Assembly: GCF_014466955.1 (NCBI RefSeq)
Contig: NZ_AP023396.1
Span: forward strand, 7,440,001-7,504,000
Length of the DNA: 64,000 bases
Direction of reading: 5' to 3'
DNA from: Nocardia wallacei
Lineage (GTDB): Bacteria; Actinomycetota; Actinomycetes; Mycobacteriales; Mycobacteriaceae
The notes under the pieces are model-generated. The model saw only the letters and a program-made list of their open reading frames with translations, ran no database searches and had not been told where the DNA came from. Below, in pieces: positions 1 through 64,000 of the stretch. Each line of letters opens with the position of its first letter. Position 1 is the stretch's first letter. The position numbers were made by a program, and so were the translations under genes.

Positions 1-365
1 CCGACGATGTGCACGGCGGCCGCGGCGAAGGCGTTGGCGGTGCGCACCACGGTGCCGATGTTGGCGTCGTGCCCGAAGTTCTCGATGGCGACGTGGAAGG
101 GGTGGCGGCGGCGGTCGATGTCGGCGACGATCGCCTCGCGGGTCCAATAGCGGTAGGCGTCCACGACATTGCGGCGGTCGCCGTGCGCGAGCAGTTCGGG
201 GTCCAGGCGCGAATCGTCGGGTGGCTCGGTGCCGAACTCTTCCCACCAGGAGCCGACGCCGTGCGGATGCTCGCCCCATTCGGTGGGGCCCGCCGCGGCC
301 TCGCTCCCGGGCTGCGCCGTCTCGTTCTCCGCCCGCTGCACATCGTCATCGTGCCGTATCACCAT
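1..365 (-). CDS. TrmH/SpoU family RNA 2'-O-methyltransferase, partial (N-terminal part)
   Basis: Only the first ~121 residues are present; the gene runs off the left edge. The ATG at 365 gives an acidic N-terminal leader (MVIRHDDDVQRAENE) followed by FHVAIENFGHDANIGTVVRTANAF, which carries the N-x-GxxxRxA signature of SPOUT methyltransferases (motif 1: conserved Asn and Arg in the SAM/RNA site). Members methylate ribose 2'-OH in tRNA or rRNA. The family's knotted C-terminal half is outside the window. The position next to pyrE/clpB matches the M. tuberculosis Rv0380c neighbourhood. It lies 18 nt downstream of the DUF4190 gene on the same strand, so the two are probably co-transcribed. The RNA target cannot be inferred. 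Confidence 0.85.
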   Translation of the reverse strand, partial: MVIRHDDDVQRAENETAQPGSEAAAGPTEWGEHPHGVGSWWEEFGTEPPDDSRLDPELLAHGDRRNVVDAYRYWTREAIVADIDRRRHPFHVAIENFGHDANIGTVVRTANAFAAAAVHIV

Positions 366-383
366 GTCGTCACCGCAGGCCGA

Positions 384-707
384 TCACGCCGCCGAGGCGC
401 CGATCGCGATCGCGATGATCACGAAGTAGGCCAGCAGCATGAGCAGGCTGAAGCCGACCAGCACGGTCGACACGATGCCCAGCACGTAGCCGACCTGCGC
501 ATTGGTGCGTCCGCCGTACATACCGCCGGAACCGTCGATCTCGTTGAGCACCCGCCGCCCCATCACCCACGCGAACGGTCCCACCACACCGCAGAGCAGG
601 CTGACGATTCCCAGGATCAGTATCGTGGTGGCCTGCGGATGCTCGGGAGGCTGATACGGCAGGTAGCCGTAACCGCCGTACTGCGGCGGCGGAGGAGGAT
701 AACTCAC
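384..707 (-). CDS. DUF4190-type small membrane protein
   Basis: A 107-residue protein with a Pro/Tyr/Gly-rich cytosolic N-terminus (PPPPPQYGGYGYLPYQPP), then two hydrophobic segments (about residues 28-48 and 72-102). Between them is a short loop with the G-R-x-x-L-x-E-I-D pattern typical of DUF4190. The function of the family is unknown; many members sit next to unrelated genes in actinobacteria. The start is a GTG at 707, divergent from the histidine kinase at 836, leaving a 128-nt shared promoter region. It precedes the TrmH gene by 18 nt. Confidence 0.75.
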   Translation of the reverse strand: MSYPPPPPQYGGYGYLPYQPPEHPQATTILILGIVSLLCGVVGPFAWVMGRRVLNEIDGSGGMYGGRTNAQVGYVLGIVSTVLVGFSLLMLLAYFVIIAIAIGASAA

Positions 708-835
708 CGCGTCATCGTAGTCGCGGCGGCGCTCCGCGACGACCGGACCGCAGGGCCTACGGTGGGGCTACCCACACCGGACATTCGGTGGGTCGCTCCC
801 TCGATTCCCGCCACGCCCGCGACCAGCATGGAGAC

Positions 836-2209
836 ATGACCGAGACCTTCGCCGAACCGACCCTCGTGCTCGAGCGCCCCGAGCGGCTGCCGATGACCGC
901 CGGCCGGGTGTTCCGCACGCTGCTTCGCGCCCCGTTCGAGGCCCGGACCTGGAAGGACCTGGTCTACCTGGTGGTGGCCTGCGTGCTCGGCGGCGTCGCC
1001 GCGGTCTGGCTGTTCGCCGGATTCGGCGCCGGGCTGTACACCTCGATCTTCCTGCTCGGGATCCCGCTGCTGGCCCTGGTACTGCTGGCCGGGCGACTCT
1101 GGGGCCGGGTGTACCGCGCCGTCGGCGCCACGCTGCTGGACACGCCGATGCCCGCGCCGCCCGACTTCGCGCCGCGGCCCGGCCCGCTCGGGTGGCTGCG
1201 CAGCGCCTTCACCGACCGCACGTCGTGGCGGGCGCTGGTGTTCCTGATCGCCGAGGTGGCCCTCGGTTTGTTCGCCGGATACGTCGTGCTCGTGGTCGTC
1301 GCGATGACGGTGTTCACCGCCATCTCCCCCATCCCGTGGGCCGTCTTCCACCCGGTGAACGTGGACGAGCAAGGGCGCGAACATCATTCGCTGGCCCAGT
1401 TCGGCGACTTCTACGTCGACACCTGGCCGCGCGTACTGGCCATGGCCGCCGTCGGCGTGATCGGCTGCTTCCTGCTGCCGTGGCTGGTGCGCGGCGTGGC
1501 GTGGCTGCACAAGCAGCTGTCGCTGGCCCTGCTCACCCCGACCGCCCGCGACCGCCGGATGGTCGAATTGCAGGAGAGCCGCCGGGTCGCGGTGGCGGAT
1601 TCGGCCGCGACGCTGCGGCGGCTGGAACGCGATCTGCACGACGGCACCCAGGCGCGGCTGGTCACCATCGCCATGGCGCTCGGCCGCGCCGAGGAGCGCC
1701 TCGCCGCCGGTGGCGACCCAGCCGACCTGATCGCCGACGCCCACGCCGGCTCCAAGGAGGCCCTCGCCGAACTGCGGGAACTGGTGCGCGGTATCCATCC
1801 GCCCGCGCTGGAGCTGGGCTTGGAACCGGCTTTGGAGACGCTGACGGCCCGCTGCGCCGTGCCGGTCGAGTTGCGAATGCAGTTGCCCCAGCGGCCCAAC
1901 CCGGCGATCGAGGCGATCGCCTACTTCTCCGTCGCCGAATTGCTCACCAACGTGGTGAAACACTCGGGTGCCACCCGCGCCTGGGTGTCGGTCCGGCCGA
2001 GCGGAGACAGCATCGCCGTCGAGGTCCGCGACGACGGGCACGGCGGCGCACGGCAACCGGTCGTGCCGACCGGCGAAACCGTGGTGAGCGGCGGACTTTC
2101 GGGCCTGGCCGCGCGGGCGCGCGCCGTCGACGGCACCCTCACGGTGGACAGCCCGGCCGGCGGGCCCACCGTCGTGACGGTGACGCTGCCGACCGAGGGA
2201 CCGCGATGA
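836..2209 (+). CDS. Two-component sensor histidine kinase (HisKA_3/NarL type)
   Basis: A 457-residue kinase. The N-terminal half has four hydrophobic segments in two pairs (about residues 43-95 and 130-225), the layout of actinobacterial putative-sensor domains. The dimerisation/phosphoacceptor helix LERDLHDGTQARL places the phospho-His near residue 268. A HATPase_c domain follows, with the N box (ELLTNVVKHSGA) and G boxes (VRDDGHGGA, GGLSGLAARA). The start is the ATG at 836, preceded by GGAG; an in-frame upstream ATG at 788 lacks a clear ribosome site. The stop overlaps the response regulator start (ATGA), so the pair is translationally coupled. The signal is unknown; the lack of a large extracellular loop suggests membrane or envelope sensing. 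Confidence 0.9.
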   Translation: MTETFAEPTLVLERPERLPMTAGRVFRTLLRAPFEARTWKDLVYLVVACVLGGVAAVWLFAGFGAGLYTSIFLLGIPLLALVLLAGRLWGRVYRAVGATLLDTPMPAPPDFAPRPGPLGWLRSAFTDRTSWRALVFLIAEVALGLFAGYVVLVVVAMTVFTAISPIPWAVFHPVNVDEQGREHHSLAQFGDFYVDTWPRVLAMAAVGVIGCFLLPWLVRGVAWLHKQLSLALLTPTARDRRMVELQESRRVAVADSAATLRRLERDLHDGTQARLVTIAMALGRAEERLAAGGDPADLIADAHAGSKEALAELRELVRGIHPPALELGLEPALETLTARCAVPVELRMQLPQRPNPAIEAIAYFSVAELLTNVVKHSGATRAWVSVRPSGDSIAVEVRDDGHGGARQPVVPTGETVVSGGLSGLAARARAVDGTLTVDSPAGGPTVVTVTLPTEGPR

Positions 2210-2868
2210 CCGAGACCGGCCGGGCGTTGCGCATCGTGATCGCCGAGGACAGCGCGATCCTGCGCGACGGCCTGGCCGGACTGCTCACCGACCGCGGCCA
2301 CGAGGTGGTCGAAATGGTCGGCGACGCGGAACGATTGAGCGAAGCGGTCGACGCGCACCGGCCCGACGTCGCGGTGGTGGATGTGCGGATGCCGCCGTCG
2401 TTCACCGACGAGGGCCTGCTGGCCGCGATCGAACTGCGGCGCAAGTATCCCGATGTCGGGGTGCTGGTGTTCTCCCAGTGGGTCGAAACCCGCTATGCCA
2501 CCGAACTTCTCGCGGGCGGCGCGAGCGGGGTGGGCTACCTGCTCAAGGACCGGGTGGCCGACGTGCGCGAGTTCGTCGACGCCCTGCAGCGGGTCGCGAC
2601 CGGCGGCACCGCGCTGGATCCGGAGGTGGTGAGCCAGTTGATGGGTGCGGCGCGCCAGCAGGATTCGCTGACCCGGCTGACTCCGCGCGAACGCGAGGTG
2701 CTGGAACTCATGGCGCAGGGACTCACCAACGCGGGCATAGCGCAGACCCTGACCGTCACCGAACGCGCGGTGGAGAAGCACATCGGCAATATCTTCCTGA
2801 AACTGGAGCTGCCGCCCTCGGATACGCACCATCGGCGGGTGCTGGCCGTGCTGCGCCTGCGCGGCTGA
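2206..2868 (+). CDS. NarL/LuxR-type response regulator
   Basis: A 220-residue protein. The N-terminal receiver domain has the acidic pair (AED, residues 14-15), phospho-acceptor Asp59 in VAVVDVRMP and conserved Lys in YLLKDRV. The C-terminal LuxR-type helix-turn-helix is LTPREREVLELMAQGLTNAGIAQTLTVTERAVEKHI (about residues 155-192). It is the partner of the upstream kinase: the genes overlap by 4 nt. It is expected to bind DNA as a dimer after phosphorylation. Target genes cannot be deduced; the divergent DUF4190 gene is a candidate only by position. It converges on the YhhN gene with a 51-nt gap in which no strong hairpin was seen. Confidence 0.92.
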   Translation: MTETGRALRIVIAEDSAILRDGLAGLLTDRGHEVVEMVGDAERLSEAVDAHRPDVAVVDVRMPPSFTDEGLLAAIELRRKYPDVGVLVFSQWVETRYATELLAGGASGVGYLLKDRVADVREFVDALQRVATGGTALDPEVVSQLMGAARQQDSLTRLTPREREVLELMAQGLTNAGIAQTLTVTERAVEKHIGNIFLKLELPPSDTHHRRVLAVLRLRG

Positions 2869-2919
2869 GTTCTCCGCGCTCGATGGCCTACGCGGTCACA
2901 CATCGCCGCGAGATCGCGT

Positions 2920-3645
2920 TCATCGCTGCTGAGCACCGCGTGACCGGGCAGGCCGCTGAGCATGAGCCCGCGGGTCGGTCAGAAGGTACTGGGCCGCGGC
3001 GTAGGTGGCGAGAATGACGCCCTCGGTGGTGCGGCGGGAACGGGTGGTGCGGGCGAACAGGCGGCGCAGCACGATCAGGCCGTCGGACACCGTGAACAGC
3101 AGTGCGCCGACGCCCAGCCTGCTGCGGGGATCGCGGCCCGGAAGATTCGTTCCCGCAATATTTTTCGCCGTCGGCGCCAACGCCGGATCCGACGCCAGCA
3201 CGGCCGCGGTCCCCAGCGTGGCACCGTAGGCCGACAGCGGCACGGCGAGACGCGGGGTCCGCGCCCGCAACAGCGCACCCGCGCCCAGCCACGCCACCAC
3301 CCGCGGCAGCGCCACGGCGGCCCGCGGCCGCGCACCCGAACGCCACCACAGCACCGAGTAACCGGCCTGCATCACCGCGAAAGCCGAAGCGCCCGCGACC
3401 AATCGGCGATCGTCGTCCGGGTCGATGAGCAGCACATCCCCAACCGTCGCGGCCCCCAGCGCACCGAGCAGCACCCGGCGCTCGGCGGGCGCCACGCCTC
3501 CGCTGCGCACCACATCGGCGGCCAGCAGCGGCATCAGCAGCGGCTTCGCCGCCCACTGCCAGCGGTCCCGGCCGGTGAGCGCACCGAACACGGTGGCGGC
3601 GGCAGCGGCGGCATAGGCCACGCGGAAAGGTCGCACGACAGTCAC
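2920..3645 (-). CDS. YhhN/TMEM86-family lysoplasmalogenase-like membrane protein
   Basis: A 241-residue polytopic membrane protein, GTG start at 3645. It shows the YhhN family pattern: WAAKPLLMPLLAADV near the N-terminus, LLGALGAATVGDVLLI with the conserved Gly/Asp, then alternating hydrophobic segments ending in a Thr/Tyr-rich helix (VILATYAAAQYLL). Characterised relatives hydrolyse the vinyl-ether bond of lysoplasmalogens; activity here is inferred from the family only. The start lies 2 nt after the FabH-like gene's stop, so it is the last cistron of the clpB/pyrE-proximal leftward run. The C-terminus is Arg-rich (RAHAQRPARSRGAQQR). Confidence 0.75.
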   Translation of the reverse strand: MTVVRPFRVAYAAAAAATVFGALTGRDRWQWAAKPLLMPLLAADVVRSGGVAPAERRVLLGALGAATVGDVLLIDPDDDRRLVAGASAFAVMQAGYSVLWWRSGARPRAAVALPRVVAWLGAGALLRARTPRLAVPLSAYGATLGTAAVLASDPALAPTAKNIAGTNLPGRDPRSRLGVGALLFTVSDGLIVLRRLFARTTRSRRTTEGVILATYAAAQYLLTDPRAHAQRPARSRGAQQR

Positions 3646-3647
3646 GC

Positions 3648-4703
3648 TCAGAAGCTCGGCTCGAGCGGCTTGGGCGGCAAGGTCACGACTTGCCCGGCGT
3701 AGCTGAGGCCCGCGCCGAAACCGAGCACCAGCGCCAGCTGACCGCCCTTCGCCTTGCCGGTCACCAGCATCTCCTCGATCGCCAGCGGGATCGAGGCGGC
3801 GGAGGTATTGCCCGTGTTCTCGATGTCGTTCGCCATCGGAATGTCCTCGCCCAGGCCGAGATTCTTCTTCATCAGCTCGTTGATGCGCGCGTTGGCCTGG
3901 TGCGGGACGAACACCTCGATGTCCTCCTTGGCCACGCCGGACCGTTCGAGCGCCGAGGACAGCGCCCGTGGCAGGGTGACCGCGGCCCACCGGAATACCC
4001 GCGGTCCCTCCATCCGCAGCGACATCCGCCCCACCGGCTCGATCGCCGGATCGGTGCCCTGCAGCGCCTGCGCCTTGTTCATGAACTCCAGGAAGTCGAC
4101 ATCCTGCGCGATCGCCCCGGCGTTCTCCCCGTCGCTGCCCCACACCGTCGGCGAGATGCCGTTCTCCTCGCTGGGGCCGATGACGACCGCGCCCGCGCCG
4201 TCGCCGAAGATCATCGCGGTGCCGCGGTCGGTCGGGTCGAGACCGACGGTCATCGTCTCCGCGCCGATCACCAGCACGTATTCGGCCGACCCGGCCCGGA
4301 TCAGGTCGGCCGCCACCCCGACCCCGTAGCCGAAGCCACCACAACCGGAGGTCAGATCGAAGGCCGGAATACCGTTCATCCCCAGGTCGTAGGCCACGGC
4401 AGGAGCGCCGTGCGGGGTCAGCCGCAGCCAGCTGGAGGTGGCGAGCACCAGCGTGTCGATCCGCGAGCGGTCGACGCCGCTGTTGACGATCGCCCGCTCG
4501 CCCGCGGCCGCGGCCATCGATCGCAGCGTCTCGTCGCCGGAGATCCAGCGGCGATTGCGGATGCCGGTGCGTTCGAAGATCCATTCGGGGGTGGAGTCGA
4601 GAACCTCGCACACCTCGGCATTGCTGACGATCCGCCGCGGCCGGTAGGCGCCGATGCCGAGCATCGCGACGTTCTCGCGACCCCTGTTGACTGCGATATT
4701 CAC
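3648..4703 (-). CDS. Beta-ketoacyl-ACP synthase III (FabH-like)
   Basis: A 351-residue thiolase-fold condensing enzyme. The catalytic Cys near residue 121 lies in DLTSGCGGFGYG, His in FVPHQANARI (near 267) and Asn in ENTGNTSAAS, a complete Cys-His-Asn triad. KAS III enzymes start fatty-acid or polyketide chains by condensing an acyl-CoA with malonyl-ACP; in mycolic-acid bacteria FabH accepts long acyl-CoA and links FAS-I to FAS-II. The GTG start at 4703 overlaps the pyrE stop (GTGA); an internal ATG at residue 14 is an alternative. Because the genus may carry several KAS III copies, this could be the FabH of mycolate synthesis or a specialised paralogue, so no symbol is assigned. Confidence 0.88.
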   Translation of the reverse strand: MNIAVNRGRENVAMLGIGAYRPRRIVSNAEVCEVLDSTPEWIFERTGIRNRRWISGDETLRSMAAAAGERAIVNSGVDRSRIDTLVLATSSWLRLTPHGAPAVAYDLGMNGIPAFDLTSGCGGFGYGVGVAADLIRAGSAEYVLVIGAETMTVGLDPTDRGTAMIFGDGAGAVVIGPSEENGISPTVWGSDGENAGAIAQDVDFLEFMNKAQALQGTDPAIEPVGRMSLRMEGPRVFRWAAVTLPRALSSALERSGVAKEDIEVFVPHQANARINELMKKNLGLGEDIPMANDIENTGNTSAASIPLAIEEMLVTGKAKGGQLALVLGFGAGLSYAGQVVTLPPKPLEPSF

Positions 4704-5245
4704 CCGAGCGCCAGATCCTTCAACCCGAGAATCGAGCGGTACTCCAGTCCCTCGGCGGCGATCACCTGATCGGCGCCGGTCTCCCGGTCGACCACGGTCG
4801 CCACGCCCACCACCGTCGCACCCGCCTCGCGGAGCGCGCGCACCGCGGTGAGCGGGGAATTGCCGGTGGTCGTGGTGTCCTCCACGACCAGCACCCGCTT
4901 GCCCGTCACCTCCGGGCCCTCGATCTGGCGCTGCATGCCGTGCGTCTTGGCGGCCTTGCGCACCACGAACGCGTCCAGCGGACGGCCGGGGGCGTGCAGC
5001 ATCGCCAGGGCCACCGGGTCGGCGCCCATGGTGAGACCGCCGACGGCGTCGAACTCCCAGTCCGACACCAGTTCCCGCAGCAGCTTGCCGATCAGCGGCG
5101 CCGCCTGGTGCTGCAGCGTCGCCCGGCGCAGGTCGACGTAGTAGTCGGCCTCCTTCCCCGACGACAGGATGACTTTGCCGTGCACGACGGCGAGCTCGCG
5201 CACGAGCTCGGCCAATCTGTCTCGGTCCGTGGTGGACTCGATCAT
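4700..5245 (-). CDS. pyrE: Orotate phosphoribosyltransferase
   Basis: A 181-residue enzyme that transfers ribose-5-phosphate from PRPP to orotate, giving OMP in pyrimidine synthesis. The PRPP loop VLVVEDTTTTGNSPL (about residues 117-131) and the substrate loop with Lys residues (VVRKAAKTHGMQRQIEG) are intact, as is the N-terminal SSGKEADYYVDLR motif. The ATG at 5245 is preceded by AGGAC. It lies 5 nt after the SDR gene and overlaps the KAS III start. The order SpoU-pyrE-clpB resembles the M. tuberculosis chromosome. Confidence 0.95.
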   Translation of the reverse strand: MIESTTDRDRLAELVRELAVVHGKVILSSGKEADYYVDLRRATLQHQAAPLIGKLLRELVSDWEFDAVGGLTMGADPVALAMLHAPGRPLDAFVVRKAAKTHGMQRQIEGPEVTGKRVLVVEDTTTTGNSPLTAVRALREAGATVVGVATVVDRETGADQVIAAEGLEYRSILGLKDLALG

Positions 5246-5250
5246 CGTCG

Positions 5251-6063
5251 TTATGTCCTTCCGCGTGCGTTGAACATGCCTCGGTTGAGGCGGACCTGCA
5301 CGGACCGCGGGATCAGTCCGGCGACCGCCGTCAGCGCTTTGTACTGCACACCGGGCACGCTGATCACCCGGTCCTTCGCCAGATCGCGCAGCGAAACGGC
5401 CACGACCTGATCGACACTGAGCCACATCGGTTTCGGCAGCGACGACATCTCGATGCCGGCCCGCCGATGGAATTCGGTGCGCACGAATCCCGGACACAGG
5501 GCCTGCACCCGGACCCCGGTTCCGGTCAGTCCGCCGGCCAATCCCTCGCTGAAGGATATGACGTAGGACTTGGAAGCCGAATACGTCGAGCCGCGGCCGG
5601 GCACCAGACCGGCGATGCTGGCGACATTCACCACCGAGCCCTTGGCAGCGGCGATCATCGGCGGCAGCGCGGCGCGGGTCAACTGCACCACCGCGGTGAC
5701 GTTGACGTCCAGCTGCGCCTGCAACCGCTCCGGGTCGACGGTCCAGAATTCGCCGGTGAGGCCGAATCCCGCGTTGTTGACCAAGAATTCGACGCCCTTG
5801 CCGACGCGCTCGGCCACGCGGTCGCGGTCGGCGGCCACGGCCAGGTCGGCGCGCAGGATCTCCGACCGCGTGTCGAAGCGGCGGTGCAACTCGTCGGCCA
5901 GGGCGGTGAGCCGCTGCTCGTCGCGGGCCACCAGCACCAGGTCGTAGCCCAGCGCGGCCAAGCGCTCGGCATAGCCGTGGCCGATTCCGGAGGTGGGACC
6001 GGTGACCACGGCGACGGGACGGATGGCGCCGGGCAGGCGCGCGGCGGCAGAGGTGTCGGTCAT
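5251..6063 (-). CDS. SDR-family NAD(P)-dependent oxidoreductase
   Basis: A 270-residue classical short-chain dehydrogenase/reductase. The cofactor motif TGPTSGIG is at residues 21-28, NNAG near 100, the catalytic Ser in VVNVASIAG and the YSASK Tyr/Lys pair near 160-164. The C-terminus carries a basic/hydrophobic segment (ALTAVAGLIPRSVQVRLNRG) typical of membrane-associated SDRs acting on lipids or sterols. The substrate is unknown. It sits 22 nt after the upstream membrane-protein gene and 5 nt before pyrE, so it is part of the same run. Confidence 0.88.
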   Translation of the reverse strand: MTDTSAAARLPGAIRPVAVVTGPTSGIGHGYAERLAALGYDLVLVARDEQRLTALADELHRRFDTRSEILRADLAVAADRDRVAERVGKGVEFLVNNAGFGLTGEFWTVDPERLQAQLDVNVTAVVQLTRAALPPMIAAAKGSVVNVASIAGLVPGRGSTYSASKSYVISFSEGLAGGLTGTGVRVQALCPGFVRTEFHRRAGIEMSSLPKPMWLSVDQVVAVSLRDLAKDRVISVPGVQYKALTAVAGLIPRSVQVRLNRGMFNARGRT

Positions 6064-6085
6064 GCAGCCATCATCCCGCACCCCG

Positions 6086-7246
6086 TCATCGGGGTGCGGG
6101 CCCCTGATACGGGCGGAATCCGGGATGGAACGGGCCGCCCGGCTGCTCGGGCTGCTCGACGAAATCGTCGTCGAAATCGGCTGCGGCGGAATCGCTCTCG
6201 TCGTCGTCGGGAAGTTCCTCGGCGGGCGGCCAGTCGCGGCGGACGCGGTTGCGCGGATCGGGCACCACGGCCAGTTGCGGGCGGCGCGGCGGCTCCGGTT
6301 CCGTCTCGCCGGCGATGTCGCCGAGCAGCGGGGCGAAGTCGGCGTCACCGGCCGCGTACTCGTAGCGCCGGTCCTCGGCGAAGCGCGCATCGTCGTCGGC
6401 GTCGCGGTCGGCGGGGGCACGGTCGGGGTCGGTGTCGTCGCGGTAGCGCCGGTCCGCCACGAACTCGCGATCGTCGAAGTCCCGCTCCTCGTCGTAGGCG
6501 CGGCGGTCGGCGAACTGCGGCCCCTCGTCGAAGCGCGAATCCTGCTCGCGCGGCGGCTGTTCCGCACGGGGGTGACCCGGATCGTGCGGCTCCGGTTCGC
6601 GGGGTTCGGGGTCCCGGCGGCCGTCGCCGCCGCCCGCCACCGGCGGCAGCACGTGCAGCAGGCCCGACAACCGCAGTACGGCGTCGATGGCGGCCTCCCA
6701 CTCCCGCGACGACGTGCCCACCGAGAGCATGCCGAGGGTCCAGTTGCCCTCGCTCCACAGCTGCTGCACCGAATCCGGGAGGGATTCGATGAACGCCACC
6801 ATGCGCTGGTCGACGGCGTGGCGGGCGATGTCCGGGTTGGTCGCGAACACCACCCGGTCGCCGATCGCGCCGAGCAGCTCCAGATCGTGGTCCTTGGGCG
6901 GCGCGGCCGTCTTCAACCGCAGGTCGATATCGATATCGGAGCCGATCTGGCGGCGCACGGCGACGAGCGTGGCCGCGTCCTCCAGATCGAACAGTACGAA
7001 TTTCTCGCCCTTGCGGTTACCGGAGACCACGTCCACCGCGGACAGATAGCCGAGTTTGGCCATCGCACCGCGGCGCCAGTTGGCCGCCAGCGACGGTTCG
7101 ACCGAGACATAGGTGTATCCCTGGGATTTTGCCCAGACCTGCCGCACATGACCGGTCCGCTGGCGCTGGAGGCGGTCGAAATACAGCAGCACGATCGCAC
7201 CCACCAGTGCGATCGCCGCGAGTCCGAACCAGATTGCTGCCGTCAT
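6086..7246 (-). CDS. Single-pass membrane protein with acidic/arginine-rich C-terminal tail, function unknown
   Basis: A 386-residue protein. One N-terminal membrane helix (about residues 3-22, IWFGLAAIALVGAIVLLYF) is followed by a folded domain of about 160 residues with no catalytic signature I recognise (KSQGYTYVSVEP ... MLSVGTSSREWEAAIDAVLRLSG). The last ~170 residues are low-complexity, rich in Asp, Arg, Glu and Pro, and probably disordered. The ATG at 7246 (MTAAIWF) was chosen because the longer frame adds a leader lacking a good ribosome site. It lies between pyrE and clpB, where M. tuberculosis has conserved hypotheticals. Role unknown. Confidence 0.72.
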   Translation of the reverse strand: MTAAIWFGLAAIALVGAIVLLYFDRLQRQRTGHVRQVWAKSQGYTYVSVEPSLAANWRRGAMAKLGYLSAVDVVSGNRKGEKFVLFDLEDAATLVAVRRQIGSDIDIDLRLKTAAPPKDHDLELLGAIGDRVVFATNPDIARHAVDQRMVAFIESLPDSVQQLWSEGNWTLGMLSVGTSSREWEAAIDAVLRLSGLLHVLPPVAGGGDGRRDPEPREPEPHDPGHPRAEQPPREQDSRFDEGPQFADRRAYDEERDFDDREFVADRRYRDDTDPDRAPADRDADDDARFAEDRRYEYAAGDADFAPLLGDIAGETEPEPPRRPQLAVVPDPRNRVRRDWPPAEELPDDDESDSAAADFDDDFVEQPEQPGGPFHPGFRPYQGPAPR

Positions 7247-7327
7247 CGCCACCGAGTCTAGTTCCCGCGCGCCCGGCACGGTGGGTGCCCGCTGCTGTGT
7301 CTGCGCGCCGCGCCGAACCGCGGGGTG

Positions 7328-8200
7328 TCAGCGGGGCGGAGTCAGCGAGGTACTGATGATGATCTTGGCCTGAATCGCGCCGTCCGCGGCCTTGTCGCCC
7401 TGCACCACCACCATGTCGCCGGGGCGCAGATCGGCGACCTTGCCCGAACCGGCCGTGATCACCTGGGTCTTGGCGTCGGTGTGCACGGTGACCAGCGAAC
7501 CGAGCAGCGATTCGATGGTCAGGGTGGCGCCGTCGTTGGTGCTGATCGCGCCCATGGTGGCGCCGATGTTGTCGATATCGCCGAGGCCGGGCAGCGACGG
7601 CAGGCTCTGCTGCGGGCCGCCGGAGCCGCCGGGCGGGATCACCGGCTGCCGGGTAGGGACCGGCCGGGTGGTCGTGGCCGCGGCACTGCTGGTGGACGAC
7701 GAGTCGTTGCCCGCCAGGTACGCGCCCGCGGCGATTCCGCCCAGCACGACCAGCACGAAGATCGCGGCCGTCAGCCCGATCCACAGTCCGGTGCGTTTGC
7801 GGCGCGGCGGTTCCACCGGCAGACCGGTCGGGCCGAGCTGTTCGGTGGGGGCGTTCGGCGGTCCCCCGGCCCACTGCTGCCCGTATCCCGGCTGCTGCCC
7901 GTATCCCGGCCCGGGTTCGTAAGCGCCCCAAGCACTGTCGTAGGGCGGGATCTCCCGGGTCGCGTTGGGACCGGGCGGCTGGTCGAAGTAGGAATACGGT
8001 TCGGCCGTCTCGTACGGAGCGGTCTGCTGATACGGCCCGCCGGGATACGGCACCGTCGGATCCGCACCCTGGCCGTACGCCTCCGAGTATTCCGACGTGT
8101 GCAGCGTCGGATCTTCGGACCGGCCCGGCGCGCCGAGTTTCTCGGTCGGCGCGTCGGGCGAATCCGGCCGCTGCGCCCACGGGTCGCTCGGATTCGTCAT
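7328..8200 (-). CDS. Membrane-anchored protein with Pro/Tyr-rich N-terminus and DUF5666-like exported domain
   Basis: A 290-residue protein. Residues 1-135 are Pro/Tyr/Gln/Gly-rich with short repeats (PGYGQQPGYGQQ) and two PTEKLG/PTEQLG motifs. They are followed by basic RRKRTG, a membrane helix (about 140-162), a Ser/Thr linker, and an exported ~85-residue beta domain (ISTNDGATLTIESLLGSLVTVHTDAKTQVI ... GDMVVVQGDKAADGAIQAKII), which resembles OB-like DUF5666. It starts 25 nt after clpB ends on the same strand. The N-terminal PTE-L-G elements resemble phosphorylated or 14-3-3/FHA-like interaction peptides, but that is speculative. The function is unknown. Confidence 0.72.
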   Translation of the reverse strand: MTNPSDPWAQRPDSPDAPTEKLGAPGRSEDPTLHTSEYSEAYGQGADPTVPYPGGPYQQTAPYETAEPYSYFDQPPGPNATREIPPYDSAWGAYEPGPGYGQQPGYGQQWAGGPPNAPTEQLGPTGLPVEPPRRKRTGLWIGLTAAIFVLVVLGGIAAGAYLAGNDSSSTSSAAATTTRPVPTRQPVIPPGGSGGPQQSLPSLPGLGDIDNIGATMGAISTNDGATLTIESLLGSLVTVHTDAKTQVITAGSGKVADLRPGDMVVVQGDKAADGAIQAKIIISTSLTPPR

Positions 8201-8225
8201 GCCACCCAGCGTAGGGGCAGCGGTG

Positions 8226-10781
8226 CTACTTGCCCACGATCAGGCCGTCGCCGTCGGGAGAGACGCCGACCTTCACCAGGTCGCCGTCGATGACCTCGCC
8301 GGCCAGTAGCTCCTTGGCGAGTGAGTCGCCGATGGACTGCTGGATCAGCCGGCGCAGCGGGCGGGCGCCGTAGGCGGGGTCGTACCCGCGTACCGCGAGC
8401 CAGAACCGCGCCGAATCGCTGACGTCCAGCTTCAGCCGCCGCTGTGCCAGCCGCTTCTGCAGCTGCTCGAGCTGGATGTCGACGATGTGCTCCAACTGCT
8501 CCTCGTCGAGCGACTGGAACATCACCACGTCGTCGAGGCGGTTGAGGAACTCCGGCTTGAACGCCGAGCGCACGGCGTTCATCACGAAATCCTTCTCGCC
8601 GCCCGCCCCCAGGTTGGAGGTGAGGATGAGGATGGTGTTGCGGAAGTCGACCGTGCGGCCCTGGCCGTCGGTCAACCGGCCCTCGTCGAGCACCTGCAGC
8701 AGGATGTCGAACACGTCCGGGTGCGCCTTCTCGATCTCGTCGAACAGCACCACCGTGTACGGCCGCCGCCGCACCGCCTCGGTCAGCTGACCACCCTGGT
8801 CGTAGCCGACATAGCCGGGCGGGGCGCCGACCAGCCGAGCCACCGAGTGCTTCTCGGAGTACTCGCTCATGTCGATGCGGATCATGGCGCGCTCGTCGTC
8901 GAACAGGAAGTCCGCCAACGCCTTCGCCAGCTCCGTCTTACCGACACCGGTCGGGCCGACGAACATGAACGAGCCGGTCGGGCGGTTCGGGTCGGCTACT
9001 CCGGCCCGCGCGCGGCGCACCGCGTCGGACACGGCCACCACCGCGTCGCGCTGACCGACGACCCGCTTGCCGAGTTCGTCCTCCATTCGCAGCAGCTTCT
9101 GCGTCTCGCCCTCGAGCATGCGGCCCACGGGAATTCCGGTCCACGACGACACCACCTCGGCGATATCGTTGGGCCCGACCTCTTCCTGGAGCATGACCTC
9201 ACCGTCGGCGGCCGTCCCGGCCTTCCGCTCGGCCTCGTCCAGCTGCTTCTCCAGCTGCGGGATGCGGCCGTAGCGCAGCTCGGCGGCCTTGCCCAGATCG
9301 CCGTCGCGCTCGGCGCGCTCGGACTCGCCCTTGAGCGTCTCCAGCTCCTCCTTGATGACCCGCACCGAGTCGATGGCCTGCTTCTCGTTCTGCCAGCGGG
9401 CCATCAGCTGGTTGAGCTTCTCGCGGTCGTCGGCCAGCTCCTGGCGCAGCTTCTCCAGCCGCAGCTTGGAGGCCTCGTCGGTTTCCTTGGCCAGTGCCAT
9501 CTCCTCGATCTCGAGGCGCCGCACGGCCCGCTCGACCTCATCGATCTCGACGGGGCGCGAGTCGATCTCCATGCGCAGCCGCGAGGCCGACTCGTCGACC
9601 AGGTCGATCGCCTTGTCGGGCAGGAACCGGGAGGTGATGTAGCGGTCGGACAGCGTCGCCGCGGCGACCAGCGCGGAGTCGGTGATGCGCACGCCGTGGT
9701 GCACCTCGTAGCGCTCCTTGAGCCCGCGCAGGATGCCGATGGTGTCGGCGACCGACGGCTCGCCGACCAGCACCTGCTGGAAGCGCCGCTCCAGGGCGGG
9801 GTCCTTCTCGATGTGCTGGCGGTACTCGTCCAGCGTGGTCGCGCCGACCAGCCGCAGCTCGCCGCGGGCCAGCATCGGCTTGATCATGTTGCCCGCGTCC
9901 ATGGCGGACTCGCCGGTGGCGCCCGCGCCGACGATGGTGTGCAGCTCGTCGATGAAGGTGATGATCTGGCCGGCGCTCTGCTTGATCTCCTCGAGCACGG
10001 CCTTGAGCCGCTCCTCGAATTCACCGCGATACTTCGCCCCGGCGACCATCGCGCCCAGGTCGAGGGCGACCAGACGCTTGCCGCGCAACGACTCCGGCAC
10101 GTCACCGGCGATGATGCGCTGGGCCAGGCCCTCCACGATCGCCGTCTTGCCGACGCCCGGCTCACCGATCAGCACCGGGTTGTTCTTGGTGCGACGGCTG
10201 AGGACCTGCACGACACGGCGAATCTCGGTGTCGCGCCCGATGACCGGATCGAGCTTGCCCTCGCGGGCGGCGGCGGTCAGATCGGTGGAGTACTTCTCCA
10301 GCGCCTGATAGCTACCCTCCGGATCTGGTGAGGTGACGCGGGCGTTGCCGCGCACGGCGGTGAACGCCTCGCGCAGCGCGTCGGCGGTGGCGCCGTACTT
10401 CAGCAGCAGCTGCGACACATCGGAGTCGCCGGCGGCCAGGCCCACCATCAGGTGCTCGGTGGAGACGTACTCGTCGCCGAGTTCGGTGGCCAGCTTCTGC
10501 GCGGCGGTGATCGCGGCCAGCGCCTCGCGGCCGAGTTGGGGGGAGGTGGTGGCACCGGTCGCCCGGGGCAGGCGGTCGACGATGTCCTGTGCCTCGCGCC
10601 GGACCGTCGCCGAATCGACCGCGACAGCCTTGAGCAGTGGGGCGGCGATGCCGTCGGTCTGATCCAGCAACGCCACCAGCAAGTGCGCCGGACGGATCTC
10701 CGGATTGCCCGCGGCCGAGGCCGCCTGCAGGGCAGCGGTCAGCGCCGCCTGGGTCTTGGTGGTGGGATTGAACGAGTCCAC
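8226..10781 (-). CDS. clpB: ATP-dependent chaperone ClpB (Hsp100 disaggregase)
   Basis: An 851-residue chaperone that works with DnaK/DnaJ/GrpE to extract proteins from aggregates. The N-terminal Clp repeats (residues 5-145), NBD1 with Walker A GEPGVGKT near 205 and Walker B TFIDELH, the coiled-coil middle domain (about 400-540) and NBD2 with Walker A GPTGVGKT and Walker [11 protein letters not shown] are all present. The C-terminal sensor-2 region ([11 protein letters not shown]) is intact. The start is taken as the GTG at 10781 ([11 protein letters not shown]), because AGGAAGG sits 5 nt upstream; the GTG at 10787 would abut that site. A HAIR operator at 10858-10878 indicates HspR control. 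Confidence 0.97.
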
Positions 10782-10857
10782 ATTCACCTTCCTACTTGTC
10801 GTTTCGCACAGCGCTCGGCGTGGTGCGCGCTGTTCCAGTAGGTCCAACGCGGCGGGG

Positions 10858-10878
10858 GTTGAGTCTGTTCCGCTCAAG
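10858..10878. promoter_or_regulatory. HAIR element (HspR operator) upstream of clpB
   Basis: GTTGAGT - 7 nt - GCTCAAG, two mismatches from the consensus CTTGAGT-N7-ACTCAAG bound by HspR in actinobacteria. It lies 77 nt upstream of the clpB start in the clpB/MDR divergent region. HspR (encoded at 14264-14662) bound to DnaK represses such promoters until heat or misfolded protein titrates DnaK. The rest of the 271-nt divergent region shows no other clear element. Confidence 0.85.
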
Positions 10879-11052
10879 TTTGCGTAATTTCCCGGCCGTG
10901 CGCAAGGACTACCCCGCTGGGCCCCCGCGTCCCGCCACGAAGCAAACCGACTGCTCCGAATTACGGCGACTTCCGCTCCGGTCTGCATACGATGGCCCCG
11001 TTCGACGCATCAACCCGCCGCCCGACAACCGTTCCCGGACGAAGGAGCAGCG

Positions 11053-11985
11053 ATGCGCGCGATGGTGGTCCCCGACTTCGGCGGCACCCCGCAACCGGCC
11101 GAGATGCCCACACCCACCCCGGGCCCCGGCGACATCCAGATCCGCATCGAGGCGGCGGGGGTCAATCCCTACGACCGCAAGCTCGTCGACGGAATTCTGA
11201 AAGACCGCCTGCCCTACGACTTTCCGATGATCCCCGGCGTCGACGGCGCCGGGACGGTATCGGCGGTCGGCCCCGGGACGACCGCGTTCGCCGTGGGCGA
11301 TCGAGTGGTCGGCAAGTTCCTGATCCCGCCCGTCGGGCACGGCACCTTCGCCGAATACCTCACCGCGCCCGAAACCAAGGCCACGCCCATCCCCGGCCAG
11401 CTCACCGCGATCCAGGCCGCCGCGCTGCCGACGGCGGGCCTCACCGCCCAGGACCTGGTCGACGCCACCGAACTCGGTCCCGGGCAGCGGGTGCTGATCA
11501 ACGGCGCCGCGGGCGGGGTCGGATCCTTCCTGGTGCAGCTTGCCAACGCCGCGGGTGCGGAGGTGATCGCCACCGCCCGGCCCGCCGACGCCGACCGGAT
11601 GATTCGGCTGGGCGCGACGGAGGTGGTCGACTACACCCGCGCGCCCGTCGCCGACTCGGTGCTGTTCACCCACTCCGACGGCATCGATGTGCTGTTCGAC
11701 CTGGTCTCCGACGGCCCGGCTCTGACCGAGGTGGCGCGCGTCGTGCGCCCGGGCGGCATCGTGTACAGCACCGTCATGTCCGCCGACGAGGCCGCGCTGC
11801 ACGCCCGCGGGCTGCACGGCGGCAACTTCGAATCCACCGGCGGCGCCCCGGAATTGGGCCGCCTGCTGCGGCTGGTGGCCGCGGGTGACGTGGTGGTGCC
11901 GATCGAGGCGATCCGCCCGCTGACCGACGCCCCGGCCGTGCTCGGTGCGCGCGGCGCGCGCGGTAAAACCGTGCTAGTACTTTGA
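11053..11985 (+). CDS. NADPH-dependent quinone-reductase-like MDR oxidoreductase
   Basis: A 310-residue medium-chain dehydrogenase/reductase of the zinc-free quinone reductase/zeta-crystallin type. It has the GroES-like N-terminal domain (AAGVNPYDRKLVDG, IPGVDGAGTV) and the Rossmann motif NGAAGGVGSFLVQLA near residue 155. No catalytic-zinc Cys/His set is present. The C-terminal PIEAIRPLTDAPAVL segment is characteristic. The ATG at 11053 follows GGAGCAGCG. It is divergent from clpB across the HAIR-containing region, so it may respond to heat stress, but the HAIR site lies closer to the clpB side. The substrate is unknown. Confidence 0.85.
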   Translation: MRAMVVPDFGGTPQPAEMPTPTPGPGDIQIRIEAAGVNPYDRKLVDGILKDRLPYDFPMIPGVDGAGTVSAVGPGTTAFAVGDRVVGKFLIPPVGHGTFAEYLTAPETKATPIPGQLTAIQAAALPTAGLTAQDLVDATELGPGQRVLINGAAGGVGSFLVQLANAAGAEVIATARPADADRMIRLGATEVVDYTRAPVADSVLFTHSDGIDVLFDLVSDGPALTEVARVVRPGGIVYSTVMSADEAALHARGLHGGNFESTGGAPELGRLLRLVAAGDVVVPIEAIRPLTDAPAVLGARGARGKTVLVL

Positions 11986-12209
11986 CCTGGTAACAACCAC
12001 GCCGCTCGCCCACCCGGCCCGCGAACATCCCGCGCCGGGCGCGTGGAGTGCCGGAAACATGATGTTACGGGTTTGGCCGTTTGTGATTGTGGGTAAAGCA
12101 ATCCGCTCATAATCGTGCGACCACGATGTTTTCGGGGATACTTGACGCGAAGGATCGCCGTACCAGGCGGTTCCCCCGATATCTACCCCCAGAAAGGAAG
12201 CTCGACGTC

Positions 12210-13367
12210 GTGGATGCGCGTACGGCTGCGCTGGTCCGCGCCAACTTCCGGTCGGTGGTCGAGGCGCCGAGCGGGCCCGATCGGCTGATCAGCGCGTTCT
12301 ACGGGCACCTGTTCGCCGAGAACCCCCGGTTGCGCGAACTCTTCCCGCCGACGATGGACATGCAGGCCAAACGGCTCATGACCGCGATCGGATTCGTCCT
12401 CGACCATCTCGAGGATTGGGACCGCGCACAACGCTTTCTCGAGCAACTCGCGCGCGACCATCGCAAGTACGGCGTCGAGGCGGCCCACTACGACCTGGCC
12501 GGGCGGGCCCTGGTCGCCGCGTTCCGCACCTACAACGGGCCGGTCTGGACCCGGCAGCTGGAAGAGGGCTGGCGCGACATCAGCATCCTCATCTCCGCGT
12601 CGATGGCGATCGGCGCCAATTCCGACAAGTCCCAACCGTATTGGGAGGCGACGGTCGTCGGGCACCGCCGCGTCCTCGACGACCTGGCCATCGTGCGGCT
12701 GCAGTCGGAGAGCCCGATCCCGTACCAGGCCGGGCAGTACGTGCCGGTATCGATTCCGCAGCGGCCCAAGATGTGGCGCTACCTCTCACCGGCCATCCCC
12801 ACGAACCCCTACGGCGAGATCGAGTTCCACGTCCGCAAGGTGCGCACCGGCTGGGTCAGCCCCGGCATCGTCAACGAGACGCAGGTCGGCGACAAATGGC
12901 TGATCGCCGGGCCACTCGGCGGGCTGCACGTGGAACGCAACAGCGGACGCGATGTGCTGATGATCGGTTCGGGCACCGGAATCGCCCCGCTGCGCGCGCA
13001 ACTGATCGAGATGGGGCGGCGCGGCACCAATCCGCGGGTGCACTTCTTCATCGGCGGCCGCTATCCGTGCGACCTCTACGACGTGGAGAACATGTGGCAG
13101 CTGTCGCTGAGCAATCCGTGGCTGACCGTGGTGCCGGTGTGCGAGAACGAATCCAACCCGTGGTGGCACCCGTATCCGCCGGCCGACCCGCCGTTCGGGA
13201 TGCACCGGCGGCTGATCGGTAATCTGGGCGCGGTGGTCGCCAGCATGGGCGCGTGGGCGGACCGGCAGATCCAGATCGCGGGGTCGGCACGGATGATCGC
13301 CGATACCAAGCGCGCCCTGATGGCGGTCGGCACACCGGAGTGGGCGATCATGTCGGATCCGGTGTGA
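12210..13367 (+). CDS. Type II flavohaemoglobin (globin-FAD-NAD reductase), Rv0385-like
   Basis: A 385-residue fusion of a globin domain (residues 1-135) with a ferredoxin-NADP reductase-like FAD/NAD module. The proximal His lies in LARDHRKYGVEAAHY and a distal Gln is likely in MDMQAKRL. The FAD motif is RYLSPAI instead of the RxYS of ordinary flavohaemoglobins, and the NAD motif is GSGTGIAPLRA. These features match actinobacterial type II flavohaemoglobins such as M. tuberculosis Rv0385, reported to act in D-lactate/redox metabolism rather than as a fast NO dioxygenase. The GTG at 12210 was chosen because AGAAAGGAAG ends 9 nt upstream; the longer ATG frame from 12087 has no ribosome site. 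The 224-nt upstream gap has a possible -10, CATAAT, at 12108. Confidence 0.88.
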   Translation: MDARTAALVRANFRSVVEAPSGPDRLISAFYGHLFAENPRLRELFPPTMDMQAKRLMTAIGFVLDHLEDWDRAQRFLEQLARDHRKYGVEAAHYDLAGRALVAAFRTYNGPVWTRQLEEGWRDISILISASMAIGANSDKSQPYWEATVVGHRRVLDDLAIVRLQSESPIPYQAGQYVPVSIPQRPKMWRYLSPAIPTNPYGEIEFHVRKVRTGWVSPGIVNETQVGDKWLIAGPLGGLHVERNSGRDVLMIGSGTGIAPLRAQLIEMGRRGTNPRVHFFIGGRYPCDLYDVENMWQLSLSNPWLTVVPVCENESNPWWHPYPPADPPFGMHRRLIGNLGAVVASMGAWADRQIQIAGSARMIADTKRALMAVGTPEWAIMSDPV

Positions 13368-13424
13368 TCACCGTCATCCCGGCCCGGCATGACGCGAACC
13401 GTTCGACCGAAGAGGGGAAGCCCA

Positions 13425-14207
13425 GTGACCATCGGGCCCGACGAGACCGGTGAGATCCATCTCGACACGCAGGAATGGAACTCCACGGTGGTGGGCCACC
13501 ACCGGCTGCGCCACGACCTCGCGGTGATCCGGCTGATCGGCGAGTACGTGCCGTTCACCGCCGGCCAATCGGTGGAAGTGCAAGTGCCGCAACATCCGGG
13601 CCTGCGGCGGCGACTGTCGCCCGCGCTGCCGCCCTCGCTGGACGGCAAGCTGGAGTTCCACGTCCGCACCGTGCCCGGCGGCTGGTGCAGCGGCTCCATC
13701 GTCGCCGACACCCGTCCCGGCGACCAGTGGCGCATCGGCGCTCCGGCGGGCTGGCTGACCGTCGACGACTGGACCACCGACGTCGTGATGATCGCGGGCG
13801 GAACGGGTTTGGCGCCGCTGCGCTCGCTGCTGCTGGAGCTGGCTCGCCGCCCCGAACCGCCGCGCACCCACCTGTTCGTCGGCGGCCGCTTCCCCCGCGA
13901 CCTGTACGCCTCGGACATGCTGTTCCTGCTGACCCGCGAAACCCCATGGCTCACCGTGGTTCCCGTGGTGGAGAGCGCCTACGACCCGGACTGGCCGGAC
14001 CAGTGGTACGAGGACTGCCGGGTGGACGCCGGCTTCGATGTGGACGAGATGCTGGAGGGCACGCTCGCCGAGGTGGTCGGCGACATGGGTCCGCTGCTCA
14101 ACCATCAGGTGCTGGTGTGCGGTTCGCCGGGCATGGTCCGGGCCACCGTCGACCGGTTGATCCAGACGGGCACTCCGGCGGAAGCCATCCGCTACGAAGG
14201 GGTGTAG
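13425..14207 (+). CDS. FAD/NAD-binding oxidoreductase, globin-less paralogue of the upstream flavohaemoglobin reductase
   Basis: A 260-residue protein aligning with the reductase half of the upstream gene: EWNSTVVGHHRLRHDLAVIRL matches YWEATVVGHRRVLDDLAIVRL, RRLSPALPP matches RYLSPAIPT, and AGGTGLAPLRSLLLE and FVGGRFPRDLY match their counterparts. It therefore has the FAD beta-barrel and NAD-binding domains but no haem domain. The GTG at 13425 has GGGGAAG 4 nt upstream. It lies 57 nt downstream of the flavohaemoglobin gene, probably in the same transcript. It could pass electrons to a separate partner or be a regulatory duplicate; no partner is visible. Confidence 0.82.
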   Translation: MTIGPDETGEIHLDTQEWNSTVVGHHRLRHDLAVIRLIGEYVPFTAGQSVEVQVPQHPGLRRRLSPALPPSLDGKLEFHVRTVPGGWCSGSIVADTRPGDQWRIGAPAGWLTVDDWTTDVVMIAGGTGLAPLRSLLLELARRPEPPRTHLFVGGRFPRDLYASDMLFLLTRETPWLTVVPVVESAYDPDWPDQWYEDCRVDAGFDVDEMLEGTLAEVVGDMGPLLNHQVLVCGSPGMVRATVDRLIQTGTPAEAIRYEGV

Positions 14208-14213
14208 CGCAAG

Positions 14214-14241
14214 AACAGCGCCCCCTTCCGGGAGCGCTGTT
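14214..14241. terminator. Bidirectional hairpin between converging genes
   Basis: AACAGCGCCCCC and GGGAGCGCTGTT form a 12-bp stem with one mismatch and a 4-nt loop (TTCC). It starts 7 nt after the oxidoreductase stop and lies 23 nt before the hspR stop on the other strand. No long T-run follows, as is usual in this phylum. Confidence 0.7.
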
Positions 14242-14263
14242 CGACAGGGCATTTCGCGGGTGC

Positions 14264-14662
14264 CTACCGCCGCTTGTTGCGCGGCTGCCACACCACCAGC
14301 GCCGTACTGCGCTGCGGCGGAGTGAGTTCCGCACGGTAACCGGCACGCAGCCGCTCCACCTCCGCCGTCAGCTCGCGGACCCGCTCCTGCAGGCCCTCGA
14401 CCTCGTTGGTGAGTTCGATGATCCGCTTGATGCCCGCCAGGTTGACGCCCTCGTCCTGGGACAACCGCTGCACCTCGCGCAGCAGCTCCACGTCCCGCGC
14501 CGAGTAGCGCCGCCCGCCGCCCGAAGTACGTTGCGGCGTCACCAGGCCCAGCCGGTCGTACGTGCGTAGTGTCTGCGCGTGCATACCGGCCAGCTGGGCG
14601 GCCACCGAGATCATGAAGAACTCGGTGGTATGGGTGTGAGCCTTCTTCGCATCTCCGTTCAT
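14264..14662 (-). CDS. hspR: Heat-shock repressor HspR (MerR family)
   Basis: A 132-residue repressor of the dnaK and clpB promoters, using DnaK as co-repressor. A MerR-type winged helix-turn-helix (MISVAAQLAGMHAQTLRTYDRLGLV, about residues 17-41, then the GGGRRYS wing) is followed by a coiled-coil (EVEGLQERVRELTAEVERL) and the basic C-terminus QPRNKRR. The start ATG overlaps the dnaJ stop by one base (TGATG), so it is translationally coupled as the last gene of dnaK-grpE-dnaJ-hspR. HAIR sites at 18520-18540 and 10858-10878 are its predicted targets, giving autoregulation. Confidence 0.95.
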   Translation of the reverse strand: MNGDAKKAHTHTTEFFMISVAAQLAGMHAQTLRTYDRLGLVTPQRTSGGGRRYSARDVELLREVQRLSQDEGVNLAGIKRIIELTNEVEGLQERVRELTAEVERLRAGYRAELTPPQRSTALVVWQPRNKRR

Positions 14663-15843
14663 CACGCACCTGCCCATCCAGCACGCGGGTCGAACCCGCT
14701 GGTCTTCTCCGCTTCCGCGTAGCGCCGCAGCGCCTCGGTAGCATTGTCGTCCAGCTTCTGCGGTACCGCGACCTTCACCGTGACGAGCAGGTCGCCCGCG
14801 CCGCCGCCCCGCTTGGGGACGCCGCGCCCGCGCACCCGCAAGGTACGCCCGTCGGCGGTGCCCGGCGGTACCTTCACACCGACCCGGCCCTCCAGGGTCG
14901 GCACGGAAACCGTTGTCCCCAGCACCAATTCGGTATAGCTGACCGGCAGTACCAGGGTCAGGTCGTCGCCGTTGCGGCCGAAGACCTTGTCCTGACTGAC
15001 GTGCACCGTGACGAACAGGTCGCCCGCCGGCGCACCCCGCAGACCCGCCTCGCCCTGACCGGCCAGCCGGATGCGCTGACCGTCCCGCACGCCCGGCGGG
15101 ATCCGCACGGTGATGGTGCGGGTCCGGTTCTGGATACCGGTGCCGCGGCAATCGGAGCACGGGTCGTCGATGATCGACCCGGTGCCGCGGCAGTCGTCGC
15201 AGGGCTCGCTGAAACCGAACGCACCCTGGTTGCGGCTGACCACGCCGGTTCCGTTGCAGTGCGGGCAGACTCGCGGGCTGGTGCCCGGCTTGGCGCCGCT
15301 GCCGTGGCAGGTGGTGCACGGCGACGGGCTGGTCATCCGCAGTGGGACCGTCACGCCCTGGGCGGCCTCGCGGAAGCCCAGGGTCGTCTCGGTCTCCACG
15401 TCGCTGCCGCGGCGCGGACGCGACGAGGCACGCGCCCCGCCGCCCCGATTGAACAGGCCGCCGAGCAGATCGCCCAGACCGCCGTCGCCACCCGCGGCGG
15501 CCGCACCGCCGAAGATGTCGCCGAGGTTGAACTCACCGGTGGCGAACCCGCCGGGCCCGTACGCTCCGCTGCCGCCCGGGGAGAAGCCGCCGCGGCCGAA
15601 ACCGCCACTGGCGAACAGCCGCCGGGCCTCGTCGTACTCCTTGCGCTTGGCCGGGTCCGACAGCACGGCGTGCGCCTCGCTGACGGCCTTGAACCGTTCC
15701 TCGGCCTTGGTGTCCCCCGGGTTCTTGTCCGGGTGGTTGTCACGAGCCAGCTTGCGGTAGGCCTTCTTGATGTCGTCCTGGCTCGCGCTGGAGGAAATAC
15801 CCAGCTCTTTGTAGAAGTCCTTTTCCAGCCACTCCCGATTCAC
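14662..15843 (-). CDS. dnaJ: Molecular chaperone DnaJ
   Basis: A 393-residue type I J-protein that stimulates DnaK ATPase and delivers substrates. The J domain (residues 8-75) has the HPD motif in [12 protein letters not shown] long Gly/Phe-rich region follows ([20 protein letters not shown]), then four zinc-binding repeats: [24 protein letters not shown] and CSDCRGTG. The C-terminal substrate-binding domain is complete. It sits 24 nt after grpE. The N-terminus [15 protein letters not shown] resembles mycobacterial DnaJ1, the copy encoded in the dnaK operon. Confidence 0.96.
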
Positions 15844-15867
15844 CGGGCATCTCCTCCTTCCCGATTC

Positions 15868-16532
15868 TTACGCGATGCCGTCGGCATTGTCGCCAACGTT
15901 CGGAACGTCCGGTGTCTCCACCAGATCCGCTACCCCGTCGGTGACTCCTACCAGCGCGTGCCGGAGAACTCGATCACCGAAGCGGTAACCCTTGCGCATC
16001 ACTACGCCGATCACCGGGTTGTGGCCCTCGCCCTCGTGCTGCACGGCCTCGTGCAGCGTGGGGTCGAACGGCTCACCCTCCGCGCCGAACTCCTCCAGGC
16101 CCTGCTTGCTCAGCGCGTCGACCAGCTTGTCGGCCACCGACTTCAGCGGGCCGGAGTCCAGATCGCCGTGCGCGCGGGCGCGGTCGAGATCGTCGAGCAC
16201 ACCAAGCAGTTCGGTGACGACCGCCGCCTTCGCCGTGTCGATGGTGGCCTTGCGGTCACGTTCGACCCGACGCCGGTAGTTGGCGTACTCGGCGGTCAGC
16301 CGCTGCAGATCGGAGGTGCGCTCGGCCAGTTCGGCGCTGATCGTGTCGGCGAGGGCCGCGCCGTCGCCGGACTCGGCTCCCGCGGATTCCGGGGCGGGGG
16401 CCGCGGCCTCGGCCGCGGTGTCCCCGCCCGCACTCTGCGGAGCAGAGCTCGCGGAACGACCCTCGAACTCCGACGGATCGATCTTTCGCTTGTCCACGAT
16501 GGTGATCGGCTCCTGTTCGGGGTTCTCGGCGG

Positions 16533-16536
<4 letters not shown>
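15868..16536 (-). CDS. grpE: Nucleotide exchange factor GrpE
   Basis: A 222-residue co-chaperone releasing ADP from DnaK. A disordered Ala/Glu-rich N-terminus (residues 1-65) is followed by the long dimerisation coiled-coil ([35 protein letters not shown]) and the C-terminal beta domain with the signature [40 protein letters not shown]. The ATG at 16536 overlaps the dnaK stop by 4 nt (ATGA). It is the second cistron of the HspR-regulated operon. Confidence 0.96.
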
Positions 16537-18380
<1,844 letters not shown>

Positions 18381-18519
18381 GGTTGTTCCTCCTAATTGAC
18401 GTCCTGGTGTGTGATGCGGGCGAGGACCTCGCCCACACAACGCACGGAGCACGGTCCCAGCAACGCTGAGCGTGGTCGGCTCAATCCTGCCTGCCGACTC
18501 CTTACGAGTCAACCGAGGA

Positions 18520-18540
18520 CTTGAGTCCGTCGCACTCAAC
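18520..18540. promoter_or_regulatory. HAIR element (HspR operator) upstream of dnaK
   Basis: CTTGAGT (18520-18526) - CCGTCGC - ACTCAAC (18534-18540) matches the consensus CTTGAGT-N7-ACTCAAG at all but the last base. It lies in the 237-nt gap between the DUF1707 gene and dnaK. Nearby half-sites (GAGTCAA at 18506-18512, GCTCAAC at 18554-18560) may help HspR spread, but they are weak. Confidence 0.9.
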
Positions 18541-18617
18541 CTTGCATCGATCAGCTCAACGAGCGGCAGGCGGGATCAATTCCCGGACGGGGAAGAAATT
18601 TTTCGACGGCCCCGCGC

Positions 18618-19394
18618 TCAGCGATTCGCCGGAAACACCTCGAGCACTTCGCCCGCCGGACCGACCGCCATGTGGCCCGTGCCGAGGGTGCCCTCGGTGT
18701 AGATGGTGATGGCCGGGCCGTCGTCGAGCAGATCCGTGTCGCGCTGGATCGAGAGGTGACCGACCACCCCTTCCGGAGTGGCCAGGGTCTGCGGGGCACC
18801 GGCGAGACAGCGCGCCAGCAGCGGCAGATCGATGGCACCGAGGTCGAACGGCTGCACGCTCGGATCGCGTTTGCTGACCGACGAACCGTCGAATTTCCCA
18901 CGGTAGGTGAAGCTCTCCGTGCCACCCGGCACGCCGCGTTCGAAGGAAGCATGCGTCGGATGCAGCGTCAGCTCGTCCACCATCAGGTCGCCGAAGTGCG
19001 CACGGTAATCGGCGAGGAAGAATTCGATACCGCGCACGGTGGTCAGGTCGGGCAGCTCCGAGCCGGAACCCGGCCGATCGGTGGCCGCTACCCCGACGAG
19101 CGCCCCGACCGCCGCGGCGGCGGCTACGGCGGCGACCGCGGGAATCCATCGCCGCGATCGTCGTCGCCGCTGGGGATTCACCACCGCGCTCCGGACCAGA
19201 TTGCGGGGTATCTGCAGATCGCGGACCAGTGCGTCGAGGTCGCCGAAAGTCTTGGCGCGCAACGCCGCCGACGTCCGATCGGCATGTTCGTCCGCCGTGA
19301 GCTGGCCGTCGTCGCGGGCGGTGTCCAGCAGGGCGCAGGCGTCCACCCGATCCGCGTCACGCACCCGCAGCCCGCTGTGCCGGGTCGGGCTCAC
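18618..19394 (-). CDS. DUF1707 SHOCT-like membrane-anchored protein
   Basis: A 258-residue protein, GTG start at 19394. The N-terminal DUF1707 domain (residues 8-62) has the signature LRVRDADRVDACALLDTARDDGQLTADEHADRTSAAL, a short helical module thought to mediate oligomerisation or membrane targeting. A basic patch (RRRRSRRW), one membrane helix (about 84-106) and an exported ~150-residue C-terminal domain follow. That domain matches the one in the upstream neighbour (FFLADYRAHFGDLMVDELTLHPTHASFE vs LIREQYRAKFGTTVVDDLSLYPGHASLE). The two genes are tandem duplicates 62 nt apart. Function unknown. Confidence 0.78.
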   Translation of the reverse strand: MSPTRHSGLRVRDADRVDACALLDTARDDGQLTADEHADRTSAALRAKTFGDLDALVRDLQIPRNLVRSAVVNPQRRRRSRRWIPAVAAVAAAAAVGALVGVAATDRPGSGSELPDLTTVRGIEFFLADYRAHFGDLMVDELTLHPTHASFERGVPGGTESFTYRGKFDGSSVSKRDPSVQPFDLGAIDLPLLARCLAGAPQTLATPEGVVGHLSIQRDTDLLDDGPAITIYTEGTLGTGHMAVGPAGEVLEVFPANR

Positions 19395-19456
19395 GGCGTC
19401 ACACTCGGTGCGCGCCGACCCGTTGACTCACTCGCGAGCGTGTCCACAATCCATCC

Positions 19457-20542
19457 CTATCTCTTGAACGGGTAGACCCGCACTCCGTCACCGGCGGGAG
19501 TGGCCTGCAGGTACCCGTTCTCGCTGAACTTGTTACCCACATAGACGGAGATCCGCGGAAGGCCGGAGATGGTGTCCGGCCCGAGACCGATGTGCGTCAC
19601 CGCTCCGCCGTCGACCCGAGTCTGTTCGAGGGCCTGCGACACCAGTCGGCCGAGCACACCCGGGTCCACCGCGGCCAGATCGAAGGTCGGCGTGTCCACC
19701 GGCCGTGTCGTCGGTTCGCCACTGGGCAGGAAACCACCCCGGTAGGTCCATCGGATCACCCGGTTCGGTTGTCCCGGCGGTGCCGCCTCGAGCGAGGCGT
19801 GCCCGGGGTACAGGGACAGATCGTCCACGACGGTCGTGCCGAACTTCGCCCGGTACTGCTCCCGGATCAACGCGAAGCCCTCGGCGGTGGGCGGGGCGGG
19901 CATCGGGACCACCAGCGGCTGCACCGCCTCCGGGACCACGCCGGGCGTCGCGACCGGCTCGGCCGTCGAGCGATGGGTCAGGGCGAAGCCCGCGACCGCG
20001 GCGCACACCGCCGCCACCGCCACAGTTGCCGCGAACACGCCGCGGTACGAGCGCGGCCGCCGCGGCTGGGCCGGTGCGTCGGCCGGGCGCTGCAGGTCCG
20101 CGGTCAGCTCGCCGAGATCACCCAGAGTCTTTGCCGCTCCGGCCAATTCGGTCAGAGCGCGATGATCGTCCGCGGACAGCTGGCCGTCGCCGAGCGCGGC
20201 ATCCAGGATCAGGCACGCGGCCGCGCGATCGGCCTCGCGGGCGCGGACGGTCGGCGGATACGTCCCGGGCCGCTGCCGGACCCGCAGCGACGCCGGATCG
20301 GGTAACGAGAGATCCGCGCTCTCCGGCGACGCCTGCAGGTCGGCGACCAAGGGGTGCAACTGCGCCAATGTCTCGGCGGCCGCGGCACGTTCGGAGCGCT
20401 CGTGGTACTCGTCGGCGCCGAGCTGGCCCTCCTCGTAGGCGATGTCCAGCCGGGCGCGCGTATTCACCCGATCGACGTCGCGGGCTCGAAGCCGTCCCGT
20501 CTCGGCCGAGTATCCCGGCGATCCGGACGATTTCGACACCAC
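19457..20542 (-). CDS. Membrane-anchored protein with two DUF1707 domains
   Basis: A 361-residue paralogue of the following gene. It carries two DUF1707 modules (LRARDVDRVNTRARLDIAYEEGQLGADEYHERSE at about 17-50; VRAREADRAAACLILDAALGDGQLSADDHRALTE at about 100-133), a membrane helix (about 168-188) and an exported domain ending in YLQATPAGDGVRVYPFKR. The start is one of two adjacent GTG codons (20542 or 20539). The pair forms a small leftward unit between the HhH-endonuclease-like gene and the dnaK promoter. No enzyme motif is visible. Confidence 0.78.
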   Translation of the reverse strand: MVSKSSGSPGYSAETGRLRARDVDRVNTRARLDIAYEEGQLGADEYHERSERAAAAETLAQLHPLVADLQASPESADLSLPDPASLRVRQRPGTYPPTVRAREADRAAACLILDAALGDGQLSADDHRALTELAGAAKTLGDLGELTADLQRPADAPAQPRRPRSYRGVFAATVAVAAVCAAVAGFALTHRSTAEPVATPGVVPEAVQPLVVPMPAPPTAEGFALIREQYRAKFGTTVVDDLSLYPGHASLEAAPPGQPNRVIRWTYRGGFLPSGEPTTRPVDTPTFDLAAVDPGVLGRLVSQALEQTRVDGGAVTHIGLGPDTISGLPRISVYVGNKFSENGYLQATPAGDGVRVYPFKR

Positions 20543-20603
20543 ATCCGGATAGTAATGCCAGTTCCCCGGCCGATCGCCACTAACGGCGGATCGGACGGAT
20601 CGA

Positions 20604-21254
20604 TCAATGGGCGGCGGCCAGTACCTCCTCGGCCAGCTTGCCGTCGAGGCTCACTCGGACCAGGGCCGCGGCCAGTTCGGCGTCGTGGCCGCGCTTGCCC
20701 AGCCGGTCGAGGACCTCGGGGTCGGTGGGCAGGTGGAGCTGTTCGGCTCCCTTGCGGGCGCGTCGGTCGAAATGCGGACGCACCCAGGTCCAGACGTCCT
20801 GGATTTCGCGCAGGAAGATGTCCGCGCCGACCGGGCCGATCCCGTTGAACTGCTGCAGCAGTTCGGCGAGGCGCTTCGGGTCGCGACCGGCCTCGTCGGC
20901 CAACCGGCGCAGGTCGCCGTGATACTTCTCGAGTATCAGCCTGGCGTTCTCGCCCAGCCGGGTGGCGGTGGATTCGTCGTAGCGCTTGTAATGGCCGCGG
21001 CCCAGCGCGTCGACCAGTTCCTGCCACTCGGCATCGGCGACCCGCCGCGGCGTGTTGTACCCGGACCGGTTCAGCTCACGGGCCGCGGCGAGCGCGATCT
21101 CCGCCGAGATGCGGGCACTCAGCAACTCGGCCAGCACGAGCAGCTGGAACACCGGCGCGGGCTTGTCCGCCAGCTCGATACCGGCCTCGGTGGCGTAGCT
21201 CGTCCCGGCACGCTCCAGCAACACCCGCACGACTGTGTCGTCGTCTCGACTCAT
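20604..21254 (-). CDS. HhH-GPD/endonuclease III-like DNA repair protein
   Basis: A 216-residue protein. The central helix-hairpin-helix LLQQFNGIGPVGADIFLREI (about residues 130-149) is the DNA-binding element of HhH-GPD glycosylases. No clear catalytic Lys/Asp pair or iron-sulfur Cys cluster of EndoIII/MutY is seen, so catalytic activity is uncertain; it may be a divergent, non-catalytic or altered-substrate member. The ATG at 21254 is preceded by GAGGAGG with 7-nt spacing, which rules out the longer frame. It lies 42 nt after the sigma-factor gene on the same strand. Confidence 0.75.
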   Translation of the reverse strand: MSRDDDTVVRVLLERAGTSYATEAGIELADKPAPVFQLLVLAELLSARISAEIALAAARELNRSGYNTPRRVADAEWQELVDALGRGHYKRYDESTATRLGENARLILEKYHGDLRRLADEAGRDPKRLAELLQQFNGIGPVGADIFLREIQDVWTWVRPHFDRRARKGAEQLHLPTDPEVLDRLGKRGHDAELAAALVRVSLDGKLAEEVLAAAH

Positions 21255-21296
21255 ATCCACACCTCCTCGGCGTCGGCGTACCCCGGGCACGGGCGC

Positions 21297-22349
21297 CTAC
21301 ACGAGGCGGTCCGTGTCCTCGAGCATAGGGAAACGGCCGGAACGCAGGAGTTCGGCGATGGCTTCGGCACGGGCTCGAGGGAGGGCGTAGTCGGGGTGGG
21401 CGCGGAAGATGGCGGCCGCGTCGTGGAGTCGGACCATCTGTGCCTCGGCTCGGGCGGCGGTACGGCCGCCGGGGGTCACGGGGTGGGAGGCGAACGCCGG
21501 ATGCGCCGGGTCGAGGCGGCCGAGGGCCACCGCCCGGTCCACGCGCCGGGCACAGCGACAGGCGGCGGCCGGGTTCGCCAGGCCGCAGGACGAGGTCAAG
21601 AAGGCGCCGAGGCGCTTCTTGGCTCGCTCCAAGCGCTTTCGGTAGGCGGCCGCGGTGGTGTCGAGAATCCAGGCGGCCTCGGCTGAACTCAGCTCGAACA
21701 CGTCGCCGAGCACGAACGCGACCCGTTCCTCCCGGGACAGGCACTGCAGCATGCCCTGGCTGCAGCTGAGCCGGACCTCGCTGGTGAGCACGGCGGCCTC
21801 CGGCCCGCGGTACTCCTGCTCGGCCAGTCCGTCACGCAACCCGGCGCCGAAGTCGTCCAGCGACAGCTGCGCCGCCTCCTGCGGGCTACGCCGACGCAGA
21901 TTGAGCAGGTGGTTCACGCCGATGCGGTAGGCCCAGGTGGTCAACTTCGCCTCGGCCCGGTAGGTATCGAGCGCGCCGAGCACCCGCAGCAGGATCTCCT
22001 GCACCGCGTCCTCGGCATCCGCGGGCCGCCCGACCATCCGCAACGCCAGCCGATACAGCGGATCCCGCAGCAACCGGACAACTTCGGTCACCGCGTCCCG
22101 CTCCCCCGCCACAGCCCGCACCACCAGCGCGGCCTCCGCATCGAACCCACTGCCGGTCTCCGCATCGAACCCACTGCCGGTCTCCGCATCGAACCCACTG
22201 CCGGTCTTCGCATCGAACCCACTGCCGGTCTTCGCGCCGAGCCCACTGTCGGCCTCCGCATCGAACCCACTGCCGGTCGTCGTGCCGAGCCCACTGTCGG
22301 AGGCAACGCCCATCACGGCGGCGGGGGGCGTAACCGGATCCGCTGTCAT
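21297..22349 (-). CDS. ECF-type RNA polymerase sigma factor with N-terminal octapeptide repeats
   Basis: A 350-residue sigma-70 family protein, longer than ordinary ECF factors (~200). Residues ~15-72 are a run of octapeptides of the type TGSGFDAE/ADSGLGAK. Region 2 follows (RDPLYRLALRMVGRPADAEDAVQEILLRVLGAL ... KLTTWAYRIGVNHLLNLRRR), then region 4 (CLSREERVAFVLGDVFELSSAEAAWILDTTAAAYRKRLERAKKRL). A C-terminal extension of ~100 residues contains CGLANPAAACRCARRV, a Cys cluster that could bind metal. No anti-sigma gene is adjacent, so control may be through the extensions. The ATG at 22349 was chosen; GTG codons just upstream are alternatives. Confidence 0.85.
   Translation of the reverse strand: MTADPVTPPAAVMGVASDSGLGTTTGSGFDAEADSGLGAKTGSGFDAKTGSGFDAETGSGFDAETGSGFDAEAALVVRAVAGERDAVTEVVRLLRDPLYRLALRMVGRPADAEDAVQEILLRVLGALDTYRAEAKLTTWAYRIGVNHLLNLRRRSPQEAAQLSLDDFGAGLRDGLAEQEYRGPEAAVLTSEVRLSCSQGMLQCLSREERVAFVLGDVFELSSAEAAWILDTTAAAYRKRLERAKKRLGAFLTSSCGLANPAAACRCARRVDRAVALGRLDPAHPAFASHPVTPGGRTAARAEAQMVRLHDAAAIFRAHPDYALPRARAEAIAELLRSGRFPMLEDTDRLV
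22135..22302. repeat. 24-bp tandem repeat (7 copies) inside the sigma-factor gene
   Basis: Seven contiguous 24-nt units begin at 22135, 22159, 22183, 22207, 22231, 22255 and 22279. The first three are identical, the fourth and sixth are near-identical, and the fifth and seventh form a second subtype (GCCGAGCCCACTGTCGG core). Each unit encodes eight residues, so copy-number changes keep the reading frame. This is a coding minisatellite likely to vary between strains. Confidence 0.93.
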
Positions 22350-22432
22350 CACCACATGGTTCGCTGCGGGGGCGCGCCGCGCAACCTGCCGCTGGTGAGG
22401 CGGGCTCGGGCGGGAGGCGACCGCGCTCGGGA

Positions 22433-23305
22433 TCACCCGGCGGGATCGATGTGCAGCAGCGCGTGCTTGTCCAGCCAGTGCGCCACCGCCGAACCGATGG
22501 CATGCGGCTGGTCCTCCGGGGCGTGATGCCCGGCCTGGCCTATCGCGGCGACTTCGGCGGACGCGAAAGTCGCCGCGGCCCAGTCGATGGCCTCCCCGGA
22601 ACCGAGGCCTACGCCGTTGTCCACAGCCATCAACAGCTTGGGGATTCCGGGCGAGTCCGCCATCCAGCGGCCGTAGTTCTCGATGATCGCGACGACATCG
22701 GCGGGCTCGCCGTCGAGCGGCAGCTCCCGCGGCCACACCAGCATCGCCAGCCGCGACCGCGGCGTCGGGTAGTAGCCCCGGTAGACGTCGTGCGCCGCGG
22801 GATCGAGGTTCCTGGTGGAGTGCGGCAGGTTGAATTCGATGAACATGTTGTCCTGCAACACCATTCGCTCGCCCTCGGGCGAACGGAAGCGGCGGAACAG
22901 GTCGGCGCCCAGCGGCGGCATCTCGGCCCAGCGCATCGGCCGCAGGAACGTCTCCACCACCGCGATCCCCCGTACTCGGTCCGGATGCCGTGCCGCCCAG
23001 TGCATCCCGAGCGCTCCGCCCCAGTCGTGGCCGACGATCACCACCCGATCCAGATCGAGGGCATCGAACCACGCATCGAGGTAGCGCGCGTGGTCGACGA
23101 AACGGTACCCGCTGTCGGGTTTTCCGGAGTCGCCCATGCCGATCAGGTCCGGCGCCAGCGCCCGGGTCCGATCGCTCACGTGCGGAATCACCGACCGCCA
23201 CAGATACGAGGAGGTCGGGTTGCCGTGCAGGAACACGACCGGGACCGCGCCGTCGCCGGTGTCGCGGTAGTGGATGAACGAGTCGATAACGTCGATGGTG
23301 GGCAT
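22433..23305 (-). CDS. Haloalkane dehalogenase (subfamily II-like)
   Basis: A 290-residue alpha/beta hydrolase. HGNPTSSYLW (residues 27-36) supplies the oxyanion hole and the halide-binding Asn29. Nucleophile Asp94 and halide-binding Trp95 lie in GHDWGG. The catalytic acid is probably Glu118 (VVETFLRPMRW), and the catalytic His is near residue 260 (AGHHAPEDQP). An acid after beta-6 rather than beta-7 is characteristic of HLD-II enzymes such as DhaA. These enzymes release halide from alkyl halides by an ester intermediate. The gene stands alone: its stop is 83 nt from the sigma-factor start, and upstream is a divergent MDR. Haloalcohol processing by that neighbour is possible but unproven. Confidence 0.85.
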   Translation of the reverse strand: MPTIDVIDSFIHYRDTGDGAVPVVFLHGNPTSSYLWRSVIPHVSDRTRALAPDLIGMGDSGKPDSGYRFVDHARYLDAWFDALDLDRVVIVGHDWGGALGMHWAARHPDRVRGIAVVETFLRPMRWAEMPPLGADLFRRFRSPEGERMVLQDNMFIEFNLPHSTRNLDPAAHDVYRGYYPTPRSRLAMLVWPRELPLDGEPADVVAIIENYGRWMADSPGIPKLLMAVDNGVGLGSGEAIDWAAATFASAEVAAIGQAGHHAPEDQPHAIGSAVAHWLDKHALLHIDPAG

Positions 23306-23514
23306 CGCCGGTGTCCTTCCGTGAGTTGCTTACATCCGGTTGGACACGGCTGCGCGGGCGCTGTGACAGCTCGATGCCGTGAGCTGGGTCACCGACGGGT
23401 CGGCCGCGCATCGTGGCGGGGCGGCCGCGATATCGCCGACTATCTGGTGGACGTCGTGATCCCGGAGTCGCGGACCCGGCAGTGGACCGAGGGTGACCGG
23501 GGTACCGTGCGGGT

Positions 23515-24675
23515 ATGAAGGCGGTCGTCTGTTCCGAAGGCAAGCTGGAGGTCGCGGATCTGGAGGGGCCGCGGCCCGGGCGGGGGCAGTTGCTGATCAA
23601 TGTGCTCCGGTGCGGGATCTGCGGCTCCGACCTGCACGCTCGGGTGCACTGCGACGATCTTGCCGACCTAGCCGCGACCACGGGTTACGACCACTTCATG
23701 CGATCGGACCAGCGGGTGGTGCTCGGACACGAATTCTGCGGGGAGGTCGTCGAATACGGCCCGGGCTGCCGCACACGGTGGCGGCCCGGCACCCGGGTGG
23801 TGGCGCTGCCCATCCTGCGAAACGGGCGCGAACCCCAGCTGACCGGCCTGTCGGTGCACGCGCCCGGCGGGTACGCCGAACAGGTCGTCGTGCAGGAGGC
23901 GATGACCTTCGCGGTGCCGAACGGGCTCTCACCCGATCATGCCGCGCTCACCGAACCCATGGCGGTGGCCTGGCACGCGGTGCGCAAGGGCCGGGTCGGC
24001 AAGGGGCAGACGGCGTTCGTGATCGGGTGCGGCCCGATCGGTCTCGCGGTCATCACCATGCTGCGGGCGGCGGGGGTGAAAACCATTGTCGGCAGCGACT
24101 TCTCACCGCGCCGCCGGGAGCTGGCGGTACGTTGCGGCGCGGATGTGGTGGTCGATCCCGGCACCGAATCGCCGTGGACCGCGGTACCGAAGAAGGGCCG
24201 CGTCACCGGCGTCACCGACGTGCTGAATCTCGGTTTCGACGCGATGGAGCGGCTGCGGCGCATCCCGAACCTGCCGTGGTGGTACGCATTCCGGCTGGCC
24301 CACACCCTGAACGCGGGTCCGGCCGGGCCGGTGGTGTTCGAATGCGTCGGCGTGCCGGGCATCATCGACCAGATCCTCACCGCCGCACCGCCGCTGACGC
24401 GGGTGGTGGTGGTAGGCGTCTGCATGGAGTCCGACCGGTTCCAACCGGCGATGGCCATCAACAAGGAGATCGAGCTCCGCTTCGCGTTCGGCTACGACCC
24501 CGGCGAATTCCGCGACACCCTGCACATGATCGCCGACGGCAAGGTCGACCCGGCCCCGCTGATCACCGGCACGGTCGGCCTGGACGGCGTGGACGACGCC
24601 TTCACCGCCCTCGGCAATCCCGAGCAGCACGCCAAGATCCTCATCGACCCGGCGAGCACCGCCACCGCCCCTTGA
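23515..24675 (+). CDS. Zinc-type alcohol dehydrogenase-like MDR protein
   Basis: A 386-residue medium-chain dehydrogenase. The catalytic-zinc residues appear as Cys in GICGSDLH, His-Glu in LGHEF and Glu in LTEPMAVAWHAVR. The Rossmann motif is IGCGPIGLAVI. The structural-zinc lobe lacks the usual four closely spaced Cys (only one Cys near residue 82), so it is a structural-zinc-free type. An unusual insertion near residues 235-265 (NLGFDAMERLRRIPNLPWWYAFRLAHTLNAG) separates two Rossmann strands. It is transcribed divergently from the haloalkane dehalogenase, 209 nt apart. Substrate unknown. Confidence 0.85.
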   Translation: MKAVVCSEGKLEVADLEGPRPGRGQLLINVLRCGICGSDLHARVHCDDLADLAATTGYDHFMRSDQRVVLGHEFCGEVVEYGPGCRTRWRPGTRVVALPILRNGREPQLTGLSVHAPGGYAEQVVVQEAMTFAVPNGLSPDHAALTEPMAVAWHAVRKGRVGKGQTAFVIGCGPIGLAVITMLRAAGVKTIVGSDFSPRRRELAVRCGADVVVDPGTESPWTAVPKKGRVTGVTDVLNLGFDAMERLRRIPNLPWWYAFRLAHTLNAGPAGPVVFECVGVPGIIDQILTAAPPLTRVVVVGVCMESDRFQPAMAINKEIELRFAFGYDPGEFRDTLHMIADGKVDPAPLITGTVGLDGVDDAFTALGNPEQHAKILIDPASTATAP

Positions 24676-24780
24676 CCCCGGCCCCGGCCACGCGCTGAGC
24701 CAGCCGCCGCGCACTCGTCCAGCGGCTCGGCCGCGCCGGACAGTCACGACGGCAAGGGCTTCGGTCGAACTCGGCAGGGC

Positions 24781-26382
24781 TCAGCGCCCGGCATCGCGCT
24801 GCGTACGGATGCGCGGCAGTGGGTTCGTTTCGGGTGCGCCGAGCTGTTCGACCAGGCCCTCCGCGCTGCGCGCGCCGGTCTCGCAGGCGTTGGCGGTGGC
24901 GCGGTCGACGAGTGGATGGCGAGCTCTGGTGCGCCACTTGCGCACGGCGGCAAGGGCCGCGGCGCGCAGTTCGGACGGCGAGGCGGTGCCGGGCAGGCCC
25001 AGGCGGGTCGCGGCGGCGATGCCGGAACCGCCGATCAAACGGTGCAGTTCGGCGAGATCGTCAGCGGGCAGGGGGAATTCGTCGGTGCGCAGCCGTCCGA
25101 GCAACCGTAGTTCGGCGAATCCGTGGACATCGGCGAGCAGGGTGCGCACCCGCGGCAGCAGCCGGTCGGCGGCCGTTCCCGGGTAGCCGGTCAGGACACG
25201 GGCCAGTGCCGTCAGCGCCGAATGGGCCTGCAGTTGGTCGGCGCGCTCGGCGAACTGCACCGCCAGCACCGAACGCAGCTCGTCCAGCCCGCTGTGCCGG
25301 GTCAATTCCGCTGCGAGCGTGCCGGAGTCGCGCACGCCGAGCCGGATCAGCGTGACCGCCATGCGAATTCCGAACAGGCCGAAGCGCGCGGACAGATGGG
25401 CCCGCAGGTCCGGCTCGATCGGCAGCGGCAGGTCCGGGCGGGCGAAGCGATCCGCCGACAACAGTGCGGCATTCAACTCCGCCACCGGCGCCGCGGCCAG
25501 CGCCTCGAACGCGTCGTACTCACGCTGCCGCAGAGTGGCCGCGGCGAAGGCGAGCAGGCCCGCCACCGGAATCACGGCCTGGCACAATCCCGTTCGCTCC
25601 AGTTCTCCCGCGAACCGGTCGGCCACCTCGCGCGCGGAATGCAGTGCGTCGATGCCGCCCGCGCCGATCTCGTCGGCGCGCGAGACCACCCCGATCACGC
25701 CCAGCGGCCCGGTAACTCCCTGGCCGTCGACTCCTCGGCCGACAACTCCCCCCAATCTCTCGAGCAGGTCGAGATCCGCGGAATCCAGGCGGCGCATCAG
25801 GTAGACGACGGCGTCGGCGGCGGGCAGCGGATCATCGGCCGGGTCGCCCGGCGTCAGCAGCCGCGTCGTCCGCAGCGAGATGTCGCGCGACAACGAGGAC
25901 GTGCCGGGGGTGTCGATGATGGTGGTGCGTGCCAGCGCGCCGGAGGGCCAGTCCACCTCGAGGTGGTCCACCTCGTGCGGTCCGCCCGCATTCCAGCGCA
26001 GTGCCGACAGATCGAAGGTCAGGCCGTGTGCTCCCGGCAGTCCGCCCACGCCGGGCACCCGGCGGACCACCACGTCGGCGCGGGCGCCACCGGCGGCCAC
26101 CGCCGTCACCCGCGGCGTGGCGCCGTGCCGGTACCAGGTCACGGTGCGGGTGCACTCGGTGGCGTCGGTCGGTGCGATATCCTGCCCGGCCAGCGCGTTG
26201 AGCAGCGTCGACTTCCCGGCCTTGAGCTGACCCACCAGCGCCACGCGCAACGGCTGATCCAGCCGCCGCGCGCACTCGTCCAGCAGTTCGGCCGGGCGCG
26301 ACCGCGGGGCGAACGCCTGCGCCGCGGCCCCGATCAGCCGCCGCGTCTCCGGCACGATCCCCCCGGTGACCTCGAAACTCAC
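24781..26382 (-). CDS. iniC: IniC-like dynamin-family GTPase
   Basis: A 533-residue protein. G1 is GQLKAGKSTLLNALAG (about residues 51-66), the switch Thr is in ATECTRTVTWY, G3 is IIDTPGTSS, and G4 is VSRADEIG. The helical C-terminal part is rich in Ala/Leu/Arg. M. tuberculosis IniC is a similar dynamin-like protein, and iniBAC is induced by isoniazid, ethambutol and other envelope damage. Bacterial dynamin-like proteins remodel membranes; a role in maintaining plasma membrane integrity is inferred. It lies 30 nt downstream of iniA and is the third gene of the operon. The C-terminus has no clear membrane helix. Confidence 0.85.
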   Translation of the reverse strand: MSFEVTGGIVPETRRLIGAAAQAFAPRSRPAELLDECARRLDQPLRVALVGQLKAGKSTLLNALAGQDIAPTDATECTRTVTWYRHGATPRVTAVAAGGARADVVVRRVPGVGGLPGAHGLTFDLSALRWNAGGPHEVDHLEVDWPSGALARTTIIDTPGTSSLSRDISLRTTRLLTPGDPADDPLPAADAVVYLMRRLDSADLDLLERLGGVVGRGVDGQGVTGPLGVIGVVSRADEIGAGGIDALHSAREVADRFAGELERTGLCQAVIPVAGLLAFAAATLRQREYDAFEALAAAPVAELNAALLSADRFARPDLPLPIEPDLRAHLSARFGLFGIRMAVTLIRLGVRDSGTLAAELTRHSGLDELRSVLAVQFAERADQLQAHSALTALARVLTGYPGTAADRLLPRVRTLLADVHGFAELRLLGRLRTDEFPLPADDLAELHRLIGGSGIAAATRLGLPGTASPSELRAAALAAVRKWRTRARHPLVDRATANACETGARSAEGLVEQLGAPETNPLPRIRTQRDAGR

Positions 26383-26412
26383 GCGGCAACCGTACCGGAG
26401 CGGGCGTCCGGC

Positions 26413-28239
26413 CTAGCCGGCACCGGCGCCCGCGGGCGGCAGCATCGCGTCGGCATACCGGCGTAGTTGCGCGACGACGCGCAGTTGCCGTTCCAGCTCC
26501 GCACAGCGCTCGGCGCGACGGGCCGTCTCGACCCCGGCGGCATCCTGTGCGGCCTGCAGCGAATCGGAGAGCGAACGCAGGCTGCGGTCCGCGATGCCGG
26601 TGAAGTGGTCGCGCAGCAGCCGGTGGATGCGGTGCAGCCGGTCGCGGGACTGCTTGCTCGCCTCGAAGGCGACATCGTCGAGGTAGCGGCGCACCGCGGC
26701 CTTCGCCTCGGCCCGGCGCCGGGCCTGGCGCTCCCGCTTGTCGTCGCGGAAGGCTTTGCCGCCCAACAGCATTCCCGCGCCCAGCGACAGAGGATTGACC
26801 AGCGCCAGACCGGCGACGGTACCAGCCAGGCCCACCATCACCAGCCCGCCGTAGGAGCCGCGCAGGCCGACGAGCAGTTTGTGCCCGAGGCCCAGTTCCG
26901 GTTCCAGATCCGACAGCGCCACCCCCGCGCCGGGGTCGCCGGAGCCGGGATCGGGGCGGACGTGCGGCAGGTCGACGCCGCCGAACTCGGCGAAATGCTC
27001 GGCGACCCGTTCGGCCAGCCGGACGCCGCACCGGTGCGTCCACAGCAGGTTGTCGCCGATCGCCGTGTCGACGGTCGCATTCAGCCACGCCGCCATGCGG
27101 TCCCAGTGCCGACCGGGATCGTTCTCGTCGATCCACTCCTCGGCGGTGCGGGCGATGCCGCGCAATCGGCCGCGCAGGTCGTGGTCGATGTCGGCGGCCA
27201 GGTCGGTGACGCCGTCGCCGAGGGTCTGCTGCCAGGTGGCGGTGCGGCGCCGCAGTTCTTCGGCCTGTGCCTTGGCGGCGCGCAATTCGCCGATGGCGGC
27301 CTCGCCCCGCTCCGGATCGCGCAGGGCCACCAGTTCGCTGCCCAGCGCCAGGGCGAGATGTTCTGCGGCCGAAGCGATGTCGCGCGCCACGGTCTGGCCG
27401 GTGGCGGCGCGGCTGCGTGCGACCACCGCACGCAGAAAGTCGTACAGTGCGCCGAAGCCCGACTCGCGGCCGAGCTGTTCGTCGTGCAGTCGCAGGGCGT
27501 GGGTGCGCAGCAGCGCCGACACCGGCAGTACGGGCAGGTCCAGTCCGTGCCTGCGCAGGTGGGCCTGGTCGGCGTGGAAGACCTGCCGCCAATGCGGATA
27601 CAGGTCGAGCTTGGTCAGCACCAGCGCCACCGCCGGGCACAGCCGCTGCGCCTGCCGCAGGAACTCCACCTCCGGTTCGGTCAGTTCGGTCGACGCGTCG
27701 GACAGCAGCAGCACGGCGTCGGCCGTCGACGCCAGGCCGAGGGCACCGGCGGCTCCGGTCGCGCGGCCGCCGATGGCCGGGGTGTCGATCACCACGACGC
27801 CGTCGGCGAGCAGCGGGCTGGGCGCGCGGATCTCCAGCCGGGCGACCCGGCCGTGCGGGGAATGCGATGTGAGGGCGCGAGAGTCGTCGAGCTGCCACGG
27901 AATTCGCCGCTCGCCGTCCGCGTCGGCGACGACGAGTTCCGCGCCCGGTTGCGGGCCGTGCGCGAGGAGAACGGGCACCGTGGTGGTCGTGTCGTCGCCC
28001 ACCGGGCAGAGTTCGGCGTTCAGCAGCGCGTTGACGAAGCGGCTCTTGCCCTGGTTGCCGAGCCCGGCCACCACGATGCGCTGGCGCGGATCGCGCACCC
28101 GGTCGGCCAGCGCCCGCAGCCGGGTGACCAGATCACCGCGACCGGCCACCCGCGCGGCCGCGACGGTTTCGGCCAGCGCCGTGGACAGCGACAGTCCCGG
28201 CGTGGCGGGGGTGGGATCGGTTGCCACCACGGTCCTCAT
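26413..28239 (-). CDS. iniA: IniA-like dynamin-family GTPase
   Basis: A 608-residue dynamin-like GTPase. G1 is GLGNQGKSRFVNALL (about residues 60-74), G3 is VVIDTPAIGG and G4 is LVLTKLDLYPHW. Long helical bundles follow, with a hydrophobic paddle-like segment near residues 455-490 (GLVMVGLAGTVAGLALVNPLSLGAGMLLGG), matching the lipid-binding tip of mycobacterial IniA, and a basic stretch (DDKRERQARRRAEAK). IniA-type proteins bind and cut membranes and confer tolerance to cell-wall drugs. The ATG at 28239 has AGGGAA close upstream; a GTG at 28227 is possible. It lies between iniB (26-nt gap) and iniC. Confidence 0.87.
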   Translation of the reverse strand: MRTVVATDPTPATPGLSLSTALAETVAAARVAGRGDLVTRLRALADRVRDPRQRIVVAGLGNQGKSRFVNALLNAELCPVGDDTTTTVPVLLAHGPQPGAELVVADADGERRIPWQLDDSRALTSHSPHGRVARLEIRAPSPLLADGVVVIDTPAIGGRATGAAGALGLASTADAVLLLSDASTELTEPEVEFLRQAQRLCPAVALVLTKLDLYPHWRQVFHADQAHLRRHGLDLPVLPVSALLRTHALRLHDEQLGRESGFGALYDFLRAVVARSRAATGQTVARDIASAAEHLALALGSELVALRDPERGEAAIGELRAAKAQAEELRRRTATWQQTLGDGVTDLAADIDHDLRGRLRGIARTAEEWIDENDPGRHWDRMAAWLNATVDTAIGDNLLWTHRCGVRLAERVAEHFAEFGGVDLPHVRPDPGSGDPGAGVALSDLEPELGLGHKLLVGLRGSYGGLVMVGLAGTVAGLALVNPLSLGAGMLLGGKAFRDDKRERQARRRAEAKAAVRRYLDDVAFEASKQSRDRLHRIHRLLRDHFTGIADRSLRSLSDSLQAAQDAAGVETARRAERCAELERQLRVVAQLRRYADAMLPPAGAGAG

Positions 28240-28265
28240 TTCCCTTGTCGCTCCGGTCGTTCCGA

Positions 28266-30611
28266 TCAGTGCAGCAGCTCGCCGCCGATATCGCCGCCGA
28301 GGTGCGAATCGGCCGCCGCGGTGGACTCGGTCGCCCCGAACAGGCCCGCGGAACCGTGCCCGTCCGCCGTCCCGGCACCGATCCCACTCACCCCGGTATC
28401 ACCGAACGAGGTACCCACCCCGTTACCGAACGCCTGCGAGACATCTACCGCCGACCACGTTCCAGCCACCGAAGACCCACCGCCATCGGCATCGGTTCCC
28501 AACTCGCTAAGGCCATCAACCCCGGTGGCACCGCCGAGCGCACCACCCAACTCGGCACCGGACGCCGCCGCCCCCTCGAGCCCACCATTCAGCTCCGTCC
28601 CGGACGACGCCTCGAGCCCCGACGACAATCCACCCGTACCTGCCGCAATACCTTCGAGTCCGCCGGTCGACCCGGCCCCGGCACCATCGAACCCGGCACC
28701 CGCGGCGAACGACTCATCGAGACCGCCGGCGACTGTGCCCCCCGTACCCAATCCGAGCTCCAAACCGCTCGCGCCCGCTGCCCCGGCACCGAGCGCACCC
28801 GTGACCCCCGCGTCGACCGCACTCTCCAGCCCGGCACCGACTCCGGCTCCCGCAGCAGCGCCCCCGTCCAGCGACGTCCCGATTCCGCCGACCGCGTCGC
28901 CCACGCCCTGCCCGCCGACAGTCACCACGCTCGACGCAGCAGTCCCCAGACTTCCGGCAAGGCCCGCGGCCGCCTGCGACCCGCCATCGAGCGCATCCGA
29001 CATCCCTGCGGTAGTCGCACCGAGCGAGCCGGTGAGCCCGGCAGAAGCCGAATCCCCCAGGCCCAGGCCGAGTTCGGCGGCCGACAGAGCACCGTCCACA
29101 CTCCCCCCCAACCCGGTCTCCAATCCAGCGGCAACACCGCCACCCAGCCCTGCCCCCACCTCCGCAGCACCCGAAAGCCCCGCCCCCACCGCAGCACCCA
29201 AGTCCGTGCCAAGCCCCGTCACACCCGAAAGTCCCGCCCCCACTGCACCACTCAGTTCTGTACCGACCTCCCCCACAGCACCCAGACCGCTGGCGACTTC
29301 CGCCGCGCCGGAAATGCCCGCCCCCACCGCAGCACCCAGATCGGTGACGAGTTCCGCCGCACCCGAAAGAGCCGCTCCCCCAGCGGCACCCAAGTCTGCT
29401 CCGACCTCCGCCGCGCCCGAAAGGCCCGCCTCCACTGCAGCGCCCAGATCTGTACCGACCCCCGCCGCACCCGAAAGAGCCGCTCCCCCAGCGGCACCCA
29501 AGTCTGTGCCGACCCCCGCCGCACCCGAAAGGCCCGCCTCCACCGCAGCGCCCAGATCTGTACCGACCCCCGCCGCACCCGACAAACCAGCGTCCGCCAC
29601 AGCACCCAGATCGGTGACGAGTTCCGCCGCGCCCGAAAGAGCCGCTCCCGCAGCGGTACCCAAGTCTGTGCCGATCTCGGCCGCGCCCGACACACCCGCG
29701 GTCGCGCTCGACAAGCCTGCGGCCGCCAGGGTGCCCAGGTCCGTGGCGACTTCTGCCGCGCCCGACAATGCCGTGGTCAGGCCCGCTGTCAGGGCGGTGC
29801 TCGCCTGCGTGGCGGCGTCCACCACGGCATGCAGGTCCAGGTTCGCGATGGTCTCGGCACCGCTGGTCACCGTCGCGCCGAGATTTGTGGCGGCGTCGGT
29901 TACGGCGGACAGGCCCAGATCGAGGCCGGAGCCGACGGTCACGCCTGTCTCCGTGCCGAGCGCCGCGGCGGCACCCAGGACCGCCTCGGCGGCGGTCGCG
30001 GCGTTGACTGCCGCGCCCAGTCCCCCGTCCACCGCGCCACCGAGCCCCGCACCCACCGCAGTACCGAGGCCGACACCCGCGTCCACCACGCCACCGAGGG
30101 CCGCATCCACCGCACCGCCCAGGCCCGCGCCCACGGCACCACCCGCGCCGACAGCACCGCCGAGCCCCAGGTCCACAGCACCACCGGCACCGGCCGCACC
30201 ACCCAGGCCCACGTCCACAGCACCGCCCGCACCGGCCGCACCACCGAGTCCCGCATCCACGGCACCACCCACACCGGCACCCACGGAACCGCCCAGGCCC
30301 GCATCCACCGCAGCGCCCGCACCGGCGCCGACCGCACCGCCGAGGCCCACGCCCGCGGCACCACCGGCACCGGCCGCACCGCCCAGTCCGCCCGCGCCGC
30401 AGCCGGCGGCGACGATTGCGGAGAGTTGAGAACCGCCCGCGACCAGGGCCGACTCGGCCACCATGGGTGCGACGGCGGCGATGTCCTCGGGGGTCACCGC
30501 CTGCAGGCCGGCTGCGGCCAAAGCTTGGGCGGGGTTGGCACAGTAGCCGACCGCGGCCTCGTGGTCGCGCAGCAGGCTGAGGATGAATTCGAGAATCGCG
30601 TTCGGGCTCAT
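28266..30611 (-). CDS. iniB: IniB-like Ala/Gly-rich protein with N-terminal IniB domain
   Basis: A 781-residue protein. Residues 1-62 form the IniB N-terminal domain (MSPNAILEFILSLLRDHEAAVGYCANP ... LQAVTPEDIAAVAPMV). The rest is low-complexity, Ala/Gly/Leu/Val/Asp-rich. First come Gly-zipper-like units (LGGAVGAG), then about ten ~18-residue units (LSGAAEVGTDLGAAVGAG), then a more irregular Gly/Ser tail ending in LGGDIGGELLH. It has no signal peptide and no catalytic motif; M. tuberculosis IniB is also Gly-rich, but shorter. It is the first gene of the iniBAC operon, driven from the palindrome-rich region at 30612-30894. The role is unknown, possibly as a scaffold or envelope filler. Confidence 0.85.
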   Translation of the reverse strand: MSPNAILEFILSLLRDHEAAVGYCANPAQALAAAGLQAVTPEDIAAVAPMVAESALVAGGSQLSAIVAAGCGAGGLGGAAGAGGAAGVGLGGAVGAGAGAAVDAGLGGSVGAGVGGAVDAGLGGAAGAGGAVDVGLGGAAGAGGAVDLGLGGAVGAGGAVGAGLGGAVDAALGGVVDAGVGLGTAVGAGLGGAVDGGLGAAVNAATAAEAVLGAAAALGTETGVTVGSGLDLGLSAVTDAATNLGATVTSGAETIANLDLHAVVDAATQASTALTAGLTTALSGAAEVATDLGTLAAAGLSSATAGVSGAAEIGTDLGTAAGAALSGAAELVTDLGAVADAGLSGAAGVGTDLGAAVEAGLSGAAGVGTDLGAAGGAALSGAAGVGTDLGAAVEAGLSGAAEVGADLGAAGGAALSGAAELVTDLGAAVGAGISGAAEVASGLGAVGEVGTELSGAVGAGLSGVTGLGTDLGAAVGAGLSGAAEVGAGLGGGVAAGLETGLGGSVDGALSAAELGLGLGDSASAGLTGSLGATTAGMSDALDGGSQAAAGLAGSLGTAASSVVTVGGQGVGDAVGGIGTSLDGGAAAGAGVGAGLESAVDAGVTGALGAGAAGASGLELGLGTGGTVAGGLDESFAAGAGFDGAGAGSTGGLEGIAAGTGGLSSGLEASSGTELNGGLEGAAASGAELGGALGGATGVDGLSELGTDADGGGSSVAGTWSAVDVSQAFGNGVGTSFGDTGVSGIGAGTADGHGSAGLFGATESTAAADSHLGGDIGGELLH
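29150..29765. repeat. ~54-bp imperfect tandem repeats in iniB
   Basis: About ten units of 54 nt encode LSGAA-(E/G)-V-(G/A)-TDLGAA-(V/G)-(G/E)-A-(G/A). Two unit subtypes (ending AVEAG or AGGAA) alternate between 29350 and 29600, some almost identical at DNA level, which points to recent duplication by recombination or slippage. A few units are extended by 6-24 nt. Confidence 0.85.
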
Positions 30612-30693
30612 GGCGGGTCGTCTCCAGGATCAGCGGACCGGTAGCGGTCCGTGGCAGTCGAATTGCTTTTCACGCTAGGAACCCCCGCCGTTT

Positions 30694-30706
30694 CCCCGTA
30701 ACGGGG
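30694..30706. promoter_or_regulatory. Palindrome in the iniB promoter region
   Basis: CCCCGT-A-ACGGGG is a perfect 13-nt inverted repeat 83 nt upstream of the iniB start. The flanking TTT on the left gives TTTCCCCGTA (30691-30700), which is repeated exactly at 30765-30774. It is a probable operator for the adjacent LuxR-type regulator or another factor controlling iniB and the divergent Hsp70-like gene. Confidence 0.6.
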
Positions 30707-30757
30707 TGAAACCCCCTTGTCCACAGCGGGTTCGCGATGGGGGCCGTCGCCGCATTA

Positions 30758-30771
30758 GGGGAAATTTCCCC
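30758..30771. promoter_or_regulatory. Perfect 14-bp palindrome between iniB and the Hsp70-like gene
   Basis: GGGGAAATTTCCCC is fully self-complementary and sits near the middle of the 283-nt divergent region (30612-30894). It overlaps the second copy of TTTCCCCGTA. The A/T-rich centre flanked by G/C runs is unusual for this GC-rich chromosome. The rest of the divergent region holds C-runs and a GGGTGAAG segment but no clear -10/-35 pair. Confidence 0.65.
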
Positions 30772-30894
30772 GTACCTGCTCCGGGTGAAGTAACAACGAA
30801 CCCCCAGCAACCGACAGAGGGGGCAGGTCGCGACGACCACGCAACTTTTCGAACACACGTTTCACCTTGCGTTTCGAACGACAGGGGTTATCGA

Positions 30895-32589
30895 ATGACT
30901 CAGGGCCTGACGCTCGGCATCACCGTCGGCTCGTCGAACACGGTCGCCGTGACGACGATTGGTGGTCACGGCGCCAACGGCGACTTCGCTGTCCGCATTT
31001 CGCCCACCGCGCCGCCGGGGGTTTCCGAGGGCTTCCTGGCCCGGGTGGGCGACCCGGTGAACATGCTGACCGGTGACGGCTCCCCGATCGCCGCGGCGGA
31101 TCTGGTCGCCGGCGTGATCGGTGCGGCAATCGACGACAGCACCCCCGAGCACACCGTGGCAGCCGTGCCCACCTGGTGGAAACCGCACGTCGTGGCGGCA
31201 CAGCGGGCCGCTCTGGACGCCGCCGGGCGAGATGAGGTGACGCTCGTTCCCGAGGCGGTGGCGGCGTCGCGGCGACTGGCCGACGAGCCCGGCCGTCCCG
31301 CCGCGAGCCCGGTCGTCGTCTACGACCTGGGCACTACCGGCCTCACCGTCTCGGTAGTCGGCGCCGCGGGGCTGCTGGGCGAGCCGGCGCGGTCCGAGGA
31401 GGTGTCGGGCAGCGAATTCGATCTCCTGGTGTTGCGTTATGTCCTGGCAAACGCGCTGGGCGATAACGATCTCGACCCGTTCGATCCGGTGGTCGAAACG
31501 GAATTGTCGGCCCTGCGCCACCGCTGCCGGAATGCGAAAGAAGAACTGTCAAAAATTACCGCGACGGCGGTCCCGGTTCAGTTCCCCGGGTTGCCCGGCC
31601 GTGATATCCGACTGGTCCGCGCCGATGTCGAAGAGTTGTTCCGCGAACCGCTGCGTGACTCCCTGGCCCTGGTGCACGAGGCGCTGGCGCGCGCGGGCGG
31701 CACGGCGGGCCGAATCCTCCTGACCGGCGGCGGCGCGGCGATTCCGCTGCTCACCGAGTTGCTCTCCACCGAGTTCGGTCTTCCGGTCGGCACCGTCGCC
31801 GAACCCGCGCACACCGCCGCGCACGGGGCCGCTTTGCTGGCCGCGGACCTGCTCGCGGAGTCGGTGCAAACAGATGTCGCACCGGTGATCGCGGCCGCGC
31901 CCACCGAACCCGTTGCGGCGCAGGAGGAGTACCTACCTCCCGCGCCCCGATTCGTACGAACCACCGCCGTCTCACCACTACCGGAACTGCCGGTCGAGCC
32001 CGTCCGCGGCGGACGCTTCAGCACTTGGCAGCGCGTGGCCCTGATCGGTGGCGCGGCGGCAGCCGTCGCCGTACTGGCCACGGGCACGCTGACACTGGGC
32101 ACCGCGGCGTTCGACTCCCCCTCTGCCACCACATCCACCCCGGCCTCGGGCACGAAGTCGCCGACGGCAGCGAACGACTCCGGCGTCGCTCCGGCCGCCG
32201 AAACCGGTACAGCCCGATCGGACGGGTCCGCCGCCGTCGTACCGGTGGCCGCATCCCCCGGCTCCCCGGCCACCCCGGGCTCCCCCGCCACACCCGGCTC
32301 TCCGGCCACACCCGGCTCCCCAGCCGCGCCCGGCTCGGCGGCCGCCCCCGCAGCACCCGCCGCGAACCCGGACCCGGCTCCGGCCGGAAGTCCCGCGGCA
32401 CCCGCGCCCGCCCCGGCTTACCCTGCGCCACAACCTGTTCCGGGCACGCCGACGCCGGTGCCAGCTCCCACGCTGCCGCAGCCGGGCGGGGTCGGCAGCA
32501 CGCTGGGCGATGCCCTCGATCAGACCGGAGACGCCGTCGGCACGGTGCTGGACGCACCGGGCCGGATAATCGAACGCACAGGTGGTTAG
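30895..32589 (+). CDS. Membrane-anchored Hsp70-family ATPase with Pro-rich exported tail
   Basis: A 564-residue protein. The N-terminal actin/Hsp70 ATPase fold (residues 1-325) has phosphate-1 LGITVGSSNTVAV, phosphate-2 VVYDLGTTGLTVSVV and adenosine motif ILLTGGGAAIPLLTELL. No DnaK-type substrate domain follows. Instead there is a cytosolic linker, one membrane helix (about 383-405, RVALIGGAAAAVAVLATGTLTLG) and an exported ~160-residue tail rich in Ala, Pro and Ser with PGSPAT repeats. The ATG at 30895 is preceded by AGGGG. It is divergent from iniB and 5 nt upstream of the LuxR/ATPase gene, so probably co-transcribed with it. Inferred role: ATP-dependent envelope stress sensing or scaffolding. 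Confidence 0.83.
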   Translation: MTQGLTLGITVGSSNTVAVTTIGGHGANGDFAVRISPTAPPGVSEGFLARVGDPVNMLTGDGSPIAAADLVAGVIGAAIDDSTPEHTVAAVPTWWKPHVVAAQRAALDAAGRDEVTLVPEAVAASRRLADEPGRPAASPVVVYDLGTTGLTVSVVGAAGLLGEPARSEEVSGSEFDLLVLRYVLANALGDNDLDPFDPVVETELSALRHRCRNAKEELSKITATAVPVQFPGLPGRDIRLVRADVEELFREPLRDSLALVHEALARAGGTAGRILLTGGGAAIPLLTELLSTEFGLPVGTVAEPAHTAAHGAALLAADLLAESVQTDVAPVIAAAPTEPVAAQEEYLPPAPRFVRTTAVSPLPELPVEPVRGGRFSTWQRVALIGGAAAAVAVLATGTLTLGTAAFDSPSATTSTPASGTKSPTAANDSGVAPAAETGTARSDGSAAVVPVAASPGSPATPGSPATPGSPATPGSPAAPGSAAAPAAPAANPDPAPAGSPAAPAPAPAYPAPQPVPGTPTPVPAPTLPQPGGVGSTLGDALDQTGDAVGTVLDAPGRIIERTGG

Positions 32590-32594
32590 CTTCG

Positions 32595-35582
32595 GTGACA
32601 AGCACTACAGCCATCGCGCACGAGTCACTCCCCGGCGTGCGAGAGATGTTCCGCGAGTTGGACTCCGCCGGTTCGGAGCCGCTGGTCTTCCTGGTCCGCG
32701 GACGCTCCGGCACGGGCAAGTCGACGCTGCTGGCCGCGCTCCGCAACCGCCTGCGCGGCCGCGGCATCGTCGCCTGCGACACCGTCTCCGAGGCCACCGG
32801 CGGCACCGGCCCCCGCCCGGCGCTGGTGGTCGACGACGCCCATACCCTCGAACCCAGCGAACTGGTGAAACTGTGCGCGGCCGTCGAATCGGGCTGCTGC
32901 ACAATGGTTATCGCCACCCGGCCGCGTCCGCACGATCCGGCGCTGCGCGCCTTCACCGACGCGGTGTCGCGCCGGGGCCGCGTGGTCGATCTGCGCCCGC
33001 TCGGCGTTTCCGACATCGCGCCGTTCGCAAGGGAATTGGGCATGATGGTGCCCCGGCCGGTGGCCCAGCACATCCACGGCCGGACCGCCGGTATCCACGG
33101 GGGCGTGGTGGCGGCGTTGTCGGCGGCCTGCGCCACGCGGCTCGACAGCGGCATGGGCGCGGTGGACGCGGCCGTAACAGCCTGGGCTCGAACACTTCTC
33201 GACGACACCGAGCCGCAGCTGCTGGACGCGTTCGTCATCGCCGCGACCGGTACCGGCCTGGATCCGGCCGAACTCACCGAGGTGCTGGACATCACCGACA
33301 CCGCCGCCCTGGACCTCATCGATCGAGCCCGCGCCAGCGCGCTGGTGACCGACGCGGACCTGCTGCTCGCCCTCGCCGTCGCCCCGCTGCGCACACTGGT
33401 GGGCGATCGCCGCTTCCTGACGGTGCAGCGCCGGCTACTGCAGGCACGGCTGGACGCCGGGTTGCTGCGCGACCACACCGCGCTGCTGCTCGCGGAGTCC
33501 GGCGTGCGCGACGCCAGATTGGCCGAATTCCTCTGCACCGCCGCGGAAACCGCCGGAACGGAGACGGTCCGCTATTACTCGGCGGCAGCGGCCAGCGGCA
33601 CCGGGACCGGTTGGCGGCCCGCGCCGGCGATGAAGTTGCGCTGGGCCGAAGCCGCCGCCCGCCTCGGCAGTACCGATATCGCCCTGCGGCTGGCCGAGCC
33701 GATGCTGGACCGTTCCGACGGCCCGCCCGCCGAACTCGCCGCGGCTGTCCGCGTCTGCGCGAGCGTGTGGACCCGGCGCGGCCTGACCGACCGCGCCGCC
33801 GACCTTTACTCGTGGCTCGGCCCCGAACGAATCGGCACCGACTGGGCGGTCGGGGCAACCGTGATGTACCTGGCAGGCGACATCGACACGGCCGCGGCCA
33901 TGTCCGCCTCCGCGACCCGGTGGCCCCCCACCCGCACCACCGCCCGCGCCGCCCTGATCGCCACCGCCCTGTCCCGCTCCCTCGGCCTGACGGACGCCAC
34001 CGCAATCGACACCACGAGCGCGAAAGACCTTTCGCCGGAACGGGTATCAGCACCAGCCACCGACACCACAACCCCAACCGGCCGACCGAGGGAAGGGCTG
34101 TCGGCACTCGCCACCAACAGCGCGTCGGTTCCCGGCACCGGTGGACGGCCGGAAGGGGCGCCCGCACCCACCGCCGACAGCGCGACCACAACCGGCGCCG
34201 CGCGAGCGCGGGAAGGAAAGTTCGCGGACGCCTTCGGCAGCGGCCGGGCGCCGGCGGGTGTATCGCCCGCCAACGAGGCGAACGCACCCCGCCAACGGCG
34301 CGATGGAGCATCGGCAACCTCGACCGGCAGTGCGCCCGCCCGCGGACGACCGCTCGAAGGGACACCGGCACTCGCCGTCGGCGGCACGCCCGCCCCCGGC
34401 CGCACCGCGTCCCTCGCGGCGGCCTCCGCTCTGATTCAGGCGGCGCGTACGGAACTGTCGGCCGCCGATCCCGAGTTGCTGCCGTGCACGGCGGTGTCGA
34501 TCGCCACACTGCTGTGCCTGAGTATGGGTGAGCCGCGGCGGGCCGCGGACGCTCTGCACGGGGCCACGACCGCGCCGCTGCCGGTGGGCGACACCGATCC
34601 GGGGGCCGAGGTGGCGGCCCAGGATCAGCATCTGATCGTGCTGTCCGCGTGGACGTCGATGCTGGGCGGCGACGAGCAGTCGGCCGCGCGACTCGCGGGG
34701 GCGTTGGACGTCGACCGGCTGTGCGAACGCGATCGGCTGCTCGCGCACGGTGTGCTGGTCGGCCTGGCCCGGCGCGGCGGCGACCACACCGCCTTGACAC
34801 TGGCCTGGCAGGCGGCGCATCCGCTGTTCGACGAGATCGGCGTCGACCTGCTGGCACTGCTGCCGATCGGCGAGCTGTGGCTGGCCGGGATCCGGTTGCA
34901 GGACGAGAGCCGGGTGGCGGCGCTGGTGGACGGGGCGGTAAAGCTGTTGCACCGCTTGGGCAATCCGCCCGCCTGGGCGAACGCCTTCCACTGGTACGCG
35001 ATCCAGGCCGCCATCGCCCGCGAGCGTCCCGACGAATTGCTGCCGCACGCACAGCAATTGAAGGCCACGGCCCTGGCCGGCGATCCGCACGCGGCGGCGC
35101 TGGCCGACGCGGGCCGCACCTGGGTGCTGACCCTGCGTGGATCGGTGGCGCCCGACGAGGTCGCGGGCGCGGTGCGCCGACTGGCCGCCATCGGCATGGT
35201 GTGGGACGCCGCCCGGCTGGCCAGCGAGGCCGCGCTGGCGGCCGACGACTCGGCCGTCGCGACCGCCCTGCTGAAGCTGGCCCGCACCGTGCGCACCGAA
35301 TCTCGCCCGCCACAGTTGCCGGTCCGCCCGCCCGAACCCGCCGCCGAGCCGCGCCCCGAACCCGCGCCGCGCAGTGACGCCATTCTCAGCGAGCGCGAAC
35401 GCGAGGTCGCCGAACTGGTGCTACTGGGGTTGACGTACCGGGAAATCGGCGCTCGCCTGTACATCTCGGCGAAGACGGTGGAGCATCACGTCGCGCGGAT
35501 CCGGCGTCGGATCGGAGCCGGGTCCCGATCGGAGTTATTGTCGATGCTCCGCGCCATGGGCCACGGTTCGCTGCTCGTGTGA
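32595..35582 (+). CDS. Large LuxR-family transcriptional regulator with N-terminal ATPase (IniR-like candidate)
   Basis: A 995-residue regulator. An N-terminal STAND/AAA-like ATPase has Walker A GRSGTGKST (residues 36-44) and Walker B ALVVDDAH (about 76-83). A helical middle region includes a low-complexity insert (about residues 475-600, Thr/Pro/Ala/Gly-rich with GRPREG, GRPEGAP and GRPLEGTP echoes). The C-terminal LuxR helix-turn-helix is ILSEREREVAELVLLGLTYREIGARLYISAKTVEHHVARIRRRI. In M. tuberculosis the iniBAC activator IniR (Rv0339c) is a large regulator encoded near iniB; this gene is its plausible counterpart by architecture and position. The GTG at 32595 is 5 nt after the Hsp70-like stop. 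The ligand is unknown. Confidence 0.82.
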   Translation: MTSTTAIAHESLPGVREMFRELDSAGSEPLVFLVRGRSGTGKSTLLAALRNRLRGRGIVACDTVSEATGGTGPRPALVVDDAHTLEPSELVKLCAAVESGCCTMVIATRPRPHDPALRAFTDAVSRRGRVVDLRPLGVSDIAPFARELGMMVPRPVAQHIHGRTAGIHGGVVAALSAACATRLDSGMGAVDAAVTAWARTLLDDTEPQLLDAFVIAATGTGLDPAELTEVLDITDTAALDLIDRARASALVTDADLLLALAVAPLRTLVGDRRFLTVQRRLLQARLDAGLLRDHTALLLAESGVRDARLAEFLCTAAETAGTETVRYYSAAAASGTGTGWRPAPAMKLRWAEAAARLGSTDIALRLAEPMLDRSDGPPAELAAAVRVCASVWTRRGLTDRAADLYSWLGPERIGTDWAVGATVMYLAGDIDTAAAMSASATRWPPTRTTARAALIATALSRSLGLTDATAIDTTSAKDLSPERVSAPATDTTTPTGRPREGLSALATNSASVPGTGGRPEGAPAPTADSATTTGAARAREGKFADAFGSGRAPAGVSPANEANAPRQRRDGASATSTGSAPARGRPLEGTPALAVGGTPAPGRTASLAAASALIQAARTELSAADPELLPCTAVSIATLLCLSMGEPRRAADALHGATTAPLPVGDTDPGAEVAAQDQHLIVLSAWTSMLGGDEQSAARLAGALDVDRLCERDRLLAHGVLVGLARRGGDHTALTLAWQAAHPLFDEIGVDLLALLPIGELWLAGIRLQDESRVAALVDGAVKLLHRLGNPPAWANAFHWYAIQAAIARERPDELLPHAQQLKATALAGDPHAAALADAGRTWVLTLRGSVAPDEVAGAVRRLAAIGMVWDAARLASEAALAADDSAVATALLKLARTVRTESRPPQLPVRPPEPAAEPRPEPAPRSDAILSEREREVAELVLLGLTYREIGARLYISAKTVEHHVARIRRRIGAGSRSELLSMLRAMGHGSLLV

Positions 35583-35626
35583 CATCGGTGCGGCACCGAA
35601 CGGGACACCGAAGCGAGGTAACGAGA

Positions 35627-36820
35627 ATGGCCACAGGGGTGGGCCTGCGCATCGCCGAGGACGAATGCGTCGCCGCTGTCGTCGCCGGCGTCGGCGAGGC
35701 GGGCGACGATTCGGCCGAACCCCACTACATCGTCCGCGACTCGGTGCTGCACATGTCCGACGACGGCGACGCCGCGCTCGGCGGTGAGCCGCCGTCGGGC
35801 CATTCCCATTCCATCACCGGATTTTTCGCGGCCGTGGGCGATCCGGCGGGCATCTCGGTCGACGACGGCGAGGCGTACCGCGCCGACGATCTGGTCGCGA
35901 CGGCCCTGTTCTGCCTGATCAACCTGGCCGCCGATCATCTGAACGGCCCGGCCGAGTTCTACGCCACCCATCCCGCCGACTGGCCCGCCCAGCAGGTGTC
36001 CGCGCTGCGCGACGCCCTCGACTATCTCGGCCTGCGGTCGGTGGTCCTGGTGAGCGAGGGCGACCTTCCCGATCCCGGGAAATCCGCGGACGGCACGGTC
36101 GACGGCCGCGGCTACGCCCGCGACGCCGCCCGCGCGGCGCTGGCCGCCGTGCTGGCCACCCCGGCGGGCAGCACGCCCCCGGACCCGACCCACTCCGAGA
36201 ACTCGCTGATCGTCACCGACGTGCTGCCCGCGCTGCCGTCGGACGACCCGACCATGCAGGCCTACTCGGCCGCCATGCCCGCGGCGTACTCCGCGGCCAC
36301 ACCGGCGGTGTACCCCGAGGCCGACCCGCCCGCCGAGACGGTGGCCGCGGCCGAGACGGCGAAACCCGAGACACCACAACCGGAGTCGCGGCGCAGTCGC
36401 CGCACCCTGGTCCTGATCGCCGCCGCGGCGGTATTCGGCCTGGTCCTGGGCGGCGTCGCGGCCGCGCTGCTCCTACGCGGCGACACCGAGACACCCGTCG
36501 CGCCCCTGCCGAACGCGCGCTCGGAACCCGCCCCGACGACCGTCGCCCCGCCACCCCCGCCGGTCTTCGTGGCCCCGCCGCCGAGCCTCGTCGAGGAGCC
36601 CGCGCCGGAACCCGAGACCTCCGAGGCGCCGCCCCCGCCGCCGCCGACCTCCGAGACGCCGCCGCCCCCGCCGCCCTCGACCACGACCTCACCGTCCCGT
36701 CCGACGCGCACCACACCGACCACGCCGCGCCGGACGCCGACCACCGTCATTCCGTTCATCCCGTACCCGACTTGGCTGCCGCCCCCGCAACCGCAGCGGC
36801 CGTACGCCGGGATTCCGTGA
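35627..36820 (+). CDS. Truncated Hsp70-like membrane protein with Pro-rich tail
   Basis: A 397-residue protein. Residues 1-180 resemble the first ATPase lobe of the upstream Hsp70-like protein: VGLRIAEDECVAAVV is a degenerate phosphate-1, and EFYATHPADWPAQQVSALRDALDYLGLRSVVLVSEGD parallels VAAVPTWWKPHVVAAQRAALDAAGRDEVTLVPEAV. The phosphate-2 and adenosine motifs are absent, so ATP binding is unlikely. A linker, a membrane helix (about 263-287) and an exported Pro/Thr/Glu tail of ~110 residues follow, ending in IPYPTWLPPPQPQRPYAGIP. It starts 44 nt after the regulator gene. It may be a non-catalytic partner of the Hsp70-like protein. Confidence 0.75.
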   Translation: MATGVGLRIAEDECVAAVVAGVGEAGDDSAEPHYIVRDSVLHMSDDGDAALGGEPPSGHSHSITGFFAAVGDPAGISVDDGEAYRADDLVATALFCLINLAADHLNGPAEFYATHPADWPAQQVSALRDALDYLGLRSVVLVSEGDLPDPGKSADGTVDGRGYARDAARAALAAVLATPAGSTPPDPTHSENSLIVTDVLPALPSDDPTMQAYSAAMPAAYSAATPAVYPEADPPAETVAAAETAKPETPQPESRRSRRTLVLIAAAAVFGLVLGGVAAALLLRGDTETPVAPLPNARSEPAPTTVAPPPPPVFVAPPPSLVEEPAPEPETSEAPPPPPPTSETPPPPPPSTTTSPSRPTRTTPTTPRRTPTTVIPFIPYPTWLPPPQPQRPYAGIP

Positions 36821-36991
36821 TCGTTTCGTAGCGAACTCGGCGCATTTGTGCCCTAAAGTGAAGCGCTGACCCGAGTGCCCGGTTCACGGACCGGGCGCTC
36901 GGTCTGCTGCAGGATGAGGGCTGTTGCCGCACAACGGCTTACCGGCCCCGCGGATTCACCTGGCACACCCGGTGCCTGACGAAGGGACTTC

Positions 36992-38359
36992 ATGCGCAAG
37001 TTGCCGGCGCGACGCGCCACGGTCAAAGCTGCCGCCGCCGCGTTCGTCTCGACCGTCCTCGTCGGACCGTGGCTTGGTACGTCACCCGCGTTAGCCGATC
37101 CGACGCCGGAGGTCGCGCAGCTGACGGCCGACCAGCTTCCTGCCGAGATGGCCCAGGCCATCAGCCGCGACCTGAAGATGACGCCCGCGGAATACCTGGA
37201 CCGTGCCGCCCGCGCCCAGCAATTGCGTCAGTACGCCCGCGACTTCCGTTCCGAACGCCCCGACGAGTTCGCCGGCGCCTGGCTGGCCGCGGACGGCAAA
37301 CCCGTCGTGGCGGTCACCTCGCTCGATGCCGCGCACACCGCCGAAACGGCCGGCTACCAGACCCGGCTCGCGCCGATCTCCGCCGACAACTTGGAGAGCT
37401 CGCTGGACCAGCTGGTCGGCTGGATCGGCGGCCTGCCCCGCGATATCGCCGCGGCCATCAATTCCGTCGCCGTCGACTTCCTCAACAGCCAGCTGGTCCT
37501 GAGCGTCGCCAACACCCCGGCCGGCCACCTGCTGAATCTCCCGACGCTGATCGCCAACATCAAGGTCGTGCTGTCCCCCAACGGCGGCGGCCCGGTCGAG
37601 CGGCGGCCGATGGGCGGCGACACCTACATCAGCGCCCCCACCTCGCTCGACGACGCGGCGCTGAAGACGGTGGACGTGTGCTCGTTCGGCTTCAACAGCA
37701 TCGATGCCGCCGGTAACGCGCTGAATATCAGTGCCGGACACTGCGATCCGAATCTCGACAAGGGCGACGGCCAGGCCGACGTGTACCTGCCCGATGTCCG
37801 CAACCTCAAGGCCAGCCCCAAGCTCGGCACCTTCGTGCGGGCGCACGTCGGTGGCAGCAGCGGCCTGGACTATTCGGTGATCCAGCTCAGTGAGCGCGCG
37901 GTGCGCGCGGGCATGGACCAGCCGTCGGTGCGCGGCGCGAACGGCACCACCATCAGTGTCACCGGCACCGCCGACCCGGTGATCGGCGCGCCGATCTGCA
38001 AGTCCGGCCAATCCTCCACATTCACCTGTGGTTTCGTGGTCGCCGATCGGGTCGAGACGCAATTGTTCACCGCGGAGGGGCAATCCAAGACCGTGCGCGG
38101 TTTCGCCAGTTCGGCCTGCACCCTCGGCGGTGACAGCGGCGGCGCGATCGTCACCGGCACGCTGGCGCTGGGCATCACCAGCGGATCGAACGCGGCCAAC
38201 GCCCCCGATTGCAACGAGGCCAATATCGGCCTCGCGCAATACGGTGGCACGGCGTCGCTGGGCATTCCGATCCGCGCGATCCTCGCCGATATCGACGCCG
38301 AATCCGGTGGCGGGGTCGGCTCGGGAATCGCGGTGCGTACCCGCCAGAACGCCGGGTGA
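36992..38359 (+). CDS. Secreted S1-family (chymotrypsin-like) serine peptidase
   Basis: A 455-residue preproprotein. The signal peptide (residues 1-36) ends in SPALADPT. A propeptide of ~170 residues (LPAEMAQAISRDLKMTPAEYLDRAARAQQL) resembles alpha-lytic/streptogrisin pro-domains. The mature domain has the catalytic His in ISAGHCD, Asp in GLDYSVIQ and Ser in LGGDSGGAIVTG. Paired Cys residues (VCSFG...GHC, ICKSG...FTCG) suggest disulfides. The ATG at 36992 follows GAAGGGA. The substrate is unknown. It forms a tandem pair with the next gene and lies 171 nt after the truncated Hsp70-like gene; the gap shows no recognisable operator. Confidence 0.88.
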   Translation: MRKLPARRATVKAAAAAFVSTVLVGPWLGTSPALADPTPEVAQLTADQLPAEMAQAISRDLKMTPAEYLDRAARAQQLRQYARDFRSERPDEFAGAWLAADGKPVVAVTSLDAAHTAETAGYQTRLAPISADNLESSLDQLVGWIGGLPRDIAAAINSVAVDFLNSQLVLSVANTPAGHLLNLPTLIANIKVVLSPNGGGPVERRPMGGDTYISAPTSLDDAALKTVDVCSFGFNSIDAAGNALNISAGHCDPNLDKGDGQADVYLPDVRNLKASPKLGTFVRAHVGGSSGLDYSVIQLSERAVRAGMDQPSVRGANGTTISVTGTADPVIGAPICKSGQSSTFTCGFVVADRVETQLFTAEGQSKTVRGFASSACTLGGDSGGAIVTGTLALGITSGSNAANAPDCNEANIGLAQYGGTASLGIPIRAILADIDAESGGGVGSGIAVRTRQNAG

Positions 38360-38481
38360 CTGCCGAACCCGGCATGAATTCTTCGCCAATCACCGGAGTG
38401 CCGTACGGCACACCGGCCCGTCAGCCGAATCGAACGCCGAGACAAGTAGGCATAACCGTGTTGAACCCATATAGTCGGCAC

Positions 38482-39828
38482 ATGCTCCTGCCACGCATCC
38501 GTCTTTCGTCGTCCGCCGTGGGGCGTAACCCGCGCGCCCGTCTCCGCACAGCCGCCGTCGTCGCGTCGGCGGCAGCCCTGGCCCTCGGGCCGGTCGCGGC
38601 GACGGTGTCCGCCGAGCCCACCCCGGCGTCGAATCTGCCCGCCGCCCTGGCCGCGGCCGTCTCCCGCGACCTGAAGATCTCCCCCGAGGAGTACTTGCAC
38701 CGCGCCGAGGTCGCGCAGCAGGTGGGCGCGTTCGCCACCACCGCGCAGCGGCAGTTCCCGCAGGCCTTCGCCGGATCGTGGCTCGACGACAGTGGCCGCC
38801 CGGTGGTCGCGCTGGCGCCGGGGCAGGGCGTGGACGAGGCCCGCAAGGCCGCGCAGGACGCCGGCTTCCAGGTCCGCGACGTCGCCAAGAGCGAGTCCGT
38901 GCTGCGCAGCGAGAAGAACGCCTTCCAGCAGTGGCTGTCCACCCAGCCCGAGGCGGTGGCGCAGGCGGTGCGCGGCGTGGTCGTCGACACCGTCAACAAC
39001 AGCATCGCGGTGCGGGTGGACAAGCCCGGCCTGCCGATGCCCGGCTTCGTCGATCCGGCGCGGGTGATCGTGATGGCCGCGCCGCCGGTCGGACCGGAGC
39101 AGTCCGAGGTGGCGCAGGCTACGCCGATCGCGGGCGAGCAGGGTCCCGGCGCGTACGCGGCCGGTGACGGCTACGCGTCGGTGGCGGGCAAGATGAAGCT
39201 GGTCTGCTCGGCCGGGTTCAACGGCCTGGACCGCAACGACAACGTCGTGAACATCACCGCGGGCCACTGCGACCCGAACATCCCGGCCGCCGGCACCGCC
39301 AACGCTCCGGGCATGTTCGAACTGCTGCCCGGCAACAAGACCGGCGCGCAGCTGGGCAGCTTCCAGAAGTCGGTGCTGGGCGAGCAGGACTACTCGATCG
39401 TGTCGATCAACAACGACGCGCGAGACCGGTTCTCCAACAACCAGGTTCGCGTCCCGGGTCAGGCCCCGATCGCGGTCACCGGGGTGGCGACCCCGGTGGT
39501 GGGCGCCCCGGTCTGCAAGTCGGGCTCGCGCACCGGCTTCTCCTGCGGCGTGGTGAACGCCGTCGACCAGACGGTGGATGTGGGCGAGCGCCAGCTCACC
39601 CAGGCCTTCTCGGCCAACATCTGCGCCCTGCCGGGTGACAGCGGCGGCCCGATCGTGACGGGCACCCAGGCCCTGGGCATCTCCAGCGCCTCGTCGGTGG
39701 CCGACTACCCGATCTGCGAGATCCCGAATCTGATCGGCGCCCTGACCGGCAACGCCCCGCAGCTGTTCGCGCAGCCGGTGAGCGTGGTCCTGTCGGACAA
39801 CCCGGGCCTGCGAGTCCGCACCAGCTAG
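38482..39828 (+). CDS. Secreted S1-family serine peptidase, tandem paralogue
   Basis: A 448-residue preproprotein, clearly homologous to the preceding peptidase: AAAVSRDLKISPEEYLHRAEVAQQ matches the pro-domain, NITAGHCDPN carries His, QDYSIVSI carries Asp and ALPGDSGGPIVTG carries Ser. The signal peptide ends near VSAEPTP. The ATG at 38482 lacks a convincing ribosome site; the in-frame GTG at 38458 (eight residues longer) is also possible. The two peptidases have diverged in the mid-region, where this one lacks the MGGDTYISAPTS segment, so their substrates may differ. The gene is followed by a strong terminator. Confidence 0.87.
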   Translation: MLLPRIRLSSSAVGRNPRARLRTAAVVASAAALALGPVAATVSAEPTPASNLPAALAAAVSRDLKISPEEYLHRAEVAQQVGAFATTAQRQFPQAFAGSWLDDSGRPVVALAPGQGVDEARKAAQDAGFQVRDVAKSESVLRSEKNAFQQWLSTQPEAVAQAVRGVVVDTVNNSIAVRVDKPGLPMPGFVDPARVIVMAAPPVGPEQSEVAQATPIAGEQGPGAYAAGDGYASVAGKMKLVCSAGFNGLDRNDNVVNITAGHCDPNIPAAGTANAPGMFELLPGNKTGAQLGSFQKSVLGEQDYSIVSINNDARDRFSNNQVRVPGQAPIAVTGVATPVVGAPVCKSGSRTGFSCGVVNAVDQTVDVGERQLTQAFSANICALPGDSGGPIVTGTQALGISSASSVADYPICEIPNLIGALTGNAPQLFAQPVSVVLSDNPGLRVRTS

Positions 39829-39875
39829 TTACAGCGCGGCGGGGCGGAAGTCCCACGCCGCCTTGATGCCCCGGA

Positions 39876-39904
39876 GGGGCCGGTGACTGCCCGTCACCGG
39901 CCCC
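39876..39904 (+). terminator. Terminator hairpin after the second S1 peptidase gene
   Basis: GGGGCCGGTGAC and GTCACCGGCCCC form a perfect 12-bp stem with loop TGCCC, 47 nt after the stop, followed by TTCGCC. Confidence 0.8.
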
Positions 39905-39985
39905 TTCGCCGTATCTGGCGTCGGGCAGCTCACCGGCAGCGCGGGGCCGTATACCGGGCAGTGGGCCGTCGGGCATGCTGGACGC

Positions 39986-40840
39986 ATGTGTCTGGTTCTG
40001 TTGGGCTGGCGGGCGCACCCCGATTACCGGCTGATCGTGGCGGCCAATCGGGACGAGTTCTATACCCGCCCAACCGAATCCATGCGGTGGTGGCCGAAGG
40101 TGCCGGGCCTGCTGGCGGGGCGGGACCTGGGCGCGAGCGGTCCGGTCCCCGGCACCTGGCTGGGACTGCTCCCCACCAGCCACCGCTTCGCCACGGTGAC
40201 GAACGTGCGCGGCCCGCGCGAGGTGCGCCCGGATGCCCGCTCCCGAGGCGCGCTGCTGCTGGACTACCTGCGCGGCGAGCCCGGTCCGGAGAAATTCGTC
40301 CGAGGCGTCGCCGCGGCTCCCGACGAGTACAACGGCTTCAATCTGATCGTCTCGGACCTGGACACGCTGTGGTGGCACAGCAATCGCAGCGGGCACGCGC
40401 CCCTGGAGCTGGCCGCGGGCGTGCACGGCCTGTCCAACGGCGCGCTGCTCGGCACCGCGGAGAACGACCCCGGCGAGCGAGGCGCCGTCGCGATCCGCAC
40501 CGACAGCGGCGCCGCGGCCTGGCCCAAGGTGCGCGACGGACTGCTCGCCCTGCGCTCGGTCATCGAGGCGGCTCCGGCCGATGTAGCCGCCTATTTCGAC
40601 GTGCTGGCCGACCGGACCATCGCCCCCGACGACGAACTGCCGCACACCGGCCTTCCCCAGGTCCGCGAACGCGCCGTCTCCGCCCGCTTCGTCGCCGACA
40701 CCTTGCACGGCACCCGCTGCAGTACGGTCCTGTTGATCCGCGAAGACGGCACCTTCACCGTCGCTGAGAAATCCTTCGGTGCCCTCGGCAGCCCCGAGGA
40801 CGAGGTGTCCTTCGCGGGCCGCCTGAATCTCCCGTCCTGA
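39986..40840 (+). CDS. NRDE/TANGO2-family protein
   Basis: A 284-residue protein starting MCLVLLGWRAHPDYRLIVAANRDEFYTRPTE. It has the conserved Cys2 and the NRDE signature of the family, whose fold resembles N-terminal nucleophile hydrolases. Eukaryotic TANGO2 has been linked to haem and lipid handling; the bacterial role is unclear. Other family motifs present are LAGRDLGASGPVPGTWLGL and TNVRGP. It appears monocistronic: the upstream terminator isolates it from the peptidases and it converges on the NAD(P)-binding protein gene. Confidence 0.85.
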   Translation: MCLVLLGWRAHPDYRLIVAANRDEFYTRPTESMRWWPKVPGLLAGRDLGASGPVPGTWLGLLPTSHRFATVTNVRGPREVRPDARSRGALLLDYLRGEPGPEKFVRGVAAAPDEYNGFNLIVSDLDTLWWHSNRSGHAPLELAAGVHGLSNGALLGTAENDPGERGAVAIRTDSGAAAWPKVRDGLLALRSVIEAAPADVAAYFDVLADRTIAPDDELPHTGLPQVRERAVSARFVADTLHGTRCSTVLLIREDGTFTVAEKSFGALGSPEDEVSFAGRLNLPS

Positions 40841-40900
40841 CCACCCCCGGCATCCGGTGACCCGCACGTCCGGAAGCACTGCCGTCGGCCCGGGCGACGA

Positions 40901-41602
40901 TCAATAGCCGACCGTGAAGCGGCGCTGGACGAATCGCGGTAGTTCCGCTTCGTCGAGCAGGGCCACCGCGGCGTCCTCGATCGAGATGCGGCTGTGGCCG
41001 TCGGCGTCGACTACGCGATGGTCCTCACCGATGCGGAAACGGCCGGTGCGCTCGCCCGGTCCGATCTGCTCGGCGGGACTGAAGTAGGTCCAGCGGCGGT
41101 TCGAGGTACGCAGCACGTTGAGGGCGTCCCGGTGCCCGCGCACGGCGACCGCGTAATCGGCCGGCAGCCCCAGCTGCTCGAGATCATGCCGGAGCTGGGC
41201 ATCGTCGTCCGCGCCGACCCGGCCGGGTTCGAGTTCGAGACTGCCCGCGCCACCAACCACGATGAGCCTGGTGCGCGGATGGGTTCCGAGGGCTTGCAGC
41301 AGGGAGCGCGCGGCCGTCGCGTAGACCGTCGGATCGGCGATGGAGCGGGTGACGGTGTCGTCGAAATCCTGTGCGGCATTGCCGGGTTGGTAACAGCTGA
41401 CGAGTACGTCGAGACCGGGCAGCTGTGCGGCGACCGCGGCGCTGTCGAAGATGTCGAGACTCGCCCAGACCAGATTCGGATGTGAGGCGGCGCCGCGGGC
41501 GGCGCCGCGGGTGAACGCCTTGACGTGGTGCCCGCGGGACAGGGCCTCGGTGACCACGCGCTGCCCGATGTTGCCGCTCGCGCCGATGACTCCGATGAAC
41601 AT
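40901..41602 (-). CDS. NAD(P)-binding Rossmann-fold protein (atypical SDR/NmrA-like)
   Basis: A 233-residue protein with the N-terminal dinucleotide motif GVIGASGNIGQRVV (residues 4-17), the VSCYQPG strand-4 region and a Gly-rich LIVVGGAGSLELEPG segment, as in atypical SDRs that reduce flavins or quinones or sense redox state. The ATG at 41602 has AGGAGAAATC directly upstream. It is divergent from a TetR repressor with a 104-nt gap; by the usual logic of such pairs the TetR protein controls this gene. Substrate unknown. Confidence 0.83.
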   Translation of the reverse strand: MFIGVIGASGNIGQRVVTEALSRGHHVKAFTRGAARGAASHPNLVWASLDIFDSAAVAAQLPGLDVLVSCYQPGNAAQDFDDTVTRSIADPTVYATAARSLLQALGTHPRTRLIVVGGAGSLELEPGRVGADDDAQLRHDLEQLGLPADYAVAVRGHRDALNVLRTSNRRWTYFSPAEQIGPGERTGRFRIGEDHRVVDADGHSRISIEDAAVALLDEAELPRFVQRRFTVGY

Positions 41603-41641
41603 GATTTCTCCTGAGATGCCGGAAGCGCGCCGTAGGACGCC

Positions 41642-41683
41642 GTGCAAACTCTATACACCGTGAAGTTTCTATTCAATGTGCAC
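41642..41683. promoter_or_regulatory. Possible promoter/operator between the NAD-binding protein and TetR genes
   Basis: GTGCA (41642) and TGCAC (41679-41683) bracket an AT-rich stretch in which AAACT and AGTTT form an inner inverted repeat. On the minus strand TTGAAT (41676-41671) and TATAGA (41655-41650) could be -35/-10 with a short 15-nt spacer. It is a plausible TetR operator. Confidence 0.4.
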
Positions 41684-41706
41684 TTTCCTCACGCTGGTAA
41701 GGTGAC

Positions 41707-42426
41707 GTGGTGGCCACTGCGACACCGACCAGGCGGGAACGCCGCCGCGCCGAAACGGCCGAGGAGATCAAGGACGTCGCCCTGCGGCTCATGGCCGAGG
41801 GCGGAGCCGGCGCGATCACCCTGCGCGCCATCGCACGAGAGATGGGGATGACGGCCAATGCCGTCTACAGCTACTTCGCCACCCGCGACGATCTGGTAAC
41901 GGCCTTGATCCGCGATGTCTACGGCGAGCTGGCCGATACGGTGATCGCCGCGCGCGACACCTGTGCGCCGGATGACGCGGCCGGGCGAATCATGGCCTGG
42001 GCCTGCGCGTTTCGCGAATGGTCACTGGCGAATCCGGAGGGATTCCGGCTCATCTACGGCGATCCGGTACCCGGCTACCAGCCACCGCGAGGCGGTGCGG
42101 CGCCCGCGGCCGAGCACCGGGTGTGCGCCGGACTCACCGAATTGGCCGCAGGCGCTTGGCCTTCGGCCCGACCGCTGTACTCCGACCACGGATTCGAATG
42201 GTCGGACTTCGACACCACGCTGGTCGAGGAGGTACGCACGGAATTCCCGGGCCAGCCACCGGCAGTGATCGCCGTCGCCCTGCGCATCTGGGGTCACCTG
42301 CACGGCCTGGTCTCGCTCGAGGTCCGCGGCCATCTGGGTGCACAAACGACCAATCCGACAAAGCTCTATCGCAACGAGGTCAACGCCCTCATACGCTCAT
42401 TCGGCCTGACACCGCCGAAAACCTAG
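41707..42426 (+). CDS. TetR-family transcriptional regulator
   Basis: A 239-residue regulator. The N-terminal TetR helix-turn-helix is ALRLMAEGGAGAITLRAIAREMGMTANAVYSYFATRDDLVTALI (about residues 25-70). The C-terminal ligand domain resembles TetR_C_13/WHG types (WSLANPEGFRLIYGDPVPGY). The start is one of two successive GTG codons (41707 or 41710) after TAAGG. It is divergent from the NAD(P)-binding protein gene, its likely target, and probably autoregulated. The ligand is unknown. Confidence 0.87.
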   Translation: MVATATPTRRERRRAETAEEIKDVALRLMAEGGAGAITLRAIAREMGMTANAVYSYFATRDDLVTALIRDVYGELADTVIAARDTCAPDDAAGRIMAWACAFREWSLANPEGFRLIYGDPVPGYQPPRGGAAPAAEHRVCAGLTELAAGAWPSARPLYSDHGFEWSDFDTTLVEEVRTEFPGQPPAVIAVALRIWGHLHGLVSLEVRGHLGAQTTNPTKLYRNEVNALIRSFGLTPPKT

Positions 42427-42485
42427 CGGACCCGGCCTGAGCACCCCGTGGCCGAGAATTCACCCGCCTGGGCCACCGGGACGGA

Positions 42486-43322
42486 CTACGGGGCCACTGC
42501 GGCGGGTTGCGGTGTCGCGGGGGCGGGCTGCACCGGGTTTCCGGGGGGCTGAGCGAGGTCGGCCCAGGGGGTGGTACCGGGGGGTGCCTGGAGGGTGTTC
42601 AGCATTTCGACACCGGCGGTGGAAACAGTGGGCCCGCTGCCGATGGCGGCACCGACGATCCCCAGGCCGATCGCACCCACGACAGGTCCGGCGAGCAGGC
42701 CCACGACGCCGCCGACCAGCAGGCCGGCCGGACAACCGACGGTGGTAGCCGCACAGCCGACCACCGCACCGGCCGCCAAGCCGAGCACCGTGCCGATCCC
42801 GATGCCCAACACGACACCGATCACCGCGCCGATCGCGGTTCCCACCCCCGCACCGAGACTGAGCTTGGTCGCGAAATCGTTGACGGCACGCTGGTTCTCG
42901 ACCGGTGACGCGATCGGCTGCACGACCGCCGCCAGGGGATGCGAAGTGTCGATACCCTCCGGCCTCTCCGGCGTCAGTGCCAGCACGGTGTTGTCGTCCT
43001 CGACCGCCGCCGTGACCGGAATCGGCACTCCGGCCAGGCGGAAATTCAAGGGCATCTCCAGCGCGACGTGACCGGCGCGGTTCTTCACCTGCAGCACCTG
43101 CTGCGACCGACCGGGCGCGGCCCCCGGCTTGTCGACCAACTCGAAGGTGCCGTCCGTCAGTTCGGTGACAACGGTCCGGCCCACCACCCGGCTGTCGTAA
43201 TTGATGTAATCGACATCGGTCTGTGCGGGTACCGGAGCGGGCTGTGCGTAGGCAGTGCCCCCGGCGATGGTCATCGCACCGATCACCATCGCTCCGGCCG
43301 CGGTCGAAGCGCGGAACATCAT
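42486..43322 (-). CDS. Secreted/membrane Gly-zipper protein, function unknown
   Basis: A 278-residue protein. The signal peptide (residues 1-26) ends in AYAQPAP. A beta-rich domain (TELTDGTFELVDKP, LQVKNRAGHVALEMPLNFRLAG) is followed by SPVENQRAVNDFATKL and a ~90-residue Gly/Ala/Val hydrophobic region (GTAIGAVIGVVLGIGIGTVLGLAAGAVVG) with two Cys, then a Pro-rich end. It is homologous along its length to the next gene upstream (43518-44306). The ATG at 43322 has GGAAGA upstream. Proteins of this kind are widespread in Nocardia and relatives and uncharacterised; a pore or envelope channel role can be imagined but is not shown. Confidence 0.75.
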   Translation of the reverse strand: MMFRASTAAGAMVIGAMTIAGGTAYAQPAPVPAQTDVDYINYDSRVVGRTVVTELTDGTFELVDKPGAAPGRSQQVLQVKNRAGHVALEMPLNFRLAGVPIPVTAAVEDDNTVLALTPERPEGIDTSHPLAAVVQPIASPVENQRAVNDFATKLSLGAGVGTAIGAVIGVVLGIGIGTVLGLAAGAVVGCAATTVGCPAGLLVGGVVGLLAGPVVGAIGLGIVGAAIGSGPTVSTAGVEMLNTLQAPPGTTPWADLAQPPGNPVQPAPATPQPAAVAP

Positions 43323-43464
43323 CAGGTCTTCCAATCCCTCATCAGGTCGCACCGCACACCCACGCCATGGGGCCCGCCCGGCAGGATCGGACCAACGAAG
43401 ATGTGCAGAATGCACACGACGAGGTGAGCTTAGTCGACCCGCGATCGAAAGGAATACCGAACAC

Positions 43465-43499
43465 AACCGGCCCGCTCCCAAGTCGGGAGCGGGCCGGTT
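43465..43499 (-). terminator. Strong hairpin after the second Gly-zipper gene
   Basis: AACCGGCCCGCTCCC and GGGAGCGGGCCGGTT form a perfect 15-bp stem with a 5-nt loop (AAGTC), located 18 nt past the stop of the 43518-44306 gene. It separates the two paralogues into distinct transcription units. Confidence 0.85.
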
Positions 43500-43517
43500 T
43501 CGTGCGAGCCGCGGGGT

Positions 43518-44306
43518 TTATCCCACCGGCGCTTGCTGCTGCACCTGCTGCTGCTTCTGAATGGCGTCGTCGGTCCACTTGGTGGTACCGGCGGGCGCCT
43601 GCAGGGTGTTCACCAGGTCGACTCCGGCAGCCACCAGCGTCGGCCCACCGACCACGATGGTGCCGAGAATTCCGCCGATCGCCGCGCCGGTCGGCAGCCC
43701 GACGAGGCAGCCGACGACAACGCCGAGCAGACCGAGCGCGCATCCGACCACCGCACCGATGGCGGTGCCGACGAATCCGCCGATCGCGGTCGCGAGACCG
43801 AAGTAGGTGGAGAAGTCGGTCAGGGCGCGCTGATTCTCGACCGGCGAAGCGATCGGTTTCACGACCGGCTTCACGTTCAGCGGCTGATCGGTGGGCAATC
43901 CGGCCGGGCGCTCGGGCGTCACCGCGAGCACTTTGCCGTCGTCCTTCAGCTCGGCACTGACGGGAATCGGCTGACCGGTGATCTGGTAGGCCAACGGGAA
44001 ACTCAGGACGGTGTTGCCCTTGCCGTCCTTGACGTTGACCTGAGTCGGAGCGGCCTCGGCCGGCTGACCGGAAATTTCGGTCGCTACCGCGCCCTCCTGG
44101 GACGGAGCCTCCGGCTTGACGAGTTCGAAGGTTCCCCCGTTACCCAGCCGAGCCAGGACGGTGTTGTTCTCCTGTTCGACCGAGTAGCCGATGGCCGCCT
44201 CGGTCTGCGCGCCCGGCGCTGCGGGTTCGGCATGCGCGGTACCCAATCCCACAGTCAGGGCGCCGATAGCCAAGGCACCCACCGCAGTAGTGCTGCGGAA
44301 CTTCAT
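43518..44306 (-). CDS. Secreted/membrane Gly-zipper protein, paralogue
   Basis: A 262-residue protein with signal peptide (MKFRSTTAVGALAIGALTVGLGTAHAEP) and a domain with GGTFELVKPEAP, VNVKDGKGNTVLSFPLAYQITGQPIPV and VLAVTPERPAG, matching the downstream paralogue. The shared SPVENQRALTDFSTYF motif leads into a Gly/Val/Ala hydrophobic region containing CALGLLGVVVGC, then VDLVNTLQAPAGTTKW and a Gln-rich end (QKQQQVQQQAPVG). The ATG at 44306 was chosen over the longer frame because the signal peptide begins there. Function unknown. Confidence 0.75.
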   Translation of the reverse strand: MKFRSTTAVGALAIGALTVGLGTAHAEPAAPGAQTEAAIGYSVEQENNTVLARLGNGGTFELVKPEAPSQEGAVATEISGQPAEAAPTQVNVKDGKGNTVLSFPLAYQITGQPIPVSAELKDDGKVLAVTPERPAGLPTDQPLNVKPVVKPIASPVENQRALTDFSTYFGLATAIGGFVGTAIGAVVGCALGLLGVVVGCLVGLPTGAAIGGILGTIVVGGPTLVAAGVDLVNTLQAPAGTTKWTDDAIQKQQQVQQQAPVG

Positions 44307-44779
44307 TCGGTTATCCAATCCATCATCAGGTGTTGCGCGCGTACCTGTTCCGCGAGAGCCCACGCATCCCTCAAGTCGCCACTCCGTCCGAGCGACCTGC
44401 AAGACCCTCCCCGAGCGGTGTGAAGATACGCACAGCAAGCAGGACGAAGCGAGCCTAATTCAATCACTGGCCAGAAGCGAGAACTGTTTCCCGCCAGTGG
44501 AACTAAGCGTGTCCTTGGTTATGGACCGGATTTGCCGGGTTTTACCGTGATAACCGAACCGCGCACACGCGAAACCGCAGCACAGGAGATCTGCGGGTGA
44601 ATCCGGTCACACAGGTTTTCGAGCCGGAACCCCAGCACGCTGGGGTGCGTCCCGCGCAAGATCATAGAGTGGACAGGTAAGTTACCGGCGGGTAACTTAC
44701 TGGAAGTTAGGATGCGTGCAACCGCCGACGGCAACAGCCCTGCCGCCGGATGCTCGTTGAACCGAAGGAAGGTCGCGAC
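44307..44779. other. 473-nt intergenic region upstream of etfD
   Basis: No credible gene is seen; a 71-residue minus frame (44519-44734) crosses the operator and is not supported. The region holds the leader of the Gly-zipper gene on the left, a small palindrome CCCCAGCACGCTGGGG (44630-44645), a possible -10 TAGAGT (44665-44670) and the operator at 44677-44700. Confidence 0.6.
44677..44700. promoter_or_regulatory. Palindromic operator upstream of etfD, shared with fadE5
   Basis: GTAAGTTACC - GGCG - GGTAACTTAC is a perfect inverted repeat with 10-nt arms, 79 nt upstream of the GTG start and just downstream of a possible -10 (TAGAGT). Its core TTACCGGCGGGTAA differs by one base from the core at 63922-63935 in the fadE5 promoter. 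The size and symmetry fit a TetR-type repressor site. Confidence 0.8.
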
Positions 44780-47700
44780 GTGAATGCCCTGACAGTGACG
44801 CTGGGCGCGATAGGGGTGGCGTTCAGCCTGGTGGCTTGGGCGTCATTCATCGGCGGCGTCGGCACAATGGTCCGCGCCATCATGATCGGACAGCCCGCCC
44901 CCGACCGCTGGCGGCCGTTCTTTCCCCGCCTGAAGACGATGATCGTCGAATTCCTGGCCCACACGCGGATGAACAAGTTCCGCACCGTGGGCTGGGCGCA
45001 CTGGCTGGTGATGATCGGCTTCCTCGCCGGATTCATCCTGTATTTCGAGGCGTACGGGCAGACCTTCGAGCCCGAGTTCCACTGGCCGATCTTCGGCGAC
45101 TGGCACATCTATCACCTCGCCGACGAGCTGCTCGGTATCGCCACCGTGATCGGCATCGTGACGCTGATCGTCATCCGCCAGCTCAATCATCCCCGGGTGC
45201 CGCAGCGGTTGTCGCGCTTCAGCGGTTCGCGATTCGGCCCGGCCTACACGATCGAGCTGATCGTGCTCATCGAGGGCCTCGGCATGGTGCTGGTGAAGGC
45301 CGGCAAGATCGCCACCTACGGCCACGCCACCGCGTGGACCGACTTCTTCACCATGCAGGTCGCCGAGCTGCTGCCGTCGAGCGTCGCCATGGTGTCGGTG
45401 TTCGCGTTCGTCAAGATGGTGTCGGGTAGCACGTTCCTGCTGCTGGTCGGCCGCAACATCAACTGGGGTGTCGCCTGGCACCGGTTCGCGGCCTTCTTCA
45501 ACATCTATTTCAAGCGCGAGAACGACGGCGGCGTCGCGCTGGGTGCGGCCAAGCCGATGACCTCCGGCGGCAAGGCGCTGCTCGATATGGAGGAGATCGA
45601 CCCCGACAACGACACCCTCGGTGTCGGCCGGGTCGAGGACTTCTCCTGGAAGGGCTGGCTGGACTTCACCACCTGCACCGAATGCGGCCGCTGCCAGAGC
45701 CAGTGCCCCGCGTGGAACACCGGTAAGCCGCTGTCGCCGAAGCTGCTGATCATGTCGCTGCGCGACCACGGCGTCGCGAAGGCGCCGTACCTGCTGGCCG
45801 GTGGCCGCAAGGACATGGGCGGCGACGAGGTCGGCCTGGTCGACGCCGAGGGCAAGCCCAACGAAGCCGCGCTGGCGAAGATCTCGGACAAGGCGAAGGC
45901 CGAGGCCGAGCGCCCGCTGGTCGGCGGCGAGGACGTCGGCGGCATCATCGACCCCGAGGTGCTGTGGAGCTGCACCACCTGCGGCGCGTGCGTGGAGCAG
46001 TGCCCGGTAGACATCGAGCACGTCGACCACATCATCGATATGCGCCGCTACCAGGTGCTGATCGAGTCGGAGTTCCCGACCGAGCTGGCGGGCCTGTTCA
46101 AGAATCTGGAGAACAAGGGCAACCCCTGGGGCCAGAACGCCAAGGACCGGCTGAACTGGATGTCGGAGCTGGACTTCGACATTCCGGTGTTCGGCCAGGA
46201 TGCCGAGAGCTTCGACGGCTACGAGTACCTGTTCTGGGTCGGTTGCGCCGGCGCCTACGAGGACCGCGCCAAGCGGACCACCAAGGCCGTCGCCGAACTG
46301 CTGGCCACCGCGGGCGTGAAGTTCATGGTGCTGGGCGCGGAGGAGACCTGCACCGGCGACTCGGCGCGCCGCGCGGGCAACGAGTTCCTGTTCCAGCAGC
46401 TGGCCATGCAGAACATCGAGACGCTGAACTCGGTGTTTGAGGGTGTCGAGGATTCGAAGAAGAAGATCGTCGTCACCTGCGCGCACTGCTTCAACGCGCT
46501 CAACAACGAGTACCCGCAGGTGGGCGGCACCTACGAGGTGGTGCACCACACCCAGCTGCTGAACCGCCTGGTGCGGCAGAAGAAGCTGGTGCAGGTGAAG
46601 CCGGTGTCGGAGAAGGTCACCTACCACGACCCCTGCTACCTGGGCCGGCACAACAAGATCTACAACGCGCCGCGTGAGCTGATGAGCGCCTCCGGCGCGA
46701 AGGTCACCGAGATGCCGCGGCACGGCGAGCGGTCCATGTGCTGTGGTGCGGGTGGTGCGCGGATGTGGATGGAGGAGCAGCTCGGCAAGCGGGTGAACCT
46801 CGATCGCACCGACGAGGCGCTGGCCGCCCTGGGTGGCGGCAACGAGCCGTCGATGATCGCCACCGGCTGCCCGTTCTGCCGCGTGATGCTCACCGACGGC
46901 GTGACCGCGCGCAAGGATTCCGGCGAGGTCGGCCAGGGCGTCGAGGTCGTCGACGTGGCGCAGCTGATGCTGCAGTCGATCGACCGGGTCGAGCCGGGCA
47001 CGCTGTCGGAGAACCTGAAGGTGATCCAGGAGCCCAAACGGGTTGAGCCGGAACCGGTTTCGGAGCCCGAGCCGGTGGCCGAGGCAGCCCCCGCCGAGCC
47101 CAAGCCCGCTCCGGCGGGCAAGGGCCTGGGCATGAAGGGCAGCGGCAAGGCGCCCGGCGGTGGCTTGGGCATGAAGGGCGCGGCCAAGGCGCCCGGCGGC
47201 AAGGCACCCGCCGAGGCCGAGGAGTCCGGCGAGGCGTCGGCGGCACCGGCCAAGGGCCTGGGTATGAAGGGCGGGGCGAAAGCGCCCGGCGGCAAGGGCC
47301 TTTCCATGAAGGGTGCCGCGAAGGCGCCCGGGGCGAAGGCAACCGAGGCCGAGCCCGCGGCGGAGTCGGCCCCCGTGACCCCGACCGCCAAGCCGGGCGG
47401 CCTGGGCATGAAGGGCGGCGCCAAGGCGCCGGGCGGCAAGGGTCTGGCGATGAAGGGCGCGGCCAAGGCGCCCGGGGCGAAGTCGACGCCCGCCGAGTCG
47501 GCCGCGTCACCGTCGGACGGTGCCGCATCCACCGAGACCGGCACGGAAACGGCGGCGGCGGAGGCTGCTCCGACCGAGACCAAGCCGACGGTGGCGCCGA
47601 AGGGGCTGGCGATGAAGTCCGGTTTCAAGAAGCCCGGAGCCAAGGCGCCGGGAGCGCCCAAGCCCGCGGCCACCGAATCGGCAGCGCCCGCCGAGTCGGC

Positions 47701-48052
47701 CGCGTCGCCTTCGGAGAGCACCGCACCCTCCGAAACCGGCACGACGGAAACGGCTGCGACGGAAACGGGTCCGGTCGAGTCGAAGCCGACGGTGGCGCCG
47801 AAGGGGCTGGCGATGAAGTCCGGTTTCAAGAAGCCGGGGGCCAAGGCGCCCGGTGCGCCGAAGCCTGCGGCGGCCGAACCGGCTGCGGCCGAATCGAGTT
47901 CGGCCGAACCGGCAGCCGAGACCGCGCCTGCGCAGCCGGACGAATCCGGCGCGTCGGATGCGGGCAATGGTGATGCGCCCAAGCCTCCGACCGCGAAGCC
48001 GGGCGGTCTGGGCTTCAAGTCCGGAGCGAAGGCTCCGGGGCGGAAGAACTGA
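44780..48052 (+). CDS. etfD: Membrane-bound electron-transfer-flavoprotein dehydrogenase, EtfD-like (Rv0338c family)
   Basis: A 1090-residue fusion. The N-terminal membrane domain with about six helices (residues 1-250) resembles NarI-type cytochrome b subunits. Two 4Fe-4S motifs follow: CTECGRCQSQCPAW (near 298) and CTTCGACVEQCPVD (near 397). Two CCG-type domains carry HDPCYLGRHN/SMCCGAGG and ATGCPFC. From about residue 750 a repetitive Lys/Ala/Pro/Gly tail occurs, absent from the catalytic core. M. tuberculosis EtfD takes electrons from EtfBA, which is reduced by acyl-CoA dehydrogenases, and passes them to the quinone pool. The GTG at 44780 has AGGAAGG 7 nt upstream, so the ATG at 44750 is rejected. 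The promoter carries the fadE5-type operator. Confidence 0.88.
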   Translation: MNALTVTLGAIGVAFSLVAWASFIGGVGTMVRAIMIGQPAPDRWRPFFPRLKTMIVEFLAHTRMNKFRTVGWAHWLVMIGFLAGFILYFEAYGQTFEPEFHWPIFGDWHIYHLADELLGIATVIGIVTLIVIRQLNHPRVPQRLSRFSGSRFGPAYTIELIVLIEGLGMVLVKAGKIATYGHATAWTDFFTMQVAELLPSSVAMVSVFAFVKMVSGSTFLLLVGRNINWGVAWHRFAAFFNIYFKRENDGGVALGAAKPMTSGGKALLDMEEIDPDNDTLGVGRVEDFSWKGWLDFTTCTECGRCQSQCPAWNTGKPLSPKLLIMSLRDHGVAKAPYLLAGGRKDMGGDEVGLVDAEGKPNEAALAKISDKAKAEAERPLVGGEDVGGIIDPEVLWSCTTCGACVEQCPVDIEHVDHIIDMRRYQVLIESEFPTELAGLFKNLENKGNPWGQNAKDRLNWMSELDFDIPVFGQDAESFDGYEYLFWVGCAGAYEDRAKRTTKAVAELLATAGVKFMVLGAEETCTGDSARRAGNEFLFQQLAMQNIETLNSVFEGVEDSKKKIVVTCAHCFNALNNEYPQVGGTYEVVHHTQLLNRLVRQKKLVQVKPVSEKVTYHDPCYLGRHNKIYNAPRELMSASGAKVTEMPRHGERSMCCGAGGARMWMEEQLGKRVNLDRTDEALAALGGGNEPSMIATGCPFCRVMLTDGVTARKDSGEVGQGVEVVDVAQLMLQSIDRVEPGTLSENLKVIQEPKRVEPEPVSEPEPVAEAAPAEPKPAPAGKGLGMKGSGKAPGGGLGMKGAAKAPGGKAPAEAEESGEASAAPAKGLGMKGGAKAPGGKGLSMKGAAKAPGAKATEAEPAAESAPVTPTAKPGGLGMKGGAKAPGGKGLAMKGAAKAPGAKSTPAESAASPSDGAASTETGTETAAAEAAPTETKPTVAPKGLAMKSGFKKPGAKAPGAPKPAATESAAPAESAASPSESTAPSETGTTETAATETGPVESKPTVAPKGLAMKSGFKKPGAKAPGAPKPAAAEPAAAESSSAEPAAETAPAQPDESGASDAGNGDAPKPPTAKPGGLGFKSGAKAPGRKN
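47100..48050. repeat. Repetitive 3' end of etfD (KGLGMKG/KAPG repeats)
   Basis: The tail alternates KGLGMKG-(A/G)-AKAPGGK units with Glu/Ser/Ala-rich spacers. A ~50-nt stretch encoding PKGLAMKSGFKKPGAKAPGAPK occurs almost identically near 47596 and 47800. The segment is basic blocks alternating with acidic spacers and is likely disordered. Confidence 0.85.
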
Positions 48053-48070
48053 TCCGCTCGTCAGCGCACC

Positions 48071-48108
48071 CGAGGGTGGCGTCGCCGGTTCCGGCGGCGC
48101 CACCCTCG
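48071..48108 (+). terminator. Terminator hairpin after etfD
   Basis: CGAGGGTGGCG (48071-48081) pairs with CGCCACCCTCG (48098-48108); a GC-rich inner part can extend the stem. It starts 19 nt after the etfD stop and is followed by CTCGTTTCC. Confidence 0.8.
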
Positions 48109-48161
48109 CTCGTTTCCGAGGGCTCGGAGCGCGGTGTCCCGCGGCGGATTCGGCGCGGGAA

Positions 48162-48365
48162 TCAGATTCCCATATGCGGCGAATCGGCCGGAATCATCCG
48201 GTTCGCCTCCACCAGAACCGCTTTGGCGTGGCGTTTCGCCGCGCACACCGTGATCGGATGCTCGATGTGCACCTGCATCACGAGATGCGCCTGTTCGGGA
48301 GTCCACGATTCGCCGGGCGACGGCGCCGAACACACCATCAGCACCGGGTGAGCCTGCGGCAGCAT
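48162..48365 (-). CDS. Small hypothetical protein
   Basis: A 67-residue frame, ATG at 48365 with AAAGG 8 nt upstream. Sequence features: MLPQAHPVLMVCSAPSP, a His-containing helix (EQAHLVMQVHIEHPITVCAAKRHAKAVLVEANRM) and Pro/His-rich ends. There is no recognised domain. It lies between the etfD terminator and an AT-rich non-coding stretch, near an XRE regulator; small genes of this type often accompany such regulators in actinobacteria. It may be real, but composition alone cannot decide. Confidence 0.45.
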   Translation of the reverse strand: MLPQAHPVLMVCSAPSPGESWTPEQAHLVMQVHIEHPITVCAAKRHAKAVLVEANRMIPADSPHMGI

Positions 48366-48894
48366 CAGCTCGACCTTTCTGCAGAACCTATCCGTCGGGT
48401 TGCGGGACGCCGAATGGTGTCTGAATGTTCACCGACACAAGAGTCCTATCACCCGCGGAAGCCATGTCCTATCGCGAGTTCGGACCTCGCCGGTGGCGGC
48501 GGAATGCTGTGAGGTAGCGGGTACGGCACATGTGGAACGACGATGAGTGAGTTCGGCTCGGGCCGGACACGCCGGGCCGACGCGGCAGTCCTGATAGCCA
48601 TCGGCAATCATCAGGCACACGCCGATTAAGAAGCAATCTATTCAGCAATAACGAACGACCACGTGTTATACAGCCATCGAAACAGATATGGTTTTCATTT
48701 TTCCGATACCCGTACCAGACAGTCGATGCAGCGAACTTTTCGCTATCTTGTGATATGGGTCACAATCACATGTCGGTAACGAGATTACGGAGATTGCCGA
48801 GCGCTTCCCATTTCGGCCCGGATATCCGGGCCCGCCCCGTCGACTGCCAAAGTGGGGCGGACCCGGCCGCGGGACGGCGAGGACCGGTCTGCGG
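48366..48894. other. 529-nt intergenic region with an AT-rich core
   Basis: The part from about 48610 to 48780 is strikingly richer in A/T than the surroundings (runs such as TTTTCATTTTT). It contains a CRP-type palindrome at 48748-48765 and possible -10-like TATACA/GATATG sequences. A 63-residue minus frame (48429-48620) lies in it but shows no protein-like features. No RNA fold was recognised. Confidence 0.55.
48748..48765. promoter_or_regulatory. CRP/FNR-family binding-site palindrome
   Basis: TTGTGA - TATGGG - TCACAA is a perfect inverted repeat that includes TGTGA-N6-TCACA, the CRP consensus also recognised by mycobacterial cAMP receptor proteins. It sits at the right edge of the AT-rich core. 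Transcription leftward would reach the small gene at 48162-48365; rightward it would run antisense to 48895-49344. Which is controlled is undecided. Confidence 0.7.
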
Positions 48895-49344
48895 TCAGTC
48901 CTCGCCCCCGCCTCCCACCGCCAGAGCCGTCGCGATGACCACCGAGAGGGGTGGAAGTTCGTCGTCGCGGCTCGGCGGTCGGACCCAGTGGCACCCTTCC
49001 CTGGTCCAACGGCCGAGGCCGGTCGGCAACATCACGGCGCTTCCGGCAACGGGAATGCCGATGTCCGAGCGGTTGAGCACGTCCAGCACCGCGGCGCTGG
49101 GACGACTGTCGGGCGCCACCAGAAAACTCCAGCGGATCTGCCGGGCCAGCATCGGCCCGGCGGCGCCCTGTGCGGTGAGGGAGTCCCGGACGCGGCCGGC
49201 ACATGCGACGGGCAAGTGCACGACGCCGACGCGCCCGGTGATCGGCAGCATGACGAACCCACCGCGCTCGTGCACCGGCAGGCCGTACTCGTGCCGGTAG
49301 AACGCCACCCAATCCTCGACGGTCCTGAGTTTCTCCACGTTCAC
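48895..49344 (-). CDS. Hypothetical protein, XRE-regulator-linked
   Basis: A 149-residue protein, GTG start at 49344 with GGGAGCTCGCC upstream. It begins MNVEKLRTVEDWVAFYRHEYGLPVHERGGFVMLPITGRVGVVHLP and has ARQIRWSFLVAPDS and VMLPTGLGRWTREGCHWVRPPS, resembling small actinobacterial proteins with a bifunctional-primase/polymerase-like (prim-pol fold) beta pattern but no visible catalytic acidic triad. It is divergent from the XRE regulator with a 201-nt gap containing an inverted repeat. Function unknown; possibly controlled by that regulator. Confidence 0.68.
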   Translation of the reverse strand: MNVEKLRTVEDWVAFYRHEYGLPVHERGGFVMLPITGRVGVVHLPVACAGRVRDSLTAQGAAGPMLARQIRWSFLVAPDSRPSAAVLDVLNRSDIGIPVAGSAVMLPTGLGRWTREGCHWVRPPSRDDELPPLSVVIATALAVGGGGED

Positions 49345-49450
49345 GGCGAGCTCCCTCGATCCTTATCCCAGGATCGCGCCTGTCCCGCCGATCCGAAACG
49401 CCCGCACACCCTCCTTGCGCTGCCTTTCCGCTGCCTTTGCCGAGTGATCA

Positions 49451-49480
49451 CCGAAACCGCTGATACCAGGTCGGTTTCGG
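49451..49480. promoter_or_regulatory. Inverted repeat in the divergent XRE/hypothetical promoter region
   Basis: CCGAAACC (49451-49458) and GGTTTCGG (49473-49480) are separated by 14 nt; a GTGATCA/GATCAC pair brackets them further out (49445 and 49491-49496). It is 66 nt upstream of the XRE start, a plausible operator. Confidence 0.5.
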
Positions 49481-49545
49481 CTGTGGCTGCGATCACTTCG
49501 CGCTCGTACTCTGGAGAACGGAGTTCGTGCGGAAGGGATGACATC

Positions 49546-50937
49546 GTGGTCCGGCAGTGGTCAGGTAGGGAAGCCCGTGCCCTCCGCGATGCCAAGCGGA
49601 TGAGTATCCGGGAATTCGCTGCGCACCTGGGTGTGCACGAACGACTGGTCTCGAAGTGGGAGGCGGGGGGCGCTCGGGTCCATCCCCGCCCGGTCAACCA
49701 GGCCGCGCTGGACACATCCCTTGCCAGGTCCGACGAGGTCGTGCGGGCACGGTTCGCGGCGTTGGTCGATCAGCCCCTGATCGATCGGCCCGCGCCGGAC
49801 ATCGATTCGCGCCCGGCCGATTCGGCGCGCGCCAAGTATTCGAGCGACGCGGAACTTCTGGCTCTGGTTGACACCGGTGCGATGAGAGGTGATGCGTCGG
49901 CCGAGATTTCGGAGAGGGATCTGATCATGGCGGCTGCCCATGAAGCCAGCGAACACGCCGGTCGGGCCGAGATCACCAATGTGGGTGCCACCGCCCTGGA
50001 GCAACTCGACGCCGACGTCATGCGCATCGCCAACGACTACGTGCACGTGCCGCCGGTGCCGATGATGGTGGAGATGCTGCGGGTGCGCAGGCGCGTCTAC
50101 CGACTGCTGGAGGGTCATCAGAGACCTTCGGACACAACGCATCTGTACCTGCTGGCCGGCACGTTGTCCGGGCTGCTCGCCAATGCCAGCACCGACCTGG
50201 GCTACCACGATGCCGCCGGTGAGCAGGCCCGCGCGGCCTGGGCCTACGCGGAACTGTGCGGGCACAACGGTTTACGCGCCTGGACCCGCGGCATGCAGGC
50301 GCTGATCGAGTACGGATCACACCGCCCGCGGCGCGCGGTGACGCTGGCGCAGAGCGGCCAGCAGTACGCCGAGTCGGCGACGGCACGGGTTCGGCTGCAC
50401 AATATCGAGGCCCGCATCTGGGCCAAGCTGGGCAGCCCCGCCGACACCGAGCGCTGCATCGGGGCCGCCGACGGCGCCCGCGACGGCAACGGCACCGACA
50501 ACCTGCACGACGAGGTCGGCGGGGTGTTCGGCTTCAACGAGCCGAAGAGCCAGTACTACGCCGGCGCCACCTATATCCATCTGGGCCAGGCCGCACCGGC
50601 GCTGCAGGCCACCCAGCGGGCGATCGAGCTGTACGCCAACGGCCCCGAGGAGCGGCGCTCCTACGGCGCGGAATCCCTGGCGCGCGTGGACAATGCGACC
50701 GCGCACCTGATCAACGGCAGTCTCGACGGCGCCGCGGCGGCGCTGACCCCGGTGCTGGAGCTGGCCGAGGACAAACGCATCGCGCAGCTCGAGGAACGGC
50801 TCAGCGGGGTGCGGCGGCGCATCGCCGGACCCGAATTCCGCGACGCGAGCGAGGCCCGCCGGCTCGACGAACGCATCGAGGAGTTCTGCGTGGCCAACGC
50901 CGCCCGGGGGGCGATCCCGGCCGGGGGCGGCTCCTGA
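49546..50937 (+). CDS. XRE-family transcriptional regulator with TPR-like C-terminal domain
   Basis: A 463-residue protein. The N-terminal helix-turn-helix is ALRDAKRMSIREFAAHLGVHERLVSKWEAGG (about residues 9-39). A linker with Asp/Ala follows, then a long helical C-terminal region with tetratricopeptide-like repeats (ANASTDLGYHDAAGEQARAAWAYAE, RRAVTLAQSGQQYAESATARVRLHNIEARIWAKLG, AGATYIHLGQAAPALQATQRAIELYAN). Such proteins often bind a peptide or small signal through the repeats. The GTG at 49546 has GGAAGGG 8 nt upstream. It ends 13 nt before the aminotransferase, so the two may be co-transcribed. Confidence 0.83.
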   Translation: MVRQWSGREARALRDAKRMSIREFAAHLGVHERLVSKWEAGGARVHPRPVNQAALDTSLARSDEVVRARFAALVDQPLIDRPAPDIDSRPADSARAKYSSDAELLALVDTGAMRGDASAEISERDLIMAAAHEASEHAGRAEITNVGATALEQLDADVMRIANDYVHVPPVPMMVEMLRVRRRVYRLLEGHQRPSDTTHLYLLAGTLSGLLANASTDLGYHDAAGEQARAAWAYAELCGHNGLRAWTRGMQALIEYGSHRPRRAVTLAQSGQQYAESATARVRLHNIEARIWAKLGSPADTERCIGAADGARDGNGTDNLHDEVGGVFGFNEPKSQYYAGATYIHLGQAAPALQATQRAIELYANGPEERRSYGAESLARVDNATAHLINGSLDGAAAALTPVLELAEDKRIAQLEERLSGVRRRIAGPEFRDASEARRLDERIEEFCVANAARGAIPAGGGS

Positions 50938-50950
50938 ACCAACTGGCACC

Positions 50951-52207
50951 ATGGGACGGGTGAGCCCTACCAGCCAGTCACCTCTGCCCCCGCGGACCCT
51001 GGAGCAGTCCACCAAGCTCCAGAACGTCGTCTACGAGATCCGCGGGCCGGTACACGCGCACGCGGCGCGGCTGGAGGCCGAGGGGCACCGGATCCTGAAG
51101 CTGAACATCGGCAATCCGGCGCCGTTCGGGTTCGAGGCGCCCGACGTGATCATGCGCGACATGATCGCCGCGCTGCCCTACGCGCAGGGCTATTCGGAGT
51201 CCAAGGGGATCCTCTCGGCGCGACGGGCCATCGTGACGCGTTACGAGCTCGTGCCCGGTTTCCCGGAATTCGACGTCGACGACGTCTACCTGGGCAACGG
51301 CGTCTCCGAGCTGATCACCATCACCATGCAGGCCCTGCTGGACAACGGTGACGAGGTGCTGCTCCCCGCCCCCGACTATCCGCTGTGGACGGCGATGACC
51401 AGCCTGGCCGGCGGCACCCCGGTGCATTATCTGTGCGACGAGTCCAACGGCTGGCAGCCCGATATCGCCGATATCGAATCGAAGATCACCGACAGGACCA
51501 AGGCGCTGCTGGTGATCAACCCCAACAATCCGACGGGTGCGGTGTACTCGTCGGAGGTGCTGCAGCAACTGGTCGACCTGGCCCGCAAGCATCGGCTGCT
51601 GCTGCTGGCCGACGAGATCTACGACAAGATCCTCTACGACGACGCCAAGCACATCTCGCTGGCTTCGCTGGCGCCCGACCTGCTGTGCCTGACCTTCAAC
51701 GGCCTGTCCAAGGCGTACCGGGTGGCCGGATATCGGTCCGGCTGGCTGGTGATCACCGGCCCGAAAGAACATGCCGCCGGCTTCCTCGAGGGTATAGATC
51801 TGCTGGCCTCGTCCCGGTTGTGCCCGAATGTGCCTGCGCAGCATGCGATTCAGGTGGCACTCGGCGGGCATCAGAGCATCGAGGATCTGATCCTGCCGGG
51901 CGGCCGGCTGCTCGAACAGCGCGATGTGGCGTGGGAGAAGCTGAACATGATCCCCGGGGTGTCGTGCGTGAAGCCGAAGGGCGCGCTGTACGCGTTCCCC
52001 CGGCTGGATCCCGAGGTGTACCAGATCCACGACGACTCCAAGCTGATCCTGGACCTGCTGCTGCAGGAGAAGATCCTGATGGTGCAGGGCACCGGCTTCA
52101 ACTGGCCGCAGCACGATCATCTGCGGATCGTGACGCTGCCGTGGGCGCGGGATCTGGCGGTCGCGATCGAGCGGTTCGGCAACTTCCTCGCGAGCTATCG
52201 GCAGTGA
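50951..52207 (+). CDS. PLP-dependent class I/II aminotransferase (Rv0337c-like alanine/aspartate type)
   Basis: A 418-residue fold-type I aminotransferase. The Schiff-base Lys254 lies in NGLSKAYRVAGYRSGW. PLP contacts are visible in NNPTGAV, ADEIYDKILYD and the phosphate-binding Arg after the Lys. The substrate-carboxylate Arg is likely in DHLRIVTLPW. It resembles AlaA-type alanine aminotransferases and M. tuberculosis Rv0337c, which is also adjacent to the etfD homologue. It catalyses reversible amino transfer between amino acids and 2-oxo acids; exact specificity cannot be read from sequence. Start ATG 50951; GTG 50960 is an alternative. Confidence 0.9.
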   Translation: MGRVSPTSQSPLPPRTLEQSTKLQNVVYEIRGPVHAHAARLEAEGHRILKLNIGNPAPFGFEAPDVIMRDMIAALPYAQGYSESKGILSARRAIVTRYELVPGFPEFDVDDVYLGNGVSELITITMQALLDNGDEVLLPAPDYPLWTAMTSLAGGTPVHYLCDESNGWQPDIADIESKITDRTKALLVINPNNPTGAVYSSEVLQQLVDLARKHRLLLLADEIYDKILYDDAKHISLASLAPDLLCLTFNGLSKAYRVAGYRSGWLVITGPKEHAAGFLEGIDLLASSRLCPNVPAQHAIQVALGGHQSIEDLILPGGRLLEQRDVAWEKLNMIPGVSCVKPKGALYAFPRLDPEVYQIHDDSKLILDLLLQEKILMVQGTGFNWPQHDHLRIVTLPWARDLAVAIERFGNFLASYRQ

Positions 52208-52314
52208 TTCCGGGACAGACCTCGCCGGGCGCCGAAACAGACTGTGAGTACGAATAAGTGCGGCTTTTGAAGACTTAGCTAGCGCAAAGAATGGCCGTTT
52301 GTGTACAGTGGGAC
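52208..52314. other. Leader/promoter region of the putative 6C RNA
   Basis: Together with the RNA this fills the 348-nt gap between the aminotransferase and YibE/F genes. TACAGT (52304-52309) is a possible -10. No strong -35 was identified. Confidence 0.4.
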
Positions 52315-52446
52315 TCGGCACGGAAGTGCCCCCGGCCGAGCCGCCTACCCCCCTGGGCCGCTCGGCCCTGGATTCGACCGCCTACCCCCCTGGGCCGTCG
52401 AATCTCTCGGGCGGCGGAGACATCCCCCTGCTCTCCGCCGCCCCTC
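52315..52446 (+). ncRNA. Probable 6C small RNA (two C6-loop hairpins plus terminator stem)
   Basis: Two hairpins each display CCCCCC in the loop, the defining trait of the actinobacterial 6C RNA motif (B11 in M. tuberculosis). Hairpin 1: GGCCGAG (52334-52340) pairs with CTCGGCC (52361-52367). Hairpin 2: GATTCGAC (52371-52378) pairs with GTCGAATC (52397-52404). Both loops contain CGCCTACCCCCCTGGGCC, a repeat of at least 18 nt. A third stem, GGGCGGCGGAGA (52409-52420) with TCTCCGCCGCCC (52432-52443), follows 5 nt later and looks like a terminator. The C-rich loops of 6C RNAs are thought to pair with G-rich ribosome sites of target mRNAs. End points are estimates: 5' from the TACAGT -10, 3' from the last stem. 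Confidence 0.8.
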
Positions 52447-52555
52447 CCACCTCGTCCCGTTCTGTGAGCAGCGCGCACCCGCCCTCGCGATGTCGACAAT
52501 CGAAACCAATTAGGCTCGCAGCGGTCAGGCAGACGACGGACAGGTAAGGGACTCG

Positions 52556-54742
52556 GTGAGCGACCACCACCACCATCACCACGATCACTCCGGACCGATC
52601 GCCATCGGCGACACGGCGGCCAAGGTCGTGGTCGGGCTACTGACCGGCATCGGTGTGCTGGTGCTGATCGGCCTGTTCTGGCTGTGGCCGAGTCACCAGC
52701 ATGTCGACATTCCGCTGCCGATGCAGAACGGCGGCGGGGGAGCGGTGCACACCGAGGCGGGCACCGTGACCATGCAGGAACTCGGTCCCTGCGGCAGTCT
52801 GTCCAACGGTCGTGTGTTCGACGACACCCCGAACCCGCCGCGTGCCAACGGGTACAACTGCCAGCGCAGTCTGATCGCCATCGGTTCCGGACCGGACGAG
52901 GGCAAACACACGCTGTTCGAAATCGCGCCCGGGCCGGGACAGCCCGATCTGCGGGTGGGCGACGACATCCGGATCGTCCGCCAGGCCGATCCGGGCGGGA
53001 CGACCATCTACTCCTTCGACGACTACGCGCGCGGACTGCCGCTGACGATCATCGCGCTGGCGTTCGCCGCGGTCATCGTGATCGTGGCGCGCTGGCGCGG
53101 GCTGCGGGCCGTGCTCGGGCTGGGTTTCGCGTTCGGGGTGCTGGTGATGTTCCTGCTGCCCGCCCTGCTGGACGGGAAACCGGCCGTGCCGGTGGCGCTG
53201 GTGGCCGGGTCGCTGATTCTGTACGCCGTGCTGTATCTGGCGCACGGGGTGAATCTGCGGACCAGCTCGGCGTTGCTCGGGACGCTCAGCGCGATGGTGC
53301 TGGCCGCGGTGCTGTCCTGGGTGGCGCTGAAGATCACCCATCTGACCGGACTGTCGGAGGAGCAGAACGCCAACGTCGCGACGTATCTGCAGCATGTGAG
53401 CATCACCGGGCTGCTGCTCGCCGGATTCATCATCGGCTCGCTCGGTGTGCTCAACGACGTCACCATCACCCAGGCGTCGGCCGCGTTCGAACTCGCCGCG
53501 CTCGACGAGAAGGCTTCGCGCCGAGAGATTTTCACCGCCGCCATGCGCGTGGGCCGCGACCACATCGCCAGCACCGTGTACACGCTGGTGCTGGCCTACG
53601 CCGGTGGGGCGCTGCCGCTGCTGCTGCTGTTCTCGGTGGCCGGGCGCTCGTTCCGGGACGTGCTCACCGGCGACGCGGTGGGGATCGAGATCACCCGATC
53701 CGCCGTCGGCGGCATCTGCCTGGCCCTGTCGGTGCCGCTAACCACGGCGATCGCGGTGATGCTGGCCCGGCCGCTCGGGTACGCGCCCGCCTCCGCCTCG
53801 CCGCGCCGGTCCCGCCGTGTTCGTGGCGCCGAGTCGCGAAGCGGAGCGCCCGCGCGCGGCCCGGAATCGAAAGTCGATGCGGCACAGCGTGGTTCGGCCG
53901 CCGAGCGATCACGCGCCGCAGCCGGGGCCGCCGCGGTGACCCGTCGGTCGCGCCGCGAAACCACCGCGCCGCCCGAGGCATTCGATGGTTTCGAGGACGA
54001 CGCCACACCGCCCGAAGGCTTTTCGGCCTATCCCGCGCCGGAACACCCTCGCGAGGGCCAGGACGGCCGCTCGAGTTATCCCCATCGCTCCACAGGCGGC
54101 GCGGTGGACAACCCCCGCCACTACCCGTACACCGAATCCGACTATGCGCCTTCGGATTCCGACCATGCGGAACCCGGCTACGCACCCCCCGAACCCAGCA
54201 ACGCGGAACCCGGCTACGCACCCCCCGAACCCGGCTATGCGGAACCCGGCTACGCACCGTCCGATCCTGGCTATGCGGAACCTGGCTATGCGGCTTCGAA
54301 TCCGGGCTACGCGGAGCCCGAGTACACGCCTTCGGATACGGGCTACGCGGAGCCCGGTTACACACCTTCCGCGCCCGGCTTCCCGGAGCCCGGTTACACA
54401 CCTTCCCAACCGGGTTATGCGCCTTCAGATCCCGCGTATGCCGAGCCTGGTCACACACCTTCCGGGCCGGGCTATGCCGAGCCCGGGTATGCGGAGCGCG
54501 GCTACCCGACACCGTCCGAACCTGGTTACGCGGGGCCCGGCTACACGCCTTCCGAGCCCGAGCCGGGCTATGCCGCCGAGCCCGGGTATGCGCCGCGGCA
54601 TGGTGAGCAGAGGCCGTCCGACCATGACTGGTTCACCCCGCCTGCCGAAGACGACCGTCCGGGCGCGCCCCGGCGGCTCGGGAACGATCCGGACGACTAC
54701 GGTCGCCGGTGGCCGCGCGACGGCAGCCCGGACGGTTACTGA
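52556..54742 (+). CDS. YibE/F-family membrane protein with His-rich N-terminus and repetitive C-terminal tail
   Basis: A 728-residue protein, GTG start at 52556. It opens with a native His cluster (SDHHHHHHDH), a membrane helix (about 25-45), an extracellular domain (residues 50-155, with one Cys pair) and a YibE/F membrane region of about seven helices (160-410) containing IGSLGVLNDVTITQASAAFEL. From about residue 410 the protein is cytosolic, basic, then a Tyr/Pro/Glu/Gly-rich tail with ~20 PGYAEPGYAPS-type repeats. YibE/F proteins are uncharacterised, though some are linked to metal-related or transport genes; the His cluster may bind metal. The stop is 11 nt from the converging Hsp70-like gene. 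Confidence 0.8.
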   Translation: MSDHHHHHHDHSGPIAIGDTAAKVVVGLLTGIGVLVLIGLFWLWPSHQHVDIPLPMQNGGGGAVHTEAGTVTMQELGPCGSLSNGRVFDDTPNPPRANGYNCQRSLIAIGSGPDEGKHTLFEIAPGPGQPDLRVGDDIRIVRQADPGGTTIYSFDDYARGLPLTIIALAFAAVIVIVARWRGLRAVLGLGFAFGVLVMFLLPALLDGKPAVPVALVAGSLILYAVLYLAHGVNLRTSSALLGTLSAMVLAAVLSWVALKITHLTGLSEEQNANVATYLQHVSITGLLLAGFIIGSLGVLNDVTITQASAAFELAALDEKASRREIFTAAMRVGRDHIASTVYTLVLAYAGGALPLLLLFSVAGRSFRDVLTGDAVGIEITRSAVGGICLALSVPLTTAIAVMLARPLGYAPASASPRRSRRVRGAESRSGAPARGPESKVDAAQRGSAAERSRAAAGAAAVTRRSRRETTAPPEAFDGFEDDATPPEGFSAYPAPEHPREGQDGRSSYPHRSTGGAVDNPRHYPYTESDYAPSDSDHAEPGYAPPEPSNAEPGYAPPEPGYAEPGYAPSDPGYAEPGYAASNPGYAEPEYTPSDTGYAEPGYTPSAPGFPEPGYTPSQPGYAPSDPAYAEPGHTPSGPGYAEPGYAERGYPTPSEPGYAGPGYTPSEPEPGYAAEPGYAPRHGEQRPSDHDWFTPPAEDDRPGAPRRLGNDPDDYGRRWPRDGSPDGY
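54150..54600. repeat. Tandem (E)PGY-A repeats in the YibE/F gene
   Basis: Short units encoding PGYAEPGYAPSD and PGYAPPE variants run from about 54150 to 54600. Unit lengths vary (often 18-36 nt) and sequence drifts (GYA/GYT/GFP), unlike the sharp 24-nt repeat in the sigma factor. Confidence 0.8.
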
Positions 54743-54753
54743 AGCGTTCCGGC

Positions 54754-56133
54754 TCAGCGCCGCTGGGGTGGCGCGCCGGGGGGCGGGAACTGCGGGAGCA
54801 GGGGCGGGATGGTGGGCACGACGATCGGCGGCAGGCCGGGGACGACGATCGTGTTCGGCCCGGGCGGGGGCGCTTCGGCCTCCGTGGTGGGCGCCGCCCG
54901 CTGCGGGGGCGGCGGCGCGGCGACCGAGGCGTTGGTGGTGTCGGTCGGCGCGGGTGTGTTCGAGGGCTCGCGCGCCGCGGAGTCGGGCGCGCTGGTAGGA
55001 GCCGAACTCGGCGCCGAGTTGCTGTGCGAATCGCCTTGCAGCACTTGCGGACCCCAGCCGAGGCCCAGCCCCACGGCGGCGACCACCACCAGCGCGCCCA
55101 CCGCGATACCCGCGACGCTCAGCTCGCGCCGCCGCCCGAACGCCAGGTCCCGCATCGGGCCGTGCGCCGGATCGCGGTCCGCACCGCGCCACCGCCGCCG
55201 CGCGGGCGCGTGCTCCGCCAGCCACACCGGGGTCAGCTGCTCGGTCTCGGGGTCGATGATCGCGGACTGGGCGATGGGATGCGACGGCCGCGCCAGCAGC
55301 GCCGCACCACGCGCCACCACCGTCTCCGGCTGCGGCGGCACCCGCACCGGCATCCCCAGCCAGCGCTCCAATACCCGTGGCACCAGCGGAATCCGGGCAC
55401 AGCCGCCGATCGCGACGACCGCCTGCACCGCCTGCTCGGACCGCATGATCACATCGCGGGTCATCCGCGCCGACGACTCGACGGCCAGCATGATCAGCGC
55501 CTCGAAGTTCTCCTGCGACAGCAGCACCAGACCGTGCTCGGACGGTAACGCGACGGCCGTCGTCACCGACAGCTGCTCCTTCGCCCGGCGGCACAGCGTG
55601 TCCAACTCGGCCAGGCCGTCGGGGTCCGGCGGGTGGGCGATCCGGCCGGAGGCGATCTGCTGTTCGCGAATCAGCGAATCCAGGTACTCGCCGCTGATGT
55701 CGCTGGTGCGTTCGCTGTAGTGGACCTGGCGCTCGGCGATGTCGACGACGCTCACCGACAGTCCGGAGCTGCCGAGGTCGTAGAGGGCGATGGTGCGCAG
55801 GCCCGACAGCGCGCCGGCGGCCTGCAGAAACTCCACGGCCGCCACCACTTCCGGCACCAGTTCGTAGTTGGTGAGCTGGAGCCGGGCCAGCGCGCCGCGA
55901 ACGGAGCGCGCGTGCTGTTCGGAACGGTAGGCCACCGCGGTGGCGGACTCCGGCCCGGTGGCGAGCGCGCCGGCGACCGCTTCGGCGGCGACATCCTCCA
56001 CGCGCCGCTCGCCCACCAGCGCGGTGTGCAGGTCGAACCGGTCCGGGTCGAGATGGTCGGCGGTGTTCCCGGCGTGCGGGCGTGCGACGCGAACGGCGTC
56101 GGTCCCCACCGAGACTCCCAGTACCGAACTCAT
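54754..56133 (-). CDS. Membrane-anchored Hsp70-family ATPase with Pro-rich exported tail (second intact copy)
   Basis: A 459-residue protein. The Hsp70-like ATPase domain (about residues 1-285) has a degenerate phosphate-1 (LGVSVGTDAVRVA), phosphate-2 IALYDLGSSGLSVSVV and adenosine motif VVAIGGCARIPLVPRVL. A basic juxtamembrane segment (ARRRWRGADRD, GRRREL) leads to one membrane helix (about 340-362) and an exported Pro/Ala/Ser tail ending in VPTIPPLLPQFPPPGAPPQRR. The order and size match the proteins at 30895-32589 and 35627-36820. The ATG at 56133 is chosen; a GTG at 56154 is possible. It lies 190 nt downstream of udgA on the same strand. Confidence 0.82.
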   Translation of the reverse strand: MSSVLGVSVGTDAVRVARPHAGNTADHLDPDRFDLHTALVGERRVEDVAAEAVAGALATGPESATAVAYRSEQHARSVRGALARLQLTNYELVPEVVAAVEFLQAAGALSGLRTIALYDLGSSGLSVSVVDIAERQVHYSERTSDISGEYLDSLIREQQIASGRIAHPPDPDGLAELDTLCRRAKEQLSVTTAVALPSEHGLVLLSQENFEALIMLAVESSARMTRDVIMRSEQAVQAVVAIGGCARIPLVPRVLERWLGMPVRVPPQPETVVARGAALLARPSHPIAQSAIIDPETEQLTPVWLAEHAPARRRWRGADRDPAHGPMRDLAFGRRRELSVAGIAVGALVVVAAVGLGLGWGPQVLQGDSHSNSAPSSAPTSAPDSAAREPSNTPAPTDTTNASVAAPPPPQRAAPTTEAEAPPPGPNTIVVPGLPPIVVPTIPPLLPQFPPPGAPPQRR

Positions 56134-56323
56134 CTGCTGCCCATCTCGTTCCACTCCACGATGTGCGTGAAGCCGCCGCCTCTGATCTTCGAAACACGGA
56201 TGGCCGGCGCTGATTCGGACTCAGTATATTGCGGCGTTCACGGGCCCCGACGCGTTACGCGAACCGCCTCCTCCGATCCGTCGTGCACGCCGCGGGGTGT
56301 CGTCACTTTACCTGTTCGACACA

Positions 56324-57646
56324 CTACGATGTGCCGAGCCCCGCGTACACCCATCCGGCGTCGCGCCAGGTGGCGCGTTCGAGACAGTTGCGGCCGTCGA
56401 TGATGGACCGGGCCCGCACCACGCCATCCAGATCCTGCGGCCGCAACGCCGTGAACTCCGCCCATTCGGTGAGCACCAGCACCACGTCGGCGCGGTCGCA
56501 CGCCTCGGTGACGGAGGTGGCGTAGTTCAGCGTGGGGAACACCTTGCGCGAGTTCTCCAGCGCCTTCGGGTCGTACACCGTGACCACGGCGCCGTGCAGC
56601 TGGATCATGCCCGCGACATTGAGCGCGGGTGAATCGCGCACATCGTCGGATTCGGGTTTGAAGGCCGCGCCGAGCACCGCCACGTTGGCGCCGAGCAGCG
56701 AACCGCCGCACGCCTTGGCGGCCATGTCGACCACCTTGGTGCGGCGGCGCATGTTGATGTTGTCGACCTCGCGCAGGAACGCCAGCGCGTGGTCGGCGCC
56801 CAGCTCACCGGCGCGGGCCATGAACGCTCGAATGTCCTTGGGCAGGCAGCCGCCACCGAAGCCGAGGCCCGCGTTGAGGAACCGGCGGCCGATGCGGGCG
56901 TCGTAGCCGAGGGCATCGGCCAGCACGGTCACGTCGGCGCCGGTGGCCTCGCACACCTCGGAGACGGCGTTGATGAACGAGATCTTCGTCGCCAGGAAGG
57001 CATTCGCGGAGACCTTCACCAGTTCGGCGGTGGCCAGGTCGGTCAGCAGGAACGGGACCTGCGCGGTGATCAGCTCGGCATAGATCTCGCGCACGAGATC
57101 GGCCACCCAGGCGGAGTTCTCGCGCTCGCGATCGACACCCAGCACCAGGCGATCCGGCCGCACGGTGTCCTGCACGGCGAAACCCTCGCGCAAGAACTCC
57201 GGATTCCACGCCACCTCGACGTCCACGCTCGCCGCGGCCCGCGCCCGCCGGCCGAGTTCGACCGCGGTACCGACCGGCACCGTGGATTTCCCGATGATCA
57301 CCGCCGGGCGCTGCAGCATCGGCGCCAGCGAATCCACCACGGCGTGCACGTATTTGAGGTCGGCGGCGTATTCGCCCTTCTTCTGCGGCGTGCCCACGCC
57401 CAGGAAGTGCGCGTCGGCGTGCGCGGCCGCCTCCTCGTAGGAGGTGGTGAACCGCAGCCGCCCGGCGTCCAGGTTGCGCCGCAGCACATCCTCGAGTCCG
57501 GGCTCGTAGAACGGCACCACCCCGTCGGACAGTTTCGCGACCTTGCCGGGGTCGATGTCCACCCCCACCACTTCGTGTCCGAGCTCTGCCATGCACGCGG
57601 CATGGGTGGCTCCCAAGTACCCTGTCCCGAAAACCGTGAGACGCAT
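56324..57646 (-). CDS. UDP-glucose 6-dehydrogenase
   Basis: A 440-residue NAD-dependent dehydrogenase oxidising UDP-glucose to UDP-glucuronate, a precursor for polysaccharides and glycolipids. The Rossmann motif GTGYLGATHA (residues 7-16), the TPQKKGEYAADL loop, the catalytic Cys267 in GFGGGCLPKD and GKSTVPVGT are present, and the C-terminal UDP-binding domain (GAAFKPESDDVRDSP) is complete. M. tuberculosis has a homologue, UdgA (Rv0322), next to dcd; here dcd is about 3 kb away with the permease and YdcF gene in between. Confidence 0.92.
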   Translation of the reverse strand: MRLTVFGTGYLGATHAACMAELGHEVVGVDIDPGKVAKLSDGVVPFYEPGLEDVLRRNLDAGRLRFTTSYEEAAAHADAHFLGVGTPQKKGEYAADLKYVHAVVDSLAPMLQRPAVIIGKSTVPVGTAVELGRRARAAASVDVEVAWNPEFLREGFAVQDTVRPDRLVLGVDRERENSAWVADLVREIYAELITAQVPFLLTDLATAELVKVSANAFLATKISFINAVSEVCEATGADVTVLADALGYDARIGRRFLNAGLGFGGGCLPKDIRAFMARAGELGADHALAFLREVDNINMRRRTKVVDMAAKACGGSLLGANVAVLGAAFKPESDDVRDSPALNVAGMIQLHGAVVTVYDPKALENSRKVFPTLNYATSVTEACDRADVVLVLTEWAEFTALRPQDLDGVVRARSIIDGRNCLERATWRDAGWVYAGLGTS

Positions 57647-57773
57647 GATCGATTGGTAAGCGTCCGCGATGGCCGCATCGCGTCATCGAGGCGAGTCTGC
57701 GCACAACAACTGGTGTACATGCGGAAACCGCCAGGTCACCGGGGTCGCCCCGGTGGGTGGATAGCATCGGCTG

Positions 57774-58298
57774 GTGCGCAGGTGGTGGGGTGTCGGGGCC
57801 ACGGCGGCGGCCGCCGCCGTGGTGGCGGCGCTGTGGCCGGTCTATGTGCGCCCGCAGGTGGACCGGCCCGCGCGGGCCGACGCGATCATGGTGCTGGGCG
57901 GCGCCCACGACGGTCGCGAGGAGCTCGGACTGCGGCTGGCGCGGGACGGGTACGCACCGGTGGTGGTGTTCTCCGACCCCTACGAGCACAGCCCGCGCAT
58001 GAACCGGATCTGCCACGGCGGATACAGCTTTCGGGTGGAGTGTTTCGACCCGGAGCCGCGGACCACGCGCGGCGAGGGGCGGGAGCTGGCCGCACGGGCG
58101 CGGGCAGGCGGCTGGCAACGGGTGATCGTGGTGACGTTCACGCCGCACGTGTCCCGCGCGCGCTATGTCCTCGGAAAGTGCTGGGGCGGAGAGATTCTCG
58201 TGGTCGACGCCCGGCCGCACGTGTCGATCGGGCGGTGGGTGTACAACTATCTCTACCAGTCGGCGGGCTACGTCAAAGCCTTCGCCGAGGATTGCTAG
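57774..58298 (+). CDS. YdcF-family (DUF218) membrane-anchored protein
   Basis: A 174-residue protein, GTG start at 57774. An N-terminal signal anchor (about residues 4-23) is followed by the DUF218/YdcF core: ADAIMVLGGAHDGREELGLRLARDGYAPVVVFSD, the RTTRGEGRELAARARAGGWQRVIVVT helix and HVSRARYVL. E. coli YdcF binds S-adenosylmethionine and SanA/ElyC relatives act in envelope integrity; function here is unknown. It is divergent from the UDP-glucose dehydrogenase gene (127 nt). Three Cys are present (HGGYSFRVECF, KCWGG, EDC). Confidence 0.8.
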   Translation: MRRWWGVGATAAAAAVVAALWPVYVRPQVDRPARADAIMVLGGAHDGREELGLRLARDGYAPVVVFSDPYEHSPRMNRICHGGYSFRVECFDPEPRTTRGEGRELAARARAGGWQRVIVVTFTPHVSRARYVLGKCWGGEILVVDARPHVSIGRWVYNYLYQSAGYVKAFAEDC

Positions 58299-58427
58299 CG
58301 AGTCGCGCCGTTCTCATCCCACGATGTGACGTAACGGACCCGTAACTGCGCGGCAAAGCCGACTCTACATTCACCCAGGACCCTCACATTTCGAGCCTGC
58401 TCTTTCGGGCTGGATTGAGGAGTATCT

Positions 58428-60071
58428 GTGGTCGAGGTAGACAACCGCCGGGCGAATTCGGTCGCGGCGACGAAGGAAACGCTGGAGGATTACACGCTGC
58501 GGTTCGCGCCGCGCAGCTATCGCAAATGGAGTCCGGCGGTGGTCGGCGTCTCGGCACTCGGCGGCATCGCCTATCTGGCCGACTTCTCCATCGGCGCCAA
58601 CGTGGGCATCGCCAACGGCACCGGCAACGCGCTGCTGGGTATCGGCATCTTCGCCGTCGTCATCATGCTCACCGGGTTTCCGCTGTCCTATTACGCCGCG
58701 CGCTACAACATCGACCTGGATCTGATCACCCGCGGCAGCGGTTTCGGTTACTACGGGTCGGTCGTCACCAATCTGGTGTTCGCGTCGTTCACCTTCATCT
58801 TCTTCGCCACCGAGGGCTCGATCATGGCGCAGGGGCTCGAATTGGGGCTGCACATTCCGCTGTGGCTCGGCTATCTGGTCTCCACGCTGATCATTTTCCC
58901 GCTGGTCATCTACGGCATGAACACGCTGGCGAAGTTGCAGGTGTGGACGACGCCGCTGTGGTTGCTGCTGATGGTGCTGCCGTTCCTGTTCCTGGTGGTG
59001 CGGCACCCCGATTCGGTCGGCACGTTCTTCGCCTACGGCGGCAAGGACGGCAGCGGGGTGAGCCTCACCGGCGCGCTGCTGGCCGCGGGCGTATGCCTGT
59101 CGCTGATCGCCCAGATCGCCGAGCAGATCGACTACCTGCGATTCATGCCGCCGAAAACGCCGGAGAACTCCCGTAAATGGTGGAGCTGGATGCTGCTGGC
59201 CGGACCCGGCTGGGTGATCTTCGGCGCGATCAAGCAGGTGGTCGGCCTGTTCCTGGCGGTGTACCTGATCGCGAGCCTGCCCGGCGCGCAGGACATCGCG
59301 AATCAGCCGGTGCACCAGTTCCTGGAGATCTATCGCGATATGGTGCCGTCCTGGCTGGCGATGACGCTCGCGGTGGTGCTGGTGGTCATCAGTCAGATCA
59401 AAATCAATGTCACCAACGCGTATTCGGGCTCGCTGGCGTGGACCAATTCCTTCACCCGGGTCACCAAGACCTATCCGGGACGGCTGGTGTTCCTGGGCCT
59501 GAACCTGGTGATCGCACTGGTTCTGATGGAAGCCAACATGTTCGAGTTCCTCAACGACATCCTCGGCTTCTACGCCAACTGCGGCATCGCCTGGATCGTC
59601 ACCGTGGCAACGGATATCGCGGTCAACAAGTATCTGCTGAAGATCTCGCCGAAGCAGCCGGAATTCCGCCGCGGCATGCTGTACGACTTCAACCCGGTCG
59701 GCCTGGTCGGCTTCGGACTGTCGGCGGTGCTGTCGATCGCGACCTTCTTCGGCGTCTTCGGCGCGACGCTGAAGCCGTACTCACCGATCGTCGCGGTGGT
59801 GATCGCGTTCGTGGCCACGCCGCTGACCGCCCTCGCCACCAAGGGCAGGTACTACCTGCGCCGCACCGACGACGGCATCGCCCTGCCGATGTTCGACGAG
59901 CACGGCAATCCCTCCGGGGAGACCCTGCCCTGCGCGGTCACGGGTCTGGAATTCGAGCGTCCGGACATGATCGCCTCGGCGGTCCCGGGCCCCGAGGGCG
60001 AGATCCAGTACATCAGCTCCCTGGCGCTGTCCACGGACAAGTCCGGCAACCACGTGCTGCCGCAGGACTAG
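58428..60071 (+). CDS. NCS1-family purine/cytosine permease
   Basis: A 547-residue transporter with about 12 membrane helices, from LSALGGIAYLADFSIGANVG to IVAVVIAFVATPLTALATK. It has the NCS1 traits: GFPLSYYAARYNIDLDLITRGSGFGYYGS near the N-terminus and NVTNAYSGSLAWTNSF in the middle. Members import nucleobases, hydantoins or related compounds with H+ or Na+. The hydrophilic C-terminus of ~80 residues is longer than usual. The GTG at 58428 follows GGAGTATCT. It converges on dcd with a 21-nt gap; pyrimidine-base uptake would fit but is not shown. Confidence 0.87.
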   Translation: MVEVDNRRANSVAATKETLEDYTLRFAPRSYRKWSPAVVGVSALGGIAYLADFSIGANVGIANGTGNALLGIGIFAVVIMLTGFPLSYYAARYNIDLDLITRGSGFGYYGSVVTNLVFASFTFIFFATEGSIMAQGLELGLHIPLWLGYLVSTLIIFPLVIYGMNTLAKLQVWTTPLWLLLMVLPFLFLVVRHPDSVGTFFAYGGKDGSGVSLTGALLAAGVCLSLIAQIAEQIDYLRFMPPKTPENSRKWWSWMLLAGPGWVIFGAIKQVVGLFLAVYLIASLPGAQDIANQPVHQFLEIYRDMVPSWLAMTLAVVLVVISQIKINVTNAYSGSLAWTNSFTRVTKTYPGRLVFLGLNLVIALVLMEANMFEFLNDILGFYANCGIAWIVTVATDIAVNKYLLKISPKQPEFRRGMLYDFNPVGLVGFGLSAVLSIATFFGVFGATLKPYSPIVAVVIAFVATPLTALATKGRYYLRRTDDGIALPMFDEHGNPSGETLPCAVTGLEFERPDMIASAVPGPEGEIQYISSLALSTDKSGNHVLPQD

Positions 60072-60092
60072 CGACTCACCCAGCCGGGCGGA

Positions 60093-60671
60093 TCAGGAAC
60101 CGTTGGGCTGCACGAAGTTCAGGTAGGCGCGGGAGGGTGTGGGCCCGCGCTGACCCTGATACTTCGATCCCGCGGCCGTACTGCCGTACGGATGCTCGGC
60201 CGGGCTGCTCAGGCGGAACAGGCACAGCTGGCCGATCTTCATGCCCGGCCACAGCGTGATCGGCAGGTTCGCCACATTCGACAGCTCCAGGGTGATGTGG
60301 CCGCTGAAACCCGGGTCGATGAAACCGGCGGTGGAGTGCGTGAGCAGGCCCAGGCGCCCCAGGCTGGACTTGCCCTCGAGACGCCCGGCCAGGTCGTCGG
60401 GCAGCGTGCACACCTCCAGCGTGGAGCCGAGCACGAACTCGCCGGGGTGTAGCACGAACGGTTCCCCGTCGACGGGCTCGACGAGGCTGGTCAGCTCGTC
60501 CTGCCGCTGCGCCGGGTCGATGTGGGTGTACCGAGTGTTGTTGAATACCCGGAACATTCGGTCCAGGCGCACATCGATGCTCGACGGCTGGACCAGTTTC
60601 GCCTCGAACGGTTCCAGCGCGAGCCGGCCCGCGGTCAGCTCGGCACGAATGTCGCGATCGGAAAGCAGCAC
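60093..60671 (-). CDS. dcd: dCTP deaminase
   Basis: A 192-residue enzyme nearly identical in motif content to mycobacterial Dcd: [80 protein letters not shown] and [14 protein letters not shown]. It converts dCTP to dUTP; the mycobacterial enzyme is bifunctional and continues to dUMP. The start is the GTG at 60671 (LLSDRD), since the longer frame from 60710 extends beyond the family's usual N-terminus. It lies 43 nt downstream of the DUF4185 gene. Confidence 0.94.
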
Positions 60672-60714
60672 GCCGAAGAGCCTAATGACAGCGCTCGCGG
60701 ACCCCGACACCCGC

Positions 60715-61797
60715 CTACAGCGGCGTCCGCATCAGCATCACGTTGTACTGCCGATGCTGCGTGACCAGGAAGTACAGGTCGCTGCCGGTCTGGTACGGGT
60801 AGATCATCGGGGCGTAGGCACTGGGCAGCTCGCGGGTGTCGATGAGCACGCGCGGCTCGCTCCACGGGCCCTCCGGCGCGGGCGCGGTCCGCATCACCAC
60901 CGAGTTGGTCGGGTCGGTGGTCATCATGATGTACTGCCCCAGATACTGGTTCCACATCACCGAAAGTTCGCCCACGCCGCCGACGATCGGCTTGGCGGCG
61001 TTGACGTCGTTGAGTTTCCAGGCGCCGCCGTCCCAGTATTCGTAAGCGTCGATGTTGGCGATGTCGGCTTCCTTCACCCGGGCGACGAATCCCGGATTGT
61101 CGCGCCCGGCGGGCGTGCCGTACCGGTACACGAAGCCGTCGGACTTCAGGAACGCCGCCTGCTGGAAATTGTGGAAGCCGCCCTCGTCGGCGCGGCGGGT
61201 GGTGGGCAGCTGCGCCCAGGTCTGGCCGCCGTCACCGGAGACGGCCAGGGTGGAGAAGTTGGTGTCCCAGTGCCCGTTCGGCCCCCAGTCGCGCACCGAC
61301 ATCATGCTCATGTACTGCACCCCGCCCACCGAGATGCCCGCGGTCGGGATGAAGCTGATCTCGATGCCGGGGATCTTCGGGCTGGGCAGCGGATTGTCGA
61401 CGAAGCTGGTGTAGCGGATGCCGTCGGCGGGACTGACCCCGGCGGGACTGCGGAACAAGACGTTCGAGCGCCACGCCCACATGCTGCCCGCCAGCAGATT
61501 CGGCACGCCCAGCCCGGCGGTGTCGCCGTAGGCGGTGAGCATCTGCCCGCGCCCGTCGTCCCACATGATGCCGAGGTCGGTGCCGAGCACGTTGCTGTCC
61601 TGGGTGCGGTTCGGAGAGGCCATGCCCGTCATCTGGTAGACGGCCTGGGTGGCGCCGCCGAGGTGCGGCAGGCCGTTGACGCCGTTCAGTCCGGGAATCG
61701 GGTTGATGTTGTTCGGGTCCGCGCCCGCCGGCGAGGCCGACAGGGCCAGCAGCGCGACCGCCGCGCACGCTCCGGCAAGTGCTGGCAGTCTCCTCAT
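60715..61797 (-). CDS. Secreted DUF4185 protein (GH183-type endo-D-arabinanase family)
   Basis: A 360-residue protein. The signal peptide (residues 1-26) ends in SPAGADP. A single beta-propeller-like DUF4185 domain has Asp/Trp-rich blades ([71 protein letters not shown]). DUF4185 is now classified as glycoside hydrolase family GH183, whose studied members cut D-arabinan of mycobacterial arabinogalactan and lipoarabinomannan. In a mycolate bacterium this suggests cell-wall remodelling of its own D-arabinan; activity here is inferred. Start ATG 61797. Confidence 0.85.
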
Positions 61798-61914
61798 GCT
61801 CCGCTCCCCTTCCGATTGTGACGCCGTGGGTATTGTGCCCGTTCCGGCCCGCCGATGTGTGGTATGCGAGCGGCCCGATTATCACATCGCCGTCACGGAT
61901 AGGGGTCGTTACGG

Positions 61915-61962
61915 CAACGCAGCCCCGCCACCGGTGGTGAATCCGGTTGCGGGGCTTCGTTG
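61915..61962 (-). terminator. Terminator hairpin after fadE5
   Basis: CAACGCAGCCCCGC ... CCGG and CCGG ... GCGGGGCTTCGTTG form a long stem with two small mismatched bulges and loop TGGTGAAT. It begins 31 nt after the stop of the acyl-CoA dehydrogenase gene on the minus strand and separates it from the DUF4185 gene. Confidence 0.75.
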
Positions 61963-61992
61963 TCGAACAGGGAGTTCAGCGCATCGGGGCGA

Positions 61993-63819
61993 TCAGAACG
62001 CCGCCTCGTCCAGCTCCATGATGTCGTTGTCCAGGTTGGACAGCACCGCGCGAGTCGCGGTGAGTTCCGGCAGCACGTTGCGGGCGAAGAACTGCGCGGT
62101 GGCTACCTTGCCCTCGTAGAAGGGCTCGGTGGCGCCGTTGTCGAGGGCCTTGATGGCGACCTCGGCCTGCTGCAGCAGCTGCCAGCCGATGAGCAGATCG
62201 CCCACGGCGAGCAGGAACCGCACCGAACCCAGGCCGACCTTGTACAGCTCGTCCGGGTTCTCCTGGGCGGCCATCAGGTGGCCGGTCAGGGTGGCGGCCA
62301 TGCCCTGCACATCCTCCAGGGCGGTGGCCAGCAGCTTGCGCTCGGCCTTGAGCCGGCCGTTGCCGCCCTCACGCTCGATGAACTTCTGGACCTGTCCGGC
62401 CACGTGCGCCAGCGCCACACCGCGGTCGCGGGCGATCTTGCGGAAGAAGAAGTCCTGCGCCTGGATGGCGGTGGTGCCCTCGTAGAGGCTGTCGATCTTG
62501 GCGTCGCGGATGTACTGCTCGATCGGGTAGTCCTGCAGGAAGCCCGAACCGCCCAGCGTCTGCAGCGACTCGGTCAGGTACTGGTAGGCCCGCTCGGAGC
62601 CGACGCCCTTGACGATCGGCAGCAGCAGGTCGTTCACGCGGGCGGCCAGGTCGGCGTCCGCGCCCGAAACCTGTTCGGCCACAACGGCATCCTGATGCGC
62701 GGCGGTGTACAGGTACACCGCGCGCAGACCCTCGGCGTACGCCTTCTGCATCGCCAGGCTGCGGCGCACGTCGGGGTGGTGGGTGATGGTGACGCGCGGC
62801 GCGGTCTTGTCGGTCATCTTGGTCAGGTCCGCGCCCTGCACGCGCTGCTTGGCGTACTCCAGCGCGTTCAGGTAACCGGTCGACAGGGTCGCGATGGCCT
62901 TGGTGCCCACCATCATTCGCGCGTGCTCGATGACCTCGAACATCTGCGCGATGCCGTTGTGCACCTCGCCGACGAGCCAGCCCTTGGCCGGGATGCCGTG
63001 GCCGCCGAAGGTGACCTCACAGGTGGCCGAGACCTTCAGGCCCATCTTGTGCTCGACGCCGGTGACGAACACGCCGTTGCGTTCGCCCAGTTCGCCGGTC
63101 TCGTGGTCGAAGTGGAACTTCGGCACGAAGAACAGCGACAGGCCCTTGGTGCCCGGGCCGGCGCCCTCGGGGCGGGCCAGCACCAGGTGCATGATGTTCG
63201 GGAACAGGTCGTCGGAGTCGGCGGAGGTGATGAACCGCTTGACGCCCTCGATGTGCCAGGAGCCGTCCTCCTGCTGCACGGCCTTGGTGCGGCCCGCGCC
63301 CACATCGGAACCGGCGTCGGGCTCGGTCAGCACCATGGTGGCGCCCCAGCCCTGCTCGACGGCGATCTGCGCCCACTTCTTCTGCTCGTCGGTGGCGCTG
63401 TTGAAGAAGATGTTGGCGAAGCCGGGGCCCGCGGCGTACATGAACGCGGCGGGGTTGGCGCCCAGCACCAGCTCGGCGATCGCCCAATAGGCGCTGCGGG
63501 GGAACTTGATGCCGCCCAGCTCCTCGGCGACGGCGTAGGAATCCCAGCCGCCCTCCTGCAAGGTGCGGTAGCTCTTCTTGAACGACTCCGGCAGCGACAC
63601 GCTGTGCGTCTCCGGGTCGAAGACCGGGGGGTTGCGGTCGGCGTCGGCGAACGACTCGGCCAGCGGGCCCTCGGCGAGACGACGAACCTCGTTGATCATC
63701 TCCTTGACGGTGTCGGCGTCCAGGTCGCCGAATGCGCCGCTGTCCAGGATGGAACCCAATCCCAGGACCTCGAAGAGGTTGAACTCCAGGTCCCGGACAT
63801 TGCTCTTGTAGTGACCCAT
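61993..63819 (-). CDS. fadE5: Acyl-CoA dehydrogenase, FadE5-like
   Basis: A 608-residue enzyme, the length of mycobacterial FadE5 rather than ordinary ~380-residue acyl-CoA dehydrogenases. The N-terminus [20 protein letters not shown] and [20 protein letters not shown], the FAD-site [13 protein letters not shown], the catalytic-Glu loop [16 protein letters not shown] and the extra C-terminal ~130-residue helical domain match it. It introduces the trans-2 double bond in acyl-CoA and hands electrons to ETF, which EtfD (at 44780-48052) reoxidises. The ATG at 63819 has GGAGAG upstream. The promoter carries two copies of the TTACC/GGTAA operator. Confidence 0.9.
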
Positions 63820-63894
63820 TTTCTCTCCGTTGAGGTTGGTGCGGTCCGGTTGTGCCGTTCCCGCCCGTTGTGTCCACCGGTAGCCGTCAGCCTG

Positions 63895-63947
63895 CTACTC
63901 GCGGGTAACTTACACTGTATATTACCGACGGGTAATCCGGGTTTCAA
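63895..63947 (-). promoter_or_regulatory. fadE5 promoter with two palindromic operators
   Basis: On the minus strand TTGAAA (63947-63942), a 17-nt spacer and TAATAT (63924-63919) form a near-ideal sigma-A promoter. Operator 1, TTACCGACGGGTAA (63922-63935, flanked by A/T to make ATTACC-GACG-GGTAAT), covers the spacer and part of the -10. Operator 2, CTACTCGCGGGTAAC (63895-63909), is a 12-of-15 match to the etfD site and lies at the expected start of transcription. The 10-nt arm GGTAACTTAC (63904-63913) is identical to the arm at 44691-44700. Binding would block RNA polymerase. Confidence 0.8.
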
Positions 63948-64000
63948 CGGGTTGAGCGGCCGATGTGACGCGATGAACAGTTGACAGGCCGGTACGACGC

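Follow-up and report, generated by a model that had tools for sequence, protein, structure and literature searches.

Conserved linkage of an Hsp70-type protein lacking a substrate-binding domain to the iniBAC-IniR system and to dynamin-like GTPases

What part do two Hsp70-like proteins play in a locus otherwise built like the iniBAC-IniR system of mycobacteria? The question arises in the window (the whole stretch of DNA analysed, 64 kb from Nocardia wallacei), in which the iniB-iniA-iniC operon, read leftward, stands back to back with a rightward operon encoding HspA, an IniR-type regulator, and HspB (Table 1), and it bears on how IniR senses envelope damage and on how the IniA/IniC dynamins are controlled. 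IniR-driven induction of iniBAC has been described for M. marinum and M. tuberculosis in a report that gives one sentence, in the passages available, to a dnaK-like gene beside M. smegmatis iniR (Boot 2017, PMC5760070).

The locus and its proteins

The layout of all six genes given in the first-pass annotation was borne out in coordinates, strands, and gaps. A protein with the IniB N-terminal domain, an adjacent IniA/IniC pair with both members above the Dynamin_N cut-off, and a divergent STAND ATPase with a LuxR domain are all present, placing the locus in the iniBAC/IniR system. The GTPase domain of the dynamin superfamily is found in both IniA and IniC, and IniA scored 795 bits with the IniA profile (A4), which includes this very protein. 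Start codons were chosen by us; for HspA there is also an in-frame upstream GTG at 30706, and the ATG at 30895 agrees with the Hsp70 N-terminus. A dnaK gene also lies within the same 64 kb; presumably, dnaK is near iniBAC in M. tuberculosis as well, where we take lpqJ to adjoin iniC.

Table 1 Features of the ini-type locus (positions in the window)
Feature	Positions	Strand	Evidence
IniC, 533-aa dynamin-like GTPase; ends the iniBAC-type operon	24781..26382	-	Dynamin_N 45.4 bits, cut-off 27
IniA, 608-aa dynamin-like GTPase, 30-nt gap to IniC	26413..28239	-	Dynamin_N 43.9 bits, cut-off 27
IniB, Gly/Ala-rich, 781 aa, IniB N-terminal domain, 26-nt gap	28266..30611	-	NF038175 (IniB_NTERM) 63.9 bits, cut-off 40
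Divergent control region, 283 nt, between iniB and HspA	30612..30894	.	Sequence; box conservation in relatives
Box, candidate operator of IniR; minus-strand sequence TTCCCCTAATGCG; overlaps with palindrome GGGGAAATTTCCCC	30751..30763	-	Fits WTCCCCTAAYG
HspA, Hsp70 nucleotide-binding domain (about residues 1-330), helix/TM 378-395, Pro-rich tail	30895..32589	+	PF00012; AlphaFold2 model and PDB comparison
IniR-type STAND ATPase, C-terminal LuxR DNA-binding domain, 995 aa, 5-nt gap	32595..35582	+	NF038181 497 bits; GerE 51.1 bits
HspB, first lobe of Hsp70-like domain, helix/TM 259-282, Pro-rich tail, 44-nt gap	35627..36820	+	18-sequence alignment A6; AlphaFold2 model

The regulator matched the IniR model NF038181 in two pieces jointly covering profile positions 4-824 of 827, with a score (497.3 bits) below the equivalog cut-off of 750, which 8 of 150 genomes of the order pass. 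It is therefore called IniR-type, an identification already made in the first-pass annotation and supported by position and architecture. Residues G39, G41, K42, D80, and D81 are invariant in 13 aligned sequences (alignment A1). Among the best 80 of 517 named IniR loci, the highest identity (83% in the best segment) was found with the locus of Nocardia wallacei designated L118.

What HspA retains of Hsp70 is the nucleotide-binding domain; it has no substrate-binding domain, and its catalytic positions are altered. The PF00012 match (58.2 bits) covers residues 85-322 only and ends at profile position 378 of 599, and in the AlphaFold2 model one helix and then disorder follow after about residue 330; the nucleotide-binding fold itself was recovered by comparing this model with PDB structures. 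The residues K70, T199, and D201 (DnaK numbers), which we take to be catalytic in DnaK, are not conserved as a set in HspA. Thus, HspA of the window reads DLGTTGLTVS at the DnaK segment DLGGGTFDVS, T199 is kept in 11 and D201 in 30 of 91 HspA proteins, and at the K70 column, which is poorly aligned, K is not among the letters listed for 89 of the 91. HspA shares with DnaK the nucleotide-binding fold and the adenosine motif, and is unlike it in the missing substrate-binding domain, in the catalytic positions, and in a TM-like segment present in 77 of the 91 IniR-adjacent proteins. The other 14 (one borderline) have no such segment after the domain, and two IniR-adjacent proteins end about 20 residues past it. 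Since the membrane anchor and the Pro-rich tail are not universal, the earlier proposal that envelope state is read through an exported Pro-rich tail cannot be general. HspA is a chaperone-like, usually membrane-attached protein and a putative switch.

HspB is a half-length Hsp70-like protein, 95% identical to its counterpart in Nocardia wallacei L118. It has no Pfam match above the curated cut-off, and it scored 112 bits with our HspA profile, the training set of which includes such proteins; neither a phosphate-2 nor an adenosine motif was seen in the 18-sequence alignment (A6). A decaying fragment was considered and rejected, because the first lobe and the reading frame are kept in all 18 sequences.

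HspA beside IniR and beside the dynamins

The IniR model was run on 150 genomes of the order, from which 37 IniR loci were taken (our own included), and the best 80 of the 517 named IniR loci were added. All loci were scored with profiles of the six window proteins. Sixteen loci, including a duplicate, had less than 1.8 kb upstream and were removed, as was one further duplicate, which reduced the 117 loci to 100. HspA lies directly upstream of IniR, with IniB also present, in 89 of these 100 distinct loci; five have IniB without an adjacent HspA, six have neither, and none has HspA without IniB. The upstream gene in six of the 89 (L065-L067 and L069-L071) fits the HspB profile slightly better than that of HspA. 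In 78 of the 89, the IniR match begins between -20 and +40 nt from the HspA stop, as for translationally coupled genes. Hsp70-like proteins, most with a membrane segment, therefore do occur with ini-type loci elsewhere, as the first-pass reading of the locus required.

A second arrangement was found in Mycobacterium (genus inferred; L155 and L043 share one IniR), where 69 of 98 genomes have IniR at an E value of 1e-100 or better; 68 of them were compared, leaving out one with a stop inside the match (G236) as well as second pieces in G164 and G196. Among the HspA matches listed, which lie above about 243 bits, HspA is directly upstream of IniR in at least 46 of the 68. From the 22 genomes without a listed upstream HspA, 16 loci and, in addition, G052 were examined (G164, G165, G183, G195, and G196 not being covered), and HspA was located at the iniC end in all nine examined loci with enough flank and also in G052 (L044), 10 in total. 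Five further loci (L244, L249, L252, L256, and L257) show no HspA beside IniR on contigs ending before iniC, and in L258 and L259 the contig is cut at IniR. HspA is accordingly present in the locus in 56 of the 56 judgeable genomes of the 68, beside IniR in 46 and at the iniC end in 10. The HspA tree agrees with the grouping of the hosts, within the groups sampled. Matches of about 130 bits to the HspA profile, often beside iniC in Nocardia, were rejected as extra HspA copies, because ten such proteins clustered with DnaK in that tree.

HspA belongs to the locus of every one of the 36 ini-type IniA proteins (above 700 bits), sharing a contig with IniA in 35 cases and apparently split from it by a contig end in one (G067). 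Among the 55 IniR loci with at least 9.5 kb upstream, HspA and IniA occur together in 46, both are missing in seven, HspA alone is seen in two (L111 and L115, in both of which the IniB frame extends as far as the sequence does), and IniA alone in none. Six Nocardia genomes (G150-G155; loci L076, L077, L079, L107, L123, and L138) have IniR without an adjacent HspA, and whole-genome searches of these found neither ini-type IniA (best match 509-524 bits, the class of the second dynamin) nor ini-type HspA (best match 131-138 bits, the class grouping with DnaK). An apparent further loss in L068 (G010) was rejected, as HspA and iniBAC are on another contig of that genome. As neighbours, iniBAC and HspA could have been lost together in one deletion. 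Against a link to the dynamins, Nocardia sp. alder85J (L158) keeps HspA, IniB, and a partial IniC-like frame in a genome in which no ini-type IniA was found.

Away from the known ini loci, 29 HspA matches of at least 215 bits were obtained, of which 21, in 20 regions, were examined; the other eight are in the Mycobacterium-type genus. Three of the 20 lie beside iniBAC with IniR cut off or elsewhere. In L167, which has neither IniR nor IniB, an HspA-like gene and a true dynamin pair (Dynamin_N 80.6 and 50.1 bits) are transcribed divergently, and in L169 a dynamin pair is about 5 kb from the HspA-like gene. Neighbours in L166 (a histidine-kinase ORF), L168, and L172 (ORFs without a Pfam match) were not counted as dynamins, because the match covers the IniC C-terminal domain only. 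In the other 12, all Mycobacterium, no dynamin is nearby, which speaks against the link.

Twenty weaker HspA-family loci (188-213 bits), which we selected at roughly one per genome and had intended as a control, became a second finding, in that an IniC-like and IniA-like pair adjoins nine of the 20 genes. In 47 loci of such second-type dynamins (nine centred on HspA and 38 on the dynamin; a fragment of 55 bits in G025 was not counted), an HspA-family gene is within the surrounding sequence of 24 pairs, from nine families, and within 2.5 kb in 20 of these. The rough background is about 1% per 20 kb, a density alone, hand-summed from about 460 matches, DnaK included, in 150 genomes and not from random loci. 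The 23 pairs without such a gene, two of them cut at a contig end, count against the link; 17 belong to one family (f14), in which 1 of 18 pairs has one. HspA-like paralogues also occur near the second dynamin of our own genome (at about 5.967 Mb), but at a distance of some 10 kb or more, and this case was given no weight; its counterparts in two relatives (L242 and L243) showed no HspA-family gene in the surrounding sequence.

Collectively, HspA follows the dynamins more than the regulator, because 10 Mycobacterium loci carry it at the iniC end, genomes that keep IniR but not ini-type iniA do not have it, and family members occur beside dynamin pairs in loci without IniR. Of the first-pass interpretation, the Hsp70-like proteins as members of ini loci and the IniR-type regulator are supported; a general tail sensor is not, nor is a tie of HspA chiefly to the regulator. 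We give about even chances to HspA being a dedicated envelope-stress component of the ini system, consisting of the nucleotide-binding domain only, anchored to the membrane in most species, usually made with IniR, and working mainly with IniA/IniC. HspB, in which one half of the nucleotide pocket is missing, is more likely IniR's own partner, in that it remains beside IniR in loci that have lost iniBAC, its gene being downstream of IniR in six of the seven long-flank loci showing neither HspA nor IniA.

A different reading, which we regard as unlikely while taking it seriously, is that both HspA and HspB are inputs of IniR that would hold the STAND regulator inactive and release it on envelope disturbance, as MalK, MalY, and Aes act on MalT. 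The close pairing of HspA and IniR, seen in 89 of 100 loci, and the six HspB genes just mentioned agree with this, as does the comparison of IniR with MalT made in available passages of Boot 2017 (PMC5760070), whereas the 10 Mycobacterium loci with HspA apart from IniR, the HspA-family genes with dynamins in loci without IniR, and the persistence of IniR without HspA where ini-type IniA is gone do not. That HspA is a chaperone-type helper keeping the large, unstable IniR and IniC folded appears improbable: its Hsp70 fold and the reported instability of IniC on purification (PMC6715688, in the part available) would suit such a helper, but it has no substrate-binding domain by the PF00012 match and the model. 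Least probable is a neighbourhood by descent only, an old gene order with no functional link, since HspA, although following the host groups sampled and residing among neighbours that co-delete easily, stays in the locus even at the other end in part of Mycobacterium and, separately, adjoins second-type dynamin pairs, as seen in 24 genomes from nine families.

A candidate operator upstream of iniB

The 283-nt gap, described in the first-pass annotation as palindrome-rich, contains a single instance of a box found repeatedly upstream of iniB in relatives; this instance is the only CCCCTAA, on either strand, in the 64-kb window. Boxes were counted in 93 loci with IniB opposite to IniR, against single-base shuffles. 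CCCCTAA in the iniB sense was found in 85 of the 93 upstream regions, compared with six in the other sense and 2.1 in the shuffles, and 44 of the regions have two or more copies. Of 174 copies in 2.2 Mb of loci, 139 are inside the 39 kb of iniB upstream regions, and box-like matches are spaced 18 nt apart in 37 of 108 intervals. With this core as the seed, 133 copies gave the consensus WTCCCCTAAYG. The box is present in M. simiae (L152) and, together with HspA, in Rhodococcus loci; no CCCCTAA was found in the six loci with neither HspA nor IniB, nor in L076 and L079. Paired boxes (CCCCTAA, 5-25 bases, CCCCTA) were not found in our own genome, which has kept one clear box. GGGGAAA was rejected as an operator, being in 37 of the 93 loci only.

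IniR binds upstream of iniBAC in M. tuberculosis by ChIP, and the binding section of that report gives no DNA motif (Boot 2017, PMC5760070), for which reason WTCCCCTAAYG, defined here by conservation, is only a candidate IniR operator. An HpoR repressor site reported in the M. bovis BCG iniBAC promoter differs from the box in sequence, as far as available passages give it.

Proposed role and known systems

The conserved linkage, the fold, the missing substrate domain, the altered catalytic positions, and the common promoter box are established, and the linkage suggests that HspA is a largely overlooked component of the ini system. In the mechanism we propose, envelope stress would lead IniR to bind the WTCCCCTAAYG boxes and fire iniBAC, and perhaps also its own divergent operon; HspA, according to its nucleotide state, would hold or release the assembly of IniA/IniC at the membrane. 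On the simplest reading, HspA would act together with the dynamins and would usually be set by the operon of IniR. Since it is made together with IniR, HspA may in addition feed dynamin occupancy back to the regulator, much as MalK informs MalT, which is a plausible feedback. HspA may be dispensable for the response, because Boot 2017 describes induction in M. marinum and M. tuberculosis and, in the passages available, a dnaK-like gene only for M. smegmatis. More tentatively, and with the chances somewhat against it, Hsp70-type proteins reduced to the nucleotide-binding domain and usually anchored in the membrane could be general nucleotide-controlled partners of actinobacterial dynamin pairs, which in ini loci would couple the dynamins to the STAND regulator at WTCCCCTAAYG in a closed sensing-and-repair loop. 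Now that an additional conserved partner and a defined candidate operator are available, both the sensing by IniR and the control of the dynamins become directly testable.

The ini system itself, the sentence on the M. smegmatis dnaK-like gene, and the DnaK-domain neighbours of cyanobacterial dynamins are already known from the parts of these reports available. Apart from Boot 2017, searches of open-licence articles turned up no Hsp70 in an ini locus; they also yielded no iniB promoter with a direct repeat and no work joining Hsp70-like proteins, dynamin-like proteins, and actinobacteria. The first-pass remark that no description of Hsp70-TM proteins in an ini system was known thus holds, among these articles, but for that one sentence, and the conservation of HspA/HspB, the co-loss of HspA with the dynamins, the recurrence at second-type pairs, and the box were not found in print among these articles.

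MalT of E. coli is a STAND regulator controlled by its binding partners MalK, MalY, and Aes and acting at direct-repeat sites, and we know of no Hsp70-type partner for it. IniR-type regulators resemble it as STAND regulators, a comparison made in available passages of PMC5760070, with HspA as a putative partner. With the mycobacterial iniBAC-IniR system, as the same passages describe it, our locus shares IniB, the IniA/IniC dynamin pair, and the divergent STAND-LuxR regulator, and differs in HspA and HspB, absent from that description but for the dnaK-like sentence. GTPase-centred conflict systems (PMC7159879) likewise have, in actinobacteria, Hsp70 with or without a peptide-binding domain near GTPase genes, but these are GAP1-N2 GTPases with GrpE/DnaJ, and the word dynamin is absent from the main text as available. 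A further comparison is with the 'chaperone group' of cyanobacterial bacterial dynamin-like proteins (BDLP; PMC5827413), in which a DnaK-domain protein is encoded downstream of a bacterial dynamin and a link between membrane remodelling and Hsp70 was proposed; the available passages mention neither IniB nor a STAND regulator, whereas HspA here consists of the nucleotide-binding domain only and is mostly membrane-anchored. The pairing of Hsp70 with dynamins noted earlier in cyanobacteria is thereby extended to actinobacteria with broad comparative support.

IniC-type C-termini outside the dynamins

The last approximately 130 residues of the dynamin IniC were found again as the C-terminal part of an ORF encoding a histidine kinase in L166, and likewise end two ORFs without a Pfam match in L168 and L172, the one in L172 aligning with the IniC C-terminus over 131 aa (40% identity, 2e-16). 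HspA-like genes, here remote from IniR, adjoin all three ORFs, and those in L168 and L172 also adjoin LuxR response regulators.

IniR variants and the second dynamin

In three Nocardia loci without iniBAC (L122, L123, and L138), the match to the STAND ATPase/LuxR regulator IniR lacks the middle (profile about 340–900 of 985) and keeps both ends, and the half-length Hsp70-like protein HspB is retained. Nocardia cyriacigeorgica (L049/L104) carries an extra, shorter IniR-like frame, placed between IniR and the HspB-type gene.

In the source genome, two Hsp70-like genes lie about 10 kb or more from the second IniA-like dynamin, separated from it by ABC transporter genes.

Other features of the window

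Features of the window and of the second dynamin region
Feature	Position	Strand	Description
794-aa frame with sigma-70 regions	21297-23681	-	Family-profile matches
Gene next after HspB	36992-38359	+	Weak likeness to Rv1815 serine proteinase family
Third Hsp70-like protein	54754-56154	-	466 aa; Pro-rich tail and hydrophobic segment
Second IniA-like dynamin region	G000, about 5.952-5.969 Mb (L156, L157)		IniA-profile score, 531 bits

The gene following HspB scored 18.4 bits against the Rv1815 family model, below the cut-off of 175. In the 794-aa frame, the sigma-70 regions are confined to the part from about residue 514 onward, and the true start may lie inside the frame. The third Hsp70-like protein is paired, in the tree of HspA-family proteins and DnaK, with another paralogue from the same genome, both being joined by long branches; its gene neighbors one judged by eye to be UDP-glucose dehydrogenase-like.
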